Below, in pieces: positions 1 to 64,000 of a DNA stretch of 64,000 nt (positions are counted from its first letter, which is position 1; every line of letters begins with the position of its first letter). The notes beneath the pieces are model-generated. The model was not told the DNA's origin. It searched no databases and was given only the letters and a program-made list of their open reading frames with translations. This stretch comes from Rhodospira trueperi (GTDB lineage: Bacteria > Pseudomonadota > Alphaproteobacteria > Rhodospirillales > Rhodospirillaceae): contig NZ_FNAP01000001.1 in NCBI RefSeq assembly GCF_900101965.1, positions 310,001-374,000 of the forward strand, read 5' to 3'. A program made the translations under genes and the position numbers.

Positions 1-267
1 TTCGATCTCGGGGAAGGCCCAGACCTCGATGCCCTGATACCGGGCGCCGCCGGCACAGGTGAGGCACACATCCCAATCGCTCAGGGTCAGGACGTGTCCA
101 CCATATTCGAAGGTGGCGCCGGTCTCGTCGACAAGCATGCGGTAGCTCTGGCTGCACAGGCCGTTCGGCGCATACGATCCGTGGAGATCCGACGGCAAGG
201 GGTCGGCCGAAGCCGCTGAAGCGGCGCAAACAAGAGACAGGGCGAGCAGGGCTCCGAAAGGTCTCAT
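1..267 (-). CDS. Partial secreted protein, unknown function
   Basis: The gene runs off the left edge; the first 89 codons are visible, starting from ATG at 267. Residues 1-21 form a clear signal peptide (basic start MRPF, an Ala/Leu/Ser/Val core, cleavage near SAASA-DP), so the product is probably periplasmic or secreted. The visible mature part contains three cysteines (NGLCSQS and DVCLTCAGG) that could form disulfides, and a repeated pattern of short beta-strand-like phrases (ATFEYGGHVLTLSDW). No family was recognised. Confidence 0.6.
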   Translation of the reverse strand, partial: MRPFGALLALSLVCAASAASADPLPSDLHGSYAPNGLCSQSYRMLVDETGATFEYGGHVLTLSDWDVCLTCAGGARYQGIEVWAFPEIE

Positions 268-507
268 GGCAAGCGTCCTGACTGTGTGTGGTGGCATGCG
301 TTCGAGGCGCCCAAGGGCGGCCAGCGCCCCGATAGACGGTCTCTTAATCCCTAAAACCGGGTCGGAAGGGTAGCCGAACAGGCTTGGTTGTGGAACCCTG
401 AACGGCAATTCGGCTTGAATGGCCGGACCGGGCAGATCGTTGACCGGAAGGCATTCGCCGGTGGGCGAGAGGAGAGAGCGGCGCCAGCTGTGTTTCCGCC
501 GCCCGCC

Positions 508-846
508 CTACGGGGCATGCCGGTGGAACGGATTCCGGATGCGCAGCCGATCCTTGATGACGCCGCCGTCCTGCATGTCCTTGGACCATAGAACATCGCA
601 CCCGGCCTCAAGGGCGGACGCGACGATCATGGCGTCGTAGAGGGAAAAGCCATGATCCTCGGCGAGCGCCAATCCCGCGATATGGATGTCTTCGGTGAGC
701 GCGTGGACCGGAAGGATTGCTCGGATCGCAGCGAGGAAGTCACGTAAGTCGGCCCAAGACAGCCGCATCTTGCGGCGACCGACGGCGGCTATCTCGTTGA
801 GGACCTGGACACTGATGATGGCGTTGCCGTCGCGCCGAAGGCGCAA
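508..846 (-). pseudogene. N-terminally truncated PIN-domain (VapC-like) toxin remnant
   Basis: The reading frame encodes the C-terminal three quarters of a PIN ribonuclease toxin. It has the typical phrase ISVQVLNE (acidic residue of the active site), then FSLYDAMIVASA (second acidic residue), then LWSKDMQ near the C-terminus. A complete PIN domain begins with a strand carrying an Asp (usually DTNVL) about 30 residues before ISVQVLNE; that part is missing. In frame, the only start is a TTG at 846, and a TGA stop lies four codons upstream (856-858). A hairpin repeat (862-903) sits at the break point. No antitoxin gene is adjacent. A toxin lacking the first catalytic Asp should be inactive, so this is called a pseudogene. 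Confidence 0.7.
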
Positions 847-861
847 CCCGCCGCATCACCG

Positions 862-903
862 CCACGCGGCGGATTGCCCCGCTTCGCGGGTCGAATCCGC
901 CCT
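862..903 (+). repeat. Dispersed hairpin repeat, copy 1
   Basis: This 42-nt palindromic element begins CCACGCGGCGGATTG, passes through a CCCGC/GCGGG inner stem, and ends with CGAATCCGCCCT. The outer arms GGCGGATT and AATCCGCC pair. A second copy lies at 41043-41085 in the opposite orientation, with about 39 of 43 positions shared. It is REP-like and intergenic, directly abutting the broken end of the PIN remnant. Confidence 0.75.
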
Positions 904-1007
904 ACCTTCATAAAAGATGGCGGGTCGTTCCGCCACAAGGCAAACGCCCCCCCCGCGTCTTTGCGACCACACACCCTTTCACCCGATTGCCCTGGCCTGA
1001 ATGCGGC

Positions 1008-1652
1008 CTACCCAACCACCCGGCACACCCACAACACCCCGTCGGTCCACCATTTTTCCAGCAGGTCGCGGTCCAGGCCCCAGCGGGTCTTCACGGCCAT
1101 CCAGGCGCGCGTATAGGCGCACCAGCGGGTCGGGTCGCTTGGCATCCAGGCCAGCGGATCTCCGTCGGCCTTGGAGCGGTTGGCGCCCGCGCGCACCGGC
1201 AACAGGGTCAGCGGCGAGGACAGATCGTTGGCGAAGGCCCGCCGCCGTTCCGCCGACCATTCGTCGGCGCCCGAACGATGCGCCTCCGCCAGCGGCACCA
1301 AGTGGTCGATGTCCAGCGCCGACGGATCGGTGAACACGCGGCCGGAGTAGGGGTCGATCCAGCGCCCGGTCTCCACCCGACAACCGTCGAACGACAGCCG
1401 CACGGGGACGACGCTGTCCCGCGCCAGGACCTCCTGCCGCGTATCCCGGCAGTCGGCGTCGGCGTCGATCCAGTGTTCGTAAAGGGATCGGCTGTAAGGC
1501 TGCTTCACCGGATAGAAAAAGTCCGACTGGCGCAGCCCCCACACGCCGGACAGCGCCACCGCCGCCAGCATCAGCAGCCGCGCCCGACCCGGCCAGCGCC
1601 GGGGGCGCGGGCGGGGTCGGGGGGCCGGGCGTTGCTTGGCCTTGCGCGTCAC
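1008..1652 (-). CDS. HNH-family nuclease (DUF1524/GmrSD-type), membrane-anchored or secreted
   Basis: 214 aa. After a basic Arg/Pro-rich start comes one hydrophobic segment (about residues 26-40), a signal anchor or signal peptide. The catalytic core is visible: DIDH (114-117) followed by VPLAEAHRSG, then the downstream NRSKADGDPLAWMPS block (158-172) that completes the beta-beta-alpha metal fold in this family. Proteins of this type are extracellular or periplasmic HNH nucleases that cut DNA. Four cysteines (68, 91, 178, 210) could form disulfides, which fits export. It lies downstream of, and in the same direction as, the solute-binding protein gene, 47 bases away, but no functional link is evident. 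Confidence 0.8.
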   Translation of the reverse strand: MTRKAKQRPAPRPRPRPRRWPGRARLLMLAAVALSGVWGLRQSDFFYPVKQPYSRSLYEHWIDADADCRDTRQEVLARDSVVPVRLSFDGCRVETGRWIDPYSGRVFTDPSALDIDHLVPLAEAHRSGADEWSAERRRAFANDLSSPLTLLPVRAGANRSKADGDPLAWMPSDPTRWCAYTRAWMAVKTRWGLDRDLLEKWWTDGVLWVCRVVG

Positions 1653-1699
1653 GTTGCCTCAGGCGCGCGGCCGGCGGGGAGGAGAGGCGGGAACCGGTC

Positions 1700-2824
1700 T
1701 CACTCCGGCACCTTGCCCTGCACGCCTTCGACGAACCAGTCCATGGACAACAGGGCCGCGTCGGACGGCACCTCGCCCTCGGGAATCACCACCTCGCCGG
1801 CCTGGTTCTTCAGCGGTCCGGCCAGCGGGTGCAGCTCGCCGGCCATGATGGCCTTGCGGGCGGTCTCGGCGGCCTCGATCACCTCGGCCGGCATCACATC
1901 GTTATAGTCGGTGATGTGAACCATGCCGCTCGACAGTCCGCCCCAGGTGTCGGTGCTCTCCCAGGTGCCGTCCATCACCGCCCGGGTGCGTTCGATGTAG
2001 TAGTCGCGCCAGTTGTCCTCGATGGCGGTCAGGTGTACCTCCGGGCCGAACTTACGCATGTCGGTCGCCTGCCCGAAGGCGTAGATGCCCTTTTCGGCCG
2101 CCACCTGGATCGGTGCCGGGCTGTCGGTGTGCTGGGTCAGGATGTCGGCGCCCTGGGCCACCAGCGTCTCGGCGACCTCGCGTTCCTTGCCCGGATCATA
2201 CCAGGAATTGACCCAGATCACCTTGACCGTGGCGTCGGGGTTGACCGAGCGTAGGCCCTGGGTGAAGGCATTGATGCCGCGCACCACCTCGGGAATGGGT
2301 ACCGCGCCGATGTAGCCGATGACATTGCTTTCGGTCATGTGACCGGCGATGACGCCGATGACGTAGCGGCCCTCGTAGAACCGCGCCGCATAGGTCGAGA
2401 CGTTGTCGGCCCGCTTGTAGCCGGTGGCGTGCTCGAACATCACGTCGGGATAACGGCTGGCGACCTTGAGCGTCGGGTTCATGAAGCCGAACGAGGTGGT
2501 GAAGATCAAGTCGTGGCCGCTGGCTGCGAGTTGGGTCAGCACGCGCTCGGCGTCGGCGCCCTCGGGGACACTCTCGACGAACGTGGTCTCGACGGCATCG
2601 CCGAATTCCTCCTCGATGGCCAGGCGGCCCTGGTCATGCTGATAGGACCAGCCGTAATCACCGATCGGACCGACGTAGATGAACCCGACTTTCAGGGGGT
2701 CGTCGGCGGCGTGGGCCGGGGCGCCGGTGGCGGCCAGGGCGGCGAGGCCGACGCCGACGGCCAGCGAGGCCGTCAGCACGCGGCGGCTGAGACGAAGGGC
2801 GGGGAAACGCGAGGTGTTCCGCAT
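1700..2824 (-). CDS. BMP-family ABC transporter substrate-binding protein
   Basis: 374 aa with a cleavable signal peptide (residues 1-39, ending APAHA-AD). The mature protein has the BMP/PnrA-like hallmarks: KVGFIYVGPIGDYGW near the start, ASGHDLIFTTSFG, GYIGAVPIPEVVRGINAF, and a C-terminal YNDVMPAEV region. Family members bind nucleosides, or riboflavin or other heterocycles, in the periplasm and hand them to an ABC importer. No permease or ATPase gene is adjacent in this window, so either the partners lie elsewhere or it is an orphan receptor. The start ATG is preceded by GAGGAAG at good spacing. The ligand cannot be told from sequence alone. Confidence 0.88.
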   Translation of the reverse strand: MRNTSRFPALRLSRRVLTASLAVGVGLAALAATGAPAHAADDPLKVGFIYVGPIGDYGWSYQHDQGRLAIEEEFGDAVETTFVESVPEGADAERVLTQLAASGHDLIFTTSFGFMNPTLKVASRYPDVMFEHATGYKRADNVSTYAARFYEGRYVIGVIAGHMTESNVIGYIGAVPIPEVVRGINAFTQGLRSVNPDATVKVIWVNSWYDPGKEREVAETLVAQGADILTQHTDSPAPIQVAAEKGIYAFGQATDMRKFGPEVHLTAIEDNWRDYYIERTRAVMDGTWESTDTWGGLSSGMVHITDYNDVMPAEVIEAAETARKAIMAGELHPLAGPLKNQAGEVVIPEGEVPSDAALLSMDWFVEGVQGKVPE

Positions 2825-2902
2825 GGGTGTCTTCCTCGATGGTGGCGGAGGGCGCTGCGGGGCGCAGTTTAACGCCGCCGGCCGGCGGGGGCCACAGCGG
2901 GA

Positions 2903-3241
2903 TCAGTCGTAGGCGAAAAGGCATTGCAGGGTGTCCGCGATGGCGCGGGCGCGGTCCTCCGGCAGTCGGTCGAGCCGCCGGACAAGGCGTGACTTGTCCA
3001 CGGTTCGGATCTGGTCGAGCGCCAACTGTCCCGCCTTGCCTCGGACAGACACGTCGATGCGGGTAGGGTAGGGGCGCCGGGTGGACGTGAGGGGCGCGAC
3101 GATCACGGTTCGGATATGGCGGTTCATCTCGTCCGGCGAGACCACCACGCACGGCCGTGTCTTCTGGATCTCGGACCCTTGCGTTGGGTCCAGGGTGACC
3201 AGGAACACGTCCTGACGGCGGATGTCCGTCACCACGTCCAC
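2903..3241 (-). CDS. mazF: MazF/PemK-type mRNA interferase toxin
   Basis: 112 aa, the normal size for MazF. Visible motifs are RRQDVFLVTLDPTQGSE, KTRPCVVVSPDEMN and TVIVAPLTS, which form the SH3-like core. The conserved Arg of KTRP and the Thr/Ser of PLTS are RNA-binding or catalytic positions in characterised MazF/PemK enzymes. Its start overlaps the end of the upstream antitoxin gene by 13 bases, as expected of a translationally coupled toxin-antitoxin operon. The predicted role is cleavage of cellular mRNA when the labile antitoxin is lost. The DQIRTVDKSRLV segment matches the family dimer region. Confidence 0.9.
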   Translation of the reverse strand: MDVVTDIRRQDVFLVTLDPTQGSEIQKTRPCVVVSPDEMNRHIRTVIVAPLTSTRRPYPTRIDVSVRGKAGQLALDQIRTVDKSRLVRRLDRLPEDRARAIADTLQCLFAYD

Positions 3242-3480
3242 TCTTCACCGTCCCAGTCGTGGGCCATGGAGTCGGGAAGAAGCGGCGCATCATCCCCGGC
3301 CTTCGCCATGCTCCGGAACGCCTCGTCCCAGCCGGCGCGGCCGTGTTCCAGCGGGGCCAGAACCACCCGACCGTTGACCACGCTCAGGTCAAGCTCTTCG
3401 CCGAACCCGCATTCCTTGATGATCGCACTGGGCAGGCGAACGCCCTTTGAATTGCCGATCAGGATCAGGTTCACTTTCAT
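3229..3480 (-). CDS. mazE: AbrB/MazE-type antitoxin
   Basis: 83 aa. The N-terminal half reads as an AbrB swapped-hairpin DNA-binding domain: LILIGNSKGVRLPSAIIKECGFGEELDLSV. The acidic, Trp-containing C-terminal tail (DSMAHDWDGEEWTW) is the part expected to wrap and inhibit MazF. A strong ribosome site (AGGAGG) lies 7 nt before the ATG. It is first in the operon and overlaps the toxin gene. As in the family, it probably represses its own promoter in the 82-base gap shared with the divergent repair operon. Confidence 0.88.
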   Translation of the reverse strand: MKVNLILIGNSKGVRLPSAIIKECGFGEELDLSVVNGRVVLAPLEHGRAGWDEAFRSMAKAGDDAPLLPDSMAHDWDGEEWTW

Positions 3481-3580
3481 GGTGGGCCTCCTAGCAGGCT
3501 CACAACGTAATCACGGTTTGGCGTGCTGTCAAAAAGTGCTTCGCCCTTGAACTCACTCGGAAATGGGTTACCACGGCCCC

Positions 3581-4870
3581 ATGCCCTTTCGCTTCGTGCA
3601 TACCGCCGACATCCACCTGGACTCGCCGCTGCGGTCGCTGGCGCTGCGCGACGAGACGCTGGCGAACCTGATCGGGACCGCCACGCGCACGGCGTTCGAG
3701 CGCACCGTCTCCCTGTGCCTGGAAGAGCGCGTGCACGCCCTGCTGATCGCCGGAGACCTTTACGACGGTGGTCAGACTTCCATGAAGACCGCGCGGTTCC
3801 TCGCGGCGCAACTCAGCCGGCTGGACGCCGAGGGTATCCGCACCTTCATCGCGCGCGGCAACCACGACGCGGAATCGCGCATCACGGCGGAACTGGTGCT
3901 GCCGGACAGTGTCACCGTGTTCTCGGGCCGGGCGGAGGCGCACACGCTGCTCGGCGCGGCGGATGGGCGCGACGTCGTCATCCACGGTATCAGCTTCCGC
4001 GATCCCCATGCCCCCGAAAGCCTGCTGCCGAAGTTCAAGGCGGCCGTGCCGGATGCCCTCAACATCGGACTGTTGCACACCAGTCTGGGTGGAGCGGCGG
4101 GGCACGATCCCTACGCGCCGTGTTCGCTGGCGGACCTGGAGGCGACTGGGTTCGATTACTGGGCGCTTGGGCATGTTCATGCCCGCGCGGTTCATCGGGA
4201 GGCCGCGCCGGCCATTGTCATGCCGGGCCAGCCGCAGGGGCGCGACATCAACGAGGCCGGGCCGAAGTCCGTGACCCTGGCCAGTCTGTCCGGCGACGGG
4301 GGCGTGACACTGGCGGAACATGTCACGGCCGTGGCCCAGTTCGAGCGCGTCGCGGTGGACGCAACCGGCGTGGAGGATTGGCGCGATCTGGTCACCGCCG
4401 TCGGCGAGGCCCTGGCCGCCGCCCGATCCGCCGCCGCGTGCGATCATCTGGTGGCGCGCGTCCGGCTGCGGGGACCGACGCCGCTGGCGTGGCGCGCGCG
4501 TGTGGATGGGGCGTTGCTGCTGGCGGAGGCCCAGGCCCGCGCCGAGCGGCTGGGCGGCGTGTGGGTCGAGTCGGTGGACAACGACACCCAGCCCGCCGCC
4601 GCGCCGGACACGGGCGCGGAGGCCGATCCGGTCTCGGAACTGCGCGCCTTGATCCATCGCGAGGTCGCGCCCTCGCCATCGTTCCAGGCCCACGCCCGCG
4701 AGATCGCCGAGACTCTGCGCGGCCAGCTCCCCAAGGAGTGCACGGCGCTGCTGGGCGAGGATGAAGAGTCCTTCAACGCCATTCTCTCCGGCCTGATCGA
4801 GGAGGGTGCCCGGGACGTCCTCGCTCATCTGCACGGCGGCGCGCGCCGGGACGGGGAGGGCGGCGCATGA
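3581..4870 (+). CDS. SbcD/YhaO-like metallophosphoesterase, DNA repair exonuclease
   Basis: About 429 aa from the ATG at 3581; an in-frame ATG at 3563 would add six residues. All five metallophosphoesterase motifs are present in order: HTADIHLDSPL, IAGDLYDGG, ARGNHDAES, LLHTSLGG and GHVHARAV. They coordinate two Mn ions in Mre11/SbcD nucleases. The C-terminal half (ALIHREVAPSPSF onward) resembles the YhaO branch. The stop overlaps the next start (ATGA), so the nuclease and the SMC-like ATPase are translationally coupled and likely form a complex that processes DNA ends. Confidence 0.88.
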   Translation: MPFRFVHTADIHLDSPLRSLALRDETLANLIGTATRTAFERTVSLCLEERVHALLIAGDLYDGGQTSMKTARFLAAQLSRLDAEGIRTFIARGNHDAESRITAELVLPDSVTVFSGRAEAHTLLGAADGRDVVIHGISFRDPHAPESLLPKFKAAVPDALNIGLLHTSLGGAAGHDPYAPCSLADLEATGFDYWALGHVHARAVHREAAPAIVMPGQPQGRDINEAGPKSVTLASLSGDGGVTLAEHVTAVAQFERVAVDATGVEDWRDLVTAVGEALAAARSAAACDHLVARVRLRGPTPLAWRARVDGALLLAEAQARAERLGGVWVESVDNDTQPAAAPDTGAEADPVSELRALIHREVAPSPSFQAHAREIAETLRGQLPKECTALLGEDEESFNAILSGLIEEGARDVLAHLHGGARRDGEGGA

Positions 4871-7800
4871 GGCTGCGCCGGCTCGATCTGACGCGCTACG
4901 GCCGCTTCACCAATCACGCGCTGGACTTCGGTGGACGGGGCGACGGGCCGGACCTGCATGTCGTCTACGGTCCCAACGAGGCCGGGAAATCAACCGCGCT
5001 GTCGGCGTTCCTGGACTTGCTGTACGGCATCGAGATGCGCAGCCCCTACAACTTCCTGCATCCTTACGACACCATGCGCATCGGCGCCGCGCTGGAGCAC
5101 GGCGGCGCGGTGTCGGAGTGGGCGCGGATCAAGGCCAACCGCAACAGCCTGCGCGACGGTCACGGCCAGCCCGTGGGCGATCATGCGCTGGCCGCGATGC
5201 TGGGCGGCATCGACCGCGACGCCTACCGCAGCATGTTCTCGCTGGACGACGACACGCTGGAGCGGGGCGGCGAGGACATTCTGAAAAGCCAGGGGGACCT
5301 GGGATCGCTGCTGTTCGGGGCCAGCGCCGGCCTGTCGGATCTGGCCGAACGGCTGCAATCCCTGGAGACCGAGGCCGAGCGGTTCCACAAGGGCCGCGCC
5401 CGGTCCACCGAACTGGCCGACCTGAAACGCGCCTTGGACGAAGTGGACCGGGAGCGCAAGGCCATCGACGTGCAGGCCTCGACCCATGCCCGGCTGACGC
5501 GGGACCGAGATCAGGCCGAACGCGCCTATGATGAGGCCGTCGCGGCGCTGGGCGAGTCCAAGGCCCGCGCCGAGGAGATCGGCCGTCTTCGCGACGGATT
5601 GGAGCTTCGGGCCAAACTGACCGGTCTGCGCGCGGAGCTTGAGGGGTTCTCCGACCTACCCGACCCGCCGCCGCACTGGCACGACGAGATCGGTCCCCTC
5701 CGGGACCAGGAGACCGGCTTGACCCGGGAGCGGGACGGCCTGGATCGTCAGATCGTTGAGTTTCGGCGGAAGCTCGACGAGATCGTTGTGGATGAGGCGA
5801 TTCTGACGGTGAGTGATCGCGTGAATCGCCTTCGCGAATCCCAGGGCCACTATATCAAGACGAGGGAAAGCCTGCCCAACCGGCGCGCGGAACGCCGCGA
5901 TCACGATGCCCGGATCGCGGTCCTCTTGACACAACTGGAGCGGCCGGCGGACACGGACCCCCGGGGGCTGGTGCTGCCTGCCTCCACCGTCGGGACGCTG
6001 CGCGGCCTGATCTCCAGACGCTCCGGTGTCGCCGAAAAGCTGGACGGGGCGCGAACCGGACATGACAGGGCCGCCGCGCGGGTGGGCGCCGCGCAGGAGG
6101 CTCTTCATCGCGTTCTGGGCGGATCGGCCGAGGTCCACCCTGATCCCGACCTCACGCCGTGGCGGGGTCTGGAGGCCACCGCTCAGGACCTCCGGCGCGG
6201 CGGTTCCGAGGCGGAAGCCCTCGTCGAAACCCGGGCGCGGGATGGGGTGGCGGAGGCCCTGGCCGACGCCTTGGCCGCCCTGGCCCCGTGGGCGGGGGAT
6301 GCCGGGGCGCTGGTGGGTCTCGCCGTGCCTGACCGCGAGCAGGTGGAGGCGTGGAAGCGGACTCTGGCCGAGGCCGACGCGGATCTTGAAAAGCGCGTCG
6401 CAGACGTTGTTCGTCTGGAGGCCGATGTCGCGCGTCTGACGGCGGAGAGGGATGCCGTCGGCAGGACCACGGGGGTGGTGGACGACGACACGGCGGCGGC
6501 CCGACGTGCCGCGCGCGACGCGGCGTGGGCGGAACACAAGGCGGCGCTCGACCCGGCGACCGCCGACGCGTTCGAACGGGCCATGCGCGCCGACGATGCC
6601 GCCACCGACAGCCGATTGGCCCGGACCACCGAGGTCGCGCGCCTGCGCCAGTGCGCGATCGATCTGGCGACAACCGAACAGGCTCTGACTCTTGCTCGTG
6701 CGCAGCGGGACGCGGGGCAGGCCCGTCGCGGCGAGATCCGGCGGACGATAGCGGCGGCACTGGAGGCCATGGGCCTGCCACCGCACTGGTCTCCCGGGTC
6801 CCTGGCCGATTGGCTGACCCGGCGCGCCGAGGCATTGCGGAGTCGCGCCGACCTGCGCGCCCGGGACAGGCGACTCCGTGAGCTTCAGGACGACGCCCGG
6901 AGTGCCCGCGACCGGCTGGTGGCGGCGATGGCGGCGGTGGGCGTGCCGCCGCCGCCGGAGGGGTCCCTGGTCGCTCTGCTCGACACGGCCGATGGTGTCC
7001 TGAAACGGCATGCCGAGCAGTCCATGCGCCTGGAAAGCGCCCGAGAAGTGTTGAGGGAGGCGGAACGTGAGGTGGCCGAGCGGACCCGCGACCTCAACCG
7101 CGCCATCGCCGCCGAAGCGGACTGGCGGTCGGACTGGGAGGCGACCCTTGCGGGCTGTTGGCTCGGCGCGGATGGCGAACGACCAACCACCGAAGCGGTG
7201 GGGGCGATCCTGGAGGTGCTCGACAACCTGAAAGCGGTTCTGGACAGGCGCGACGACACGGACCACCGCATTGCCCAGATGGAACGGGATCAGCAGGCCC
7301 ATATCCAGGCGTTGTCCGACGTGCTGGCAGACCTGGGGGAGACGCTCGATCCGACCCGTCCGGTGGAGGTCACCGACGCCGTCTTCAAACGGCTGGTCGA
7401 GGCGGGGCACGCGGTCGAAAAACACATCGACCGCAGCGCCGATCTCGAAAACGCCCTGGCGGCACGCGCCGCGCTCGACGCGCCGCTGGCCGCGCTGGCC
7501 GCGCGCAAGGCCGAAATGACTGCCCTGTTCGGGGGCGAGACGCTGATCGAGGCGGCTTCCGCCCTCAAGCGGGTGGAGCGGCGCGACGCCCTGCGCGAGC
7601 AGGTACGGACCATCGAAGAGACTCTGGCCCAGGCGCTTGGCGTACCCGACGCGTCGGCCGCCGAGGCACGGCTCGCCGATGTGGAGCCGGAGGCCTTGGC
7701 ATCCGAGGCGGCCGCGCTGGAGCCGCGTCTGTCCGACCTGGAACCCCGTCGCCTGGAGCTGTTCGGCGCCCTGACCACCGCGCGCAACGCGCTGGCCGGC

Positions 7801-8397
7801 GTTGACGGCGAGGACGATGTGGCCCGGCTGGAGGCGCGCCGCCGGACCCTGTTGCTGGAGATTGAGGACAAGGCCCGGCGCCATCTGAGCCTGCGTTTGG
7901 GAATCGCCGCCGCGCGGCGGGCGCTGTCGCTGTATCAGGAACGCCACCGCTCCTCCATGCTGGCCCGCGCGGCGGAGGCCTTCGCGACCATCAGCCGGGG
8001 CGCCTACACCGGCCTGTCCATGCAGGTCGAGCCGGACGGCGAAAAGCTGGTCGCGTTGGAGGCCGGGGGCGCGTCCAAGCCGGTGTCGGCGTTGTCCAAG
8101 GGCACGCGGTTTCAGCTTTATCTGGCGTTGCGCGTCGCCGGGTATCACGAGTTCGCAGCCCGTCATGAGGCGGTGCCGTTCGTCGCCGACGACATCATGG
8201 AAACCTTCGACGACTTCCGCGCCGAGGAGGCGTTCCGCCTGTTCGCGGGCATGGCCGGGGTGGGGCAGGTGATCTATCTGACCCATCACCGTCACCTGTG
8301 CGAGATCGCGCGCGCGGTCTGCCCGACCGTGCGGATCCATACCCTGGACGGCCCGCCCCCCCGAATGACCGGCGGCGATCATACGAACCCCGGATGA
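4867..8397 (+). CDS. YhaN-like AAA/SMC-family ATPase (Rad50/SbcC-like partner)
   Basis: 1176 aa. The N-terminus carries RLDLTRYGRF and the Walker A motif GPNEAGKST (35-43). The long middle (about 200-1000) is rich in Glu, Arg, Ala and Leu with heptad-like spacing, so it forms coiled coils with a possible globular insertion. The C-terminus has the ABC signature-like ALSKGTRFQLYLALR and Walker B VPFVADDIMETFDD, followed by LTHH, the switch His. This architecture matches YhaN of the YhaN-YhaO pair, an SbcC/Rad50 relative without an obvious zinc hook. It overlaps the nuclease gene by 4 bases. Confidence 0.88.
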   Translation: MRLRRLDLTRYGRFTNHALDFGGRGDGPDLHVVYGPNEAGKSTALSAFLDLLYGIEMRSPYNFLHPYDTMRIGAALEHGGAVSEWARIKANRNSLRDGHGQPVGDHALAAMLGGIDRDAYRSMFSLDDDTLERGGEDILKSQGDLGSLLFGASAGLSDLAERLQSLETEAERFHKGRARSTELADLKRALDEVDRERKAIDVQASTHARLTRDRDQAERAYDEAVAALGESKARAEEIGRLRDGLELRAKLTGLRAELEGFSDLPDPPPHWHDEIGPLRDQETGLTRERDGLDRQIVEFRRKLDEIVVDEAILTVSDRVNRLRESQGHYIKTRESLPNRRAERRDHDARIAVLLTQLERPADTDPRGLVLPASTVGTLRGLISRRSGVAEKLDGARTGHDRAAARVGAAQEALHRVLGGSAEVHPDPDLTPWRGLEATAQDLRRGGSEAEALVETRARDGVAEALADALAALAPWAGDAGALVGLAVPDREQVEAWKRTLAEADADLEKRVADVVRLEADVARLTAERDAVGRTTGVVDDDTAAARRAARDAAWAEHKAALDPATADAFERAMRADDAATDSRLARTTEVARLRQCAIDLATTEQALTLARAQRDAGQARRGEIRRTIAAALEAMGLPPHWSPGSLADWLTRRAEALRSRADLRARDRRLRELQDDARSARDRLVAAMAAVGVPPPPEGSLVALLDTADGVLKRHAEQSMRLESAREVLREAEREVAERTRDLNRAIAAEADWRSDWEATLAGCWLGADGERPTTEAVGAILEVLDNLKAVLDRRDDTDHRIAQMERDQQAHIQALSDVLADLGETLDPTRPVEVTDAVFKRLVEAGHAVEKHIDRSADLENALAARAALDAPLAALAARKAEMTALFGGETLIEAASALKRVERRDALREQVRTIEETLAQALGVPDASAAEARLADVEPEALASEAAALEPRLSDLEPRRLELFGALTTARNALAGVDGEDDVARLEARRRTLLLEIEDKARRHLSLRLGIAAARRALSLYQERHRSSMLARAAEAFATISRGAYTGLSMQVEPDGEKLVALEAGGASKPVSALSKGTRFQLYLALRVAGYHEFAARHEAVPFVADDIMETFDDFRAEEAFRLFAGMAGVGQVIYLTHHRHLCEIARAVCPTVRIHTLDGPPPRMTGGDHTNPG

Positions 8398-8439
8398 TCC
8401 ATTCGCAACCGCCGGTATGGTAAACGGTTCTGGCGAATG

Positions 8440-8470
8440 GCGGCGCCCGGACTCCCTCCCCTGGATAGGC
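8440..8470 (-). repeat. Partial copy of a dispersed repeat shared with 16531-16562
   Basis: The bases at 8448-8469 (CCGGACTCCCTCCCCTGGAT plus AG) are the exact reverse complement of 16531-16552. The flank GGCGCC also matches after a short gap. It is a half-copy, lacking the rest of the hairpin seen at 16524-16545. Confidence 0.65.
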
Positions 8471-8499
8471 TATCCGATTCACACAAGTTGTCTCCTCGT

Positions 8500-8603
8500 C
8501 GTCATTGCGAGGAGCGAAGCGACGAAGCAATCCAGAGCGGATATTTGCGTTTCACGCCCTGGATTGCTTCACCCTCGTCTTGCGACGAGGGTTCGCAATG
8601 ACG
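8500..8603. repeat. Long inverted repeat of the CGTCATTGCGAGGAGCGAAGC family
   Basis: The left arm (8500-8536) starts CGTCATTGCGAGGAGCGAAG and runs to GAAGCAATCCAG. The right arm (8559-8603) starts CTGGATTGCTTC and ends TTCGCAATGACG. The terminal 11-12 bases and the inner CTGGATTGCTTC/GAAGCAATCCAG are complementary. This is the widely distributed non-coding repeat found in many alphaproteobacterial genomes, and it would form a long imperfect hairpin between the yhaN-like gene and the AraC regulator gene, which converge on it. Confidence 0.8.
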
Positions 8604-8680
8604 AGTCAAGTTGCCGCGCGAGCGAAGAGCCGCCGCTTCGGCGGAAAGAAGCGGGAATGCCATAGGGTGAAGGGTGGGCA

Positions 8681-9760
8681 TCATCGCGCCGGTGGGGATG
8701 GCGGTTCGGTCGGTGCGGTCTCGCCGTCGGGGTCGAGAGAGCCCAGGACCATCAGATCCTGCGCCAGGGTATCGGCTGCCTCCTCCGGTGTTCCGGGTTT
8801 CTCGCGGGCGCGTTTCGGAGCATGACCGAAATAGGCCCGGTAGCACTTGGCGAAGTGAGAGGCCGACGTGAAGCCGCTGGCCACCGCCACCTGCAGGACC
8901 GTCATGGAAGTCTGCGCCAGTAGGGCGCGCGAGCGCCACAGGCGAAGGTTGAGGTAGTACCGTGACGGCGAGATGGACAGGTGTTTGCGGAACAGCCGCT
9001 CAAGCTGACGTTCAGAGACTCCCACGGTTCGGGCTAGGTCCTCCACCGGAAGCGGCGTTTCGAGATGGCCTTCCATGCGGGCAATGGCAGCCAGCACCTT
9101 GGGATCGCTGACGCCGGTGCGCTCACGCAGGGCGAGCCGTTGCGGGTCGTCCGGCCGGCGCACGCCGGTATGGATCATCGCCTCGGCGACCTGCAGCGCC
9201 AGATCCTCGCCGTGCTCTTGCCGGATCAGGGCGATCATCATGTCCAGCGCCGCCGCGCCCCCCGCGCAGGTAAAGCGGTCGCGGTCGATCTCGAACAGGG
9301 TTGCGGTGATGTCGAGGTCCGGGAACTCTTCCGCGAATCCTTCCATGTTCTCCCAGTGGATGGTGCAGCGGTAGCCGTCCAGCAGTCCGGCCCGTGCCAG
9401 CACGAGGGCGCCGGTGCACAATCCGCCAAGTGGGATGCCCTGTCGGGCCGTCTTTCGGAGCCAGGCATCGACGTTCGGACTGCGGAAGGATTCGATCCCC
9501 AGGCCGGAGCAGACGGCGACGGCATCGGGTCGGTGGGGCAGGGCGCCCAGGCGCCCGTCGGGCAGCACATGGATTCCGTTGCTGGCCACGCCCGGGCCGC
9601 CGTCCTCGGTGACGATTTCCCAGGTGTACAGCGTCTTCTCCGCCCGGCGATTGGCCGCGCGCAACGGTTCCACGCTGGAGGTGAAGGCCAGCATCGAAAA
9701 GCCGGGCAGCAGCAGGAAATGAAACAGGCGGGGCGCGTCATTTCGTTGCGGTTTGAGCAT
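8681..9760 (-). CDS. GlxA/GbdR-type AraC-family transcriptional regulator
   Basis: 359 aa. Residues about 12-185 form a DJ-1/PfpI (GATase1-like) domain: FLLLPGFSMLAF, then the nucleophile-elbow-like GGLCTGALVLARAGLL. Residues about 230-330 are a double helix-turn-helix AraC domain (VGVSERQLERLFRKHLSISPSRYYLNLRL ending ASGFTSASHFAKCYRAYFGHAP). This is the architecture of GbdR and CdhR, which sense glycine betaine/dimethylglycine or carnitine derivatives and activate demethylation genes. Its position next to the sarcosine oxidase and dimethylglycine dehydrogenase genes supports a role as activator of the island. The ligand is inferred. Confidence 0.85.
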   Translation of the reverse strand: MLKPQRNDAPRLFHFLLLPGFSMLAFTSSVEPLRAANRRAEKTLYTWEIVTEDGGPGVASNGIHVLPDGRLGALPHRPDAVAVCSGLGIESFRSPNVDAWLRKTARQGIPLGGLCTGALVLARAGLLDGYRCTIHWENMEGFAEEFPDLDITATLFEIDRDRFTCAGGAAALDMMIALIRQEHGEDLALQVAEAMIHTGVRRPDDPQRLALRERTGVSDPKVLAAIARMEGHLETPLPVEDLARTVGVSERQLERLFRKHLSISPSRYYLNLRLWRSRALLAQTSMTVLQVAVASGFTSASHFAKCYRAYFGHAPKRAREKPGTPEEAADTLAQDLMVLGSLDPDGETAPTEPPSPPAR

Positions 9761-9883
9761 GCCCGTCTCCTAAAAAGCGGTCGGCACGCGAGATCCCTCA
9801 AGCTCGAACTGTAAGCGCAAGAAGGCGAACAGCAAAACGGGAAACGTGCGCAGCCGAAACGACCGCGCAGCGGGTGCGCGGGG

Positions 9884-10888
9884 TCAGGCGCCGGGCGAAT
9901 CCGCGACGGCCGTGGCGCGCAGGGCCTGCGGCGTGGCGCCGTAAGCCGCCTTGAGGTGCCGGGAGAAGTGCGAGGCGTCGGCGAAACCGCACTCCTGGGC
10001 GATGTCGGTGAAAGTGCGGCGGGTGCGGGTCACCAGCCAATGTCCGTGGCGCAGCCGCAGCGCGCGGGCGTGCGCCGACGGGGTGGTATCCAGTTCCTCG
10101 CGGAACAGTCGCTCAAGTTGGCGTCGCGACAGGCCCACGCGCCGGGCGAGATCGTCGGCGCGCGGTGGTGTCGCGAGGGTGTGGTCGAGAATGCGCAGCG
10201 CCCGCCGCAGTCGCGGGTCTTGCACTGGGTGTTCTCCGGCCGGGATGTCCATCGGCTGCGGTGTGTCGGCCGGCCGGGCGCCGTCGCTGACCAGGATGTG
10301 CAGGGCCTTGCGCGCCGCCGAGGCGCCAAGATGGCGGTCCACCAGCCACGCCGCCAGATCCACCGCCCCGGTTCCGCCGGCGCAGGTGATGCGGGGGCCA
10401 TCGACCACGAACAGGCGGTCGGCGACCGGGGTAACTTCCGGAAAGGCGGTGATGAGGTCGTGGTAGTGGTACCACGACACACAGCATTCACGATCACGCA
10501 TCAGGCCGGCGTCGATCAGGGTGAACACGGCCGTGCACAGACCCACCAGGGGCACCTTCGCCGCAGCGGCCTCGCGCAGCCAGCCGATCACCGCCGGGTC
10601 CTGGATCGGGCCGTGATGGATCAGCCCACCGACCACCACGATATAGTCGAAACCGGCCGGGGCCAGCAGCCCGGAATCCGGGCTCAGGCGGGTGCCGCAA
10701 CTGGCCCGGACGGCGCGCCCGTCAGCGGTCATGACGGTCCAGCGGCAGTCGATCTGGCGGCTGCGGTCGCCCTCGTCGGCGGCAAGACGCAGGACATCGA
10801 CGAAGCCGGCGAACGGCAGCAGGGTGAAGTCCCTGAGCAGCAGGAACCCGACCTTCAGGCGGGCATTGCCGGACGTCGGTTCAGCCAT
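9884..10888 (-). CDS. Second GlxA-type AraC-family transcriptional regulator
   Basis: 334 aa, the same two-domain plan as its neighbour: a GATase1-like domain (LKVGFLLLRDFTLLPFAGFVDVLRLA; IVVVGGLIHHG; VGLCTAVFTLIDAGLM) and a C-terminal AraC domain (LARRVGLSRRQLERLFREELDTTPSAHARALRLRHG ... CGFADASHFSRHLKAAYG). The two proteins are clearly paralogous but diverged, so they probably answer to different ligands. This gene is divergent from soxB across a 263-base gap and is the best placed candidate to control that promoter. The DJ-1 domain probably binds an amine or betaine rather than acting as an enzyme. Confidence 0.85.
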   Translation of the reverse strand: MAEPTSGNARLKVGFLLLRDFTLLPFAGFVDVLRLAADEGDRSRQIDCRWTVMTADGRAVRASCGTRLSPDSGLLAPAGFDYIVVVGGLIHHGPIQDPAVIGWLREAAAAKVPLVGLCTAVFTLIDAGLMRDRECCVSWYHYHDLITAFPEVTPVADRLFVVDGPRITCAGGTGAVDLAAWLVDRHLGASAARKALHILVSDGARPADTPQPMDIPAGEHPVQDPRLRRALRILDHTLATPPRADDLARRVGLSRRQLERLFREELDTTPSAHARALRLRHGHWLVTRTRRTFTDIAQECGFADASHFSRHLKAAYGATPQALRATAVADSPGA

Positions 10889-11108
10889 GGCGCGTGGCGG
10901 CTCCCGGCTTGTGCGGTTGCGTCATACCCGAGGCCCGGCCCAGCCCGGCGTGGATCGCGCTCGGGACTTTGCACACCCTTGTTATACAAGCATCTTCCGG
11001 GGACAGCGGGGTGTCAATACCATCGCGTTTCGAATGTCGCAAAGATACAAGTCATGTGTCACCTCCGTTCTAGTCATGTCGGATCGCTTCACGCTCTTCT
11101 CAAGCAGG

Positions 11109-11125
11109 CTCCGGGATACCCGGAG
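11109..11125 (+). promoter_or_regulatory. Leader hairpin upstream of soxB
   Basis: CTCCGGG-ATA-CCCGGAG is a perfect 7-bp stem with a 3-nt loop, 12 nt before the soxB ribosome site (GAGGAG, 11137-11142). It could modulate translation or mRNA stability. There is no T-run, so it is not a terminator. Confidence 0.4.
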
Positions 11126-11151
11126 GCGGGTGCCGCGAGGAGATCACGGCG

Positions 11152-12402
11152 ATGCGGTATTCGATCTGGTCGTTGGCGCGCAACGCGCTGTCCCATCACG
11201 CGGACTGGCCGCGCCAGTGGCGCAGTCCGGACCCGAAACTCGCCTATGACGTCATCATCGTCGGCGGTGGCGGGCATGGTCTGGCGACGGCCTATTACCT
11301 CGCCAAGGAGCACGGCATCACCAATGTGGCGGTGTTGGAGAAGGGCTGGCTGGGCGGCGGCAACACCGGGCGCAACACCACTATCGTCCGCTCCAACTAT
11401 CTGTTCGACGAAAGTGCGGCGTTGTACGAACTGTCCCTGAAGCTCTGGGAGGGGCTGTCGCGGGATCTGAACTACAATGTCATGCTCAGCCAACGGGGCG
11501 TCCTCAATCTGGCCCACAGCCTTCAGGACGTGCGCGCCGGTCGGCGCCGTGCCGAGGCCAACCGGCTGAACGGCATTGATTCGGACTGGCTGGATACCGC
11601 CGGAGTTGCCCGGGTCTGCCCCATCCTGAACACGTCGCTGTCACTGCGCTACCCCGTCATGGGCTCGACGTTCCAGCCCCGGGGTGGCACCGCGCGCCAC
11701 GATGCCGTGGCCTGGGGGTATGCCCGCGCCGCCGACGCGCGCGGGGTGGACATCATCCAGAATTGCGAGGTGACCGGCATCCGCCGCGATGGCTCCGGCG
11801 CCGTGACGGGGGTCGAAACCACGCGCGGAGTGATCGGCGCGAAGAAGGTCGGGATCGTCACCGCCGGTCACACGTCGGTGCTGGCCGAGATGGCGGGCAT
11901 CCGGCTGCCGATCCAGTCGCACCCGTTGCAGGCCCTGGTGTCGGAGCCGATCAAGCCTGTGCTGGATCAGGTCATCATGTCGGGCGCCATCCACGTCTAC
12001 GTCAGCCAGTCCGACAAGGGCGAACTGGTCATCGGTGCGGGCATCGACAGCTACAACTCCTATGCCCAGCGCGGCAGCTTCCATGTGCTGGAGCACCAGA
12101 CGGCGGCGCTGGTGGAGTTGTTCCCGATCTTCGCCCGGCTGCGCATGATGCGGACGTGGGCGGGGATCGTGGACACGTGCCCCGACGCCTCGCCGATTCT
12201 GAGCACAACGTCGGTGCCGGGCCTGTACATCAACGGCGGCTGGGGCACCGGGGGTTTCAAGGCCACGCCGGGGTCCGGGTTCGTGTTCGCCCACACCATC
12301 GCCCGCGACGCACCGCACCCCGTCAACGCGCCGTTCTCGCTCGACCGCTTCACCACCGGCGCCCTGATCGACGAACACGGCGCCGCCGCCGTCGCCCACT
12401 GA
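11152..12402 (+). CDS. soxB: Sarcosine oxidase subunit beta
   Basis: 416 aa. The catalytic subunit of heterotetrameric sarcosine oxidase, which oxidises sarcosine to glycine with O2 and passes the methyl carbon to tetrahydrofolate. The characteristic N-terminus [16 protein letters not shown] is followed by the FAD-binding Rossmann motif [24 protein letters not shown] (32-55), [16 protein letters not shown], and the late [20 protein letters not shown] motif. Length and features match the family along the whole protein. It is the first gene of soxB-soxD-soxA-soxG, with 25 bases to soxD. Confidence 0.95.
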
Positions 12403-12427
12403 GACTCGGATCGGGAGGACCCGTCGC

Positions 12428-12709
12428 ATGCTGCTGATCGAGTGCCCCTGGTGCGGGTCGCGCGAGGAACCGGAGTTCCACTATGGCGGGCAGGCCCATG
12501 TGGCCCGGCCGGCCGATCCGTCCGCGCTGTCGGACGCGGACTGGGCGGCGTACGTGTTCCTGCGCGACAACCCCAAGGGCGTGTTTGCCGAGCGCTGGTG
12601 TCATTCCGCCGGCTGCCGGCGCTGGTTCAACGTGCTACGCGATACCGTCAGCCACCGCGTGCTCGCCGTCTACCGCATGGGCGAAACCCCGCCGGAGGCG
12701 CCGCGATGA
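12428..12709 (+). CDS. soxD: Sarcosine oxidase subunit delta
   Basis: 93 aa, the usual size. It has the zinc-binding pattern ECPWCGSRE near the start and CHSAGCRRWFNVLRDT near residues 58-73, plus VSHRVLAVYRMGE at the end. This small subunit holds a structural zinc and bridges the other subunits. A GGGAGGA ribosome site lies just upstream. Its stop overlaps the start of soxA (ATGA). Confidence 0.95.
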   Translation: MLLIECPWCGSREEPEFHYGGQAHVARPADPSALSDADWAAYVFLRDNPKGVFAERWCHSAGCRRWFNVLRDTVSHRVLAVYRMGETPPEAPR

Positions 12710-15700
12710 CCGGTCGGACCCAGGACTTCCGCCTGCCCAAGGGTGGGGTGATTGATCGGTCGCGGTCCATCCGCTTCCGCTTCAACGGCCAGTGGATGGG
12801 CGGGTATTCTGGCGACACCCTGGCCAGCGCCCTGCTGGCCAACGGCGTTCATCTGGTCGGGCGCTCGATGAAGTATCACCGGCCGCGCGGTATCATGGCG
12901 GCGGGGGCCGAGGATCCGGGGGCGCTGGTCCAGCGCGGTCTGCACGACGAGCCGGCCCGCACCGATCCTGACTGGCGCGCCACCCAGACCGCTTTGGTCG
13001 ACGGGCTGGAGGTCGCGACCATCGGCGCCTGGCCGTCGCTTGAACGGGACATGGGCGCGGCGATGGGGCTGGCCTCGCGCGTCATGGGGGCGGGGTTCTA
13101 CTACAAGATCATGCACGGCTCGCGCTGGATGTGGGAGCACGTGCAGGAGCCGCTGATTCGCAGGGCCGCCGGCTTCGGCGATTGCCCCGATGAGCCGGAC
13201 CCGGATGTCTATGACCACCGCCATGTCCATTGCGAGGTGCTGGTGGTGGGGGCCGGCCCGGCCGGGCTGGCGGCGGCGGTCGCGGCGGCGCGGTCGGGCG
13301 CGCGGGTGATCCTGGCCGAGCAGGACGAACGGTTCGGCGGCAACCTGCTCGGGCGGCGGCGCGCCATCGACGGGCAAGACGGGGTGGACTGGGCGGCGGC
13401 CATGGAGGCCCGCCTGCGCGCCAGTCCGGACGTCCGCCTGCTGCCGCGGACCACTGTCGTGGGGTACTACGATACCAACTATCTCGTGGCGCTGGAGCGC
13501 GTGACCGATCACCTGGGCCTGGGACCGGCGGCCCCCGGACGGCCGCGTCAGCGCCTGTGGCATATCCGGGCGAAGCGGGTGGTGCTGGCCACCGGGGCCC
13601 ACGAACGCCCGCTGGTGTTCGGCGACAACGATCGGCCGGGGATCATGCTGGCCGGGGCGGCGCAAACGTATCTGCGCCGCTGGGCGGTGTTGCCGGGACG
13701 GGACGTCGTGCTGTTCACCAACAACGACCGCGCCTACGAGGCGGCACTGGATCTGCATGCGGCCGGCGCCACGGTGCGTGCCATTGTCGATTCCCGCGAG
13801 GCGCCAGGCGCGGCGATGCCCGCCGCCGCCCGTGCCGCCGGAATTCGGGTGATGACCGGATGTGTCGTTGGTGGCACGAGCGGAACGCGGCGCGTGACCG
13901 GCGCCAGCATCATGAAACGGAGCACCCACGGCCGCGCCGTGCCCTATGCGCTGGACGCGCTGCCATGCGATCTGCTGTTGGTCTCGGGCGGGCTGTCGCC
14001 CGTGGTGCACCTATTCAGCCAGTCCGGCGGCAAGCTGAGGTACGACCCGGATCGCGTGGCGTTCGTGCCCGACCGCTCGGCACAGGCGCTCGGCAACGCC
14101 GGTGCCTGCAACGGGACCTTCGATCTGGCCGGATGCCTGTCGGAGGGTGCGGCGGCGGGCGCCGAGGCGGTGCGACTGGCGGGCTTTGATCCGGGCGCCG
14201 CCCGAACGTCATTCGCGGTCGATGAGCCCGACGCCAGCGCTGTCGCGCCGCTCTGGTGGGCGCGTCCGGCCGAGGGGCATGAGCACGCCTGGGGCCAGCC
14301 CTTCGTCGATTTCCAGAACGACACCACCGCCCACGACATCCGGCAGGCGGTCCGCGAGGGCTTTGAGAGCGTCGAGCACGTCAAGCGCTACACCCTCACC
14401 GGCTTCGGCACCGACCAGGGCAAGACCGCCAACATCAACGCCATCGGTATTCTGGCCGAGGCGCTGGGCCGGCCCATCCCGGAGGTCGGCACGACGACCT
14501 TCCGCCCACCCTACACGCCCGTCACGTTCGCCGCCATGGCCGGGCGCGACCGGGGTGAGTACCTGGACCCGGCGCGCCTGACCGCCATCCACGACCGTCA
14601 CGTGGCCCTGGGTGCGATGTTCGAGGACGTGGGCCAGTGGAAACGCCCCTGGTACTATCCGCGCCCCGGCGAGACCATGCATCAGGCCGTCGCCCGCGAA
14701 TGCCGGGCCGCGCGTGAGGCGGTGGGGGTGCTGGACGCCTCCACCCTGGGCAAGATCGACATCCAGGGGCCGGACGCCGCCGAGTTCCTCAACCGCGTCT
14801 ACACCAATGCCTGGAGCAAGCTGGAGATCGGGCGCGTCCGTTACGGCGTCATGTGCCGCGAGGACGGCATGGTGTTCGACGACGGCACCACGGCGCGGAT
14901 CGACGACACCCGATACCTGATGACCACCACCACCGGCAATGCGGCGGCCGTCCTGGACCACCTGGAGGACTACCTCCAGACCGAATGGCCGGACCTGCGG
15001 GTGCGCCTGACGTCAGTGACCGAGCAGTGGGCGACGGTGAGCATCGCCGGGCCGAAGGCGGGCATCCTGATGGGGCGGCTGGCCTCGGGCCAAGACCTGT
15101 CACCGGCGGCGTTCCCGTTCATGACATGGCGCCCGGCCATCGTCGCTGGCCTGCATGCCCGCGTCTTCCGCATCAGCTTCACCGGCGAACTGCAATACGA
15201 GATCAACGTGCCGTGGCATCAGGGCGGGGCGCTGTGGGACGCGGTGATGTGCGCCGGTGTCGGCCTGGGCATCACGCCCTACGGCACCGAGACCATGCAT
15301 GTTCTGCGGGCCGAGAAGGGCTTCATCATCGTCGGCCAGGAAACGGACGGCACCCAGACCCCGCTTGACCTGGGAATGGACTGGATCGTCTCGAAGAAGA
15401 AGCCGGATTTCATCGGCCAGCGGTCGTTGACCCGGCCCGACACGGCGCGCGCCGACCGCAAGCAACTTGTCGGCCTGCTACCGAAAAACAAGCGCCTCGT
15501 GTTCCCGGAAGGCAGCCAGATCGTCGAGACGGGCGCGTCCCGGCGCCCGCCGCCAGTGCCCATGCTGGGCTTCGTGACGTCGGCCTACTGGAGCCCGGCG
15601 TTGGACAGCGGCTTCGCGCTGGCCCTGGTGGCCGGCGGGCGAGGGCGGATCGGCGACACGGTCGCGGTCGCGCTGCCGTCCGGGGAGCAGGCGGCGGTGA

Positions 15701-15759
15701 TCTGCGATCCCGTGATGCTCGACAGGGAGGGGGCGCGCCGCGATGGACACGCCGCTTGA
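12706..15759 (+). CDS. soxA: Sarcosine oxidase subunit alpha
   Basis: 1017 aa from the ATG at 12706, which overlaps the soxD stop; the frame is open further upstream, but that part is a shadow of soxD. Domain order: an N-terminal ferredoxin-like region (SIRFRFNGQWMGGYSGDTLASALLANG), a NAD-binding Rossmann fold (CEVLVVGAGPAGLAAAVAA, near residue 178), a pyridine-nucleotide oxidoreductase middle, and a C-terminal GcvT-like folate-binding domain (from about residue 650). The folate domain captures the methyl group of sarcosine as 5,10-methylene-THF. The full length is intact. Confidence 0.95.
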   Translation: MTGRTQDFRLPKGGVIDRSRSIRFRFNGQWMGGYSGDTLASALLANGVHLVGRSMKYHRPRGIMAAGAEDPGALVQRGLHDEPARTDPDWRATQTALVDGLEVATIGAWPSLERDMGAAMGLASRVMGAGFYYKIMHGSRWMWEHVQEPLIRRAAGFGDCPDEPDPDVYDHRHVHCEVLVVGAGPAGLAAAVAAARSGARVILAEQDERFGGNLLGRRRAIDGQDGVDWAAAMEARLRASPDVRLLPRTTVVGYYDTNYLVALERVTDHLGLGPAAPGRPRQRLWHIRAKRVVLATGAHERPLVFGDNDRPGIMLAGAAQTYLRRWAVLPGRDVVLFTNNDRAYEAALDLHAAGATVRAIVDSREAPGAAMPAAARAAGIRVMTGCVVGGTSGTRRVTGASIMKRSTHGRAVPYALDALPCDLLLVSGGLSPVVHLFSQSGGKLRYDPDRVAFVPDRSAQALGNAGACNGTFDLAGCLSEGAAAGAEAVRLAGFDPGAARTSFAVDEPDASAVAPLWWARPAEGHEHAWGQPFVDFQNDTTAHDIRQAVREGFESVEHVKRYTLTGFGTDQGKTANINAIGILAEALGRPIPEVGTTTFRPPYTPVTFAAMAGRDRGEYLDPARLTAIHDRHVALGAMFEDVGQWKRPWYYPRPGETMHQAVARECRAAREAVGVLDASTLGKIDIQGPDAAEFLNRVYTNAWSKLEIGRVRYGVMCREDGMVFDDGTTARIDDTRYLMTTTTGNAAAVLDHLEDYLQTEWPDLRVRLTSVTEQWATVSIAGPKAGILMGRLASGQDLSPAAFPFMTWRPAIVAGLHARVFRISFTGELQYEINVPWHQGGALWDAVMCAGVGLGITPYGTETMHVLRAEKGFIIVGQETDGTQTPLDLGMDWIVSKKKPDFIGQRSLTRPDTARADRKQLVGLLPKNKRLVFPEGSQIVETGASRRPPPVPMLGFVTSAYWSPALDSGFALALVAGGRGRIGDTVAVALPSGEQAAVICDPVMLDREGARRDGHAA

Positions 15760-16387
15760 GATGGGGCCGGAGATGGGGCCGGGCGGACCCGGCGGACGCT
15801 GGGAAAACCCGCTGTTGGCGCTGGAGTTGGACATGGCGGCGGCCAGCGGGCCGCTGGTGACTCTGTCGTGCGCGCCGCCGCGCGCGGCCATCAATCTGCG
15901 CGCCACCGAGGGCCTGTTGCCGGAGATCGAACGGACGTATGGCGTCCGTCCTTCCACCACGCCCAACACCTGGACCGCCAGCGCCGACGGGTCGCGCATC
16001 GCCTTGTGGCTGGGCCCGCACGAGTGGCTGTTGCTGGCGCCGGAGGGCACCGCGCCGAGCGTGGAGGCTGCTATCCGAGACGCCCGCGCCAACGACGGCT
16101 GGCTGGGGGTGTGCGACGTCTCGCACAATTACACGACGCTGATGCTGAGGGGGCGGCGCGCCCGCCTCGTGCTGTCGAAGGGCTGCGCGCTCGACCTGCA
16201 TCCGCGCGGCCCTTGGCGGCCCGGCACCTGCGCCCAGACGACGCTGGCGCGGACGCGGGTGCTGCTGCGCGTGACCGATGATCCGGACGCCATCGAACTG
16301 TGGGTGCGCAATTCGTTTGCCCGCTACACGGTGGCGTGGCTGCTCGACGCCATGACGGGGATCGCGCACGAACCGGGGGATTTCTGA
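15743..16387 (+). CDS. soxG: Sarcosine oxidase subunit gamma
   Basis: 214 aa, overlapping soxA by 17 bases. The family phrases are AINLRATEGL, WLGPHEWLLLAP, DVSHNYTTLMLRGRRARLVLSKGCALDLHP, FARYTVAWLLDAM. It is a truncated GcvT-like fold that completes the heterotetramer. The first 25 residues are Gly/Pro/Met-rich (EMGPEMGPGGPGG), and an in-frame start further in is possible. It is last in the sox operon. Confidence 0.92.
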   Translation: MDTPLEMGPEMGPGGPGGRWENPLLALELDMAAASGPLVTLSCAPPRAAINLRATEGLLPEIERTYGVRPSTTPNTWTASADGSRIALWLGPHEWLLLAPEGTAPSVEAAIRDARANDGWLGVCDVSHNYTTLMLRGRRARLVLSKGCALDLHPRGPWRPGTCAQTTLARTRVLLRVTDDPDAIELWVRNSFARYTVAWLLDAMTGIAHEPGDF

Positions 16388-16400
16388 GGAGTGATATCAT

Positions 16401-16417
16401 GTGAGATTGAGTCTCAC
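16401..16417 (+). repeat. Small hairpin after soxG
   Basis: GTGAGA-TTGAG-TCTCAC, a 6-bp perfect stem, lies 14 nt after the soxG stop. There is no T-run, so it is not a convincing terminator; it may protect the 3' end of the message. Confidence 0.35.
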
Positions 16418-16431
16418 CGGTTCGGAGGGTG

Positions 16432-16575
16432 CTTCTGGGCTCCTCCCCCCATCGGGGGGAGGTCGGGAGGGGGTGAGTTGGTAAACGCGCGGATCCTTGC
16501 TGTTCGCGTCAACCCCACCCCAGCCCTCCCCTATCCAGGGGAGGGAGTCCGGACGGCGCTGGCCGCCCGAACTGA
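16432..16575. repeat. Composite G/C-run hairpin repeat between soxG and the DMGDH-like gene
   Basis: Two strong hairpins sit in this gap: CCTCCCCCC-ATC-GGGGGGAGG (16442-16462) and CCCTCCCC-TATCCA-GGGGAGGG (16524-16545). The right flank of the second is shared with 8440-8470. Such paired elements are typical alphaproteobacterial intergenic repeats. No coding is seen here; the following gene starts after it. Confidence 0.65.
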
Positions 16576-16650
16576 ATGACCCGGTACCGAGAGGAACGGA
16601 TTCTCCGAAAACCGGATGACGGCCAGGGGCACCGCACCAGGGAGGCAACC

Positions 16651-19089
16651 ATGAGGACTCAAGCGCGCGTTGTGGTCATCGGCGGCGGTGTCGTCGGCGT
16701 CTCCACCCTCTACCATCTGGCCGCCAAGGGCTGGACCGACGTGGTTCTGGTGGAGCGCAAGGAACTGACCTCGGGGTCGACGTGGCACGCCGCCGGGTTG
16801 CTGCCGCTGTTCAACATGAGCTACTCGGTCGGCCAGATTCACAAGTACTCGGTCGCCTTCTACCAGCGCCTCCAGGAGGAGACCGGCCAGGATGTCGGCT
16901 TCCGGCAGGTCAGTAACATCCGCCTCGCTCAGACCCGCGACCGCATGGACGAGTACCGCCAGTATGCTGGCGTGGCCGCGACCATCGGCGTCGAGGTCGA
17001 CTTCATCACGCCGGAGCAGGTCAAGGACATCTGGCCGCTCTGCAACATCGAGGGCCTGATCGGCGCCATCCAGCATCCGGCCGACGGCTATATCCAGCCG
17101 GCCGACCTGACCCAGGCGCTGGCCAAGGGCGCCCGCGCCCGGGGTGGCGAGATCAACCGCAACGTCACCGTGACCGGCATCACTCAGAACCCCAACGGCG
17201 AATGGGTGGTTCAGACGGACAAGGGCGACATCACCTGCGAGCACGTCGTCTCCTGCACCGGCAACTTCGCCCGCGCCACCGGCCGCATGGTGGGGCTCGA
17301 TGTGCCGGTGATCCCCGTCGAGCACCAGTTCATCGTCACCGAGCCGCATCCGGAGATCGTCGCCCGCCGCAAGCAGGGCCTGCCGGAGATGGGTGTCCTG
17401 CGCGATTCAGATAACGCCTGGTACATGCGGGAGGAGAACGGCGGCCTGCTGCTCGGCCCCTACGAGAAGGGCGCGCCCTGCTGCTACGCCGACGACCCAC
17501 ACCCCGACACCGAGTGGGAGCTGTTCCAGGGCGACCTGGAGCGCCTGGAGCCGCATATCGAGGGCGCCATCTTCCGCGTGCCGGCCTTCGGCGAGGTCGG
17601 CGTCAAGGAGGTGTACAACGGCGCCATCGCCTATACCCCGGACGGCAGCCCGATCATCGGCCCGGCCTGGGGGCTGCGCAACTTCTGGCTCAACGAGGGC
17701 CACAGCTTCGGCATCACGGCGGCCGGCGGCGCGGGCTGGCAGTTGGCCGAATGGATCGTCGAGGGTGAGCCGACCATCGACATGCTGGGGGTCGACCCGC
17801 GCCGCTTCGGCGACTACGCCACCAAGGGCTACCTGCGACGCAAGAACGAGGAAGCCTACGCCAACGTCTTCACCATCCACTATCCTGACGAGGAACGCGT
17901 GGCGGCGCGGCCGCTGCGCACCGCGCCGTGCTACGAGCGCATGCGCGACCTGGGCGCCGTGTTCGGGCAGAAGTTCGGCTGGGAGCGGCCCAACTGGTTC
18001 GCGCCGCCGGGCACGCCGGCCGAGGACGACTGGTCGTTCCGCCGCTCCCAGTGGTTCGAGGCCGTGGGACGCGAGGCACGTAACGTGGCCGAGAACGTCG
18101 GCCTGCTGGACATGACGGCCTTTGCCAAGGCGCGCGTCTCTGGGCCGGGCGCCGAGGCATTTCTCGACCGGCTGGTGGCCAACAAGCTGCCCAAGAAGAT
18201 CGGCCGGGTGGGGCTGTGCCATGCCCTGATTCCACGCGGCGGCGTGCATTCCGAATTCACCATCCAGCGGGAGGGGTCGGACCAGTTCTATCTGGTCAGC
18301 GCGGGCGCCTTGCAGCGGCTCGATCACGATTGGCTGTGGCGGCACATGCCGAACGACGGCTCGGTCCACTTCCAGAACCTGACCGGCGCCATGGGCGTGC
18401 TGGTGTTGGCCGGGCCGAACGCGCGCACCCTGCTGGAGCGGGTCAGCGAAGCCGATTTCTCGAACGCCGCGTTCCCCTGGCTGTCGGGTCAGGACATCGT
18501 GATCGGCATGGCGCCGGTGAAGGCGCTGCGCGTCAACTTCGTCGGCGAACTGGGGTGGGAGTTGCACCACCCGATCGAATATCAGAACCACATTTTCGAT
18601 GTGCTGATGGCGGCGGGCGGGGACCTGGGCATCAAGCCGTTCGGCATCCGCGCCATGGACAGTCTGCGCCTGGAAAAGTCCTACCGCATGGTGGGCACCG
18701 AGATGTCCATCGAGTACGCGGCGTATGAATCCGGCCTGGACCGGTTCATCCATCCCGACAAGGGCGATTTCATCGGTCGCGAGGCCCTGCTGCGCTGGCG
18801 GGACGCGGGGTTCGCGAACCGGTTCGTCACCCTCCAGGTGCATGACGTCACCGACGCCGATGCCCTGGGCAACAATCCGATCACCGACGGCAACACCGTT
18901 GTCGGACGGGCGACCGGGGGCAACTACGGCTTTCGTGTCGGCCACTCGCTGGCCCTGGCCATGGTGCGGCCGGAGGTGGCGGGCGAGGGCACGGAGCTGT
19001 TCATGGACATTCTCGGCACCCGCCATCGCGTCACCGTGATCCCGGAAAGCCCGTATGATCCGGACAATCTGCGCTTGCGCGGGCTCTAA
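16651..19089 (+). CDS. Dimethylglycine dehydrogenase-like FAD/folate protein
   Basis: 812 aa from ATG 16651, chosen because GGGAGG lies 5 nt upstream and the FAD motif begins at residue 5 (VVVIGGGVVGVSTLYHLAAKG). Shortly after comes STWHAAG, whose His carries covalent FAD in mammalian dimethylglycine and sarcosine dehydrogenases. The C-terminal half is a GcvT fold (VSGPGAEAFLDRL; NFVGELGWELHHP; YGFRVGHSLALAMV) that accepts the one-carbon unit on THF. The full length matches the family. Together with soxBDAG it would convert dimethylglycine to sarcosine and then glycine. A sarcosine dehydrogenase activity is the main alternative. Confidence 0.88.
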   Translation: MRTQARVVVIGGGVVGVSTLYHLAAKGWTDVVLVERKELTSGSTWHAAGLLPLFNMSYSVGQIHKYSVAFYQRLQEETGQDVGFRQVSNIRLAQTRDRMDEYRQYAGVAATIGVEVDFITPEQVKDIWPLCNIEGLIGAIQHPADGYIQPADLTQALAKGARARGGEINRNVTVTGITQNPNGEWVVQTDKGDITCEHVVSCTGNFARATGRMVGLDVPVIPVEHQFIVTEPHPEIVARRKQGLPEMGVLRDSDNAWYMREENGGLLLGPYEKGAPCCYADDPHPDTEWELFQGDLERLEPHIEGAIFRVPAFGEVGVKEVYNGAIAYTPDGSPIIGPAWGLRNFWLNEGHSFGITAAGGAGWQLAEWIVEGEPTIDMLGVDPRRFGDYATKGYLRRKNEEAYANVFTIHYPDEERVAARPLRTAPCYERMRDLGAVFGQKFGWERPNWFAPPGTPAEDDWSFRRSQWFEAVGREARNVAENVGLLDMTAFAKARVSGPGAEAFLDRLVANKLPKKIGRVGLCHALIPRGGVHSEFTIQREGSDQFYLVSAGALQRLDHDWLWRHMPNDGSVHFQNLTGAMGVLVLAGPNARTLLERVSEADFSNAAFPWLSGQDIVIGMAPVKALRVNFVGELGWELHHPIEYQNHIFDVLMAAGGDLGIKPFGIRAMDSLRLEKSYRMVGTEMSIEYAAYESGLDRFIHPDKGDFIGREALLRWRDAGFANRFVTLQVHDVTDADALGNNPITDGNTVVGRATGGNYGFRVGHSLALAMVRPEVAGEGTELFMDILGTRHRVTVIPESPYDPDNLRLRGL

Positions 19090-19125
19090 GCGGTGTGACA
19101 TCCGTTCCGCTTGCGGCGGGTGCCG

Positions 19126-21072
19126 TCACGACGGGTTTTTTCCCACGGGCAAGGTGAAGGAGAAGGTGCTTCCCTGTCCCGGTTTGGAGTCGATCCAGAT
19201 GCGTCCGCCATGGCGTTCGACAATGCGCTTGCAGATGGCGAGGCCGATCCCCGTCCCGTCGCGGCCGCCGCCATCTTGCAGCCGTGCGAACATGCGGAAC
19301 GCGCGCTCGTGCTGTGTCGGGGCGATACCAATGCCGTTGTCAGTGATCGAAAGGGTCGCCCAGCCGTCCGCGACGGTGGCCCGGACAGCGATTCTCGGTG
19401 TGCGGTCCGGGTGGCTGTACTTCAGCGCATTGCTGATCAGGTTCTGAAACAGGCTGCGAAGCTGCACCGCGTCCGCCCGCAGGGTTGGCAGATCGACGAT
19501 GTCGATCGCGGCCTCGGGAAAGGCACTGGCGACATTCAGGTCGTCCAACGCTTCGCGGAGAAGGGCATCGGCGTTGACGCCCCGGAGTTCGCCGCCCTGG
19601 GATTGGACGCGGGAGTATTCGAGAACACCCTGGATCATCCCGCTCATCCGCTTCGCGCCGTCCACGGCGTGGTAAATGAACGTGCGCCCGTCGTCGTCCA
19701 GCCGATCAGCATAACGCCGTTCGATCAGGCCCATGTACCCACTGATCATCCGCAGAGGCTCCTGGAGGTCATGCGAGACCACCGAGGCGAACTGTCGCAG
19801 GTCGGCGTTGGAGCGTTCCAGGTCTCGTGTGCGGTCTTGCACTTTCTGTTCAAGGGTGGCGTTCAGGTCGCGCAGGGCGTCTTGGGTGCGCACGAAGTGG
19901 CGCACGGCCAAGACGATCAGCATCAGCGAGAATATGAACAATCCCCACGGCATTGGCAGGGTTGTCCACGGCAGCAGGCTGTGGGCCACGGCCATGTCGA
20001 CCATAAGGAACAGGCTGAACACCGCGAATGCCACGAGGACCGCCCGCCGTTTGGGGTCGGCGTCCCGGAAGTGTGTAAAAGTGGCTCTGAACATGAGGAT
20101 CAGGCTGATGGTCAGCAGGCCGTCGAAGACCGGGTACGTGTCCGACAGGGTGACCAGCCCGAGCAGCGAGCAGCTCATCGCGCCGGCCGCATAGAGGGCA
20201 TGGAGGAGTCCGATCCACGTCAAGGTGCGGGCCCATCGCGGCCCGCACCAGTCCCGGAATAGGAACGCCATGGCGGCGGGCAGCACGTAGTACGCCGCAG
20301 CATCAATGTAATCCCACATCAGCGGCGCATTGACGAGGAGCTGCGTGCCCTGTGTTCCGGCCAGCCCCATGGTTCCCGTGGCGATCGTGAAGACCGAGAT
20401 CGGCAGGTATGGACTGCGTTCCCGACTGAGCACCGCCAGCATCAGCGCCATTACGGCGATCAGGAATGACAGGGCCGTGATGACGAATCGGCTCTGGGAT
20501 GTGCCAAGGACATACTTGATCAGGTCCAGGCGTTCCATCAGCTTGATCTCGCCCCACAAGCCGATGTCCATGTAGTTAGAAAATATACGAAAGTATATAG
20601 TTTTGTCGCCGAAATTTTTTGGAAGCTCTATCATGTGCCACGGCCAGCCAACAAAAACACCTTCTCCTTTGTCGTCGAACTCACCGAAATCGTATATTTT
20701 ATGTCCGTCTAGGTAGACTTCGGTGATCAGATCAACGCTGTAGATATAGATCACCGGGTCACGCCAGTCACCCTCTGGGAGAGGGGCCCGGTACCACACG
20801 TTTCGGCGTCCGTCCCGGTCCGGCGGATTGGACGGAAAGTCGATGGGTTGCCAGGCGTCGTCGCCCACGCCGGGACGAGTCCACAGCGGCACTCCGTCCG
20901 CGCCAATCGGGGAGTCGCCCCAGCGATATTCCCAGCCCGTATCGAGATCCCGAGGGGAGTCACGCGCCCATCCGCCGTTTGCGCCGGCGAGAAGCAGCAG
21001 AATCACAACGCCCATGCCAATAACCGCCCGAAGGGAACCAATTAGGACGCTTGATTTCCTCGCATGGTGCAT
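19126..21072 (-). CDS. Sensor histidine kinase with 7TM-DISM-type input region
   Basis: 648 aa. A signal/TM segment at residues 15-36 is followed by an extracytoplasmic beta-rich domain (about 40-190; GWEYRW, NVWYRAPLP, VYLDGHKIYDFG), as in 7TM-DISM receptors. About seven hydrophobic helices span 195-395, then a coiled linker (LNATLEQKVQDRTRDLERSNADLRQF). The HisKA box FASVVSHDLQEPLRMI has its phospho-His near residue 432, with N box LISNALKYSHP, G1 ITDNGIGIA and G2 GTGIGLAICKRIVERHGG. No response regulator is adjacent, so the kinase is an orphan. The 5' third is visibly AT-richer than its surroundings. Confidence 0.88.
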   Translation of the reverse strand: MHHARKSSVLIGSLRAVIGMGVVILLLLAGANGGWARDSPRDLDTGWEYRWGDSPIGADGVPLWTRPGVGDDAWQPIDFPSNPPDRDGRRNVWYRAPLPEGDWRDPVIYIYSVDLITEVYLDGHKIYDFGEFDDKGEGVFVGWPWHMIELPKNFGDKTIYFRIFSNYMDIGLWGEIKLMERLDLIKYVLGTSQSRFVITALSFLIAVMALMLAVLSRERSPYLPISVFTIATGTMGLAGTQGTQLLVNAPLMWDYIDAAAYYVLPAAMAFLFRDWCGPRWARTLTWIGLLHALYAAGAMSCSLLGLVTLSDTYPVFDGLLTISLILMFRATFTHFRDADPKRRAVLVAFAVFSLFLMVDMAVAHSLLPWTTLPMPWGLFIFSLMLIVLAVRHFVRTQDALRDLNATLEQKVQDRTRDLERSNADLRQFASVVSHDLQEPLRMISGYMGLIERRYADRLDDDGRTFIYHAVDGAKRMSGMIQGVLEYSRVQSQGGELRGVNADALLREALDDLNVASAFPEAAIDIVDLPTLRADAVQLRSLFQNLISNALKYSHPDRTPRIAVRATVADGWATLSITDNGIGIAPTQHERAFRMFARLQDGGGRDGTGIGLAICKRIVERHGGRIWIDSKPGQGSTFSFTLPVGKNPS

Positions 21073-21556
21073 CCCGTAACCTCGACCCCGTAGAGAAAGA
21101 AATCATTGCCATGATATCCATGAGATGATTGCAAAATGGTAAGCCATGGGCGGGGTCGTTCCCAAATGGGGCCGTGAGCATCTTGGCTTATCCCGGGCGG
21201 TGGACTTTGTTTCAAGGTTTGCGCGGAGAAGGCCTTTGTCGCGGCGATCCTCCCGGATCGGATCCATGGCTGGCCCCAACGTCGAGCAACGCCTGTCAGG
21301 CTGTGTGCCGAGTATTACATATCCTATCACAGAACTTGGATATTGAGGCAAGGAAGCTGCGGAGACTCCGTTCCGACATCATTGTCTATTGAAGAATAGG
21401 TGTTTTTTATGTTGCGGATGCGAACAGGTCCCACTTCTCAATCCGCATGACGGAACCGGGATACTCAATGTCGATTTTTGGCGATTGCGGTCGTTTCGGG
21501 GCTGGCAGGGTCGGGGCGTCAAGTCCACCACCCACCCAGCAGGGGAGCCCGGATCC
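21073..21556. other. Gene-free 484-base region with low GC
   Basis: The gap lies between the divergent sensor kinase and the DmdA-like gene. It is markedly AT-richer than the rest of the window, especially 21300-21420 (ATTACATATCC, ATTGAAGAATAGG, TTTTTTATG). It should hold promoters for both genes. The frame of the DmdA-like gene is open back to 21389, but that extension (MKNRCFLCCGCEQ) does not look like coding. No riboswitch or tRNA pattern could be made out. Confidence 0.5.
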
Positions 21557-22933
21557 ATGGACACGCCTCTCTCGCCTGAAGCCGCCGCCACGCTCGATGC
21601 CAGCCTTGCGGCCGACCGCCTTGACCTGACCACCCACCAATGTCCGACCGTCGATCAGTCTGATCGGACGGTGCCGTTCAATCTGCGCCAGAGCGGCCCG
21701 ACCCCGGTGCAGATGCTGATCTCGACCCGGGTGCGCAAGTCGCCCTACTGGCACCTCGCCCACAAGGCCGGCTGCTGGCGGGCCACTGTCTACAACCGCA
21801 TGTACCATCCGCGCGGCTACGTCCGGCCGGAGGACGGCGGTGCCATGGTGGAATACGACGCGCTGGTTAACCACGTCACCATGTGGAACGTGGCGGTCGA
21901 GCGGCAGATCCAGGTAAAGGGACCGGACGCAGAGGCGTTCGTCAATACTGTCGTGACCCGCGACGTGACCCGGATCGCGCCAATGAACGGCAAGTACGTG
22001 ATCCTGTGCAATGAGGACGGCGGCATTCTCAATGATCCGGTCCTGTTGCGCGTGGCGGAGGACGAGTTCTGGTTCTCGCTGTCCGACAGCGACCTGGAGA
22101 TGTGGCTGCGCGGCGTGAACCTGGGCCTGAAGATGAACGTCTCGATCAAGGAGATCGACGTTGCCCCGGTGCAGATCCAGGGGCCGAAGTCCCAGGCCCT
22201 GATGGAGGATCTGGTCGGCCCGGCGATTCGAGACGTGCCGTACTACGGTCTGCTAGAGGCCAAGGTGGGCGGTCGCGATGTGGTGATCTCGCAGACCGGG
22301 TTCTCGGGCGAAGCGGGTTACGAGATCTACCTCAGGGACGCCACGCTGTACGCCGACGACATGTGGAACGCGGTGCTGGAGGCCGGCCAGGCCCACAAGC
22401 TGATGGTCATCGCGCCCGCGCACCATCGCCGTATCGCCGCCGGGATTCTGTCCTGGGGGCAGGACCTGGACCAGGAGACGCTGCCGTTCCAGTGCAATCT
22501 GGGCTATCAGGTGCCGCGCAAGAAGACCGCCGACTATATCGGCAAGGCCCGCCTGGAGCAGGTCCGCGCCGAACTGGAGGCCGGCGGCGAGCCGTACAGG
22601 CTGCAACTTGTCGGCATGGCCCTGGGCGGCAAACCGATCACCGACTACGCGCCCGACTTCTGGCTGATCTCCGGCGAGACTGCGGGCGATCCCATCGGTT
22701 ACGTGACCTCGCCGTGGTACTCGCCGGAACTCGGCACCAACATCGCCATGGGCTATGTCCCCTATGGCATGCGCCATGAGGGCACGCGCCTGACCGTGTG
22801 GCTGCCGGAGGTGTACGCAGAGCGGGCCGGGGAGCCGGTCAACGCCCAGATTGTGCCGATGCCGTTCCGCACCTCCGCCAACCCGAGCGCGCGCGAACTG
22901 GCCCGCTCGCGGGGCCGCGACACGGCGTACTGA
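21557..22933 (+). CDS. GcvT-family, DmdA-like folate-dependent demethylase
   Basis: 458 aa from ATG 21557. The core resembles DMSP demethylase DmdA and the O-demethylases LigM/DesA, all GcvT-fold enzymes that move a methyl group to THF: VTMWNVAVERQIQVKGPDAEAF, MNGKYVILCNEDGGILNDPVL, FWFSLSDSDLEMWLRGV, VQIQGPKSQALM, ISQTGFSGEAGYEIYL, and the C-terminal YVTSPWYSPELGTNIAMGYV. DmdA is about 370 aa; this protein has roughly 90 extra residues, mainly at the N-terminus. It is followed 98 bases later by a MetF-like gene, which could oxidise the 5-methyl-THF it makes. DMSP, glycine betaine or a methoxy-aromatic are all possible substrates. The neighbouring sarcosine and dimethylglycine genes favour a betaine-type methyl donor, as inference. 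Confidence 0.8.
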   Translation: MDTPLSPEAAATLDASLAADRLDLTTHQCPTVDQSDRTVPFNLRQSGPTPVQMLISTRVRKSPYWHLAHKAGCWRATVYNRMYHPRGYVRPEDGGAMVEYDALVNHVTMWNVAVERQIQVKGPDAEAFVNTVVTRDVTRIAPMNGKYVILCNEDGGILNDPVLLRVAEDEFWFSLSDSDLEMWLRGVNLGLKMNVSIKEIDVAPVQIQGPKSQALMEDLVGPAIRDVPYYGLLEAKVGGRDVVISQTGFSGEAGYEIYLRDATLYADDMWNAVLEAGQAHKLMVIAPAHHRRIAAGILSWGQDLDQETLPFQCNLGYQVPRKKTADYIGKARLEQVRAELEAGGEPYRLQLVGMALGGKPITDYAPDFWLISGETAGDPIGYVTSPWYSPELGTNIAMGYVPYGMRHEGTRLTVWLPEVYAERAGEPVNAQIVPMPFRTSANPSARELARSRGRDTAY

Positions 22934-23031
22934 GCCCCGGTGTCAGGGTCCGGCCGGGAGCATGGCCGGACCCGAGCCTGGTCCCAAATCAAGGCGTTTA
23001 GGACCGCCCGAGAGGCGGAAAGGGGAGGCGC

Positions 23032-23931
23032 ATGCCGTACGACAGCCTCTTGGACCGCGAGCCGACCGGCTTCTCCATCGAGATCACGCCCAGCGCGGCG
23101 CGCAAGGTGCCCTCGTTCGCCGCGGTGTTGCCGGCCGACACACCGGTCTATGTGACCAACCTGCCCGGAACGGATGTGTGCGAGGCCATGGGGGTGTGCC
23201 GGCGGCTGCGCGACGAGGGCATGCGCCCGGTACCGCATCTCGCCGCCCGGGGTTTGAAAAGCCGGGGCGATCTGGCCGTTTGGCTGGATCGGGCGGTGGG
23301 CGAGGGGGGCGTCCGCGAGATCCTGCTGATCGCCGGATCGGGGGAGCGTGCGGCCGGGCCGTTCCCCGACACGCTGGCGGTTCTCGATTCCGGCTTGCTG
23401 GAAACGGCGGGGCTGCGCGGGTTCGGCGTCGCCGGCCATCCGGAGGGGCACCCGAACGCCGGACCGGCGGTGTTGGCCGATGCGCTACGCCGCAAGCAGG
23501 CGTTCGCCGCCGCGCACGGTTTCGACGCCTGGATCGTCACCCAGTTTACCTTCAGCGCCGCGCCGGTGCTGCGCTGGGCGGAGACCATGGCCGACGCGGG
23601 GGTGACGCTGCCGATCCGGGTCGGCCTGCCCGGGCCGGCCAAACCCGCCACCCTGATCAATTACGCGCGCCAATGTGGGGTCGGTGCGTCACTGCGCGTT
23701 CTGACGCGGCAGCCGGACGTGATGACCGGGCTGGTGCGCTCATGGACTCCCGATACCATCCTCGCCGACCTGACCCGGCAGGGCCTATGGGCGGGACGCG
23801 GGCATTTCGCGGGCGTCCACCTGTTCCCGTTCGGAGGCTTCGCCAAGGCGGCCACCTGGGCCACGGAGAGCGCGGGCAGGACCGTCTATCCGGGCTTGAA
23901 CGCGGATGGCGAGGCCGTGGGCTTGACATGA
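23032..23931 (+). CDS. Methylenetetrahydrofolate reductase-like (MetF-like) protein
   Basis: 299 aa, a TIM-barrel MTHFR family member. Visible: FSIEITPSAARKV (holding the catalytic Glu seen as SFEFFPP in MetF), VPHLAARG (HLT position), VREILLIAGSGER, and FDAWIVTQFTFSA (with the conserved Gln). In E. coli MetF the sequence after the fourth strand is ALRGD, whose Asp120 assists folate chemistry; here the same place reads IAGSGE with no Asp. A GGGGAGG ribosome site lies 4 nt upstream. It is downstream of the DmdA-like gene, so its likely role is oxidation of methyl-THF made by that enzyme rather than methionine synthesis. The sequence and its flavin and folate use need testing. Confidence 0.8.
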   Translation: MPYDSLLDREPTGFSIEITPSAARKVPSFAAVLPADTPVYVTNLPGTDVCEAMGVCRRLRDEGMRPVPHLAARGLKSRGDLAVWLDRAVGEGGVREILLIAGSGERAAGPFPDTLAVLDSGLLETAGLRGFGVAGHPEGHPNAGPAVLADALRRKQAFAAAHGFDAWIVTQFTFSAAPVLRWAETMADAGVTLPIRVGLPGPAKPATLINYARQCGVGASLRVLTRQPDVMTGLVRSWTPDTILADLTRQGLWAGRGHFAGVHLFPFGGFAKAATWATESAGRTVYPGLNADGEAVGLT

Positions 23932-24012
23932 TCCGTGCCGACCCCGCCGTTCGCGTTCGGGGGACGCCGCGCCGGACGCCTATCCGGCGCGGCGTTCCGC
24001 GTACCATAGCCC

Positions 24013-25410
24013 TCAATGCGTTCCCGCCTCTCCGCCCGGCTGCGTCTCCAGAATCCCCTTCAGCATGGCGTAGCCGGTGTCCAGGTCCGTGGCCTCTTCC
24101 TTGGGCTGGGCCAGGAATGCCTCGATCATCGGGTAATAGTGGATGGCGGCGTCCACCTCCGGGTTCGACCCCATGCGGTAGGCCCCCAGGCGGATCAACT
24201 CCGCCATGTCCTCGTAGGTGGTGATGATCTTGCGGGCGGTGTTGACGAGCAGGTTCTGCTCATCAGTGTTGCAGGCCGGCATGGTCCGGGAGACGGACCT
24301 CAGCACGTTGACGGCCGGATACCGGTTTCGCTCGGCGATGGCCCGGTCGAGCACGATGTGCCCGTCGAGAATGCCGCGCACGGCGTCGGAGATCGGCTCG
24401 TTGTGGTCGTCGCCCTCCACCAGCACGGTGAACAGGCCGGTAATCGAGCCGGTGCCCGGCACGCCCGGCCCGGCCCGTTCCAGCAGGCGCGGCAGTTCGG
24501 CGAACACGGTGGGGGTGTAGCCCTTGCTGGCCGGCGGCTCACCGGCCGACAGGCTGATCTCGCGCTGGGCCATGGCGAAACGGGTGACGGAATCCATCAG
24601 GCACAGCACGTTGTGCCCGCGATCCCGAAAGTATTCGGCGACCGTGAGGGTCGCGTAGGCCGCCTGCCGGCGCATCAGCGGCCCCTCGTCGGAGGTGGCC
24701 AGCACCACCACACTGCGGGCCAATCCCTCCTCGCCCAGATCGTCCTCGATGAATTCTCGGGCCTCGCGGCCGCGCTCGCCGACCAGACCGATGACCACGA
24801 TCTCGGCTTTGGAATGGCGGATCAGCATGGACAGCACGGTGGACTTGCCGACACCCGATCCGGCGAAGATGCCGAGGCGCTGTCCCTGGCAGCAGGTCAG
24901 AAAGGTGTTCAGCGCGCGCACGCCCAGGTCCAGCTTGCCGCCGACGCGCTGGCGCTGATGGGCCGGCGGGGGCTGGGCGCGCACCGGGTACGGCCGCTCG
25001 CCCAACACCATCGGCCCCTTGTCGTCCACGGGCTCGCCGAAGGCGTTGATGACCCGCCCCAGCCATGCATCAGACGGGCGCAGCATGGGGGCGCTTTCGG
25101 TCAGTTCCGCGCGGCACCCCAGGCCGACGCCCTCCACCCCCTCGTACGGCAGCAGCAGGGCGTGACCGGATCGGAAGCCGACCACCTCGCAGGGGACGGA
25201 GCGATCGTCGCGGGCGATGATCCGGCAGCGGTCGCCGACCGACAGGTTGACCTGGACGCCGCCGATCTCGACGATCAGGCCGCGCACGCTCGACACCCGG
25301 CCGAACAGGCGGTCGGTCGGCAGGCGTTCGATTTCGCCGATCAGGGTCTGGATCAATCCGGGCACAGGGGCGGAATCCCCAAGTTGCGTTGACGCCGTCC
25401 GATCCTGCAT
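24013..25410 (-). CDS. fliI: Flagellar type III export ATPase FliI
   Basis: 465 aa, full length. Walker A is [12 protein letters not shown]. The FliI-specific stretch [21 protein letters not shown], the Walker B region [19 protein letters not shown], and [24 protein letters not shown] are all present. It is an F1-beta-like hexameric ATPase that powers export of flagellar subunits through the inner-membrane export gate. It diverges from ctrA across 120 bases that hold a CtrA-like box. fliJ, its usual downstream partner, is not found: only 81 bases separate fliI from the convergent metF-like gene. Confidence 0.95.
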
Positions 25411-25418
25411 GATATTTG

Positions 25419-25432
25419 TTAAGAAAGGTTAA
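25419..25432. promoter_or_regulatory. CtrA-box-like site between fliI and ctrA
   Basis: TTAA-GAAAGG-TTAA on the plus strand (TTAAC-CTTTC-TTAAC on the minus strand). The CtrA consensus is TTAA-N7-TTAA; here the half sites are perfect but the spacer is six. It sits 9 nt upstream of the fliI start and about 100 nt upstream of ctrA, and could serve both flagellar control and autoregulation. Confidence 0.5.
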
Positions 25433-25530
25433 GGCGCTTGACGCGCCGTGGTGGGGCATCCGGCAGCGTCGCGGTTCCGTAACAGGGCCGGGAGAAGAAC
25501 TCTGATCAACCGGCAGGGGGGACGCGCACC

Positions 25531-26229
25531 ATGCGGGTTCTCATCATTGAGGACGATCCGGCCACGGCCGAAGGACTGGCGCTGATCTTGCGGCGCGAGG
25601 GTTGGGTGGCCGACAAGACCGACCTGGGCGAGGACGGCCTGGAGATCGGCAAGCTCTATGACTACGACATCATCCTTCTGGACCTGATGCTGCCCGACAT
25701 GGACGGGCTGGACGTCATTCGCGGTCTGCGGGCCGCGCGTGTCGAAACGCCCGTGCTGATCCTTTCCGGCATCGACGAATCGTCGCGGAAGGTCAAGGGC
25801 CTGGGCATCGGCGCCGACGATTACCTGACCAAGCCGTTTGATCGTGGCGAGCTGCTGGCCCGCATCCAGGCCATCGTACGCCGGGCGCGCGGACATGCGC
25901 AGCCCGTGGTGCGGGTCGGCCGCCTGTCGGTGAACCTGGAAACCCGAACGGCGGAGATCGACGACCAGCCCCTTCACCTGACGGGCAAGGAGTACGGGAT
26001 CCTGGAGTTGCTGGCCATGCGTCGGGGCAGCACCCTGACCAAGGACCAGTTCCTGAATCACCTGTACGGGGGGATGGACGAGCCGGAATTAAAGATCATC
26101 GACGTCTTCATTTGCAAGCTTCGCAAGAAGATCGCCAAGGCCACCGGCGGCGATACGTACGTTGAGACCGTCTGGGGGCGGGGGTATCGGTTGTGTGAAC
26201 CGGTCGAGGCGCCGGCGCAGACGGCGTGA
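25531..26229 (+). CDS. ctrA: Cell-cycle response regulator CtrA
   Basis: 232 aa. The receiver domain (1-115) has the acidic pocket IIEDD, phospho-acceptor [13 protein letters not shown], the Thr/Ser position ILILSG and the Lys of LTKPF. The C-terminal OmpR-type winged helix contains [18 protein letters not shown] and the near-invariant CtrA stretch [20 protein letters not shown] followed by [14 protein letters not shown]. That stretch separates CtrA from other OmpR regulators. In alphaproteobacteria CtrA controls motility, division and sometimes gene-transfer or replication genes. In this order it is essential in some species and mainly a motility regulator in others. A GGCAGGGGGG purine tract precedes the ATG. 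Confidence 0.95.
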
Positions 26230-26234
26230 CCCCT

Positions 26235-27446
26235 TTAGCCCGGGGGCGGTTCCGAACCGTGGGCGTTGGGGATGCCGCGATCAATCCTGTGGGCGCGTCC
26301 CAGGTAATCCTTGGCCTGCATCTCGATCAGTCGTGAGACCGTTCGGTCGAACTCGAACACCCCATCCCCGGCCCGATAGAGGTTCTGGGGCGGGGCGTCG
26401 GCGGAACAGATCAGCGCCGTGCGGTGATCGTACAGGGCGTCGACCAACAGCACGAGACGCCGCGCCTTGTCTCGGCCCTCCGGGCCCAGGACTGGGATGC
26501 CGGAGACCAGCACCACATCATAGAGGGTGGCGATCTCCAGATAATCCGCCACGCCGAGCGGACGTTCGCAGAGATCCTCGAACGTGAACCAGGCCGCACC
26601 GTTTCCGGCGCGCGGAACCGGGATGACCCGGCCATGCACCGCGACGCTGTCCGGGGCCTCCTGTGCGCCGTCCAGAAGCGCGCGGAAGGTCTCCTCAAGA
26701 GCGGCGTCGCTGTCCGGCCCCAGGGGATGGTGATACACGGTGCGGCCCTGCAAACGGCCCAGCCGGTAGTCCTGCGCGGCATCCAACTCCAGAATGTCCA
26801 GACGGGTTTCCAGAAGGGCGATGAACGGCAGGAACTTTTCCCGCTGAAGCCCGTCCTTGTACAGGTCGCGGGGGGGACGGTTGGAGGTGGTGACCACAAC
26901 GACGCCGTTTTCCAGAAGCCGCTCGAACAGCCGGGCGACGATCATGGCGTCGGCGATGTCGCGCACCTCCATTTCGTCCAGGCACAACAGGGAAACATCC
27001 GCCGCGATCCGGTCGGCGAGAGGGATCAGGGGATCGTGGCCCTCGCGCCCTTCCTGGCGCCAGCGGTGCAGGGTCTCGTGCACCTCTCTCATCAACTCGT
27101 GAAAGTGCGCGCGCCGTTTCCGGTCCAGCGGAACGGACGAGTGAAACAGGTCCATCAACATGGATTTGCCGCGTCCGACGGCACCGTGAATGTACAGACC
27201 GCGTGGCGATTGATCGACGCTGCGGGCGGACGACGAGGACCGTGATCGCCCTAGCGCGCGGACCCGCGCCATAAGACCGGCGCCCTTTTCCTCCGCCGGA
27301 CGGCGACGCGCCCGATCATGGTCCGGAAGGGCGCGGGCCAGTGCATCCAGCCGATGGACGACGTGCTCCTGGGCGGGGTCGGGCTGGATGTCGCCGGATT
27401 CCAGATTGGTGCGATAACGCGTCAGCGGGCCGTGAAGGTCAGTCAT
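26235..27446 (-). CDS. zapE: Cell division protein ZapE (AFG1-like ATPase)
   Basis: 403 aa. Walker A RGLYIHGAVGRGKSMLMDLF, then AHFHELMREVHETLHRWR, Walker B SLLCLDEMEVRDIADAMI, and sensor VVVVTTSNRPPRDLYKDGLQREKFLPFI are diagnostic of the ZapE/AFG1 family. ZapE binds FtsZ at the constricting septum in an ATP-dependent way in E. coli. A Ser/Arg-rich insertion (about 62-76: RVRALGRSRSSSSARS) before Walker A is longer than usual. It converges on ctrA with only 5 bases between stop codons. Confidence 0.92.
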   Translation of the reverse strand: MTDLHGPLTRYRTNLESGDIQPDPAQEHVVHRLDALARALPDHDRARRRPAEEKGAGLMARVRALGRSRSSSSARSVDQSPRGLYIHGAVGRGKSMLMDLFHSSVPLDRKRRAHFHELMREVHETLHRWRQEGREGHDPLIPLADRIAADVSLLCLDEMEVRDIADAMIVARLFERLLENGVVVVTTSNRPPRDLYKDGLQREKFLPFIALLETRLDILELDAAQDYRLGRLQGRTVYHHPLGPDSDAALEETFRALLDGAQEAPDSVAVHGRVIPVPRAGNGAAWFTFEDLCERPLGVADYLEIATLYDVVLVSGIPVLGPEGRDKARRLVLLVDALYDHRTALICSADAPPQNLYRAGDGVFEFDRTVSRLIEMQAKDYLGRAHRIDRGIPNAHGSEPPPG

Positions 27447-27512
27447 CGCGTCCCCATGGAACCGACACGGGCCATGCGACGGCGGCTGATCGGGTCTTGG
27501 CGCCCATCCGCG

Positions 27513-28244
27513 TCACGAGGGGCTCTGTCCTCCGACCGGCGCTGTCTCCGCTTCCGTGGCGAAACCGAGGCGGGCCGCCGCCACGACCGCGCCTGTGCGG
27601 TTGTTGACCTTGAGGGCTTTCAGGATCGCCGTGACGTGCAGTTTCACGGTGCCCTCCGAAAGGTCCAGGACGCGGGCAATTTCCTTGTTCGACTTGCCCT
27701 GGCCGAGCAGGGCGAGAACCTCTCTCTGGCGTGGGGTCAGCAGTGCGCTGGTGGGGGGCCGCATGCCGACGCGGCCCGGATCGTCCAGGGCGTCCGGATT
27801 ATCGCTGCCCAGGGGCAACGCCTGCTTCAGGCTGGCGACCTCCTTGTCCTCCAGCAGGGCGGGCGGCAGATACACACCGCCGGACAGGACCAGACGCAAG
27901 GCGCCGATCATCACCTTGCCGCTGGACGTCTTCGGGATGAAGCCCGAAGCCCCCAGCCGCACCGCGTCGGCGACGAGGCGGCGATCCTCCGCAGCCGTCA
28001 GCACGACGAGCGGAGTTTCCCCCAGGCGTCGCTTGAGCGCCGTCAGCCCCTCGTGCCACGTCATTCCCGGCATGACGAGATCGAGCAGGGCGAGATCCAC
28101 TCCGGGCGGTTCCTCGGCACGGGCAATGGCTTGGTCGAAGGAGCTGGCCTCCAGGATCTCCAGGCCGGGGTCCAGTTCCGAAAGGACCAGCCGCAATCCG
28201 TCCCGGAAGAGTTCGTGATCGTCTGCGATCAGGATTCTCACCAC
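27513..28244 (-). CDS. NarL/LuxR-family response regulator
   Basis: About 243 aa from a GTG at 28244 (a second GTG is the next codon); the frame is open further upstream without a better start. Receiver: RILIADDHELFRDGLRLVLSEL, phospho-Asp in DLALLDLVMPGM, Lys in SGFIPKTSSGKV. The C-terminal GerE/LuxR helix-turn-helix reads LTPRQREVLALLGQGKSNKEIARVLDLSEGTVKLHVTAILKAL. No histidine kinase is adjacent; the orphan kinase at 19-21 kb is one conceivable partner, without direct evidence. The gene points toward zapE. Confidence 0.88.
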   Translation of the reverse strand: MVRILIADDHELFRDGLRLVLSELDPGLEILEASSFDQAIARAEEPPGVDLALLDLVMPGMTWHEGLTALKRRLGETPLVVLTAAEDRRLVADAVRLGASGFIPKTSSGKVMIGALRLVLSGGVYLPPALLEDKEVASLKQALPLGSDNPDALDDPGRVGMRPPTSALLTPRQREVLALLGQGKSNKEIARVLDLSEGTVKLHVTAILKALKVNNRTGAVVAAARLGFATEAETAPVGGQSPS

Positions 28245-28474
28245 AGTCCTCGCGCCGCTGATGAAGGGCACATTCTCTTGCCGGAGCCCCGACGATCCCG
28301 GCACCGGAAGCAACGCGCGGTGTTCGCACCGCACCCCCGGCTTGTGGGGCCGTCACGGTCGGCCAGCACGCCACGGCCCTCGACTTTCGTAATATATAGT
28401 AGGCGGTTTTGCGCCGTTGGCAAAGTCTTCAGTCGCCGTTACGCCGAGGAAATGTGAACGCCGGCCCGCACCCT

Positions 28475-28927
28475 CTACAGTCGCGGCGGTTGTGGGAGGC
28501 CGCCCTGGGGATAGACGGCCCCATGCCAGTCGCCCCAAGCAGACGGAAGGCTGCCCGCTCCGGTGTGTTCCGACCCCAACGGAGACGACGAGACATAGCC
28601 GGTCCATGTGGTGCCGGGCTTCTCGCACCTGAAGAAAGCCCGCCAGGGCTGCATGAGCCGGCAGTTGCCCAAGTCCTCGCGTTCAAAAACGGCAAAACGC
28701 CCGGTTTCCGCGCAAACCTCTGCCGCCATGGCTCGAATCTGATCCGGTGTCGTTTCCCCCTTGGCGTAGCAGATGACCGGCCGGTTGGCGCTGGACGCGC
28801 CGACGGTGCCCGTGCTGCCGGCCTCGCGTCGGCTGTCCACGAAAGGCGTGCCGCAGGCGCTCAGACCGAGACTCAAGATCACAGCGCCGATGATCGGGCG
28901 GTGTATGCTTGGGATCGCGATCATCAT
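28475..28927 (-). CDS. Putative lipoprotein, unknown function
   Basis: 150 aa from ATG 28927, chosen because GAAGGA lies 6 nt upstream and a signal peptide follows at once. The lipobox is LSACG (Cys near residue 24), predicting lipid anchoring. The mature part has four more Cys: RPVICYAKGE, AAEVCAETG, LGNCRLM, FRCEKPG, which could form two disulfides. The C-terminal 40 residues are Gly/Ser/Pro-rich. No family was recognised. It is divergent from the DHH phosphoesterase gene. Confidence 0.65.
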   Translation of the reverse strand: MMIAIPSIHRPIIGAVILSLGLSACGTPFVDSRREAGSTGTVGASSANRPVICYAKGETTPDQIRAMAAEVCAETGRFAVFEREDLGNCRLMQPWRAFFRCEKPGTTWTGYVSSSPLGSEHTGAGSLPSAWGDWHGAVYPQGGLPQPPRL

Positions 28928-29108
28928 GTGGTGTCCTTCGATTGAGCGCCTGTGAAAACGGGGCGCACCCGCAGTGGAGCCAACACGACACCTCCCAGCG
29001 AAGTCAACAAGCGCCACACCCAGAGTGCTTGCATGGCCGACGTTCGCTTGCGTGGCAGACCGTCCATGCAGTATATGGGGGCTTCTAATGCAGGTGGGAG
29101 GACGTGGG

Positions 29109-30038
29109 ATGGCGGACGCCAAGCATCGCCTTGTGACACGCAGCGATTTCGATGGGCTGGTCTGTGCAGCGTTGCTGAAGGAACTGGACATGATCGACGA
29201 GATCCTGTTCGTCCATCCCAAGGACATGCAGGACGGACAGGTCGAGATCAGTGACCGCGATATTACCACCAATCTTCCCTTCGTTCCCGGCGTTTATTTG
29301 GCATTCGACCACCATTTGTCGGAAACCATCCGTGTCGGTCGGCGCGACAATCACATCATTGATCCGCTGGCGCCTTCGGCGGCGCGGGTCGTGTACGAAC
29401 ACTTTGGGGGCAAGTCAGCGTTTCCTCGCATTTCTGATGAAATGATGGAGGCGGTGGACAAAGCAGATTCTGCTCAATATGAAAAAGATGAAATATTGAA
29501 TCCAAAGGGGTGGGAACTCCTGAATTTCATCATGGATGCGCGAACGGGTCTGGGGCGGTTTCGAACCTTCCGGATTTCGAACTACGCCTTGATGATGGAA
29601 TTGATCGATTACTGTCTCGAACACTCAATCGAAGAAATATTGGCCCTGCCCGATGTGCAGGAGCGCGTTGGTCTCTATCTGGAGCACCAGGAGCGCTTCA
29701 AGGACCAGTTGCAGCGCTGCGGCACCGTTCATGGCAATCTGGTGGTTCTGGACCTTCGGCAGGAAGAGACCATCTGGGCCGGCAACCGCTTCATGATTTA
29801 TGCCCTTTACCCCCAGTGCAACATTTCGGTGCATGTCATGTGGGGGCGCCAGCAATTGAATACGGTGTTCGCGGTGGGCAAGTCGATTTTTGATCGATCT
29901 TCGCGCACCAATATCGGCGCCTTGATGCTGGAATTCGGCGGCGGCGGACACAACGCGGCCGGAACCTGCCAGATCGCGAATGAGAAGGCCCGCGATGTCC
30001 TGTCCGAGCTGATCGCGCGAATCACGGCGGACGGCTGA
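29109..30038 (+). CDS. DHH-family phosphoesterase
   Basis: 309 aa from ATG 29109. The first motif RLVTRSDFDGLVCAALL supplies metal-binding Asp residues, the signature AFDHH follows at about residue 64, and the C-terminal DHHA1 domain ends FGGGGHNAAGTCQIA, the substrate-binding glycine loop. Related proteins are exopolyphosphatases, cyclic-dinucleotide phosphodiesterases or nanoRNases. Its place just upstream of pstS is suggestive of a phosphate-related role, possibly polyphosphate or pyrophosphate hydrolysis, as inference. Codons around 29440-29650 are AT-richer than the surroundings. Confidence 0.82.
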   Translation: MADAKHRLVTRSDFDGLVCAALLKELDMIDEILFVHPKDMQDGQVEISDRDITTNLPFVPGVYLAFDHHLSETIRVGRRDNHIIDPLAPSAARVVYEHFGGKSAFPRISDEMMEAVDKADSAQYEKDEILNPKGWELLNFIMDARTGLGRFRTFRISNYALMMELIDYCLEHSIEEILALPDVQERVGLYLEHQERFKDQLQRCGTVHGNLVVLDLRQEETIWAGNRFMIYALYPQCNISVHVMWGRQQLNTVFAVGKSIFDRSSRTNIGALMLEFGGGGHNAAGTCQIANEKARDVLSELIARITADG

Positions 30039-30360
30039 GGGGCGTTTCGGATTTCCTGATCGTCTTGTCACGCTGTCCGGCGCCCGAAAGGGTGCCTGGG
30101 CATGGGGTCGCGCGCGCCGGAATGGTGCGGTGCGAAAAAGCCGCGTGGATAAAACCGGCATTCATCCGTCCTTGTAAAAAAACATTCACGGACCTGTCAC
30201 AAGGGAGTCTCCGTCCGCGAGTACGGTGCGGCGCATTCGGACGTCCGGCGAGACGTTCGAAATGGCGTGTCCTTTCGGTGGCGGGAACCGCCCGTGCCGA
30301 GGCTGTTCGAGAAGGGTTTCCTTCCGAAAAACGCTTCCCAAAACGATTTTGGAGGTCCTC
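30039..30360. other. Gene-free 322-base leader region of pstS
   Basis: It contains a tetraloop hairpin after the DHH gene (GGCGCCC-GAAA-GGGTGCC, 30079-30096; no T-run) and a Pho-box-like site at 30194-30211. No convincing coding is seen; the short frames have no family-like sequence. It should carry the pstS promoter. Confidence 0.5.
30194..30211 (+). promoter_or_regulatory. Candidate Pho box upstream of pstS
   Basis: CTGTCAC-AAGG-GAGTCTC. The first 7-mer matches the PhoB repeat CTGTCAY perfectly; the second matches at four of seven positions with the right 4-nt spacing. It lies about 150 nt before pstS. It is plausible because phoB is encoded at the end of the same cluster. Confidence 0.4.
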
Positions 30361-31380
30361 GTGATCAAGAAGAGCATTCTGCTGGCCGCCGTGGCCACCG
30401 TCGGTTTCGTCGGCGTTGCCGAGGCGCGCGACCAGATCCGCATCGTCGGTTCCTCGACCGTCTATCCGTTCACCACGGTCGTGGCCGAGAACTTCGGCAA
30501 GAAGACCGGCAACCCGACCCCGGTCGTCGAGTCCACCGGTTCCGGCGGCGGCTTCAAGCTGTTCTGCGCTGGCCTGGGCGTGGAGCATCCAGACTTCACC
30601 AACGCCTCGCGCGCCATCAAGTCGTCCGAGATCGAGACCTGCGCCAGCAACGGCGTCGAGGCGATCACCGAGATGAAGGTTGGCTACGACGGCATCGTCA
30701 TGGCCAACTCCAAGGCGTCCGCCGTGCTGGAACTGACCAAGGAGCAGATCTTCCTGGCCCTGGCCAAGGACGTGCCGCAGGACGGTCAGTGGGTTCCGAA
30801 CCCCTACATGAACTGGAGCGATATTGATCCGTCGCTGCCGGACGAAAAGATCGAGATTCTGGGTCCGCCCCCGACCTCCGGCACTCGTGACGCCTTCCTG
30901 GAACTGGTCATGGAACCGGGCTGCGAAGCGTTCGCCGAATGCCAGGACCTGTCCAAGGACGACTTCAAGGCCCGCGCCTTCACCCTGCGTGAGGACGGCG
31001 GCTTCGTCGAGGCCGGCGAGAACGACAACCTGATCGTTCAGAAGCTGGAAGCCAACCCGGCCGCCGTCGGCATCTTCGGGTATTCCTTCCTGGATCAGAA
31101 CATGGACAAGATCCAGGGTGCGGTGATCGAGGGCGAGGCTCCGACCTTCGAGAACATCGCCTCCGGCGCTTACCCGGTCTCCCGTCCGCTCTTCGTGTAC
31201 GTCAAGCTGGCGCACATGGGCGTGATCCCGGGCATGGAAGAGTTCCTGGAAGAGTACACCGCCGACGCCGCCTGGGGCCCCGAGGGCTACCTGTCCGACA
31301 AGGGCCTGATCCCGATGCCGGACGCCGAGCGTGCGGCCATGCGCGAGGCCGTCGTGGGCAAGGTTGACAACGTCAACTAA
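30361..31380 (+). CDS. pstS: Phosphate ABC transporter substrate-binding protein PstS
   Basis: 339 aa from GTG 30361, supported by GGAGG 5 nt upstream; the frame is open before it but a signal peptide starts here (KKSILLAAVATVGFVGVAEA, cleaved before RDQ). The phosphate-binding loops are visible: IVGSSTVYPFTT, ESTGSGGGFKLFCAG, ASRAIKSSE, GPPPTSGTRDAFLELV. It captures periplasmic phosphate with high affinity for PstCAB. A terminator hairpin follows, so pstS is probably made in excess over the membrane parts. Confidence 0.94.
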   Translation: MIKKSILLAAVATVGFVGVAEARDQIRIVGSSTVYPFTTVVAENFGKKTGNPTPVVESTGSGGGFKLFCAGLGVEHPDFTNASRAIKSSEIETCASNGVEAITEMKVGYDGIVMANSKASAVLELTKEQIFLALAKDVPQDGQWVPNPYMNWSDIDPSLPDEKIEILGPPPTSGTRDAFLELVMEPGCEAFAECQDLSKDDFKARAFTLREDGGFVEAGENDNLIVQKLEANPAAVGIFGYSFLDQNMDKIQGAVIEGEAPTFENIASGAYPVSRPLFVYVKLAHMGVIPGMEEFLEEYTADAAWGPEGYLSDKGLIPMPDAERAAMREAVVGKVDNVN

Positions 31381-31401
31381 GGACAACCCGCTTCGGCAGG
31401 T

Positions 31402-31418
31402 GTCATCCGTGGGATGAC
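31402..31418 (+). repeat. Short hairpin after pstS
   Basis: GTCATCC-GTG-GGATGAC, a 7-bp perfect stem 21 nt after the pstS stop. It probably stabilises the 3' end of the pstS message. Confidence 0.45.
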
Positions 31419-31426
31419 GCCGACGA

Positions 31427-31484
31427 GTCACTGGCGGCCGGTTCCGGCCGGCTGCCGGTGGCCGTCGGTGATCACTTTTTTTTT
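31427..31484 (+). terminator. Intrinsic terminator/attenuator between pstS and pstC
   Basis: A GC-rich nested stem (outer GTCACTG with CGGTGAT; inner GGCCGG with CCGGCC) is followed at once by nine T residues (31476-31484). Partial read-through would give a high PstS:PstCAB ratio, as is common for binding proteins. pstC begins 122 nt later. Confidence 0.65.
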
Positions 31485-31606
31485 CGGAACAGAGCTACTA
31501 AAGGGCGTCATGGCCCGCGACAGGATCAGCCGGACACGTCCGGTCCTGAGCCGAGACCCGGACCTCATGCCCAACGGACCCTGGTCCGGAACACGGGAAT
31601 TCGTTC

Positions 31607-33073
31607 ATGGATACCATACTTGTTATTGTCGCTATCGTGCTTCTGGCGGCGGCCGGTTTCGTCATGGGGCGCCGCAGGGCGGTCGTCCGCAGCGGCGGCG
31701 TCAGCCGCAGTCTTCATTCCCTGCCGAATTACCATGGCCATTTCGTTGCGCTCTGGAGCGCGGTGCCGGCGTTGATCCTGCTGGTGCTGTGGTTGCCTCT
31801 GGAACCGACCCTGGCGATGAACGCGGCGCTGGACTATTTCCAGCAACATATTGCCGAGGCCAACAATCTTGAGACGATCCGGCAGTCGAAGCTGGCATTG
31901 CTGCTCGGCCTGTCCCCGGACCAGACGACCATCCGGCTCGAAGACCTTGCGGCCGACCAGTTCGGTCTGTTGCAGACGGAAATCCGCAACATGGCGGCCG
32001 GCGGAGCCTCGACCGGGCACGCCGCCTTCATGCAGGAGGTGGCGGACGTCTATTCAGGGTACCGCGAAACCAGCTACATCCTGATGTTCGTCGTGTGCTT
32101 GGCCCTGGCCGGCGCCGGCGCCGGATTTGCCTGGACCCGCATCGCTCCAGAGATGCGCGCCCGCAACCACGTTGAGCGGGCCATCACTTGGTTCATGATT
32201 TTGTGCTCGACGGTGGCCATCCTGACGACGGTGGGCATCGTCCTGTCACTGCTGTTCGAGGCGATGCGGTTCTTCGCCCAGATCCCGGTGACCGACTTCA
32301 TTTTCGGATTGCACTGGAGCCCTCAGACGGCGATCCGCGAGGATCAGGTCGGCTCCACCGGTGCCTTCGGCGCGGTGCCGCTGTTCGCCGGTACGATCCT
32401 GATTTCGCTCATCGCCATGTGCGTAGCAGTCCCGGTCGGTTTGTTCTCGGCCATCTACATGGCCGAATACGCCGACAACCGGGTGCGGGCGGTGGTCAAG
32501 CCGATCCTGGAGATCCTGGCCGGCATTCCCACGGTGGTCTACGGCTTCTTCGCCGCCCTGACGGTGGCTCCGTTCTTCCGCGGCGTGGGTGAGAGCATTG
32601 GCCTCGACGTGTCCTCGGAAAGCGCGCTGGCGGCCGGCATGGTGATGGGGATCATGATCATTCCCTTCGTCAGTTCCCTCAGCGACGACGTCATCACCGC
32701 CGTGCCGCAGTCCATGCGGGAAGGCTCGTACGGTCTGGGCGCGACCAAGTCGGAAACGATCACGCGGGTCATCCTGCCGGCCGCCCTCCCGGGCGTCGTC
32801 GGCGGCATTCTGCTCGCCGTCAGCCGGGCCATCGGCGAGACCATGATCGTGGTCATGGCCGCCGGGCTGGGAGCCAACCTCACGGCCAACCCGCTGGAGG
32901 CTGTGACGACGGTGACGGTGCAGATCGTGACCCTGCTGGTCGGTGACCAGGAATTCGACAGCCCCAAGACACTGGCGGCCTTCGCCTTGGGTCTGGTGTT
33001 GTTCCTGATGACACTGTGCCTGAACATCATCGCTCTGCATGTGGTGCGGAAGTACCGGGAGCAGTACGAGTAG
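31607..33073 (+). CDS. pstC: Phosphate ABC transporter permease PstC
   Basis: 488 aa. E. coli PstC is 319 aa; the extra length is an N-terminal region with its own TM helices (residues 2-20, 47-65, 160-180) and a periplasmic loop, the extended form known in alphaproteobacteria. The C-terminal 280 residues are the six-helix permease with the ATPase-contact loop SMREGSYGLGATKSETITRVILPAALPGVVGG. It passes phosphate across the inner membrane with PstA. A further start could not be preferred over ATG 31607. Confidence 0.93.
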   Translation: MDTILVIVAIVLLAAAGFVMGRRRAVVRSGGVSRSLHSLPNYHGHFVALWSAVPALILLVLWLPLEPTLAMNAALDYFQQHIAEANNLETIRQSKLALLLGLSPDQTTIRLEDLAADQFGLLQTEIRNMAAGGASTGHAAFMQEVADVYSGYRETSYILMFVVCLALAGAGAGFAWTRIAPEMRARNHVERAITWFMILCSTVAILTTVGIVLSLLFEAMRFFAQIPVTDFIFGLHWSPQTAIREDQVGSTGAFGAVPLFAGTILISLIAMCVAVPVGLFSAIYMAEYADNRVRAVVKPILEILAGIPTVVYGFFAALTVAPFFRGVGESIGLDVSSESALAAGMVMGIMIIPFVSSLSDDVITAVPQSMREGSYGLGATKSETITRVILPAALPGVVGGILLAVSRAIGETMIVVMAAGLGANLTANPLEAVTTVTVQIVTLLVGDQEFDSPKTLAAFALGLVLFLMTLCLNIIALHVVRKYREQYE

Positions 33074-33144
33074 CGATCAACAGGCGGCGCCGCTTGAGCC
33101 GGCGCCGCCCGCGTCTCCGCCATGACCGGAGCGAGTGAGGATCC

Positions 33145-34491
33145 ATGACGACGAATGCCGGGTCGGTCACGACCCCCAAGGAAAAGATGCGTGCGACCCT
33201 GAAGCACCGCTATGCGGCGGAAAAGCGCTTCCAGGCGTATGGCATCGCGGCCATCCTGATCGCGCTGGCGATGCTGGTGACCCTGTTCGTCACCATCATC
33301 GGCAACGGGTTCACGGCTTTCCAGCAGTACACCGTGCATCTGGACGTGACCCTGTATCCGCAGGACATCGACCCCGATGGAACAGGGGACCCGGAGGTGC
33401 TGTCCAAGGCGAACTATCAGTCCGCCGTTAACGACGCCATGTACGCCCTGTTCCCGGAAGCCACCGACCGACAGGCGCGGCGCGCCGTGCGCGAACTCAT
33501 CAGTCCGGGCGCCAACTATGTGATCCGCGACATGGTGATGGACGATCCGTCGCTGGTCGGGCAGCGCATCAGCGTACGCGTGCCGCTGGCCTCGGAGTAC
33601 GACCAGGTCCTGAAGGGCAACGTGGATCCGGTGGTTGATTTCACGGCGTTCAAGGAAGGCAGCACGTCGGTCGACTGGTCGCTGTCGCCGGAGGAACGCC
33701 TGATCAGTGAGAAACAGGCCGACTACCTGCAACAGCTCATTCGTCAGGGTGAGGTTGAGGCATCGTTCAACCGATGGTTCTTCACCAACGGTGACAGCCG
33801 GCAACCGGAATTGGCCGGTATCTGGGGCGCGGCCGTCGGGTCCATGTTCACGCTGATGGTGACCCTTGCGTTGTCGTTTCCCATCGGTGTGTCGGCGGCC
33901 GTCTACCTGGAAGAGTTCGCGCCTAAGAACCGGCTGACGGACATCATCGAAGTCAACATCAACAACTTGGCGGCCGTGCCGTCCATCGTCTTTGGTCTGC
34001 TCGGCCTTGCGGTGTTCCTCCAGTTCTTCGGAATGCCGCGCTCCGCGCCGCTGGTTGGCGGTCTGGTGCTGACGTTGATGACGCTGCCGACCATCATCAT
34101 CGCCAGCCGCGCCGCGTTGAAGTCGGTTCCGCCCTCGATTCGGGAAGCCGCGCTGGGCGTCGGCGCCTCCAAGCTGCAATGCATCTTCCATCATGTCTTG
34201 CCGCTGGCCATGCCTGGCATGCTGACCGGCACCATCATCGGCATGGCTCAGGCGCTGGGTGAGACGGCGCCGCTGCTGATGATCGGCATGGTGGCCTTCG
34301 TAGTGGACATTCCGGGATCGCCTCTGGACCCAGCGACGGTCATGCCTGTGCAGATTTACCTGTGGTCCGACAGCCCCGAGCGCGCGTTCACCGAGCGCAC
34401 CTCGGCGGCCATCATGTGCCTTCTGGGCTTCCTCATCCTGATGAATGCGGCGGCCGTGCTGCTGCGCAAACGCTTTGAACGACGGTGGTAA
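33145..34491 (+). CDS. pstA: Phosphate ABC transporter permease PstA
   Basis: 448 aa, versus about 296 in E. coli. Residues 1-220 hold an N-terminal TM helix (about 32-55) and an extra domain (alphaproteobacterial PstA extension). The permease core follows: FPIGVSAAVYLEEFAPKN, NINNLAAVPSIVFGLLGLAVF, and the ATPase-contact loop SIREAALGVGASKLQCIFHHVLPLAMPGMLTG. It forms the channel with PstC. It lies 71 bases after pstC and 6 before pstB. Confidence 0.93.
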   Translation: MTTNAGSVTTPKEKMRATLKHRYAAEKRFQAYGIAAILIALAMLVTLFVTIIGNGFTAFQQYTVHLDVTLYPQDIDPDGTGDPEVLSKANYQSAVNDAMYALFPEATDRQARRAVRELISPGANYVIRDMVMDDPSLVGQRISVRVPLASEYDQVLKGNVDPVVDFTAFKEGSTSVDWSLSPEERLISEKQADYLQQLIRQGEVEASFNRWFFTNGDSRQPELAGIWGAAVGSMFTLMVTLALSFPIGVSAAVYLEEFAPKNRLTDIIEVNINNLAAVPSIVFGLLGLAVFLQFFGMPRSAPLVGGLVLTLMTLPTIIIASRAALKSVPPSIREAALGVGASKLQCIFHHVLPLAMPGMLTGTIIGMAQALGETAPLLMIGMVAFVVDIPGSPLDPATVMPVQIYLWSDSPERAFTERTSAAIMCLLGFLILMNAAAVLLRKRFERRW

Positions 34492-34497
34492 AAAACC

Positions 34498-35331
34498 ATG
34501 ACCCATCTGCGGAACGATCCCGAGCAGCAGCACGAGTACCCCGAGACCACGGCCGGCAAGCCCACCGTGGACGGCGACGCCAAGGTGGCGGCGCGCGGCG
34601 CCAACGTCTTCTACGGCGCGAAGCAGGCCATCAAAGAGGTGAGCCTGGATATCGCGCCGAACGAGGTGACGTCCTTCATCGGCCCGTCCGGCTGCGGCAA
34701 GTCCACGTTTCTGCGAGCACTGAACCGCATGAACGACATCATTGATATCTGCCGGGTCACCGGGGATATCCGGCTGGACGGGGAGGACATCTACGACCGC
34801 AAGGTGGATGTCGTGCAACTGCGCGCCCGCGTGGGCATGGTGTTCCAGAAGCCGAACCCGTTCCCGAAGTCGATCTTCGAGAACGTGGCCTACGGCCCGC
34901 GCATCCACGGTTTGGTTGCGCACAAGGACGAGTTGGACGAGATCGTTCACACCAGCCTTGAGCGCGCCGGCCTGCTCGGTGAGGTGAAGGATCGCCTCGA
35001 GACTCCGGGCACCGGCCTGTCGGGCGGTCAGCAGCAGCGCCTGTGCATCGCCCGCGCCATCGCCGTCAGCCCCGAGGTGATCCTGATGGACGAGCCGTGT
35101 TCCGCGCTCGATCCCATCGCCACCGCCAAGATCGAGGAACTGATCGACGAACTGCGCGGCAACTATACTATCGTGATCGTCACGCACTCGATGCAACAGG
35201 CGGCTCGCGTCTCCCAGCGCACGGCCTTCTTCCATCTTGGCAACCTTGTAGAGATGGGCGATACAGAGACCATCTTCACGAATCCGGAGCACAAGCTGAC
35301 ACAAGGCTACATCACGGGCCGCTTCGGCTGA
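34498..35331 (+). CDS. pstB: Phosphate ABC transporter ATPase PstB
   Basis: 277 aa. Walker [23 protein letters not shown]-loop [22 protein letters not shown], signature [16 protein letters not shown], Walker [15 protein letters not shown] and switch His [26 protein letters not shown] and the FQKPNPFP loop are typical of PstB. It energises phosphate uptake and relays the transport state to PhoU. The first 30 residues are a variable, acidic extension. Confidence 0.96.
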
Positions 35332-35345
35332 GCAGGGACCAGTTC

Positions 35346-36104
35346 ATGGGGTTTGCTGAAAGGTTGGCTGCTGTGGGGGGGGAACGCGGAGACCATACTG
35401 TTCGGTCCTTCGACGCCGAGTTGGTGCAACTCGCGAACACCGTCGTGCGGGCCGGCGGGCTGGTCGAGGCGCAACTGGCCGCCGCCGTTCAGGCCCTTGT
35501 CCGGCGTGACAGCCGGTTGGCGGCGGAGGTGGTCGCCGGTGACGCCAAGGTCGATGCCCTGGAACGCGAAATCCAGGACAGCGCGGTTCGGCTGCTGGCG
35601 CTGCGTCAGCCGGTGGCTCAGGACCTTCGCCACATCGTCGCAGCCCTGAAGATCGCGGGCGATCTGGAACGGATCGGCGATTACGGTGCCAACGTCGCCA
35701 AGCGGACGATGGTCGTCAATCAGGCCCCACCGGTGCGGGCTGTCGCGGCCATGCCGCGCATGGCCCGGCTGGCCCAGGAGATCGTCAAGGATGTGCTTGA
35801 CGCCTATGTCGAGCGCGACGTCGAACGCGCCATCGCGGTGTGGCATCGCGACGAGGAAATCGACGAACTGCACACCAGTCTGTTCCGGGAACTGGTGACC
35901 TACATGATGGAAGACCCCCGGAATATTACCTCCTGTACACACCTGATGTTCATCGCCAAGAACGTCGAGCGGATTGGCGATCACGCGACCAACATCGCGG
36001 AGACCATCTACTATCTTGTTCAGGGGCGTCCGCTGAAGGACGTCCGGCCGAAAGGCGCGGGGCACGACTTTGATCCCGCGGTCGGCGAACTCCCTCTGAC
36101 GTGA
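35346..36104 (+). CDS. phoU: Phosphate signalling protein PhoU
   Basis: 252 aa from ATG 35346. The two three-helix-bundle repeats show the metal-binding signatures: LRHIVAALKIAGDLERIGDYGANVAKR in the first half and LMFIAKNVERIGDHATNIAETIYYLVQG in the second. PhoU sits between the Pst transporter and the PhoR kinase and keeps the regulon off when phosphate is plentiful. It is 14 bases after pstB, so co-transcribed. Confidence 0.94.
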   Translation: MGFAERLAAVGGERGDHTVRSFDAELVQLANTVVRAGGLVEAQLAAAVQALVRRDSRLAAEVVAGDAKVDALEREIQDSAVRLLALRQPVAQDLRHIVAALKIAGDLERIGDYGANVAKRTMVVNQAPPVRAVAAMPRMARLAQEIVKDVLDAYVERDVERAIAVWHRDEEIDELHTSLFRELVTYMMEDPRNITSCTHLMFIAKNVERIGDHATNIAETIYYLVQGRPLKDVRPKGAGHDFDPAVGELPLT

Positions 36105-36120
36105 ATGGGTAGTGGAGACC

Positions 36121-36825
36121 ATGGAACCCATGAAGCCGCTGGTGATGATCGTCGAGGACGAGGCCGCGCTGGTCACGGTCCTGCGCTACAATCTAGAGAA
36201 GGAAGGCTATCGGGTCTGCGAGGCCATGGACGGCGAAGAAGCCCTGACGGTGTTCTCGGAAAGCCGGCCCGACCTCGTCCTGCTGGACTGGATGCTGCCG
36301 GGCCTGTCAGGTATCGAGGTGTGCCGCCAGCTTCGCCGCAAACCCGAGGAGCGCGAGGTGCCGATCGTCATGCTGACCGCGCGCGGCGAGGAGGCAGACA
36401 AGGTGCGCGGCCTTAACACCGGGGCCGATGACTACATCACCAAGCCGTTCTCGGTGCCGGAACTGCTGGCCCGGGTGAAGGCGCATCTGCGACGTGTGCA
36501 GCCGTCGCAGCCCAAAGGCGTGCTGGAATACGACACCGTGGTCATGGACCTTGGCGCGCACCGGGTCACGCGGGCGGGGCGGCATGTCCACCTGGGGCCG
36601 ACGGAATTTCGCCTGCTGCGGTTCCTGATGCAGAATCCGGGCAGCGTGTTCTCGCGCGAGGCCCTGCTCAACGCCGTATGGGGGCCGGACATCTACGTCG
36701 AGCCGCGCACCGTCGACGTGCATATCCGCCGTCTGCGCAAGGCCCTGAACACAGAGGGAGAGGTTGACCTGATTCGCACCGTGCGCGCCGCCGGGTACGC
36801 GCTGGACGCCACCGTCACGGCTTAG
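36121..36825 (+). CDS. phoB: Phosphate regulon response regulator PhoB
   Basis: 234 aa from ATG 36121 (a GTG at 36112 and ATG at 36130 are alternatives; GGAG precedes 36121). Receiver: MIVEDEAALVTVLRYNLEKEGY, phospho-Asp VLLDWMLPGLSG, Thr MLTARG, Lys YITKPFSVPELLARVKAHLRR. Winged helix: HLGPTEFRLLRFLMQNPGSVFSREALLNAVWG ... VEPRTVDVHIRRLRKAL. It activates pst and other phosphate genes when phosphorylated by PhoR. phoR is not adjacent. The gene ends with an 11-base convergent overlap with the DUF3108 gene. Confidence 0.95.
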   Translation: MEPMKPLVMIVEDEAALVTVLRYNLEKEGYRVCEAMDGEEALTVFSESRPDLVLLDWMLPGLSGIEVCRQLRRKPEEREVPIVMLTARGEEADKVRGLNTGADDYITKPFSVPELLARVKAHLRRVQPSQPKGVLEYDTVVMDLGAHRVTRAGRHVHLGPTEFRLLRFLMQNPGSVFSREALLNAVWGPDIYVEPRTVDVHIRRLRKALNTEGEVDLIRTVRAAGYALDATVTA

Positions 36826-37618
36826 GATCCTCCAGCGGATCCACCTCGTTGCCGGGGCAGGGCGTTTCAACCGCGCCGCAGCGGCCGACATAGACCAGAT
36901 CGAACAGGCCCCAGCCCTGGTCGACATCGAGTCGCAGCGGGATGGCGAGCCCGTGGTCGGTGACCGCGATCCGCAGGCCACCCTCGCGCCACTCGGCGGC
37001 GTGCTTGTCGCTGAAGCCGCCCAGCGGGTCGAAGCGCACGGTGACTTCGCGCGCGCGCCACGGTTGACCGGCGGTGGTGACGGTCTCGGGCGCTCCGATG
37101 TGGACTCGGGCATCATATCTTAGTTTGCCGTCGTACACAGGCACCACCATTTCGGCGGGGTTGTCGTCGCCCAGGTCCGCCAGCGCGGCAACCCGGCGGC
37201 GCGCGGTCACCAGCGCCGACAGCGGGTCGAGGGTTCCGGCACGCAACTCCGACTCCATGCGGTCGACCGGCTCGCCGTTCTTGTAGCCCTGCGGGATGCC
37301 GTCCGGCTGGTCGTAGGCGACGCGCGTTTCTCCCGTCTTCTCCCATTCCCGGTAGGCGCGCCGGTAGGCGGTGGGCTCCAGCGCGCCGTCGTCGCCGATC
37401 CGGCCGCTGGCCTCCCTGTGGGCGCGGATGCCGCGCAAGGCCCAGAACAGGCCGGTGGCGCGGCCGTTGACGGTGACCCTGTAACGGCCTTCGGTTTCCT
37501 GCAGCCGAACCGCGACGTCTCCGACCGGCAGGCCGAGAAAGCGGGCCGCGTACAACAAATGCTGGTCTTGTTGGGAGGACGCTGGCGCGGGACCCGATGC
37601 GGTGATCGACAGCAGCAC
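36815..37618 (-). CDS. DUF3108-domain periplasmic protein
   Basis: About 267 aa from a GTG at 37618, but the true start is unclear. The codons just upstream (RFVRVIRSGLAAVLLSITASGPAPAS) read as a good signal peptide, yet no ATG, GTG or TTG opens that frame between the pntAA start region and residue V at 37618. The nearest ATG (37677) is in another frame. The mature part, HLLYAARFLGLPVGDVAVRLQETEGRYRVTVNGRATGLFWAL through PLRLDVDQGWGLFDLVYV, matches the DUF3108 pattern of outer-envelope beta proteins of unknown function. A frameshift, an unusual start codon or a base error would all explain it. Confidence 0.7.
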   Translation of the reverse strand: MLLSITASGPAPASSQQDQHLLYAARFLGLPVGDVAVRLQETEGRYRVTVNGRATGLFWALRGIRAHREASGRIGDDGALEPTAYRRAYREWEKTGETRVAYDQPDGIPQGYKNGEPVDRMESELRAGTLDPLSALVTARRRVAALADLGDDNPAEMVVPVYDGKLRYDARVHIGAPETVTTAGQPWRAREVTVRFDPLGGFSDKHAAEWREGGLRIAVTDHGLAIPLRLDVDQGWGLFDLVYVGRCGAVETPCPGNEVDPLEDPKP

Positions 37619-37888
37619 CGCCGCAAGACCGCTGCGGATGACCCTGACGAACCGCGTGCCTGGGACTTTCGGTCCATATTGCGCTGCGAAACGGTGGCCT
37701 TGGGTCGTCCGATCGGCTAGGGTCCCCCCACTTCGGGACGGAGTGTCCCTCCCGTCGGGACGGCGTGTGTGCCCGCGCCTCCGGACATGGTGTTGCCGAA
37801 TCCCCGACCGCTCCCAATATCCGAGCGGGGATGTGGCAACCGTTTCGCCGATACCCGTTATTCGTTGATCGATCGAGGGTTCCAATCC

Positions 37889-39058
37889 ATGAAACTCGCC
37901 GTACCAAAGGAACGCCGTCCCGACGAGGCGCGCGTGGCGATCTCGCCGGAGGTCGCCAAGAAACTGGTCGGGCTTGGTGTCGAGGTGGTGGTGGAAAGCG
38001 GTGCCGGGCTTGGTGCCGATGTCACCGACGCCATGCTCCAGGATGTGGGCGCGACAATCGCCCCGGACGCCAAGACCACGCTGGGCGACGCCGATCTCGT
38101 CTGGAAGGTCCAGAGACCCCTTATGGCCAATGAGGGGACCGCCGACGAGGGCATGGACGAGATCGCCCTGATGAAACGGGGCGCGACGCTGATGTGTCAT
38201 CTGAACGCGCTCACGGAAAAGTCTTTGGTGGATGCGCTTGCGGCGGCCGGGATCTCGGCCTTCGCCATGGAACTGATGCCGCGCATCAGCCGCGCCCAGT
38301 CCATGGACATCCTGAGTTCACAGGCCAACCTTGGCGGTTACAAGGCGGTGATTGAGGCGGCCAACGCCTTCTCCCGCGCCTTCCCCATGATGATGACCGC
38401 CGCCGGCACGGTGCCGCCGGCCCGCGTGCTGGTGTTCGGCGCCGGCGTGGCCGGCCTGCAGGCCGTCGCCACGGCCAAGCGCATGGGCGCCGTCGTCCTG
38501 GCCACCGACGTCCGTCCGGCGACCCGTGAGCAGGTGGAAAGCCTGGGCGGCAAGTTCGTCACCGTCGACGAGGAGATGGAGAAGCAGGCGGAGACGGCGG
38601 GCGGCTACGCCAAGGAGATGCCGCCGGAATACTTCGAGAAGCAGAAGCAGGTCATCTCTGAGGTTCTGAAAAAGACCGACATCGTCATCACCACCGCTCT
38701 GATTCCCGGCCGTCCGGCGCCCAAGCTGGTGACCGCCGAACAGGTCCGGAGCATGAAGAAAGGCTCGGTGATCGTCGACATGGCGGTCGAGGCGGGCGGC
38801 AACTGCGAACTGTCCGAGCCTGACAAGATGGTCGAGGTCGAGGGCGTCAAGATCATCGGCTATCCCAACCTGCCCAGCCGTGTCGCCGCCGACGCCAGCC
38901 CGCTGTTCGCCAAGAACCTGCTGAACTTCTTCACGCCCCAGTTCGACAAGGAGGCCAAGGCCCTCAAACTGAACTGGGAGGATGAGACGGTGAAAGGGAC
39001 CTGCGTCACCCACGACGGCAAGGTCGTACACCCCAGGCTCGTCGAAGGCTCGAACTAG
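37889..39058 (+). CDS. pntAA: NAD(P) transhydrogenase subunit alpha part 1 (NAD-binding, domain I)
   Basis: 389 aa from ATG 37889 (MKLAVPKERRPDEARVAISPEVAKKL). The alanine-dehydrogenase/transhydrogenase fold carries the NAD motif VLVFGAGVAGLQAVATAKRMGAVV and PGRPAPKLVTAEQVRSMKKGSVIVDMA. The order of three genes, a soluble domain I followed by a split membrane subunit, is as in Rhodospirillum rubrum. The complex uses the proton gradient to reduce NADP with NADH. It is separated from pntAB by 12 bases. Confidence 0.95.
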   Translation: MKLAVPKERRPDEARVAISPEVAKKLVGLGVEVVVESGAGLGADVTDAMLQDVGATIAPDAKTTLGDADLVWKVQRPLMANEGTADEGMDEIALMKRGATLMCHLNALTEKSLVDALAAAGISAFAMELMPRISRAQSMDILSSQANLGGYKAVIEAANAFSRAFPMMMTAAGTVPPARVLVFGAGVAGLQAVATAKRMGAVVLATDVRPATREQVESLGGKFVTVDEEMEKQAETAGGYAKEMPPEYFEKQKQVISEVLKKTDIVITTALIPGRPAPKLVTAEQVRSMKKGSVIVDMAVEAGGNCELSEPDKMVEVEGVKIIGYPNLPSRVAADASPLFAKNLLNFFTPQFDKEAKALKLNWEDETVKGTCVTHDGKVVHPRLVEGSN

Positions 39059-39070
39059 GAGAGGGACACC

Positions 39071-39493
39071 ATGGCCAATCAACCCGATACCATCGCGTCC
39101 CAGGTCGATGCGCTCGCCGAACAGGCGGGGACACTGGCCGAGCAGGCGCGCACTCTGGCCGAGCAGGTCGCCGGCTCGGCGATGGGCTCGGCTGGCGCCG
39201 CCAGTCATGCGGGCGAGTTCTGGTGGCTGTTCACCGTGTTCGTGCTGGCCTGCTTCATCGGCTTCTATGTCGTCTGGAGCGTCACGCCAGCGCTGCACTC
39301 GCCCTTGATGGGTGTGACCAACGCCATTTCGTCGGTGATCATCGTTGGTGCCCTGATCGCCGCCGGCCCGGCCGAGTTCACCAGTGCAAGCTGGCTGGGC
39401 CTTGCCGCCGTGCTGTTGGCGTCGATCAACATCTTCGGCGGTTTCATCGTGACCGAGCGCATGCTCGCCATGTTCAAGAAGAAAAAGACATAA
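39071..39493 (+). CDS. pntAB: NAD(P) transhydrogenase subunit alpha part 2 (membrane)
   Basis: 140 aa. An N-terminal Ala/Glu/Gln-rich amphipathic stretch (heptads with AEQA repeats) is followed by three or four TM helices: [55 protein letters not shown]. This is the separate membrane part of domain II. Ribosome site AGGAGAGGG. Confidence 0.93.
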
Positions 39494-39505
39494 GGAGGGC
39501 GAGAC

Positions 39506-40897
39506 ATGACCTCGGGTCTGACAATGCTGGCCTATCTGGTCGCTGCGGTGTGCTTCATCCTGGCACTCAGGGGCCTGTCTTCTCCCACCAGCGCGCGGCA
39601 GGGCAACCTGTTCGGCATGATCGGCATGGTCATCGCCGTTTTGACCACCCTGATCTCGCCGAACGTGGTCAACTACCTGCCCATGGCGCTCGCGGTGGCC
39701 ATCGGTGGCGGCATCGGCGCGGTGGTGGCGCGCAAGGTGCAGATGACGGCGCTGCCGCAGTTGGTGGCGGCGTTCCACTCTCTCGTGGGTATGGCCGCCG
39801 TGCTGGTGGCCTGGGCCGCGCTGCTGACGCCGGAGAACTACGGCATCGGCGCCGTGGGCTCGGTGCCGATCTCCAGCATGATCGAGATGTCGCTGGGCCT
39901 GGCCATCGGTGCCATTACGTTCTCGGGATCGGTGATCGCCTTCGCTAAGCTTCAGGGCTTGGTGTCTGGCGCCCCGGTGATCTTCAAGGGCCAGCACCAA
40001 CTGAACGCCGCGCTGGGGATTGCCATCCTGGTGCTGCTGGTCATCTTCTGTGCCACCGAAAGCTATGTCGTCTTCGGCCTGCTGACGGCGCTGGCCTTCA
40101 TTCTCGGCTTCCTGCTCATCATCCCCATCGGCGGCGCCGACATGCCGGTGGTGATTTCCATGCTCAACAGCTACTCGGGCTGGGCCGCGGCCGGTATCGG
40201 CTTCACGCTGGGCAACCCGCTGTTGATCGTGGCCGGCGCGCTTGTGGGCTCCTCCGGCGCCATCCTGTCCTACATCATGTGTAAGGGCATGAACCGGTCG
40301 ATCTTCAACGTCATCCTGGGCGGCTTCGGCGGCGAGGGTGTCACGGCGGCGGCCGGCACGGACGGCGATAAGGCGGTCAAGCCGGGCAGCGCCGACGACG
40401 CCAGCTTCATCATGAAGAACGCCTCCAAGGTCATCATCGTGCCGGGCTATGGCATGGCGGTGGCCCAGGCCCAGCATGCCCTGCGCGAGATGGCGGACAA
40501 GCTGAAGGCCGAGGGCATCGACGTGAAGTACGCCATCCACCCGGTGGCGGGCCGCATGCCGGGGCACATGAACGTGCTGCTGGCCGAGGCCAACGTGCCT
40601 TATGACGAGGTGTTCGAACTGGAGGACATCAACACCGAGTTCTCCACCGCCGACGTGGCCTATGTCATCGGCGCCAACGACGTCACCAACCCGTCGGCTA
40701 AGACCGACTCGTCCAGCCCGATCTACGGCATGCCGGTGCTGGATGTGGAGAACGCGGGTACGGTGCTGTTCGTGAAGCGCTCCATGGCGTCGGGCTACGC
40801 GGGCGTGCAGAACCCGCTGTTCTTCAAGGACAACACGATGATGCTCTTCGGTGATGCCAAGAAGATGACCGAGGAGATCGTGCAGGCGATGGATTAA
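39506..40897 (+). CDS. pntB: NAD(P) transhydrogenase subunit beta
   Basis: 463 aa. The first 260 residues have eight or nine TM helices. Conserved His and Asn/Ser positions of the proton channel lie in LVAAFHSLVGMAAVLVAWA and ISMLNSYSGWAAAGIGFTLGNPLLIVAGALVGSSGAILSYIMCKGMNRS. The C-terminal NADP-binding domain III follows: VIIVPGYGMAVAQAQHALREMADKL, HPVAGRMPGHMNVLLAEANVPYDEVFELEDIN, YVIGANDVTNPSAKT. Full length, last gene of the operon. Confidence 0.95.
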   Translation: MTSGLTMLAYLVAAVCFILALRGLSSPTSARQGNLFGMIGMVIAVLTTLISPNVVNYLPMALAVAIGGGIGAVVARKVQMTALPQLVAAFHSLVGMAAVLVAWAALLTPENYGIGAVGSVPISSMIEMSLGLAIGAITFSGSVIAFAKLQGLVSGAPVIFKGQHQLNAALGIAILVLLVIFCATESYVVFGLLTALAFILGFLLIIPIGGADMPVVISMLNSYSGWAAAGIGFTLGNPLLIVAGALVGSSGAILSYIMCKGMNRSIFNVILGGFGGEGVTAAAGTDGDKAVKPGSADDASFIMKNASKVIIVPGYGMAVAQAQHALREMADKLKAEGIDVKYAIHPVAGRMPGHMNVLLAEANVPYDEVFELEDINTEFSTADVAYVIGANDVTNPSAKTDSSSPIYGMPVLDVENAGTVLFVKRSMASGYAGVQNPLFFKDNTMMLFGDAKKMTEEIVQAMD

Positions 40898-40912
40898 CAC
40901 GAACACGGTGTG

Positions 40913-40983
40913 GTGTCGGGCGGGTGGCCGAAAGGCACCCGCCGTCCACCCTCTTTCGGGCGGCTGTCTTTCGGGCAGCCGCC
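40913..40983 (+). repeat. Direct repeat unit A (tandem pair with 41128-41210)
   Basis: Begins GTGTCGGGCGGGTGGCCGAA, continues AGGCACCCGCC, and ends with GGCGGCTGTCTTTCGGGCAG. The stems GGGCGGGTG.C/GGCACCCGCC and GGCTG/CAGCC pair internally. A closely similar unit lies about 215 nt downstream in the same orientation. Confidence 0.7.
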
Positions 40984-41042
40984 CTGTTTTTTGCGGGGCG
41001 GGAGGACGTCTCCCGCCCGAACCCGTTCGCTGCTCCCGCCGC

Positions 41043-41085
41043 AGGGCGGATTCGATCCGCGACGCGGGGCCAATCCACCGCGTGG
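41043..41085 (-). repeat. Dispersed hairpin repeat, copy 2
   Basis: Reverse complement of the element at 862-903, with about 39 of 43 positions shared: AGGGCGGATTCGATCCGCGA then CGCGGGGCCAATCCACCGCGTGG. It lies between the two direct repeat units of the same gap. Confidence 0.75.
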
Positions 41086-41127
41086 AGCGAGCAAACCGGA
41101 TGATTGGTTCGGTGCGCGGGCGGTCAA

Positions 41128-41210
41128 GTGTCGGGCGGGTGACCGAAGGGCACCCGCTACCCGTCGGTTCGAAGGCGGCTGTCCTTCGGCCAGCCTCCCT
41201 ACGTGGTGCG
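41128..41210 (+). repeat. Direct repeat unit B
   Basis: Begins GTGTCGGGCGGGTGACCGAA, continues GGGCACCCGC, and ends GGCGGCTGTCCTTCGGCCAG with CCTCCC. It matches unit A (40913-40983) over most of its length, with the same internal stems. The whole 434-base gap between pntB and ubiA (40898-41331) is repeat DNA and holds no gene that I can support. Confidence 0.7.
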
Positions 41211-41242
41211 GTCGGCACGGCGCGACGCGCCGAACGGACCAG

Positions 41243-41276
41243 ACAAAGAAGGCCCATGGTCCGGGGACCATGGGCC
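41243..41276 (-). terminator. Intrinsic terminator of ubiA
   Basis: GGCCCATGGTCC and GGACCATGGGCC form a perfect 12-bp stem (41251-41276). On the minus strand it is followed by TTCTTTGTCT. It lies 55 bases past the ubiA stop. Confidence 0.65.
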
Positions 41277-41331
41277 TGGGCGCGACGGGCCGTTCCGCCT
41301 GACTTCGGCTGAAGCGGACCTCGCGTCTTAA

Positions 41332-42276
41332 CTACATGCCCCCGTCGCCGGTCAGCACGCGGCCGACCACGATCACGATGAACAGCAACGCCCCCATCCA
41401 CTTGTTGGACTTGAACTTGGTCAGACAGTCCGAACCGTCGTTGATATCGACCTGAATCACCTGCCACAGCAGGTGAACGTACGGCAGCACCAGCCAGACG
41501 AAGAACATCCAGTGCAGGCCGGCCAGCCACCCGGACACGCCCACCAGGGCGATGAAGATGGTGCTGAACAGCAGCAGGACCGGCTGGGTGTTCTGGCCCA
41601 GCGCCAGGGCCGAGGACTTCACGCCGACCAGCAGGTCGTCTTCCTTGTCCTGGTGGGCGTAGATGGTGTCGTAGTGCAGGGTCCAGAACCAGCAGGCCAC
41701 GTACAGGACGATGGGGGCCCAGTCCAACTCGCCGCGCACGGCCGCCCATCCCATCAGGGCGCCGTAGGTGAAGGTGATGCCCAGCCACGCCTGGGGCCAG
41801 TAGGTGATCCGCTTCATGAAGGGATAAGCGAACACCAGGGGCAGGGAGATGATGCCCAGGATGATGGCGAACCCGTTCAGGGACAGCAGCACCGCCAAGC
41901 CGATCAACATCAGGATCACAAGGAATATCTTGGCCTGGGTTGGCGAGACGACGCCGGCGGCAATGGGCCGGGCCGCCGTGCGCGCCACCTGGGCGTCGAT
42001 GTTCCGGTCAACGAGATCATTGTAGGTGCAGCCGGCTCCGCGCATGACCACGGACCCGATCAGGAACAGCACCAGCAGCACCGGATCCGGCAGGTAGTAC
42101 GTGGAGGCATCGGCGGCCATGGCCGTGCTCCACCAGCACGGCCACATCAGCAACCACCAGCCGATCGGCCGGTCGAGACGCATCAGTTTCGCATACGGCA
42201 GCAATGGCCCCGGCACAATCCGGTCCACCAATCCCTTCACGGGCATGTCGCCGATCAGGTTCTCGCTTTTTGACAT
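41332..42276 (-). CDS. ubiA: 4-hydroxybenzoate polyprenyltransferase UbiA
   Basis: 314 aa from ATG 42276, with GAGGAG 4 nt upstream. Nine hydrophobic helices. The two Asp-rich motifs that bind Mg-prenyl diphosphate are present: CTYNDLVDRNIDAQVARTAARPI and YDTIYAHQDKEDDLLVGVKSSAL. The N-terminal LMRLDRPIGWWLLMWPCWW is typical. It attaches the polyprenyl tail to 4-hydroxybenzoate in ubiquinone synthesis at the inner membrane. It stands alone and is followed by a terminator. Confidence 0.94.
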   Translation of the reverse strand: MSKSENLIGDMPVKGLVDRIVPGPLLPYAKLMRLDRPIGWWLLMWPCWWSTAMAADASTYYLPDPVLLVLFLIGSVVMRGAGCTYNDLVDRNIDAQVARTAARPIAAGVVSPTQAKIFLVILMLIGLAVLLSLNGFAIILGIISLPLVFAYPFMKRITYWPQAWLGITFTYGALMGWAAVRGELDWAPIVLYVACWFWTLHYDTIYAHQDKEDDLLVGVKSSALALGQNTQPVLLLFSTIFIALVGVSGWLAGLHWMFFVWLVLPYVHLLWQVIQVDINDGSDCLTKFKSNKWMGALLFIVIVVGRVLTGDGGM

Positions 42277-42394
42277 GGTCTCCTCGCCCCACCGTGGCCA
42301 TCGCGGCGTGCGACCGCCGTTACGTTTGGGAGGGACCTTACGGGCATGAGCGATCCGGCTCAAGTATCCCTTGGCCCGGCGGGAGCCTGTCCGT

Positions 42395-43108
42395 TCAGTC
42401 GGAGGCGAAGGCGAGGTTGATGCGCCGGTTGTGCTTGCCCTTCTTCTCGATCTTGGTGACCGCGACCGGGCCGATCTCGCCGGTGCGCGCGACGTGGGTT
42501 CCGCCGCAGGGTTGCAGGTCGATGCCGTCAACGTCGATGAGCCGCACCCGGCCGGTTCCCATCGGCGGCTTGACCGACATGGTGCGCACCAGATCGGGCT
42601 GGGCGGTCATTTCGTCGTCGCTGATCCAGCGCATGCCGACTGAAGCATCGCGGGCGACCAGGTCGTTGAGCGCGGCGGTCAGACTGTCCTTGTCCACGGT
42701 CTTTTCGGGCAGGTCGAAGTCGAGCCGGCCCTTGCCGTCGCCGACGCTGCCGCCCGTCACCCCGCCGGCCACCAGGGAACTGAGCAGGTGCAGGCAGGTG
42801 TGCATGCGCATCAGGCGGTGGCGCCGATCCCAGTCGATCTCCGCCGTCACGGCCGCGCCGGGGGCGGGCAGGGCGGCGCCCTCGGCCGGAACATGGATGA
42901 TCCCGTCGCCGTCGGGGGCCTTGCGGGTGTCCACGATGTCCACGACGGTGCCGTCCTCCAGGCGCAGCCGGCCGGTGTCGCCGGGTTGTCCGCCGCCCAT
43001 GGGGTAGAACACCGTGCGGTCCAGGCGGATGCCCTCCGGTCCGGCGGCGGTCACTGTGGCGTCACAGGCGTTCAGGTAGGCATCGGTTCGGAACAGTTCT
43101 TCGGTCAC
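42395..43108 (-). CDS. AlaX-like alanyl-tRNA editing protein
   Basis: 237 aa from GTG 43108 with GGGAGGAAG upstream. An N-terminal beta-barrel like that of AlaRS (LDRTVFYPMGGGQPGDTGRL) precedes the editing domain, whose zinc ligands are MRMHTCLHLLSS (HxxxH) and QPCGGTHVARTGEIG (CxxxH). It should hydrolyse Ser-tRNA(Ala) or Gly-tRNA(Ala) in trans. It is 14 bases downstream of the threonine dehydratase-like gene and therefore co-transcribed. Confidence 0.9.
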   Translation of the reverse strand: MTEELFRTDAYLNACDATVTAAGPEGIRLDRTVFYPMGGGQPGDTGRLRLEDGTVVDIVDTRKAPDGDGIIHVPAEGAALPAPGAAVTAEIDWDRRHRLMRMHTCLHLLSSLVAGGVTGGSVGDGKGRLDFDLPEKTVDKDSLTAALNDLVARDASVGMRWISDDEMTAQPDLVRTMSVKPPMGTGRVRLIDVDGIDLQPCGGTHVARTGEIGPVAVTKIEKKGKHNRRINLAFASD

Positions 43109-43122
43109 GGGCTTCCTCCCGG

Positions 43123-44136
43123 TCAGGACTCCAGGGTGGACAGGGCACGGGTGAACAGGGCGCGGTCGGCGTTGCCGCCCGAGAGTATCAGGCCCACCCG
43201 TTTTCCGGCCAGCCCCAGCGCGTCGCGGTGGCGCAGCAGCGCGGCCAGCGGCGCCGCCCCGGCCCCCTCGGCGACGTTGTGGGTGGCCGAGAACATCAGG
43301 CCCATGGCCGCCAGAATTTCGTCGTCGGTGACGGTCAGCACATCCTCGGCCCCGCGCAGGATGGCACCCAGGGCCTCCGGATTGGGAACGCGCACGGCGA
43401 TGCCGTCGGCGAGGGTCTCGGCGCTCTCGCACGACACCGGCTCCCCCGCCCGGAACGAGCGGCGGTAGGCGTCCACCGTCTCGTTGACGACGCCGTAGAT
43501 GCGGGTGCGCAGACCCAGGGCATCACGCGCCGACATCAGGCCGCAGATGCCCGATCCGAGGCCGATGGGCACGAACACGGCGTCGAGGTCGGGGGCCGCG
43601 GTGAACAGCTCCAGGGCGTAGGTGCCGACGCCGGCCACCAGCCAGGGGTGGAAGGCCGGCACCATGTGAAGACCCTGTTCGGTGGACAACGCCTGGGCGT
43701 GGGCTATGGACTCGACGAAGTCGTCCCCGTGCTCGATCAGCGTGGCGCCGTAGGCGCGCATGGCCGCGTTCTTCTCCGGGTTGTTGCCGTGCGGGACCAC
43801 GATCGTGGCCGACAGTCCCACGTGACGCGCGGCCAGGGCGATCGACTGCCCATGATTGCCGCGCGTGGCGCAGACCACGCCCTCAAGGCTCGGACGTTCG
43901 GACTTCAGGGGAATCATGTAGACCATCCCCCCGCGCACCTTGAAGGCCCCGGTCTGGTTGTGATTCTCGTGCTTGACCAGAACGTCGCAGCCGGTTGCCG
44001 CGTTCAGCAGCGGCCACGTGATCTGAGGCGTCGGGGCGAGCAGACCGGCGATCATGTCGCGTGCGGCCTCCAGGCCGCCGCGACTGACGATCTGCGCGGT
44101 GAAACGGCCGGGGGCAGGATGGGGCAGGGCGGTCAT
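43123..44136 (-). CDS. Threonine dehydratase-like PLP enzyme (fold type II)
   Basis: 337 aa. The PLP lysine is in HNQTGAFKVRGGMVYM; the Ser/Asn loop is ATRGNHGQSIALAAR; the phosphate-binding glycine loop is PIGLGSGICGLMSA; and SGGNADRALF is near the end. There is no C-terminal ACT regulatory domain, so it is of the catabolic or hydroxy-amino-acid dehydratase type. Substrates could be threonine, serine or 3-hydroxyaspartate. It is divergent from a MocR regulator that shares its promoter region, which suggests induction by an amino acid. Confidence 0.85.
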   Translation of the reverse strand: MTALPHPAPGRFTAQIVSRGGLEAARDMIAGLLAPTPQITWPLLNAATGCDVLVKHENHNQTGAFKVRGGMVYMIPLKSERPSLEGVVCATRGNHGQSIALAARHVGLSATIVVPHGNNPEKNAAMRAYGATLIEHGDDFVESIAHAQALSTEQGLHMVPAFHPWLVAGVGTYALELFTAAPDLDAVFVPIGLGSGICGLMSARDALGLRTRIYGVVNETVDAYRRSFRAGEPVSCESAETLADGIAVRVPNPEALGAILRGAEDVLTVTDDEILAAMGLMFSATHNVAEGAGAAPLAALLRHRDALGLAGKRVGLILSGGNADRALFTRALSTLES

Positions 44137-44203
44137 GGCGGGCCTCCATGGGCGGTCGGCGACAGGGGCGGAAGTGGTTCCCGATGGCCGATCGGTGGGT
44201 GTA

Positions 44204-44329
44204 TTGTCCTACTTACAGATAGAGACAATTTGCAGCCACCGTTGGCCAGCGTGGGGAATGTCTCCCTGACAAATGTTTTCTTTGACAGAGAGGCCCTGTC
44301 AATGCTTGCTTTGTCCTACATACAATTTG
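44204..44329. promoter_or_regulatory. Candidate MocR operator: spaced direct repeats
   Basis: TTGTCCTACTTACA (44204-44217) and TTGTCCTACATACA (44311-44324) differ at one base. Each is associated with ACAATTTG (44225-44232 and 44322-44329). They lie in the 209-base gap between the dehydratase gene and the mocR-type gene. MocR proteins bind direct repeats, so these probably control both genes. Confidence 0.6.
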
Positions 44330-44345
44330 AGCGAGGATCTCTCTG

Positions 44346-45779
44346 ATGGCCGAAGCCGAGTGGCGCCCCCGAGCGTTGGATCCCGGGGCCCCCGTATACC
44401 GCGCCATCGCCGATGCCCTGGAGGAGGACCTGTCGGCCGGGCGTCTGGCCCCCGGGACCCGCCTTCCGACGCACCGCGCCCTGGCCGAGTCGCTGGGGGT
44501 GACCGTCACGACCGTGACCCGCGCCTACGCCGAGGCGGGCCGGCGTGGCCTGACCTCCGGTACGGTCGGACGCGGCACATTCGTGCGCGCTCCGGGGATT
44601 GGCGCCTTCGGGAGCGCCCTGGAGCTTCGCATTCCGGCCCCGCCCTCGGAGGCGCCAGTCCGGGCGGACCGTCCCGCCGCCGTCGATATGGGGCCGAACC
44701 TGCCGGTGGAGGTGGGCGCGGACATCCTGCTGGCCGCGACCCTGCGCGATCTGGCGGACGCGCCTGCCGATCTCGGGCCCCTGTTGGCCTATCAGGCGGA
44801 TATTGGCATGCCACGCCACCGCGAGGCCGGGGCACGCTGGGTCGGCCTAGTGGGATACGCGGTGGACCCGGGATCCATCGTCGTCACGGCTGGCGTCCAG
44901 CACGCGCTGACGGTGGCGCTGATGACCCTGGCGCGGCCCGGGGATTCGGTGCTGTGCGGCACGCTGACGTTTCCCGGCCTGAAACTGGTGGCCGAGCGCC
45001 AGGGGCTCAAGCTGGTGGGGGTGCCCCTGGATGACGACGGACTGATTCCCGAGGCTCTGGAGGACGCGGCGAAGCGGTCTGGGGCCTTGGTGCTGTTCGG
45101 CGTGCCGACGATGCAAAACCCGCTCGCGGTGACCTCGTCACCGGCCCGGCGCGAGGCACTGGCCGAGATTATCGCCCGGCGCCGGATGTGGCTGATCGAG
45201 GACGACATCTACGGCCTGATTCCCGGCGAGCGCCCTCCGCCGATCGCGACAATGATCCCGGACCGTACGGTCTTCTTGTCCGGGACCTCAAAGGTTCTTG
45301 CGCCCGGGCTGCGCACCGGGTTTGCCGTGGTGCCGGAGCCGCTGCGGGGGCGCTTCGGGGCGTCGGTGCGCTCCAGCCTGTGGATGGCGCCGCCGCTGAT
45401 GGTGGAGATGACGGCGCGGTGGATTCTGAACGGGCAGGCGGGCCGTCTGATCCAGGCCCAGCGGCAGGCCGTGTCCGTGCGCCGCACGCTGGCGGAGGAG
45501 GCGCTGCGGGATCTGCCGTGGACAAGCGGACCCGGGTCGTTTCACCTGTGGCTGCCGGTGTCGGCTCCCTGGCGCGCCGAGGGGTTCCGCGATGCCCTGG
45601 CGGCGCGCGGCGTCCTGGTGCTGGCGGCCTCGACGTTTCACGTCGGTCCCGAGGCCGTGCCGGAAGGCGTGCGGCTGTGCCTGGGGGCTGAATCGGATCC
45701 GGCGCGTCTGCGGCGCGCGCTCGACATCGTGCGGGAGGTTCTGGAGGCCGGGCCGGAGGCCCATCTCACGATGCCGTAA
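44346..45779 (+). CDS. MocR-family (GntR-HTH/aminotransferase) transcriptional regulator
   Basis: 477 aa. The N-terminal GntR winged helix (YRAIADALEEDLSAGRLAPGTRLPTHRALAESLGVTVTTVTRAYAEAGRRG) is joined to a fold-type-I aminotransferase-like domain. That domain has the PLP-binding Asp/Tyr segment VLFGVPTMQNP, WLIEDDIYGLIPGE, and the Schiff-base lysine in VFLSGTSKVLAPGLRTGFAV. Such regulators sense amino-acid or PLP adducts. It is divergent from the dehydratase/AlaX pair and probably regulates it and itself. Its 3' end overlaps the RND permease gene by 14 bases, convergently. Confidence 0.9.
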   Translation: MAEAEWRPRALDPGAPVYRAIADALEEDLSAGRLAPGTRLPTHRALAESLGVTVTTVTRAYAEAGRRGLTSGTVGRGTFVRAPGIGAFGSALELRIPAPPSEAPVRADRPAAVDMGPNLPVEVGADILLAATLRDLADAPADLGPLLAYQADIGMPRHREAGARWVGLVGYAVDPGSIVVTAGVQHALTVALMTLARPGDSVLCGTLTFPGLKLVAERQGLKLVGVPLDDDGLIPEALEDAAKRSGALVLFGVPTMQNPLAVTSSPARREALAEIIARRRMWLIEDDIYGLIPGERPPPIATMIPDRTVFLSGTSKVLAPGLRTGFAVVPEPLRGRFGASVRSSLWMAPPLMVEMTARWILNGQAGRLIQAQRQAVSVRRTLAEEALRDLPWTSGPGSFHLWLPVSAPWRAEGFRDALAARGVLVLAASTFHVGPEAVPEGVRLCLGAESDPARLRRALDIVREVLEAGPEAHLTMP

Positions 45780-48700
45780 CGGTCGCGCCCCGCCCTTCCG
45801 GCGCCGGCCGGATCCGATAGAACAGGCTGTAGAACACCGGCACCGCCACCAGGGTCAGAATGGTCGCGAACGCCAGCCCGCCCGAGATGGTCACGGACAT
45901 CGAGGCGAAGAACGGGTCGGTCAGCAGCGGCAGCATGCCCAGGATGGTGGTTCCGGCCGCCAGCACCACCGGCCGCAGGCGGCTGACGCCGGCCTGCACC
46001 AGGGCGGCGAAGCGGTCGTCCTGTTCCTCCAGCTGCAGATCGATCTCCTCCACCAGGACGATGGCGTTCTTGATGAGCATCCCCGACAGACTGAGGATGC
46101 CCAGCAGCGACATGAAATCGAACGCCAGTCCGGTTCCCAGCAGTCCCAGCGTCACGCCGCAGATGGACATGGGCACCACCAGCCAGATGATGAGCGGTTC
46201 GCGAACGGTGGCAAACAGCAACACGGTGATCAAAACCATCACCAGAAACCCGACGGGCACCTGACTCATCAACGCGGTTTGGGCCTCGGCCGTGTCCTCG
46301 ATCTCGCCGCCCCATTCGAAGGTGTAGCCGGGGGGCAGGGGAATGCCTTCGATGGCGTCCTTGATGCGGGCGTGAACCGCCGCGACGCTCTGGTCGCCGG
46401 CCGGGTCACCCTGGACGTTCAGCGTGCGTACCCGGTTCTTGCGGCGGACGATGGTGTCTGCGGTCTCGACCGCCACACCATCCAGGATCTGGCCCACGGG
46501 CACGTACTGGCTCTGGCCGTTGCTCCAGACCAGACGATCGCCGATGGCGTTGAGGTCCCCGCGCTCGCTGTCTGGCGCGCGCATGATGATGGGGATCAAC
46601 TCATCGCCGTGGCGAAAGGTCGCGATCCGGACCCCGTCGCCGAAATACATCAGCGTCTGGGCCAGATCGTTACGGCTGACGCCGGCGATACGCGCCCGGC
46701 TTTCCGCGAACTGCGGCCGCAGCACCATCTCCCGTTGGCGCCAGTCGGTGCGAATGTCGATGATGCCGCCGTCGGCGCGGAATACAGCCTCGGCCTTGGC
46801 GGCAAGCGTGCGCAGCACGTCGGCGTCCGGACCGGAGAAGCGGGCCTCCAGCTTGGCGCCGCCGCCGGGCCCGAACACCAGCCGCCGGGTGAAGACCTGG
46901 GCATCCAGGAATCGCTCCGCCAAGGGGCCCCGGATGGCATCGATCAGCCTGGGAATACCCTCGCGGGAGGTCGTGCGCACGATCATGTGACCGTAGGCGG
47001 GGTTGGCGGCTTGCGGGGAATAGGTCAGCATGAACCGGGTGGCGCCCCCGCCCACGAAGGTGCTGACGCTCTCGGTGGCCTCCTGGTCGAGGACGAACGC
47101 CTCCGCCTCCTTCATCGTCCGTTCGAGGGCCAGGATATCGGTGCCCTGGGGCATCCAGACGTCGACGTAGAACATCGGCGTGTCGGAGTAGGGAAAGAAG
47201 CCCTGCTTGACGAACCCGAATCCGTAAAGGCAGCCGGCGGTTACCCCGACCAGCGCCACCACCGTCAGCCAGCGGTGCCGCAGTGCCCCCCGCAGCAGGC
47301 CCCTATAGGCCGAGAACAACCGGCCCGCGTAGGGATCGTCGTCGCCCGTGCCGTCGGTGCCTGGGCGGCCGCGTGGGAACAGGTAGTGCCCGAACAGCGG
47401 CGTGACCATCACGGCCAGGACCCAGCTCAGCAGCAGCGATATGCTGATGACCGCGAACAGCGAGAACAGGAATTCGCCCGTGGCGTCGGGCGACAGTCCG
47501 ATGCCCGAGAACGCCATGATGCCGATCACCGTGGCGCCCAGCAGCGGCCACTGGGTCTGGCGGGTGACGGTGCTGGCCGCCTGGAGAGACGTCTTGCCCT
47601 GACGCATGCCGATCAGCATGCCCTCGGCGACGACGATGGCGTTGTCGACCAGCATCCCCATGGCGATGATCAGGGCGCCCAGCGAGATGCGTTCCAGTTC
47701 GATCCCGCCCAGCCACATGGCCAGCAGCGTGCCGAACACGGTCAAGAACAGGATGGAACCGACCACGACACCCGCGCGCCAGCCCATGAACACGCACAGT
47801 GAGGCGACGACGATCGATACCGAGACCAGCACGTTGATCAGGAATCCGCTGACCGCCTGATCCACGACGGTGGCCTGGTTGTAGATGGTGTGGAGTTCGA
47901 CGCCGACCGGCAGGAATGGGATCAGGCTGTCGAGTTTCGCCCGCACCGCCTCGCCGACCTCGACGACGTTGGTGTCGGCGACCGCCGACACGGCGAGGGT
48001 GACGGCGGGCTCGCCGTTGTGGCGGATGAGCAGGTCTGGCCGCGCGTTCCGGCCCAGGCTGACATCGGCCACGTCGCGCAGGCGCACCATGGCCGTGCTG
48101 CCGGGCGTGCCCAGCATCAGATTTTCCAGGGCCTCCACCGTGTCGAACGCATCATCGATGCTGATGCGCACGCGGTCTTCGCCGATGGTCACGACGCTGT
48201 CGGGCTGGATCTTGTTTTCGACGTCCAGCAGGGTGATCCCGCTGCCGATCGACACGCCCATCCGGGTCAGCTTGTCCTGCGGGATTTCGATATGGATTTC
48301 AGGTTGCGGCTCGCCGGCGGTCTCGACCTTGGCCACACCGGGCACGGTGAGCAGCTCCCGGCGCAGCGACTTGGCGATCTCGATGATCTCCAGGTCGGAA
48401 TAGCCGGGGGCCGTCATGGCGTAGAACAACCCGAACACATCGCCGAAGTCGTCGAACACCGCCGGCAAACCGGCGTTGTCGGGCACAGAGGCCCGGGCAT
48501 CGTTCACCTGACGACGCAGTTCGTCCCAGACCTGCGGCAACTCGTCGCCGTCGTAGGTGTCCTGGATCTCGACGGTGATTTCCGACACCCCGGGCCGGGA
48601 GACCGAGCGGATTTCCTTGAGCTGGGCCATCTGCTGGATGGCCGATTCCAGGGGCTCGGTGACCTCTTCCTCGACCTCGACGGCGGTTGCGCCGGGGTAG

Positions 48701-48849
48701 GTGGTGATGACCCGGGCTTCCTTGATGGTGAAAGCGGGGTCTTCCAGGCGGCCAACAGACAACAGGCCGTACAGGCCGCCCAGCAGACAGATGAGGACGA
48801 TCAGCCAAGTGTTGACCGGCTTTTCGATGGAGGCACGCGCGACGTCCAT
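45766..48849 (-). CDS. RND efflux transporter permease subunit
   Basis: 1027 aa with about 12 TM helices: one at the N-terminus (NTWLIVLICLLGGLYGLLSVGRLEDP), then a large periplasmic loop, helices 2-6 (VLVSVSIVVASLCVFMGW onward), a second loop, and the last group (VPVGFLVMVLITVLLFATVREPL onward). TM4 carries an acidic residue in ISLGALIIAMGMLVDNAIVVAEGMLIG, the Asp used in proton relay. It is a proton-driven pump that works with a periplasmic adaptor and an outer-membrane channel. The adaptor gene lies directly upstream. Drug or metal specificity cannot be told. Confidence 0.92.
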   Translation of the reverse strand: MDVARASIEKPVNTWLIVLICLLGGLYGLLSVGRLEDPAFTIKEARVITTYPGATAVEVEEEVTEPLESAIQQMAQLKEIRSVSRPGVSEITVEIQDTYDGDELPQVWDELRRQVNDARASVPDNAGLPAVFDDFGDVFGLFYAMTAPGYSDLEIIEIAKSLRRELLTVPGVAKVETAGEPQPEIHIEIPQDKLTRMGVSIGSGITLLDVENKIQPDSVVTIGEDRVRISIDDAFDTVEALENLMLGTPGSTAMVRLRDVADVSLGRNARPDLLIRHNGEPAVTLAVSAVADTNVVEVGEAVRAKLDSLIPFLPVGVELHTIYNQATVVDQAVSGFLINVLVSVSIVVASLCVFMGWRAGVVVGSILFLTVFGTLLAMWLGGIELERISLGALIIAMGMLVDNAIVVAEGMLIGMRQGKTSLQAASTVTRQTQWPLLGATVIGIMAFSGIGLSPDATGEFLFSLFAVISISLLLSWVLAVMVTPLFGHYLFPRGRPGTDGTGDDDPYAGRLFSAYRGLLRGALRHRWLTVVALVGVTAGCLYGFGFVKQGFFPYSDTPMFYVDVWMPQGTDILALERTMKEAEAFVLDQEATESVSTFVGGGATRFMLTYSPQAANPAYGHMIVRTTSREGIPRLIDAIRGPLAERFLDAQVFTRRLVFGPGGGAKLEARFSGPDADVLRTLAAKAEAVFRADGGIIDIRTDWRQREMVLRPQFAESRARIAGVSRNDLAQTLMYFGDGVRIATFRHGDELIPIIMRAPDSERGDLNAIGDRLVWSNGQSQYVPVGQILDGVAVETADTIVRRKNRVRTLNVQGDPAGDQSVAAVHARIKDAIEGIPLPPGYTFEWGGEIEDTAEAQTALMSQVPVGFLVMVLITVLLFATVREPLIIWLVVPMSICGVTLGLLGTGLAFDFMSLLGILSLSGMLIKNAIVLVEEIDLQLEEQDDRFAALVQAGVSRLRPVVLAAGTTILGMLPLLTDPFFASMSVTISGGLAFATILTLVAVPVFYSLFYRIRPAPEGRGATVTAS

Positions 48850-48858
48850 GGTTTCGGC

Positions 48859-49953
48859 CTACTCTTGTTCGAGCGGGCGGACGCGCATGCCGTCGCGCAG
48901 GTGATGCACGCCGGCGGTCACCACGCGGTCACCGGGGGTTAGGCCGACGGAGACGAAGGCCTCGCTGTTGGTCATGCGGGCCACACTCACGGGCCGGCGG
49001 GAGACGGCGCCGTCCTCGCCCGTCACCACCCAGACGAAAAAGCGCGTGTCGTTCGGTCCCTCGGTATCCGGCGAGACCGAAACGAGGGCGCTCGGCGGCA
49101 CGATGACCGTGCCCTCCGGACTGTTGCGCGCCGGTCCCTGGGCACGCAGGGTGGCGGTCATACCGGGCAGAATGTTGACGTCCTCAGGGCGCGGCATGCC
49201 GAAGGAGACGCGGTAGGTCTGGGCGACGTTATTGGCCTCGGTGGAGATCTCCCGAAAGGTCAGATCGAAGGTTCGGTCGGCAAGGAACGGAAAGACGGCG
49301 ACAGCCTCAATCCCGTCCTTTTGGCTGTCGCGCGCGATGAGATATTCGGGGATGTCGGCGGCGACGCGGATCTCGCTGACGTCCTGAAGGCGGGCGACGG
49401 CTTGGCCGGCCTGAACGTTCGTGAACGAATCCAGTAAGCGGCGGCTGACAATGGCGTCGAAGGGCGCTGTCAGGCTCGTGTATTCCAGATTCTGGCGGGC
49501 CTGCTCCAGGGCTACCTCGGCCAGGTCCAGCGCGTTGCGGGCATCGTCAAAGGCCTGCCGCGAGACCGCGTTCTGTCCGACAAGCTGTTGCTTGCGCTCG
49601 AAATCCTGACGCGCGGAGGTCAGGTTGACCTCGGCCTCCCGCACCTTGCGCTCGTAGTCGGCCGGGTCAAGCCGTGCGATCAGCGTGCCCTGTTTCACGA
49701 GCTCGCCCTCGCGCACCGGCAGGGACTGGAGCTGCCCCGGCACGCGGAACGACAGGTCCACCACTTGCACGGCTTCGGTACGGGCGGGAAACTCGTGTGT
49801 TTCGGTGATGTCGGCGGCTTGCGCGGCGGCGATGCGGGCGGGTCGGGCAATGTCGGAGTCGTCCGCTTGGGCGGACTGCATGCTCAACAGGGCCAAGACA
49901 AGCGACAACGGCAACAGCCCGGCCAGGGCGGCAATACCCGCTCGGTGGATCAT
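48859..49953 (-). CDS. RND efflux periplasmic adaptor subunit
   Basis: 364 aa. N-terminal signal peptide (about 1-30; hydrophobic core LAGLLPLSLVLALLSMQSAQA). The hallmarks of membrane-fusion proteins are present: VVDLSFRVPGQLQSLPVREGELVKQGTLIARLDPADYERKV (lipoyl), a long alpha-helical hairpin (VNLTSARQDFERKQQLVGQNAVSRQAFDDARNALDLAEVALEQARQNLEYTSLTAPFDAI), and a beta-barrel domain. It links the permease to a TolC-type channel; a tolC-like gene lies at 59-60 kb. It is the first gene of this two-gene operon, 9 bases before the permease gene. Confidence 0.92.
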   Translation of the reverse strand: MIHRAGIAALAGLLPLSLVLALLSMQSAQADDSDIARPARIAAAQAADITETHEFPARTEAVQVVDLSFRVPGQLQSLPVREGELVKQGTLIARLDPADYERKVREAEVNLTSARQDFERKQQLVGQNAVSRQAFDDARNALDLAEVALEQARQNLEYTSLTAPFDAIVSRRLLDSFTNVQAGQAVARLQDVSEIRVAADIPEYLIARDSQKDGIEAVAVFPFLADRTFDLTFREISTEANNVAQTYRVSFGMPRPEDVNILPGMTATLRAQGPARNSPEGTVIVPPSALVSVSPDTEGPNDTRFFVWVVTGEDGAVSRRPVSVARMTNSEAFVSVGLTPGDRVVTAGVHHLRDGMRVRPLEQE

Positions 49954-50100
49954 GGATCGGACGTTCCTTCAGTGGCGAACCAGAATCGGGGCGTACGGTA
50001 CACGCTTCGCCGTCGAAACTCGACTCCTGAGGTCTGCAATCAATACAATAAGGGACAGCATGCACCGTCGGCCAGGCGCGGGGCGCGGCTGGGGAGTCGT

Positions 50101-50937
50101 TCAGACCAGCAGACTGATGGAGGGCACCGCCAGCGTCGGGTCCGTGTCGGTCGTTTGGCCCGTCAACGTGCCCTGCAACTGGCCCAAGGCCTGTTCCACC
50201 TCAAGCAGCGCGGCCCGCCCCGTCCCCTCATCCTTGCGGCGTTGGGCGTTCTCGATGATCGCCTTCAGCGCGTTGAGCACAAGACGGGCGTCGTTGGCGA
50301 AGTCGGTATCCGCCTTGCGCTCAGCGGCTTCGGCGTTCATCTTCGCGATGGTTGTTTTGATCATGTCCTCGGTTTGCGTCCCCGGGACCGAAACGCGCTC
50401 CGCCGCAGCCGCGTCATCGTCTGACGGGGCTGCCGCGTCCGTCGTGGTCGATTCGCTGGCGCTGGCCGATGGGTCGTCGCCGCCGGACGAGGCTGCCGCG
50501 TTCGTCGAGGTCGTCGCCCCGGTGGCGTTGGCCGCCTCGCTGGCATCGCCTCCGGCGCTGACGTATGCCCGCACGGCCGCAGCCAGTTCGCGGGCCAGAC
50601 GCGCGGCCTCACGGGCGGCCGCTTCCGGATCCGAGACGGCCAGCATGCGCAACGCCTGAAGCTGGGCTTTCAGGCGGGCGACCTTCTCGCGCGCGGCGTT
50701 CTTGCGGGCCTCGCGCATTTCCTTTTCGGCGGTTTCGAGTCGCGCCACGGCCTCTTTGGACAATGCGAGATCGTCCTCCAGGGTGTCGGCCTGGGCCGGG
50801 TCGCTCGCCTTCACGACGGCAACCAGCGGATTCGTCCCGCTGTTGAGCGATGTCTGCGAGGATCGTGTCCCGCCTGGCGCGACGAACGCCAGTGTGGACG
50901 CGCCAGAGGCGGTGCCGTTCACAAGCATGGGGGCCAT
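50101..50937 (-). CDS. Ala/Ser-rich hypothetical protein with predicted coiled coil
   Basis: 278 aa from ATG 50937 (ATG 50928 also possible). Sequence-low complexity is strong. Residues 45-125 are Ala/Glu/Arg/Lys-rich with heptad spacing (LALSKEAVARLETAEKEMREARKNAAREKVARLKAQLQAL). The middle is a Ser/Thr/Ala/Asp linker, and the C-terminus is a second helix. There is no signal peptide or TM helix. No family was recognised. It lies between the efflux genes and rpe, transcribed alone. Confidence 0.6.
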   Translation of the reverse strand: MAPMLVNGTASGASTLAFVAPGGTRSSQTSLNSGTNPLVAVVKASDPAQADTLEDDLALSKEAVARLETAEKEMREARKNAAREKVARLKAQLQALRMLAVSDPEAAAREAARLARELAAAVRAYVSAGGDASEAANATGATTSTNAAASSGGDDPSASASESTTTDAAAPSDDDAAAAERVSVPGTQTEDMIKTTIAKMNAEAAERKADTDFANDARLVLNALKAIIENAQRRKDEGTGRAALLEVEQALGQLQGTLTGQTTDTDPTLAVPSISLLV

Positions 50938-51035
50938 CCTGGTCCACAAGTGAAGCGATGGGCATTCATGCCCATCGGAAACGATACCACCTCTCCGGCG
51001 CCCGGAACAGAGGATTTGTGGAAAAGGCGCTGTTC

Positions 51036-51734
51036 CTATGCCGCCTTGGCGCCGGCCGCCACGCTCTCGCGGATGGCGCGCATGTTGTCGCCGTAGACGG
51101 ACGGAGTGTCCACCGACCCGCCCTTGAACACGGCGGAGCCGGCCACCAGCACGTCAGCGCCGGCCTCAGTGACCAGGGGCGCTGTCTTGGGCGTAACGCC
51201 GCCGTCCACCTGGATGTGGATCGGACGGTCGCCGGTCATCGCCCGCACGCGGCGCACCTTTTCCACCGCGCTGGGAATGAAGCTCTGGCCGCCGAAGCCC
51301 GGGTTGACGCTCATCACGAGCACCATGTCGATGGAATCCAGGACGTGCTCGATGGCGCTTTCGTGCGTGGCCGGATTGAGCGCGACGCCGGCCTTGCAGC
51401 CCAGCGAGCGGATCAGCTGCAACGACCGGTCCAAGTGCGGGCCGGCCTCTGGGTGGATGGTCAGGACGTCGGCGCCGGCCTTGGCGAAATCCTCCAGGTA
51501 CGGGTCGGCCGGGGCGATCATCAAATGCACGTCCATCACCGTCTTCACGTGCGGACGGATCGCCTTGCACATGGCCGGCCCGAAGGTGATGTTGGGCACG
51601 AAATGGCCGTCCATGACATCCACATGAACCCAGTCGCAGCCCTCGGCCTCGATGGCCCGGCACTCGGCGCCGAAGTTTGCGAAGTCGGCGGACAGGATCG
51701 ATGGGGCGATCTTCAGCGAACGGTCGAAGCTCAT
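51036..51734 (-). CDS. rpe: Ribulose-phosphate 3-epimerase
   Basis: 232 aa TIM barrel. The motifs are [72 protein letters not shown] and VAGSAVF. It interconverts ribulose 5-phosphate and xylulose 5-phosphate in the Calvin cycle and pentose phosphate pathway. It follows prk and fbp in the same direction, after a 229-base gap with a strong hairpin. Confidence 0.95.
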
Positions 51735-51822
51735 GACGTGGCGTCCCTTATGTGGATGTCATCGGGATTGTACAAGCGGTCCGCCGCCCGGGGATAGCAG
51801 GGACCGCAACCGCGAGGCCGAA

Positions 51823-51860
51823 GGGTGGGGAAGGCTGGGAGGGAGGAGCCTTCCCCACCC
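51823..51860 (-). terminator. Strong 14-bp hairpin between prk and rpe
   Basis: GGGTGGGGAAGGCT and AGCCTTCCCCACCC form a perfect 14-bp stem with a 10-nt loop. It has no T-run, so it may be a pause or stability element or a repeat rather than a classic intrinsic terminator. It would separate fbp-prk from rpe expression. Confidence 0.5.
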
Positions 51861-51963
51861 GGCCCATCCGGTGCCAGGGGCGGGCCGGCCCGCCAACGCC
51901 TGTCTCCGATGGAGCGCGGGGCAGGCGCAAGGCGGTGGGGGAGAGAGAGAGCCGGGCCGGTCC

Positions 51964-52845
51964 TCAGCCGTTGCGGGCGCGCCGCGCGCGGTCCACCAGA
52001 CGCTCGATCATCGGCGTCAGGATCAACTGCATCGCCAGATCCAGCTTGCCGCCGGGGATGACGATGGAGTTGGCGCGCGACATCCAGCTATCGTGGAGCA
52101 TGGACGTCAGGTAAGAGAAGTCGATGCCGCGCGGGTTCTTGAACCGGATCACCACCAAAGATTCGTCCGCCGTTGGAATCCAGCGGGCGACGAACGGGTT
52201 CGACGTGTCCACCACCGGCACGCGCTGGAAATTGACGTCGGTCTCGGTGAATTGCGGGCAGATTACGTTGGTGTAGGAGTGCATGCGGCGCAGGATGACG
52301 TCCTGCACGGCTTCCGTCGAATAGCCGCGCGAGGCCCGGTCGCGGTGAATCTTTTGGATCCACTCCAGGTTGATGACGGGCACGACGCCGACCTTAAGGT
52401 CTGCGTACTGTGCGACGTTGAAACCATCCTTGTTCACCGCGCCGTGAAGACCCTCGTAGAATAGCAGGTCGCAGTCCTGGCCGATGTCCTCCCACTCGGT
52501 GAACTTACCGGGCTCGACGCCGTACAATTCCGATTCCCCCGCGTCATGCACGTAGTGGCGGGTGAAGGCCTTGCCGGTCTCGCTGTAGCTTCGGAAGGAT
52601 TCCTCCAGCTTACCGATCAGGTTGGCGTCGAGGCTAAAGTGGCTGAAGGTGTTATCGCCGGCTTCGTTGCGGCGCTGAACCTCGGCCTTCATCTCCATGC
52701 GGTCGAAGCTATGGAAGGCATCGCCCTCGATCATGGCGGCCGTGACGCCCTCACGGCGGAAGATCTGTTCGAAGGTGTGCTTGACCGTGGAGGTTCCGGC
52801 GCCCGACGACCCGGTGACCGAAATGATGGGGAACTTCTGCGACAT
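51964..52845 (-). CDS. prk: Phosphoribulokinase
   Basis: 293 aa from ATG 52845 (MSQKFPIISVTGSSGAGTST, with the P-loop). The proteobacterial-type kinase shows EGDAFHSFDR, NTFSHFSLDAN, LLFYEGLHGAV (Walker B Glu), and RRMHSYTNVICPQFTETDVNFQRVPVVDTSNPF. It makes ribulose 1,5-bisphosphate from ribulose 5-phosphate, the step specific to CO2 fixation. It lies 73 bases downstream of fbp. Its presence implies a Calvin cycle, though RuBisCO is outside this window. Confidence 0.95.
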   Translation of the reverse strand: MSQKFPIISVTGSSGAGTSTVKHTFEQIFRREGVTAAMIEGDAFHSFDRMEMKAEVQRRNEAGDNTFSHFSLDANLIGKLEESFRSYSETGKAFTRHYVHDAGESELYGVEPGKFTEWEDIGQDCDLLFYEGLHGAVNKDGFNVAQYADLKVGVVPVINLEWIQKIHRDRASRGYSTEAVQDVILRRMHSYTNVICPQFTETDVNFQRVPVVDTSNPFVARWIPTADESLVVIRFKNPRGIDFSYLTSMLHDSWMSRANSIVIPGGKLDLAMQLILTPMIERLVDRARRARNG

Positions 52846-52918
52846 CTGGGGCGACTCCCTTGTGCTCTGTCTTGATGGCGCGGCTTGACGGGGCCGCGCG
52901 GCCTTTGAGGGGATCGGC

Positions 52919-53935
52919 TCAGCTGCGGAACAGGCCGCGCACGCCGAACAGGGGGGCTTCCCCACCGATGAAATCAGGATCCTCGTGATAGCGCCGCAGG
53001 CGCTCGACCTTGCGGGCGGACCCAAAGATCAGGGGGGACCGGCTTTGCAGGCCGTCCGGAACCGTATCGAGGATCCGACTGGCGCCCGTGGTGGCGCCGC
53101 CGCCGCACTGCTCGGCGAGCATGGCGATCGGGTTGGCGTCGAAAACCTGTCGCAGAGTGCCGCGCTCATGGCCCGGACGGGCGTCCCGGGGGTACAGGAA
53201 AACCCCGCCCTGGGTGAGGATACGGTGGGTCTCAGCCACCAGCGATGCGACCCAGCGCATCTTGAAGTCCTTGTCCCGAGGGCCGCTCTTGCCCTCGACG
53301 CAATCGTCAATATAGGCGCGGATCGGCGGCTCCCAGTGGCGGTAGTTCGCCGCGTTGATCGCGTACATGGACGCATCCTCCGGCGTGCGCAACTCCGGGA
53401 CAACGCACAGAAACTCCCGCGTTTCGGTGTCCAGCCCAAAGGCCGCAGCGCCGCGCCCGACCGTCAACACAAGCATGGTGTGCGGCCCGTACATGACATA
53501 GCCGGCGGCCATCTGCTCGCGACCGGGGCGCACGAGAGACGCCTCTGCGTCGGCGCCGCGCGGATAGATCGAGAAAATGGTGCCGGTGGAGACATTGGCG
53601 TTGATGTTGGACGAACCGTCCAGCGGTTCAACGGCCAGGGCCAGGGGCGCCGATTCATCCAGGGTGGCGATCTCCTCGCGATCCTCGGAGGCGAAGTAGG
53701 CCACGGGAGCGGCCTGCGCGGCTTCCAGCAGGATGGCGTTGGCCTGCTCCTCCATGACACCGCGAATGGAGCGCTGGTCCGCCGGCCGTTCGATCAACGG
53801 CCCCCGCGTGATGACCGCGCTGAGGCGGGCGGCGCCGTCGGCCACGGACCGAATCGTCTCGGCCAGGGCCTCGCCCTGGGGCATGCCGGCGGTCTGCCCG
53901 GCCAGCCATTCCGCGAGCGTTTGCTGGTTCGCCAT
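52919..53935 (-). CDS. fbp: Fructose-1,6-bisphosphatase, class I
   Basis: 338 aa from ATG 53935. The metal site is ALAVEPLDGSSNINANVSTGTIFSIYP, and the substrate loop RDARPGHERGTLRQVFDANPIAMLAEQCGGGAT is typical of class I. It hydrolyses fructose and probably sedoheptulose bisphosphate in the Calvin cycle. It is the first gene of the fbp-prk(-rpe) set, divergent from cbbR with 113 bases between. Confidence 0.94.
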   Translation of the reverse strand: MANQQTLAEWLAGQTAGMPQGEALAETIRSVADGAARLSAVITRGPLIERPADQRSIRGVMEEQANAILLEAAQAAPVAYFASEDREEIATLDESAPLALAVEPLDGSSNINANVSTGTIFSIYPRGADAEASLVRPGREQMAAGYVMYGPHTMLVLTVGRGAAAFGLDTETREFLCVVPELRTPEDASMYAINAANYRHWEPPIRAYIDDCVEGKSGPRDKDFKMRWVASLVAETHRILTQGGVFLYPRDARPGHERGTLRQVFDANPIAMLAEQCGGGATTGASRILDTVPDGLQSRSPLIFGSARKVERLRRYHEDPDFIGGEAPLFGVRGLFRS

Positions 53936-54016
53936 TGGTGTGATCCCTCCCCGTGGACTTGTGCTCTTTCGGCATCGGAGGACGCACCATGGCCAACACA
54001 GAGACAAAAAGCGATT

Positions 54017-54050
54017 GAAAATTTTCTTCGATGGCATAAAAATTTCTTAT
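54017..54050. promoter_or_regulatory. CbbR/LysR-type binding-site candidate
   Basis: The gap between fbp and cbbR is AT-rich here and holds GAAAATTTTC (54017-54026, a perfect palindrome) and ATAA-AAATTTC-TTAT (54036-54050, a perfect interrupted dyad). The second overlaps the cbbR start codon. This suits LysR-type regulation of fbp and autoregulation of cbbR. Confidence 0.5.
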
Positions 54051-54969
54051 GGGCATCGCGCGCGACGTCACGTTGAAACAGTTGCGGGGTTTCGCCGAAG
54101 TGATGCGGCGCGGCACCATCGCCGCTGCGGCCGAACGGCTGCATGTGACTGCTCCTGCGGTTTCCACCCAACTCAAGACGCTTGAATCTTTGGTGGGCGC
54201 GCCGCTGCTGGATCGGTCGGGGGATGCGTTGCGGCCGACCGAGGTCGGCGAAGAGGTGTTGCGTGCCGTTGGCCTGATTGAAAGCGCGCTGAGCCGCTGT
54301 GAACACCGCGTCGCCACTCTGCGCGAGGGTGCGGCCGGTCTCGTGCGCCTGGGCGTGGTCAGTACCGGGAAATACTTCGCGCCCGGGCTGGTCGCTCGGT
54401 TTAACCGCGCGACGCCGGGGATCGTCCTGCATATGACCGTCGGTAACCGTGACGACATCATCCGCACGCTGGCCCAGCGGGGCATCGACATCGCCATCAT
54501 GGGCCGCCCGCCCGAGGCCCCGGACGTGGTGGCCCACCGGCTGGGTCCACACCCTTATGTGATGATCGCGCCGCCCGACCATCCCCTCGCGGCCCTGCCG
54601 GAGGTGGGGGCCGACGCCTTGCTGTCGGAGACCTTTCTGGCCCGCGAGATGGGGTCGGGCACCCGCACCCTGATGGTGCGGGAACTGGATCAACTCGGGG
54701 GCGGGCGATCCTACCGCGTGGTCGAGATGGCGTCGAACGAGACCATCAAGCAGGCGGTCATGGCCGGGCTGGGCATCGCCATGCTGTCGGCCCACACGGT
54801 TCACACCGAGTTAAACGAGGGCAAGCTGGTGACCTTGACCGTGCCGGGCCTGCCGATCATGCGGCACTGGTACCTGATCCACCTCGCCGACGAGGACCTG
54901 ACGGCGGCGGCGACCGTGTTCCGCGATTTCGTGCTCAGCCTGGACGGGGCGTTTCTGCCGGGAACGTGA
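54049..54969 (+). CDS. cbbR: LysR-family regulator of the cbb genes
   Basis: 306 aa. Helix-turn-helix at residues 9-67 (TLKQLRGFAEVMRRGTIAAAAERLHVTAPAVSTQLKTLESLVGAPLLDRSGDALRPT), then a periplasmic-binding-protein-like effector domain. The effector domain contains RLGVVSTGKYFAPGLVARFNRATPGI and the PDHPLAALPEV loop. Position, divergent from fbp-prk, is the classic arrangement for CbbR, which senses metabolites such as RuBP or NADPH. No strong ribosome site precedes ATG 54049. Confidence 0.9.
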   Translation: MGIARDVTLKQLRGFAEVMRRGTIAAAAERLHVTAPAVSTQLKTLESLVGAPLLDRSGDALRPTEVGEEVLRAVGLIESALSRCEHRVATLREGAAGLVRLGVVSTGKYFAPGLVARFNRATPGIVLHMTVGNRDDIIRTLAQRGIDIAIMGRPPEAPDVVAHRLGPHPYVMIAPPDHPLAALPEVGADALLSETFLAREMGSGTRTLMVRELDQLGGGRSYRVVEMASNETIKQAVMAGLGIAMLSAHTVHTELNEGKLVTLTVPGLPIMRHWYLIHLADEDLTAAATVFRDFVLSLDGAFLPGT

Positions 54970-55043
54970 GTCTTGTGAGGCGCGCCATGTCGGACGGGGG
55001 TTGGACCCCTGCCAGGCTGGAGTATCAGTGAAGGATTTTGTAA

Positions 55044-55481
55044 ATGACAAGAGTATTGCCGCTTGCCGTGCTTGCGGCAGCCGTAATCGTAATCGCGCTG
55101 TTCGCTGTTCTCACACGAAGCGTCAGCTTTGACACGTCCGAACGGCCGTGGCCGGCGCACGTTCCCGCGAACGCGGCCTGGGTCGGCGGCGCCGATGGCG
55201 GCGTCTATGTTCGGATCGAGCGGTTTCCCGACGATCCGCCCGACCTCTATCGTGGTTGCGTCTACCACGAGACGGCACCGTGGCTGGCCTATCGCGGGTT
55301 CTTTTCCCTTGAGCGCAACGGCCCTTATTCGCCGGACCAGGACCCCTTGACCGCATGGGACGGCACGCGGCTGTACTTCGGTGAACGCGGCATTCTGAAA
55401 GCAACGACCGATTACAAGCCGACGCGGGACGAGGAAGCACACCCCGCGTGCGACCCGGCCTCAATTCCGGCCGGCTCTTAG
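55044..55481 (+). CDS. Small signal-anchored protein, unknown function
   Basis: 145 aa. Residues 5-25 form one hydrophobic helix (LPLAVLAAAVIVIALFAVL), so it is anchored to or exported across the inner membrane. The rest holds ADGGVYVRIERFPDDPPDLYRGCVYHETAPWLAYRGFF and two cysteines. The start ATG has GTGAAGGA 9 nt upstream. No family was recognised. It lies between cbbR and valS. Confidence 0.65.
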   Translation: MTRVLPLAVLAAAVIVIALFAVLTRSVSFDTSERPWPAHVPANAAWVGGADGGVYVRIERFPDDPPDLYRGCVYHETAPWLAYRGFFSLERNGPYSPDQDPLTAWDGTRLYFGERGILKATTDYKPTRDEEAHPACDPASIPAGS

Positions 55482-55521
55482 CCACATGATCGACACGAGG
55501 GGAGCGGATGGTGTCCAGACG

Positions 55522-58164
55522 TCACCCGATCCTCGCCAACGCCTCCTTCAGCCGGTCGCGCGTGGCTTCCAGGTCGGAAAGGCGCTCGCGGTTCTCGGCC
55601 ACCACCTCGGCCGGGGCCTTGGCCAGGAAGCCCTCGTTGGAGAGTTTCTTAGCCAGCTTGGCGATGTCGCCGTCCTGCTTGGCGATGTCACGTGACAGCC
55701 GCGCCCGCTCGGCGTCCAGGTCGATGACGTCGGCGAGGGGCAGGATCACGGTCGCCTCGTCCACCACGATCTGGGCCGAGCCCGCACCCGGTACCGCGTC
55801 CACATGGGCGATGTCGTCCACACGGGCCAGCGTGCCGACCAGTGCGCGGTGCGTCTGAAGGCGGGCGCGGGTCGCCTCGCTGGCGTCCTTCACCTGGATG
55901 GACAGGCGGGCGGCCGGCGGCACGTTCATTTCCGAGCGCACGGAGCGGATGGCGGTAATCAGGCCCACCAGCCAGTCCATCTCGGCCTCGGCCTCCGGGG
56001 CGGCGAGGCCCTCGTACGCGGGCCAGGGCGCCACGATCAGGGCATGGGGACGCGAGTCCGCCAGGGCCTCCCACAGTTCTTCCGTCACGAACGGCATGAT
56101 GGGGTGCAGCATGGTGAGGATCCGGTCCAGCACCCATGCGGCGGTGGCGCGGGTTTCGGCCTTCGCCGCCGCGTCGTCGCCGTTGAAGACCGGCTTGGCG
56201 AATTCCAGGTACCAGTCGCAGAAGGTGTTCCAGGTGAACTGATAGACGACCTGCGCGGCGTCGTTGAACCGGTAGGCCTCGATCGCGGCGCCCATCCTCG
56301 ACGCGGTGTCGGCCGTGCGGGCCACGATCCAGCGGTTCAGGGTGCTGGTGACGCCGGCGGGGTCGAACCCGTCCACCCCGACGCAGTTGTTCATCTCGCA
56401 GAACCGGGCCGCATTCCACAGCTTGGTGGCGAAGTTGCGATAGCCCTGGACCCGGCTCTCGCTCATCTTGATGTCGCGGCCCTGGGCGGCCATGGCCGTC
56501 AGAGTGAAGCGTAGCGCGTCGGTACCGTATTTTCCGGCCAGATCCAACGGGTCGATGACGTTGCCTTTGGACTTCGACATCTTCTGGCCCGTCTCGTCGC
56601 GGACCAGGGCGTGGATGTAGACCTCGCGGAACGGCACGTCGCCCATGAAGTGATGACCCATCATCATCATGCGGGCGACCCAGAAGAAGATGATGTCGAA
56701 GCCGGTGACCAGCACGTCGCCCGGATAATACCGGGCCAGTTCCGGCGTCTGTTCCGGCCAGCCCAGAGTCGAGAACGGCCACAGCGCCGACGAGAACCAG
56801 GTGTCGAGCACATCGGTGTCGCGCTCCAGCGCCACGGCCTCGCCGTAGTGGGCGAGGGCGCCCGCGTGGGCCTCGTCCTCGGTCTCCTCGACGAAGATGG
56901 TGCCATCGGGGCCGTACCACGCCGGGATGCGGTGGCCCCACCAGATCTGGCGGCTGACGCACCACGGCTGGATGTTGCGCATCCATTCGAAGAAGGTGTT
57001 GGCCCAGTGGGCGGGAACGAAACGGGTGCGTCCGTCCTCAACCGCCTTGACGGGTTCCTTCGCCAGTTCGGCGGCGTCCACGAACCACTGATCGGTCAGC
57101 CACGGCTCGATGACCACGCCGGAGCGGTCGCCGTAGGGCACGGTCATCGGGTTGGGTTCGACCTTCTCCAGCAGGCCCAGGGTCTCCATGCGCTCGACGA
57201 TGCGCGCCCGGGCCTCGAAGCGGTCCAGGCCCTGGAACTCGGCCGGCGCGTTCTCGTTCAGACGGGCGTCGCGGTCGAGGACGTTGATCATCTCCAGGCC
57301 GCAGCGGCGGCCGACCTCGAAGTCGTTGAAGTCATGCGCCGGTGTAATCTTGACCGCGCCGGAGCCTTTCTCGGGGTCGGCGTACTCATCCGCGACCACC
57401 GGGATCGGGCGTTCCACGATGGGCAGGATCACCGTCTTGCCGACGAGGTCGGTATAGCGGTCGTCCTCGGGGTGGACAGCCACGCCAGTGTCGCCGAGCA
57501 TGGTTTCAGGGCGCGTCGTGCCGACAACGACAAAGCGATCCTGCTCGTCTTTCACGGGATACCTGAAGTACCACATCTGCCCGTCGGTGGGGCGCTGTTC
57601 CACTTCCAGGTCCGAGATCGCGGTGTGCAGCTTGGGATCCCAGTTGACCAGCCGCTTGTCGCGGTACATCAGGCCCTGCTTGTGCAGTTGCACGAACACC
57701 TTGGTCACGGCCCGCGACAGGCCGTCGTCCATGGTGAAGCGTTCGCGCGGCCAGTCTGGCGAGGCGCCCAGGTGCCGAAGTTGACGCTGGATGGTGCCGC
57801 CGGAGTGCTCCCGCCACTCCCAGACCTTGTCCACGAAAGCCTCGCGGCCGAGATCGTGACGGGTCTTGCCCTCGTCGGCCAGTTTGCGCTCGACGACCAT
57901 CTGGGTGGCGATGCCGGCGTGGTCCGTGCCCGGCTGCCACAGCGTGTCGCGGCCCGTCATCCGGTAATAGCGGATCAGCACATCCTGGAGTGTGAAGGTT
58001 AGCGCATGGCCCATGTGCAGGCTGCCGGTCACGTTCGGTGGCGGCATCATGATGGTGTAGGGGGCCGCGTTCGACTCGGGATTGCATGCGAATACGCCGG
58101 CCTGCTCCCACCGCTCGTAGTGGCGCCGTTCGACGGCATGGGCATCATACGTCTTGTCCAGCAT
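55522..58164 (-). CDS. valS: Valyl-tRNA synthetase
   Basis: 880 aa from ATG 58164 ([25 protein letters not shown]). Class I signatures: [21 protein letters not shown] (HIGH) and [17 protein letters not shown] (KMSKS). The editing domain includes [22 protein letters not shown]. The C-terminal coiled-coil arm ([40 protein letters not shown]) is typical of ValRS. The long upstream open frame (to 58440) is a shadow. It is downstream of popZ in the same direction, as in many alphaproteobacteria. Confidence 0.96.
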
Positions 58165-58352
58165 GGCTGAACCCGTGTCCTTATCCAAAGATGATCGGAG
58201 ATCCCGGACGGACCTTGACCCAGCGGCGCGGCCTGTCGGGGCGACCGCCGCCCGGCCGCTGTTTCGCGGGTGTCGCGGGAAAGGAATACTCACCCCACCG
58301 CGCGGCGCCGAAACACGCCGCGCGATGAAGGCGATTCCCTTGGCCGCGCTTT

Positions 58353-58964
58353 CTAGCGCTTTCCGGCCCGCTTGGCCAGCCGTTCGATTTCGCGCTGCAC
58401 AAGCCGTTCCGTGATCTCCGGAAGGTTGTCGTCCAGCCACTCCTTGACCAGCTCGCGTGTGATCTGGCGGACCAGATTTTCCAGCGTGATGGCGCCGTCG
58501 CCGATGACAACATCGCGCCCCTGGACGGACTGAGTCAGTTCGTTCAGGTAGCGTGAAGACATATCCGCGACGGACGGCGCGAGCAGGGCGTCATCATCAT
58601 CGTCGGACACGACCGGTTCCGGCGCCGGTGGTGGAGGCGGAGGAGGTGGCGGCGGGGGGGGCGGCGGCGGAGGAGGCGGAGGAGGTTCTGGAACAGGGTC
58701 TGGTTCCGGTTCGGGAGGCAACTCCTCGACCTCCACCATGTCATCCGTCAGTTCGAGGATGTCATCTTCCGGTTCGGGCTCGGGCTCGGGCTCGGGCTCC
58801 GGAGGGGGCGGTGGGGTCGGTTTGGTCGGTTCCGGTTTTGGTGGCGGTTCCAGCTCCGGTTGCGGAGCAGCATCTTCCTCCTCGTCCTCGGACAGAATCT
58901 TCCGGATCGAGGCCAGGATGTCCTCCATGGACGGTTCCTGCTGGGAGGCGTCCTTGTCGTTCAT
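58353..58964 (-). CDS. popZ: Pole-organising protein PopZ (DUF2497)
   Basis: 203 aa. The N-terminal helix [20 protein letters not shown] and the C-terminal block [42 protein letters not shown] match PopZ. Between them is a long Pro/Glu/Asp-rich disordered linker. It has repeated EPEP and an uninterrupted run of about 20 prolines (encoded at 58620-58690). In Caulobacter PopZ forms the polar matrix that tethers chromosome and signalling proteins. Location upstream of valS is conserved. Confidence 0.9.
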
Positions 58965-59052
58965 GGCCCGTGCTATCCCTCACATGGCCCGTGGTGTCCC
59001 TCACGGTCTTCGTGGGCCCCAGGGTCGGACGCGGCGTACCGCGTCATCCCCC

Positions 59053-60474
59053 TCAATTCTCCGGCGCCGTCGCGTCCATGCCGAGCGCGGCGTCGGCATC
59101 GGCGGCCGCAGACCCGCCGAACCACTGGTCGCGGACGGCCTCATAGTTTTCAGTCGGGTCGTAAAGCTGGACCGAGAGTCCAAGATCCGCGGCCGTCATA
59201 CCACCCACGGCCGAGAGAAGAGAAAACCCGGCCACCAACTCGTCACGCTGCGCCCGCACCAGATTGACGCGGGCGTTCAGAAGCTCCTGTTCCGCGTCCA
59301 GAACATCCAGGACCGTGCGGGCCCCGACCTGCGCTTCGCGTCGCACGCCTTCCAGGGCGATTTCGGCGGCCTCGATTTGATCCTCCAGAGAGTCGATGCG
59401 CGCCATGGTGGCCACCATCTGTTCCCAAGCCTGCTGGGCCTGCTCACGCACCTGTGTCCGGGCCTCGTCGAGTTCGAGGCGGCGTTGTCCGGCCGTGTGC
59501 TTGGCCTGACGCAGTTCGGAATAAACCGCACCGCCCTGATAGATCGGCACGGTCACGTCCAGCGTAGCGGCGAGGGTTTCCCGCTCTGAATTCTGAAGGC
59601 CGCCCTGGTCCCATCCCTTGCTGTAACTGCCGGTCAGGCCGACCTCGGGCAACAGGCGTCCCCGCTGGTTTCGGATCTCGTCCTGGGCCGCTTTCCAGGC
59701 GTACTCGGCCGCCACGATCTGAGGGTTGCGGTCGAGGGCGAGCGAAATCGCCTCCTCAAGGGACTGCGGCAGATTGGGGATCGCGCCCGGCGTCTCCGGT
59801 GCTTCCGGGGTCGTTCCGACCACACGCACGAACCGGGCCCGCGAACTTTCCAGAGAGGCCAGGGCCTCGGCCGTGTCCGCATAGGCTCCGGACAGGCGGG
59901 CTTCCGATTGCGCGACATCCGTCCTGGTGATCTCGCCAACCCGGAACCGATCTTGGGTCGCTTCGAGCTGTCGCGCCAGAACGTCCTCGTTGTTGCGGTT
60001 GAGATCAACCACGGCCGTGTCGCGCACCACGTTGACATACGCCTCGGCCGCGTCCAGGAGCACCTCCTGCTCGACCGCGATCAGTCCCGCCCGTTCGGCC
60101 ATCACGGTGTTTTCGGCCTGATCAACCTGGGCAAAGGTGCGAAACCCGCGAAACAGCGGCTGCGTGACGCTGACCGACAGCGAGGTCGGCCTTGTTTCAA
60201 CGCGATTAAAGGAGCCCGTGCCGGGGTCACTGTTCGCGGACTGCCACCCCGTCTCGCCGTTGACGGTGACATTGGGGCGCCAACCGGACTTGGCCAAGGG
60301 GACGCCCTGATCGACCGCGCGAAGCTGCGCCCGCCGGGCCTGGATCTGGGGATTGTTCTCGTAGGCGGCGGCCAGGGCCTCTTCCAGGGACTGGGCGTAT
60401 GCAGCGGGGCCGGCCGTCACACACAACAGCAGGCCGGCGCCTAGGGCTCGAGCCAGAAGGTTCGCAGGTGTCAT
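59053..60474 (-). CDS. TolC-family outer membrane channel
   Basis: 473 aa from ATG 60474 (AAAGG 5 nt upstream; ATG 60489 is weaker). Signal peptide 1-27, ending TAGPAAYA-QSLEEALAAAYENNPQI. Two homologous halves with long helices follow, holding the TolC-like turn SVTQPLFRGFRTFAQVDQAENTVMA and VTVPIYQGGAVYSELRQAKHTAGQRRLELDEARTQV. It probably serves as exit duct for RND pumps or type I secretion. It lies between popZ and the isoaspartyl methyltransferase, an order seen in related genomes. Confidence 0.9.
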   Translation of the reverse strand: MTPANLLARALGAGLLLCVTAGPAAYAQSLEEALAAAYENNPQIQARRAQLRAVDQGVPLAKSGWRPNVTVNGETGWQSANSDPGTGSFNRVETRPTSLSVSVTQPLFRGFRTFAQVDQAENTVMAERAGLIAVEQEVLLDAAEAYVNVVRDTAVVDLNRNNEDVLARQLEATQDRFRVGEITRTDVAQSEARLSGAYADTAEALASLESSRARFVRVVGTTPEAPETPGAIPNLPQSLEEAISLALDRNPQIVAAEYAWKAAQDEIRNQRGRLLPEVGLTGSYSKGWDQGGLQNSERETLAATLDVTVPIYQGGAVYSELRQAKHTAGQRRLELDEARTQVREQAQQAWEQMVATMARIDSLEDQIEAAEIALEGVRREAQVGARTVLDVLDAEQELLNARVNLVRAQRDELVAGFSLLSAVGGMTAADLGLSVQLYDPTENYEAVRDQWFGGSAAADADAALGMDATAPEN

Positions 60475-60855
60475 AACCTTTGTCACCATTCACAAAAGGG
60501 ATGCCGGAATCGGGCCCGGCCCGCAATCGTTACCCCGGATGGGGCATCACCGCCGCGTTGGGTTTCCTCTCTGACCGTACGATCACACCAGGATTCGCAT
60601 TGGTTGCCACGCCACGCGGTTGCCGACACACTCTACCGATTGGCCCCGCGCCTGACAACGCACCGCGTTCCACCGCTTCCGCGCGGTCCAATGGCGTCCG
60701 GTCCAATGACCTGTTGAATCCTGAAACTCCGACAGCTTAGAGAGTCACCTTAACACGTTACGTCAGCTTCGGAAACCGCCCCCGGGCAAAAGACACCCGA
60801 CCACGACCGATCATCTCGATCCCTTCGGTGCTCCGATGCCCTGGGGCGGCGATGC
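60475..60855. other. Gene-free 381-base gap upstream of the tolC-like gene
   Basis: No supported coding sequence, tRNA or clear terminator. It should hold the promoter of the tolC-like gene. The segment CTTAACACGTTACG at 60750 contains a TTAAC half site, too weak to call. Confidence 0.4.
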
Positions 60856-61509
60856 TCAGAACACGAACGCCTCGGCGCGGTCGAACCCCGGCAGGCGCGG
60901 CGCGGCGGCGTCAAACAGGACACGCCTCCCGAAGGACTCGCCGTGGCGTTCGATGACCGTTAGCTTACTGTTCCAGGTGCCGTCACCGATGATCGCGACC
61001 AGCCGTCCGCCGTCGCCGAGCTGGCCGCGCAGGTCGTCGGGCACCTCGGGAACGGCGCCTTCCAGGAGAATCACGTCATAGGGGGCCTGACGCGGATACC
61101 CGTCCGCGAGGGTTCCGGTCACGACCACGGCGTTGTCCAGTCCCAGCTCCGTCAGAGTGCGCGTCGCACGGGTCGACAGGTCCGCATCGCTTTCCAGCGC
61201 GACCACCGTGCTGGCCATATGGGCGAGCACGGCGGCCGAGTATCCCGTCGCGCACCCGACGTCGAGCACAACGTCGCTGTCCTGGATCGCCGCCGCGTGA
61301 ACCATGCGCGCCAGAACCAGGGGTTCCACGAGGTGGCGTCCGTCGTCCAGGGAGAGGCTGGAGTCCACATAAGCGAAGCCGCGCAGAGCCTTGGGCACGA
61401 ACAGTTCGCGCGGCACCGCTTCCATGGCCTGCAGGACGGCCGGATCCGTCACCCGGTTGGCGCGGACCTGACTTTCCACCATATTGAAACGGGCTTTTTC
61501 GAAATCCAT
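60856..61509 (-). CDS. Protein-L-isoaspartate O-methyltransferase
   Basis: 217 aa. N-terminal FNMVESQVRANRVTDPAVLQAMEAVPRELFVP, then the SAM-binding motif DVVLDVGCATGYSAAVLAHMA with acidic VVALESD, and YDVILLEGAVPEVPDDLRGQL. This is the alphaproteobacterial Pcm/PimT branch. It repairs isoaspartyl residues in aged proteins. It precedes the tolC-like gene in the same direction. GAGAGG lies upstream of the ATG. Confidence 0.9.
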   Translation of the reverse strand: MDFEKARFNMVESQVRANRVTDPAVLQAMEAVPRELFVPKALRGFAYVDSSLSLDDGRHLVEPLVLARMVHAAAIQDSDVVLDVGCATGYSAAVLAHMASTVVALESDADLSTRATRTLTELGLDNAVVVTGTLADGYPRQAPYDVILLEGAVPEVPDDLRGQLGDGGRLVAIIGDGTWNSKLTVIERHGESFGRRVLFDAAAPRLPGFDRAEAFVF

Positions 61510-61787
61510 CGCAACCTCTCAGCGCAGGGGCAGGGAAAGCCGGTGGCGGCACCAGCCGGGGGTCAGGCGACGCGGAGTCGGACCCGCGAGGTTATACCCA
61601 CCGTTTCCGTGCGGGACAATACGGTGGTGATGGTTCCCATGCGCGCCGCGACAACGGGGCGGGGGCGCGACCCGGCTTCGGGACGGAAAAACGCGTCGAC
61701 GGGTGCTTGACCGGTCTGCGCCCTTTGACTATAAAGCCGGCCTTCCGACGGCGCGGTCCTCTCACGGTGCCGCGAGACGGAGCAAGG

Positions 61788-61861
61788 GGCCGGGTGGCAG
61801 AGTGGTCATGCAGGGGACTGCAAATCCCCGTACGTCGGTTCGATTCCGGCCCCGGCCTCCA
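61788..61861 (+). tRNA. tRNA-Cys (GCA)
   Basis: The acceptor arms GGCCGGG and CCCGGCC pair. The anticodon arm GGGGA-CTGCAAA-TCCCC gives anticodon GCA, and the T-arm GTCGG-TTCGATT-CCGGC is complete. The discriminator T is followed by an encoded CCA. Confidence 0.95.
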
Positions 61862-61897
61862 GACGGCGGCGCTTCCGTGCCGTCGCGCGATGGGTAA

Positions 61898-61972
61898 TCC
61901 GGCGTAGCTCAACGGTAGAGCATGCGGCTGTTAACCGCAGGGTTGTAGGTTCGAATCCTACCGCCGGAGCCA
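61898..61972 (+). tRNA. tRNA-Asn (GTT)
   Basis: The acceptor TCCGGCG pairs with CGCCGGA. Anticodon arm GCGGC-TGTTAAC-CGC region gives GTT. The T-arm GTAGG-TTCGAAT-CCTAC is complete, with encoded CCA at 61970-61972. The prophage-like DNA begins directly after it. Confidence 0.95.
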
Positions 61973-62025
61973 TCGAAGGTTGCAAGTGCTTGATTTGGCT
62001 TGATATTTTTCAAAGCCCCGCACTT

Positions 62026-62048
62026 AACCACCATTCAAACCACCACTC
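62026..62048. promoter_or_regulatory. Direct repeat next to tRNA-Asn, possible integrase arm sites
   Basis: AACCACCATTC (62026-62036) and AACCACCACTC (62038-62048) match at 10 of 11 positions. They lie about 50 bases from the tRNA 3' end, at the edge of the prophage-like region, where arm-type integrase or excisionase sites are expected. This is inferred from position. Confidence 0.4.
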
Positions 62049-62091
62049 GCGAATAGGAACTCTCGGGAAAAAACCCGATTCGATTCGCATG

Positions 62092-62128
62092 AAAAAACCC
62101 GCCCCCAGGTCTCCCAAGGGCGGGCGGG
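62092..62128 (-). terminator. Intrinsic terminator (minus strand)
   Basis: The GGGCGGG/CCCGCCC stem (62098-62104 with 62118-62128) is followed on the minus strand by TTTTTTC. It would end minus-strand transcription entering from the phage side. Confidence 0.6.
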
Positions 62129-62151
62129 ATACTGCGCACCGTGCGCAGTAT
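62129..62151. promoter_or_regulatory. Perfect 23-bp operator-like palindrome
   Basis: ATACTGCGCAC-C-GTGCGCAGTAT is an 11-1-11 perfect dyad. Such length and perfection are typical of phage repressor or Arc-type operator sites. It is next to the terminator and the ribbon-helix-helix remnant. Confidence 0.5.
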
Positions 62152-62213
62152 GGTCAGGCGGCGGGCTTGGCGCGTTCGCGGAGCAACGCACCGGCCGCGT
62201 CGTTCACGGTCGC

Positions 62214-62342
62214 GCGGCGGCGGACGATGACCGCTCGGTGTCGTCTCTGGTTGAGCGCATCCTGAAAGCGTGGTTGACTGATAAGGGGTATCTGCCCGGC
62301 CCCGGCGCGGATAGCGGAAAGGGCGGTCGGGTTTCCAGCTAA
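62214..62342 (+). pseudogene. Remnant of a ribbon-helix-helix phage protein
   Basis: The C-terminal part reads ADDDRSVSSLVERILKAWLT then DKGYLPGPG, the style of small Arc/MetJ-like phage regulators. No start codon or N-terminal strand (usually ITVRLP-like) precedes it in frame, although SFTVARRR in another frame just upstream suggests a deletion. On the minus strand a start-less frame also ends at 62154 (ALLRERAKPAA), so strand is not certain. Confidence 0.35.
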
Positions 62343-62368
62343 CCACCCCTGCTAAACGGGAGGAGAAA

Positions 62369-62650
62369 ATGTGTGGGCCAACGATCCGGCTCTATTTTCG
62401 ACGTTCGGATGGTGCGATAGAGGATGGCCAAATAGAATACGAAACCTCCGCCTTTGCTGGTTTCGTGCCTTCGGTCGGGGACGAGGTTGTTGATCCAGGT
62501 GTCTTACAAGGACAAGACCGTAGAGACTATCGGAACCGTCAAATTCTGACCGTTGTCAGAAGGGTTTTCAGCCCTAAAGACAAAGAAGGCAGTATTGCCC
62601 TTGTTGTAGAGCCTAGGCCGGCTTCCGATCAGGATCGTGACATCGTTTAA
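62369..62650 (+). CDS. Small phage-associated protein, unknown function
   Basis: 93 aa with an excellent ribosome site (GGGAGGAG, 62358-62365). It has MCGPTIRLYFRRSDGAIEDG, YETSAFAGFVPSVGDEVVDPG and ILTVVRRVFSPKDKEGSIAL, likely a small beta-rich domain. Codon use is less GC-biased than in the chromosomal genes. No family was recognised. Confidence 0.65.
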   Translation: MCGPTIRLYFRRSDGAIEDGQIEYETSAFAGFVPSVGDEVVDPGVLQGQDRRDYRNRQILTVVRRVFSPKDKEGSIALVVEPRPASDQDRDIV

Positions 62651-62706
62651 TTTGGTCGGCAGCGCGATGTGTCGGGCGCTTTGTAAAAAAAAGCGGGAGA
62701 GTGCAT

Positions 62707-62919
62707 ATGCCATACTATGTTTACGTGGACCCAAGCACTGGAAAGATAACAACTGGCAACAGCTTGCCTTTGGGGGCGCTGAATGCGAAGCAATTCAGCA
62801 CTAGCGGGGAGGCACAAAAATACATGAACTTCGTCAATCAAAAACCGTATGGCAGCGTCCCCGATCTTATGCGCGCTATGGATGCGGCTGAAATGGCAAG
62901 ATTAGCGGGGCTTTTCTAA
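62707..62919 (+). CDS. Small phage-associated protein, unknown function
   Basis: 70 aa from ATG 62707 (a GTG lies two codons upstream); GGGAGA precedes it. Sequence: MPYYVYVDPSTGKITTGNSL, then NAKQFSTSGEAQKYMNFVNQK and a helical C-terminus DLMRAMDAAEMARLAGLF. AT-richer than neighbours. No family was recognised. It is convergent with the zinc-finger gene. Confidence 0.6.
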   Translation: MPYYVYVDPSTGKITTGNSLPLGALNAKQFSTSGEAQKYMNFVNQKPYGSVPDLMRAMDAAEMARLAGLF

Positions 62920-62962
62920 ATCAAACAAGCAGAAACCCTGATCCTCAGATCCGGGGAAAACC

Positions 62963-63769
62963 CTACGCGGCCTCTCGGGCGCGGCGCCGTCGAAGTTCCC
63001 AGGCACACTGGCGCGAACAGCACTCTTTCTTCGCGGCGGGAACGTGAAGGCGGAACACGGTGCCGCACACCGGGCATGTTCGCTCCGGTTGCTTCCGTTC
63101 CCGGTGCTTGTGATAGCAGGCGTTCGAGCAATATTCTCTGCCCTTCGCCGGGTGGATCGGCTCCCCGCACCCTTTGCAGGGCACATATTTCAGTTTGTTC
63201 GACCGCTTCATGCCAGCGTGGGCACACTCCCGCGAACAGAAGCGATGTTCGGCCCGCTCGGGTGTGAACAGCGTGCCGCAGTGCTTGCAGGGCTTGCGCC
63301 GCTCAATCCGCGTCTGTTCCTTGCGCGCCGCGCACGCGGCCAGATATTCGGCCATCGAGTGCACCTCGCCAGACCGGCGGGCCTTGTGGGCGTACGCCAG
63401 CCTCCCGCACAGGGCGGAACAGTATTTCCGGGGCACCCCGTTCCGGTGTGCCTCCGATGCCGGCGGCATCCCGTTCCCGCACCATGCGCAGCGTGTGCGC
63501 TCGGTCAGTTCGTCGATCCACTCGGGTTGCCCATCCGCCCATGTCGGTCTTGTGGCGCCGTTGGCGGCCAGGGCCTCGGAAACAACGTGGACGGCTTCCG
63601 CGTCGGCGCGCGGCCAGGGCCACCCGTCCAGACATAGGCCGGCCCGGATGCCATGGCGACAAGCGCCTTCATGCTCGAAGGGAGACGCGGACCAGTCCCG
63701 CAGGATGGCGGCCACCGTGGCGATGCGGCGGGCACGGTCGGACAGTCCGACATGTCCGCGCCGGCTCAT
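62963..63769 (-). CDS. Cysteine-rich protein with four tandem CxxC-CxxxC zinc modules
   Basis: 268 aa. Four repeats of CxxC-(n)-CxxxC are visible at Cys 94/97/117/121, 161/164/178/182, 198/201/214/218 and 232/235/251/255, separated by Lys/Arg-rich helices. Each looks like a small treble-clef or zinc-ribbon unit (GxxCxxCG...FCSxxC). The N-terminal 90 residues carry no zinc motif and contain RTCAW at the first module. It overlaps the terminase gene by 4 bases (ATGA), so it is a late phage gene co-expressed with packaging. It might bind DNA near the cos/pac site or act like a small HNH-type factor, but no His-Asn-His catalytic set was seen. Function unknown. Confidence 0.7.
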   Translation of the reverse strand: MSRRGHVGLSDRARRIATVAAILRDWSASPFEHEGACRHGIRAGLCLDGWPWPRADAEAVHVVSEALAANGATRPTWADGQPEWIDELTERTRCAWCGNGMPPASEAHRNGVPRKYCSALCGRLAYAHKARRSGEVHSMAEYLAACAARKEQTRIERRKPCKHCGTLFTPERAEHRFCSRECAHAGMKRSNKLKYVPCKGCGEPIHPAKGREYCSNACYHKHRERKQPERTCPVCGTVFRLHVPAAKKECCSRQCAWELRRRRAREAA

Positions 63770-64000
63770 AGGATCAACAGCCCTTCCGGCCGGGCGTCTT
63801 CGTCGTCATAAACGGAGCCGCCTTCACCGACCACGGCGCGGCCAACGGCCATAATCAGGGCGCCGGCCGCGTCGATTCGCTCTTTCGCCCTGGCCTTGCT
63901 CGGTTTGATGTTGCCGGCCGGGTCCTTGTCCGGGACCACGTTGGCGACACACCAGCGCAAGACAGGGTGCCCGCCGTGCCTGATCTTGCCGGACAGGATC
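63766..64000 (-). CDS. Phage terminase large subunit, 3' end
   Basis: Only the last 77 codons lie in the window; the gene continues past the right edge. The end reads ISGKIRHGGHPVLRWCVANV then VPDKDPAGNIKPSKARAKER then IDAAGALIMAVGRAV, the conserved C-terminal RNase-H-like nuclease tail of tailed-phage TerL. It cuts and packages concatemeric phage DNA. It anchors the interpretation of 62-64 kb as prophage. Confidence 0.88.
   Translation of the reverse strand, partial: ILSGKIRHGGHPVLRWCVANVVPDKDPAGNIKPSKARAKERIDAAGALIMAVGRAVVGEGGSVYDDEDARPEGLLIL

Follow-up and report, generated by a model that had tools for sequence, protein, structure and literature searches.

A predicted glycine betaine:tetrahydrofolate demethylase paired with a MetF2-type reductase in Rhodospira trueperi and distant microbes

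The Rhodospira trueperi genome encodes a GcvT-fold demethylase followed by a short methylenetetrahydrofolate reductase, both within the 64,000-nucleotide stretch of DNA analyzed here (the window). Based on sequence comparison and a structural model we predict, with a probability of roughly 0.7, that the pair converts glycine betaine and tetrahydrofolate (THF) to dimethylglycine and 5-methyl-THF, which MetF2 would then oxidize. We also favor, with somewhat less assurance, the broader proposal that this is an unrecognized cobalamin-free and O2-independent GcvT-fold route of four bacterial phyla and haloarchaea, including relatives of SAR11 and HIMB59/AEGEAN-169, and that SAR11_1265-SAR11_1264 is such a pair and not an MMPA demethylase. 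In bacteria, the demethylase family would add a fourth way of turning glycine betaine into dimethylglycine to those of GbcAB, Bhmt and MtgBCD. To our knowledge, no quaternary ammonium compound has been found to pass a methyl group directly to THF without cobalamin, which counts against the prediction.

Among the osmolytes of marine and saline environments glycine betaine is a major one, and work to map its first demethylation step continues. Close relatives of the pair occur in widely differing microbes, among them marine bacteria and halophilic archaea. If the prediction is correct, many halophiles, Marinobacter, and HIMB59/AEGEAN-169 and SAR11 relatives would have a testable betaine route, and betaine use need not mean oxygen or B12. 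Some survey genes called "DmdA-like" would then stand for betaine, not DMSP, and the GcvT fold would gain a new chemistry. In the open-access literature, which mostly leaves out subscription papers and preprints, we found no demonstration that a GcvT-type enzyme demethylates glycine betaine. A 2025 paper covers GbcAB, Bhmt and MtgBCD, with neither DmdA nor GcvT in the available part of its main text (PMC12478193).

The gene pair and its surroundings in the window

An earlier note, made from the letters of the window, described a demethylase and a MetF-like gene in one likely operon next to soxBDAG and a dimethylglycine dehydrogenase (DMGDH)-like gene. Both members of the pair are present, as are the neighbors (Table 1); soxB and soxA score above their NCBIfam cut-offs and soxG below, and soxD was recognized by eye, as was the soxA start, set at an ATGA overlap with soxD. 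The single operon is possible for the demethylase and MetF2 genes only, because an oppositely oriented histidine kinase gene separates them from soxBDAG-DMGDH. In the window, the pair is not transcribed as a unit with the sox-DMGDH genes, a point against our reading. The demethylase start is kept in a 91%-identical gene of another genome (G130), and the strongest GCV_T match of the window genome is on contig C22. The inverted repeat between the two genes is predicted to form a strong hairpin, as is the same gap in two same-genus genomes, where the sequence differs.

Table 1. Features of the window that bear on the predicted betaine route
Feature	Position	Strand	Basis
Second AraC/DJ-1 (GbdR-like) regulator	8681..9760	-	Relatives near demethylase at other loci
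GbdR-like AraC/DJ-1 regulator	9884..10888	-	Best NCBIfam model GbdR, 186 bits, below cut-off 480
soxB, sarcosine oxidase beta	11152..12402	+	TIGR01373, 722 bits (cut-off 529)
soxD, sarcosine oxidase delta, 93 aa	12428..12709	+	ORF between soxB and soxA, read by eye
soxA, sarcosine oxidase alpha	12706..15759	+	TIGR01372, 1397 bits (cut-off 1164)
soxG, sarcosine oxidase gamma	15743..16387	+	PF04268, 61 bits; TIGR01375, 87 bits (below cut-off 144)
DMGDH-like protein	16576..19089	+	DAO, FAO_M, GCV_T and GCV_T_C domains
Histidine kinase between gene pair and soxBDAG-DMGDH	19126..21072	-	Domain/model search
GcvT-fold demethylase, 458 aa, proposed glycine betaine:tetrahydrofolate methyltransferase	21557..22933	+	GCV_T and GCV_T_C (Pfam), DmdA model, fold match, own clade
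10-bp inverted repeat between demethylase and MetF2 genes	22946..22973		Arms 22946-22955 and 22964-22973
MetF2-type methylenetetrahydrofolate reductase, 299 aa, proposed 5-methyl-THF oxidizer	23032..23931	+	7xg9 match, pCMU01 identity, motifs kept

The MetF-like protein yields no passing Pfam match and reaches 22.1 bits against canonical MetF (TIGR00676, cut-off 293.7); its best solved relative is 7xg9, a 5,10-methylenetetrahydrofolate reductase (193.7 bits). It is 40.9% identical over 92% to the MetF2 protein of pCMU01 (Methylorubrum extorquens CM4) and is, as judged from sequence, a short methylenetetrahydrofolate reductase of the catabolic MetF2 type. The pCMU01 metF2 gene is reported to be essential for chloromethane growth in the available part of PMC3621897. 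MetF2-type genes also occur apart from the demethylase: among 13 order genomes in which a full-length MetF2 was matched, 10 showed no demethylase within about 1.5 kb of it, and at one locus (L152) a MetF2-type gene adjoins a DmdA-like protein outside the demethylase family. Two order relatives (G100 and G114, 89% and 77% complete) have no MetF2-type match, only weak matches at the level of ordinary MetF. These occurrences and absences count against our reading.

Neighborhoods of the relatives and other betaine routes

A survey of co-occurrence, suggested in the earlier note, took in named-contig loci for the best 80 of 564 confirmed relatives; its counts therefore apply to the closest relatives and should not be read as a census. 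Markers were scored by tblastn with fixed bit thresholds. MetF2 was found at 62 of these 80 loci, DMGDH at 62 (including relatives at about 30% identity), formate-THF ligase at 31, SoxA at 30, SoxB at 29, GbdR-type regulators at 26, DgcA at 3 and GbcA at none. Genes for dimethylglycine or sarcosine demethylation are nearby in 67 of the 80, and the window's DMGDH-like protein has 60-78% relatives near the demethylase at many other loci. Since 19 of the 80 loci come from "AG-" marine single cells (apparently HIMB59/AEGEAN-169, with the same gene order as HIMB59 locus L094), we also give counts per cluster: the loci form 39 clusters at 90% identity, with MetF2 in 24, DMGDH in 25 and any dimethylglycine or sarcosine gene in 28. 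In 13 of the best 80 loci no dimethylglycine or sarcosine gene occurs in the stretch examined (more than 21 kb in seven), and several members have no nearby MetF2; both observations count against our reading.

In the Vibrionaceae, namely Photobacterium and Grimontia, the demethylase lies beside dgcAB, a dimethylglycine demethylase unrelated to DMGDH, and dimethylglycine is therefore the likely product predicted for the demethylase. The gene order at one Photobacterium locus (L126) is soxB-soxA-demethylase-MetF2-formate-THF ligase-dipeptidase-hypothetical-DgcA-DgcB. A haloarchaeal plasmid carries the demethylase with metF, two folD-type genes, pabAB-type genes, formate-THF ligase and a BCCT transporter. 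We examined 10 of 19 class-level members. DMGDH or sox genes are near L186, L187, L188, L193 and L194, an edge DMGDH fragment and a 47% DgcA-like gene are near L195, and L189-L192 (4 of the 10) have no markers in about 19 kb. MetF2 accompanies only L186, L187 and L193 of these 10.

The window genome assembly has 50 contigs and a completeness of 98.5%, and absences there rest on family searches. Models for GbcA (NF058607) and MTTB (PF06253, MtgB/MttB-type; a Methanosarcina control matched) have no match in it (G000). No separate S-methyl_trans protein of BHMT size was found, the sole match being in a 1201-aa ORF that we read as MetH. The earlier note saw no Rieske-type glycine betaine demethylase or BHMT gene, an observation that extends to the whole genome. 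That note named two kinds of evidence against its proposal: grouping with aromatic O-demethylases, or gbcAB or bmt genes elsewhere regulated with this island together with no activity on onium compounds. The demethylase does not group in this way, and neither gbcA nor a bmt-type gene was found in the window genome.

The GbcA search covered 46 carrier genomes (41 from the best-80 loci and 5 order genomes, including the window genome), the MTTB search 25 and the S-methyl_trans search 26. No match to PF06253 (MtgB-type) was found in any of the 25, or to GbcA in either Photobacterium genome. Six actinobacterial carriers encode GbcA-like proteins that, at 385-414 bits, fall short of the 670-bit cut-off. 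Separate S-methyl_trans ORFs of 309-383 aa are present in three HIMB59-type genomes, and ones of similar size in other carriers, so Bhmt may be present alongside the demethylase in these genomes (PF02574 does not separate BHMT from other homocysteine methyltransferases).

Two further points against the glycine betaine reading are that GbcA exceeds the NF058607 cut-off in 5 of the 46 carriers, and that Rieske genes other than GbcA lie near the demethylase at L076, at Haloarcula locus L150 and at SAR11-like loci L186 and L187, where one of them could be the betaine enzyme at its locus. Both would suit a demethylase acting on another betaine (carnitine, proline betaine, dimethylsulfonioacetate, homarine or similar), with DMGDH and Sox serving that pathway or shared. 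We consider this unlikely, given the linkage to two unrelated dimethylglycine demethylases (DMGDH and dgcAB), for which dimethylglycine is the common compound, and the presence of GbdR-like regulators.

Relationship to DmdA, GcvT and LigM

By sequence and by structural model, the demethylase is closest to DmdA and not to LigM. Its best solved relative is DmdA 3tfh (154.8 bits), which is also the best fold match of the model (Z 40.1, compared with about 25 for LigM structures; the absence of a family from the fold list carries no weight). Residues Y147, S174, E256 and Y258, matching 3tfh Y95, S122, E204 and Y206, are invariant in 38 of 38 family rows, and the THF-binding residues are kept. The earlier note's relationship to "DmdA/LigM" is upheld for DmdA, whereas the link to LigM is remote. 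Its "about 90 residues that DmdA lacks" is true as a length difference (458 versus 369); model residues 50-438 align to 3tfh 3-369, which places about 49 extra residues at the N terminus, about 20 at the C terminus and the rest internally. The N-terminal segment is conserved across the family from about residue 32.

The 38 family rows of the tree, one from the window and the others from 37 loci, form their own side of a 100/100 branch with no DmdA rows within, and the clade includes members of four bacterial phyla and haloarchaea among the matches listed. The resemblance to DmdA would fit a divergent DmdA that demethylates DMSP (or MMPA), with an incidental sox/DMGDH link, and Sun et al. (2011) speculate, in the available part of PMC3160333, that SAR11_1265 removes the second DMSP methyl. 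This seems distinctly improbable. The demethylase scores 267.1 bits against the DmdA model NF009133, below the equivalog cut-off of 410, and falls outside the DmdA clade. SAR11-like genomes also carry a family member, and one (G485) has, in a different place, a DmdA that is 86% identical to a 3tfh fragment. Five other plasmid genes for DmdA or DmdA-like proteins (L151 and L170-L173) adjoin acyl-CoA genes in annotated stretches of 7-15 kb each, with no sox or DMGDH in their incomplete gene table. The position of 3tfh W197 is F249 in all 38 family rows. This tryptophan appears to be W171 in the numbering of PMC7487153, where it is named as key for DMSP, but the three DmdA rows compared carry Tyr there, so we dropped the site as a decisive test.

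SAR11_1265 and SAR11_1264 of Candidatus Pelagibacter ubique (an aminomethyltransferase and metF) probably belong to the same family, based on the gene order in a SAR11-like genome. As far as the available text of PMC3160333 (2011) goes, SAR11_1265 adjoins metF, its MMPA substrate is a guess, and another GcvT-like gene, SAR11_1303, is postulated to act in SAR11 betaine metabolism. DMSP-linked regulation of SAR11_1264/1265 was set aside: in the accessible portion of PMC5069961, Table 1 has their mRNAs in both sulfur-limited and control stationary phase, which indicates co-regulation only.

The GcvT fold and the co-location with DMGDH and SoxA, both with GCV_T domains, might also suggest an aminomethyltransferase that aids their methylene transfer to folate and is not a betaine demethylase. 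We find this very hard to credit: DMGDH and SoxA already have GCV_T domains of their own, a methylene-THF reductase partner is needed for methyl-THF and not for methylene-THF, and the demethylase reaches 140.8 bits against the GcvT model TIGR00528, below the cut-off of 235.85. An aryl O-demethylase of the LigM/DesA type, which would share the fold and a short MetF partner, is rejected by the model scores (LigM NF047885, 35.4 bits, cut-off 580; DesA, 45 bits, cut-off 800) and by the tree, where a LigM-like row (a label we assigned) is far outside the family on a very long branch, and no aromatic catabolic gene was seen among 20 window proteins scanned.

The predicted route and its parallels

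In the glycine betaine route, the demethylase would take one methyl group off glycine betaine and place it on N5 of THF, using neither oxygen nor cobalamin. MetF2 would work in the oxidative direction, from 5-methyl-THF to 5,10-methylene-THF, with chloromethane utilization as a genetic precedent. The DMGDH-like enzyme and SoxBDAG, assigned by their domains, would convert dimethylglycine to sarcosine and then glycine, also loading folate. C1 units would exit via folate oxidation; the window genome encodes PurU and two BCCT transporters, and has no match to formate-THF ligase, though this is common beside the pair elsewhere. The GbdR-like regulators probably sense betaine or dimethylglycine. The comparison supports the folate-dependent onium demethylation feeding Sox and DMGDH that was first suggested from the window, and narrows it to glycine betaine as the proposed substrate. 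Support comes from the clade apart from DmdA and the LigM-like row, and from the links to MetF2, formate-THF ligase and dimethylglycine/sarcosine genes across distant lineages.

With DmdA the window enzyme shares the GcvT fold, the THF-binding residues and, as predicted, transfer of an onium methyl to THF. It differs in sequence (about 27-32% identity), in its separate clade, in having F249 where 3tfh has W197, in its family-specific N-terminal segment and in its dimethylglycine/sarcosine neighborhood, which takes the place of dmdBCD. LigM/DesA with MetF in Sphingobium is alike in joining a GcvT-fold THF demethylase to a short catabolic MetF, but is remote in sequence and acts on aromatic substrates. 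The MetF2 of CM4 is likewise short, far from canonical MetF and paired with a THF methyl-loading system, in that case the corrinoid CmuAB system, unlike the window partner.

The Ruegeria pomeroyi MtgBCD system parallels the predicted reaction: in the available part of PMC12478193, it converts glycine betaine to dimethylglycine with the methyl passing to THF, and MetF2 is the proposed oxidizer. MtgBCD is cobalamin-dependent, whereas the window enzyme is a single GcvT-fold protein, and we saw no corrinoid subunit encoded next to it. The Rieske monooxygenase GbcAB is an unrelated protein with the same predicted product, and the window route would proceed without O2 or formaldehyde. The dgcAB and soxBDAG genes that surround the pair in Photobacterium are, according to the accessible text of PMC12093977, clustered with gbcAB in Vibrio natriegens.

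The gene pair and its relatives in sequence and fold

The genome encodes the demethylase and a MetF-like protein on the forward strand with a gap of 98 bases, at the positions proposed in an earlier note on this DNA. The demethylase has 458 amino acids with GCV_T and GCV_T_C domains (Pfam). DmdA is its top-scoring NCBIfam model, yet the score (267 bits) lies below the cut-off of 410; the scores for GcvT (141 bits, cut-off 236), DesA (45 bits, cut-off 800) and LigM (35 bits, cut-off 580) fall far short. An AlphaFold2 model built from 40 family sequences (mean pLDDT 79.7, pTM 0.83) is closest to DmdA 3tfh (Z 40.1, rmsd 2.3, 366 aligned), with T-proteins a near-equal second (Z up to 39.0) and LigM at about 25. 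Of the DmdA/LigM kinship claimed earlier, the DmdA half stands and the LigM half is remote. Most of the extra residues relative to DmdA, also reported earlier, lie at the two ends of the protein: about 49 extend the N-terminus, which is conserved across the family from about residue 32 onward, and about 20 form a C-terminal tail. In a tree of 56 rows, a 100/100 branch splits the 38 demethylase-family rows from three rows of DmdA type, from other DmdA-like rows and from one row labelled LigM-like; the deeper order is unsure because the outgroup branches are long.

Residues Y95, S122, E204 and Y206 of 3tfh correspond to Y147, S174, E256 and Y258 and are kept in 38 of 38 family rows. Passages of PMC7487153 describe, under different numbering, a serine, a glutamate and a tyrosine as folate residues and a tryptophan as key for DMSP; we infer the match to the 3tfh positions. 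W197 is replaced by F249 in all 38 rows. This position does not decide the substrate, because the three DmdA rows in the alignment carry tyrosine; tryptophan occurs in 9 of 10 other DmdA-like rows. Family-invariant residues that differ from the three DmdA rows include W74, Y83, H84, H289 and W300, some of which reappear in other outgroup rows.

The MetF-like protein has no Pfam match. Its top solved relative is methylenetetrahydrofolate reductase 7xg9 (193.7 bits). With the MetF-type protein of pCMU01 it shares 41% identity over 92% of its length and the serine of a GD/GS motif, a position that is aspartate in many relatives.

Coordinates of features in the window and in other loci (L-handles are fetched loci)
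Feature	Location	Positions	Strand
GcvT-fold demethylase gene	window	21557-22933	+
MetF2-type gene	window	23032-23931	+
Histidine kinase gene	window	19126-21072	opposite to pair
Strong hairpin between demethylase and MetF2 genes	window	22946-22973	
Rieske oxygenase gene near demethylase	L186, SAR11-like	11332-12528	
Rieske oxygenase gene near demethylase	L187, SAR11-like	11261-12490	
Rieske oxygenase gene near demethylase	L076, alphaproteobacterial	2570-3775	
Rieske oxygenase gene near demethylase	L150, haloarchaeal	20031-21170	
Demethylase with folate-related genes	L149, Halomicrococcus plasmid	8231-16919	
Other DmdA-like protein	L202, SAR11-like	8646-9800	
DmdA-like clade (different) with its neighbours	L151, roseobacter plasmid	6977-11055	
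DmdA-like clade (different) with its neighbours	L170, roseobacter plasmid	4974-9121	

Gene neighbourhoods

soxB, soxD, soxA, soxG and a DAO+GCV_T dehydrogenase lie upstream of the pair on the forward strand; the earlier note had placed the pair next to soxBDAG and a dimethylglycine dehydrogenase-like gene. Two AraC/DJ-1 regulators are divergent from soxB, and the nearer has GbdR as its top NCBIfam model, below cut-off. The histidine kinase sits between the DMGDH/sox genes and the pair and has a possible role in betaine sensing; a 46% relative occurs near the demethylase in another locus (L053). The hairpin might act as an attenuator or stabilise the mRNA, and two same-genus genomes have a long hairpin of different sequence in the same gap.

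Within at most 10 kb on each side of the best 80 of 564 loci, we found MetF2-type genes in 62, DMGDH-type in 62, formate-THF ligase in 31, soxA in 30, GbdR-type regulators in 26 and DgcA in 3. The co-occurrence survey suggested earlier gave soxB in 29 and GbcA in none of these 80. DMGDH, DgcA or sox genes accompany 67 of the 80 (28 of 39 clusters at 90% identity); none was seen in the other 13, seven of which span more than 21 kb.

Two loci carry the most weight. Photobacterium L126 encodes soxB, soxA, demethylase, MetF2, formate-THF ligase, dipeptidase, a short hypothetical protein, DgcA and DgcB; Grimontia L148 encodes demethylase, MetF2, formate-THF ligase (867 bits, cut-off 652), one 631-aa ORF, then dipeptidase-DgcA-DgcB as in L126. 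The Dgc names follow the gene order published for Vibrio natriegens and Pseudomonas (in passages of PMC12093977) and a flavoprotein match of OYE type; the proteins passed no equivalog model. Since DgcAB and DMGDH are unrelated, what these loci would have in common is a compound, dimethylglycine. The Halomicrococcus demethylase is surrounded by what looks like a folate kit of metF, two folD-type and pabA/pabB-type genes; formate-THF ligase and a BCCT transporter are there as well. This setting gives independent support for folate use.

Proposed reaction and other betaine routes

Fold, conservation, linkage and the lack of a match for other routes in its own genome are consistent with a demethylase that would act on glycine betaine by SN2-like methyl transfer to N5 of THF, with MetF2 running in the oxidative direction (probability about 0.72 for the whole). 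Searches of the window's genome gave no match for GbcA, MTTB or formate-THF ligase, and its only S-methyl_trans ORF is MetH-sized; the earlier statement that no Rieske-type glycine betaine demethylase or BHMT gene is seen extends past the window in these searches. PurU (338.6 bits, cut-off 285.95) and two BCCT transporters are present.

The strongest doubts come from GbcA coexistence, from further Rieske genes in the vicinity of some members, and from loci that lack the downstream genes or MetF2. GbcA exceeds the cut-off in 5 of 46 carrier genomes (three Halomonadaceae, one Marinobacter, Grimontia) and was found in neither Photobacterium genome among these; six actinobacterial carriers have GbcA-like proteins at 385-414 bits, under the cut-off of 670. 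The two nearby Rieske genes scanned (L076, L150) reach 132-146 bits on the GbcA model, far under that cut-off. Bhmt may coexist in three HIMB59-type genomes, since they have separate S-methyl_trans ORFs.

MetF2 is an imperfect marker of the family. None was seen within reach of the demethylase in 7 of 10 further class-level members; in order relatives G100 and G114 the matches are weak and on a par with ordinary MetF; a MetF2-type gene without a nearby demethylase occurs in ten order genomes; and in Lichenihabitans the neighbour of MetF is a DmdA-like protein from a different group. Among the proteins of Ruegeria, metF2 showed the largest differential production on three N-osmolytes (in passages of PMC12478193), and by analogy this logic may fit here without corrinoid proteins. 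The main text of that paper does not mention DmdA or GcvT, and we found no account of a GcvT-type betaine demethylase or route in the open-access literature searched.

Distribution and SAR11-like relatives

Close members (at least 59% identity) occur in 5 of 150 genomes of the order, own included, among 16 with any match at 1e-40; in the class, the family occurs in 19 of 385 at 1e-130, own included. By record labels, the best 80 of 564 loci in named contigs span four bacterial phyla and include Rhodospirillaceae, Halomonadaceae, Marinobacteraceae, Vibrionaceae, HIMB59-type marine single cells, Micrococcaceae, Brevibacterium, Nitrospinota and Latescibacterota. Haloarchaeal plasmid records with matches number at least 16 of 54 (55-63% identity), some being the same strain twice.

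In two single-contig SAR11-like genomes (1.20 and 1.32 Mb), the demethylase adjoins a MetF-type gene and the pair adjoins a Rieske gene; a DMGDH lies about 5 to 8 kb off, with ETF-type genes (by eye) after it. Both encode a separate DmdA, 82-86% identical to a P. ubique fragment, and in genome G485 DmdA sits with DmdB/DmdC-like ORFs (by eye). According to passages of PMC3160333, SAR11_1265 adjoins metF (SAR11_1264), DMGDH is SAR11_1253, the SAR11_1265 substrate was guessed as MMPA, and a betaine role was postulated for another GcvT-like gene, SAR11_1303. SAR11_1265 is a probable member of the demethylase family, because the gene order agrees. Glycine betaine use is predicted for AEGEAN-169 genomes in passages of PMC11366302 that name no demethylase or methyltransferase.

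The L202 protein has 384 aa and matches the DmdA fragment at 45%; it has, by eye, acyl-CoA ligase, enoyl-CoA hydratase and TRAP-transporter-like ORFs as neighbours. The neighbours of the roseobacter plasmid clade are OsmC, enoyl-CoA hydratase, acyl-CoA synthetase and an Lrp regulator; the clade may act on another onium acid.
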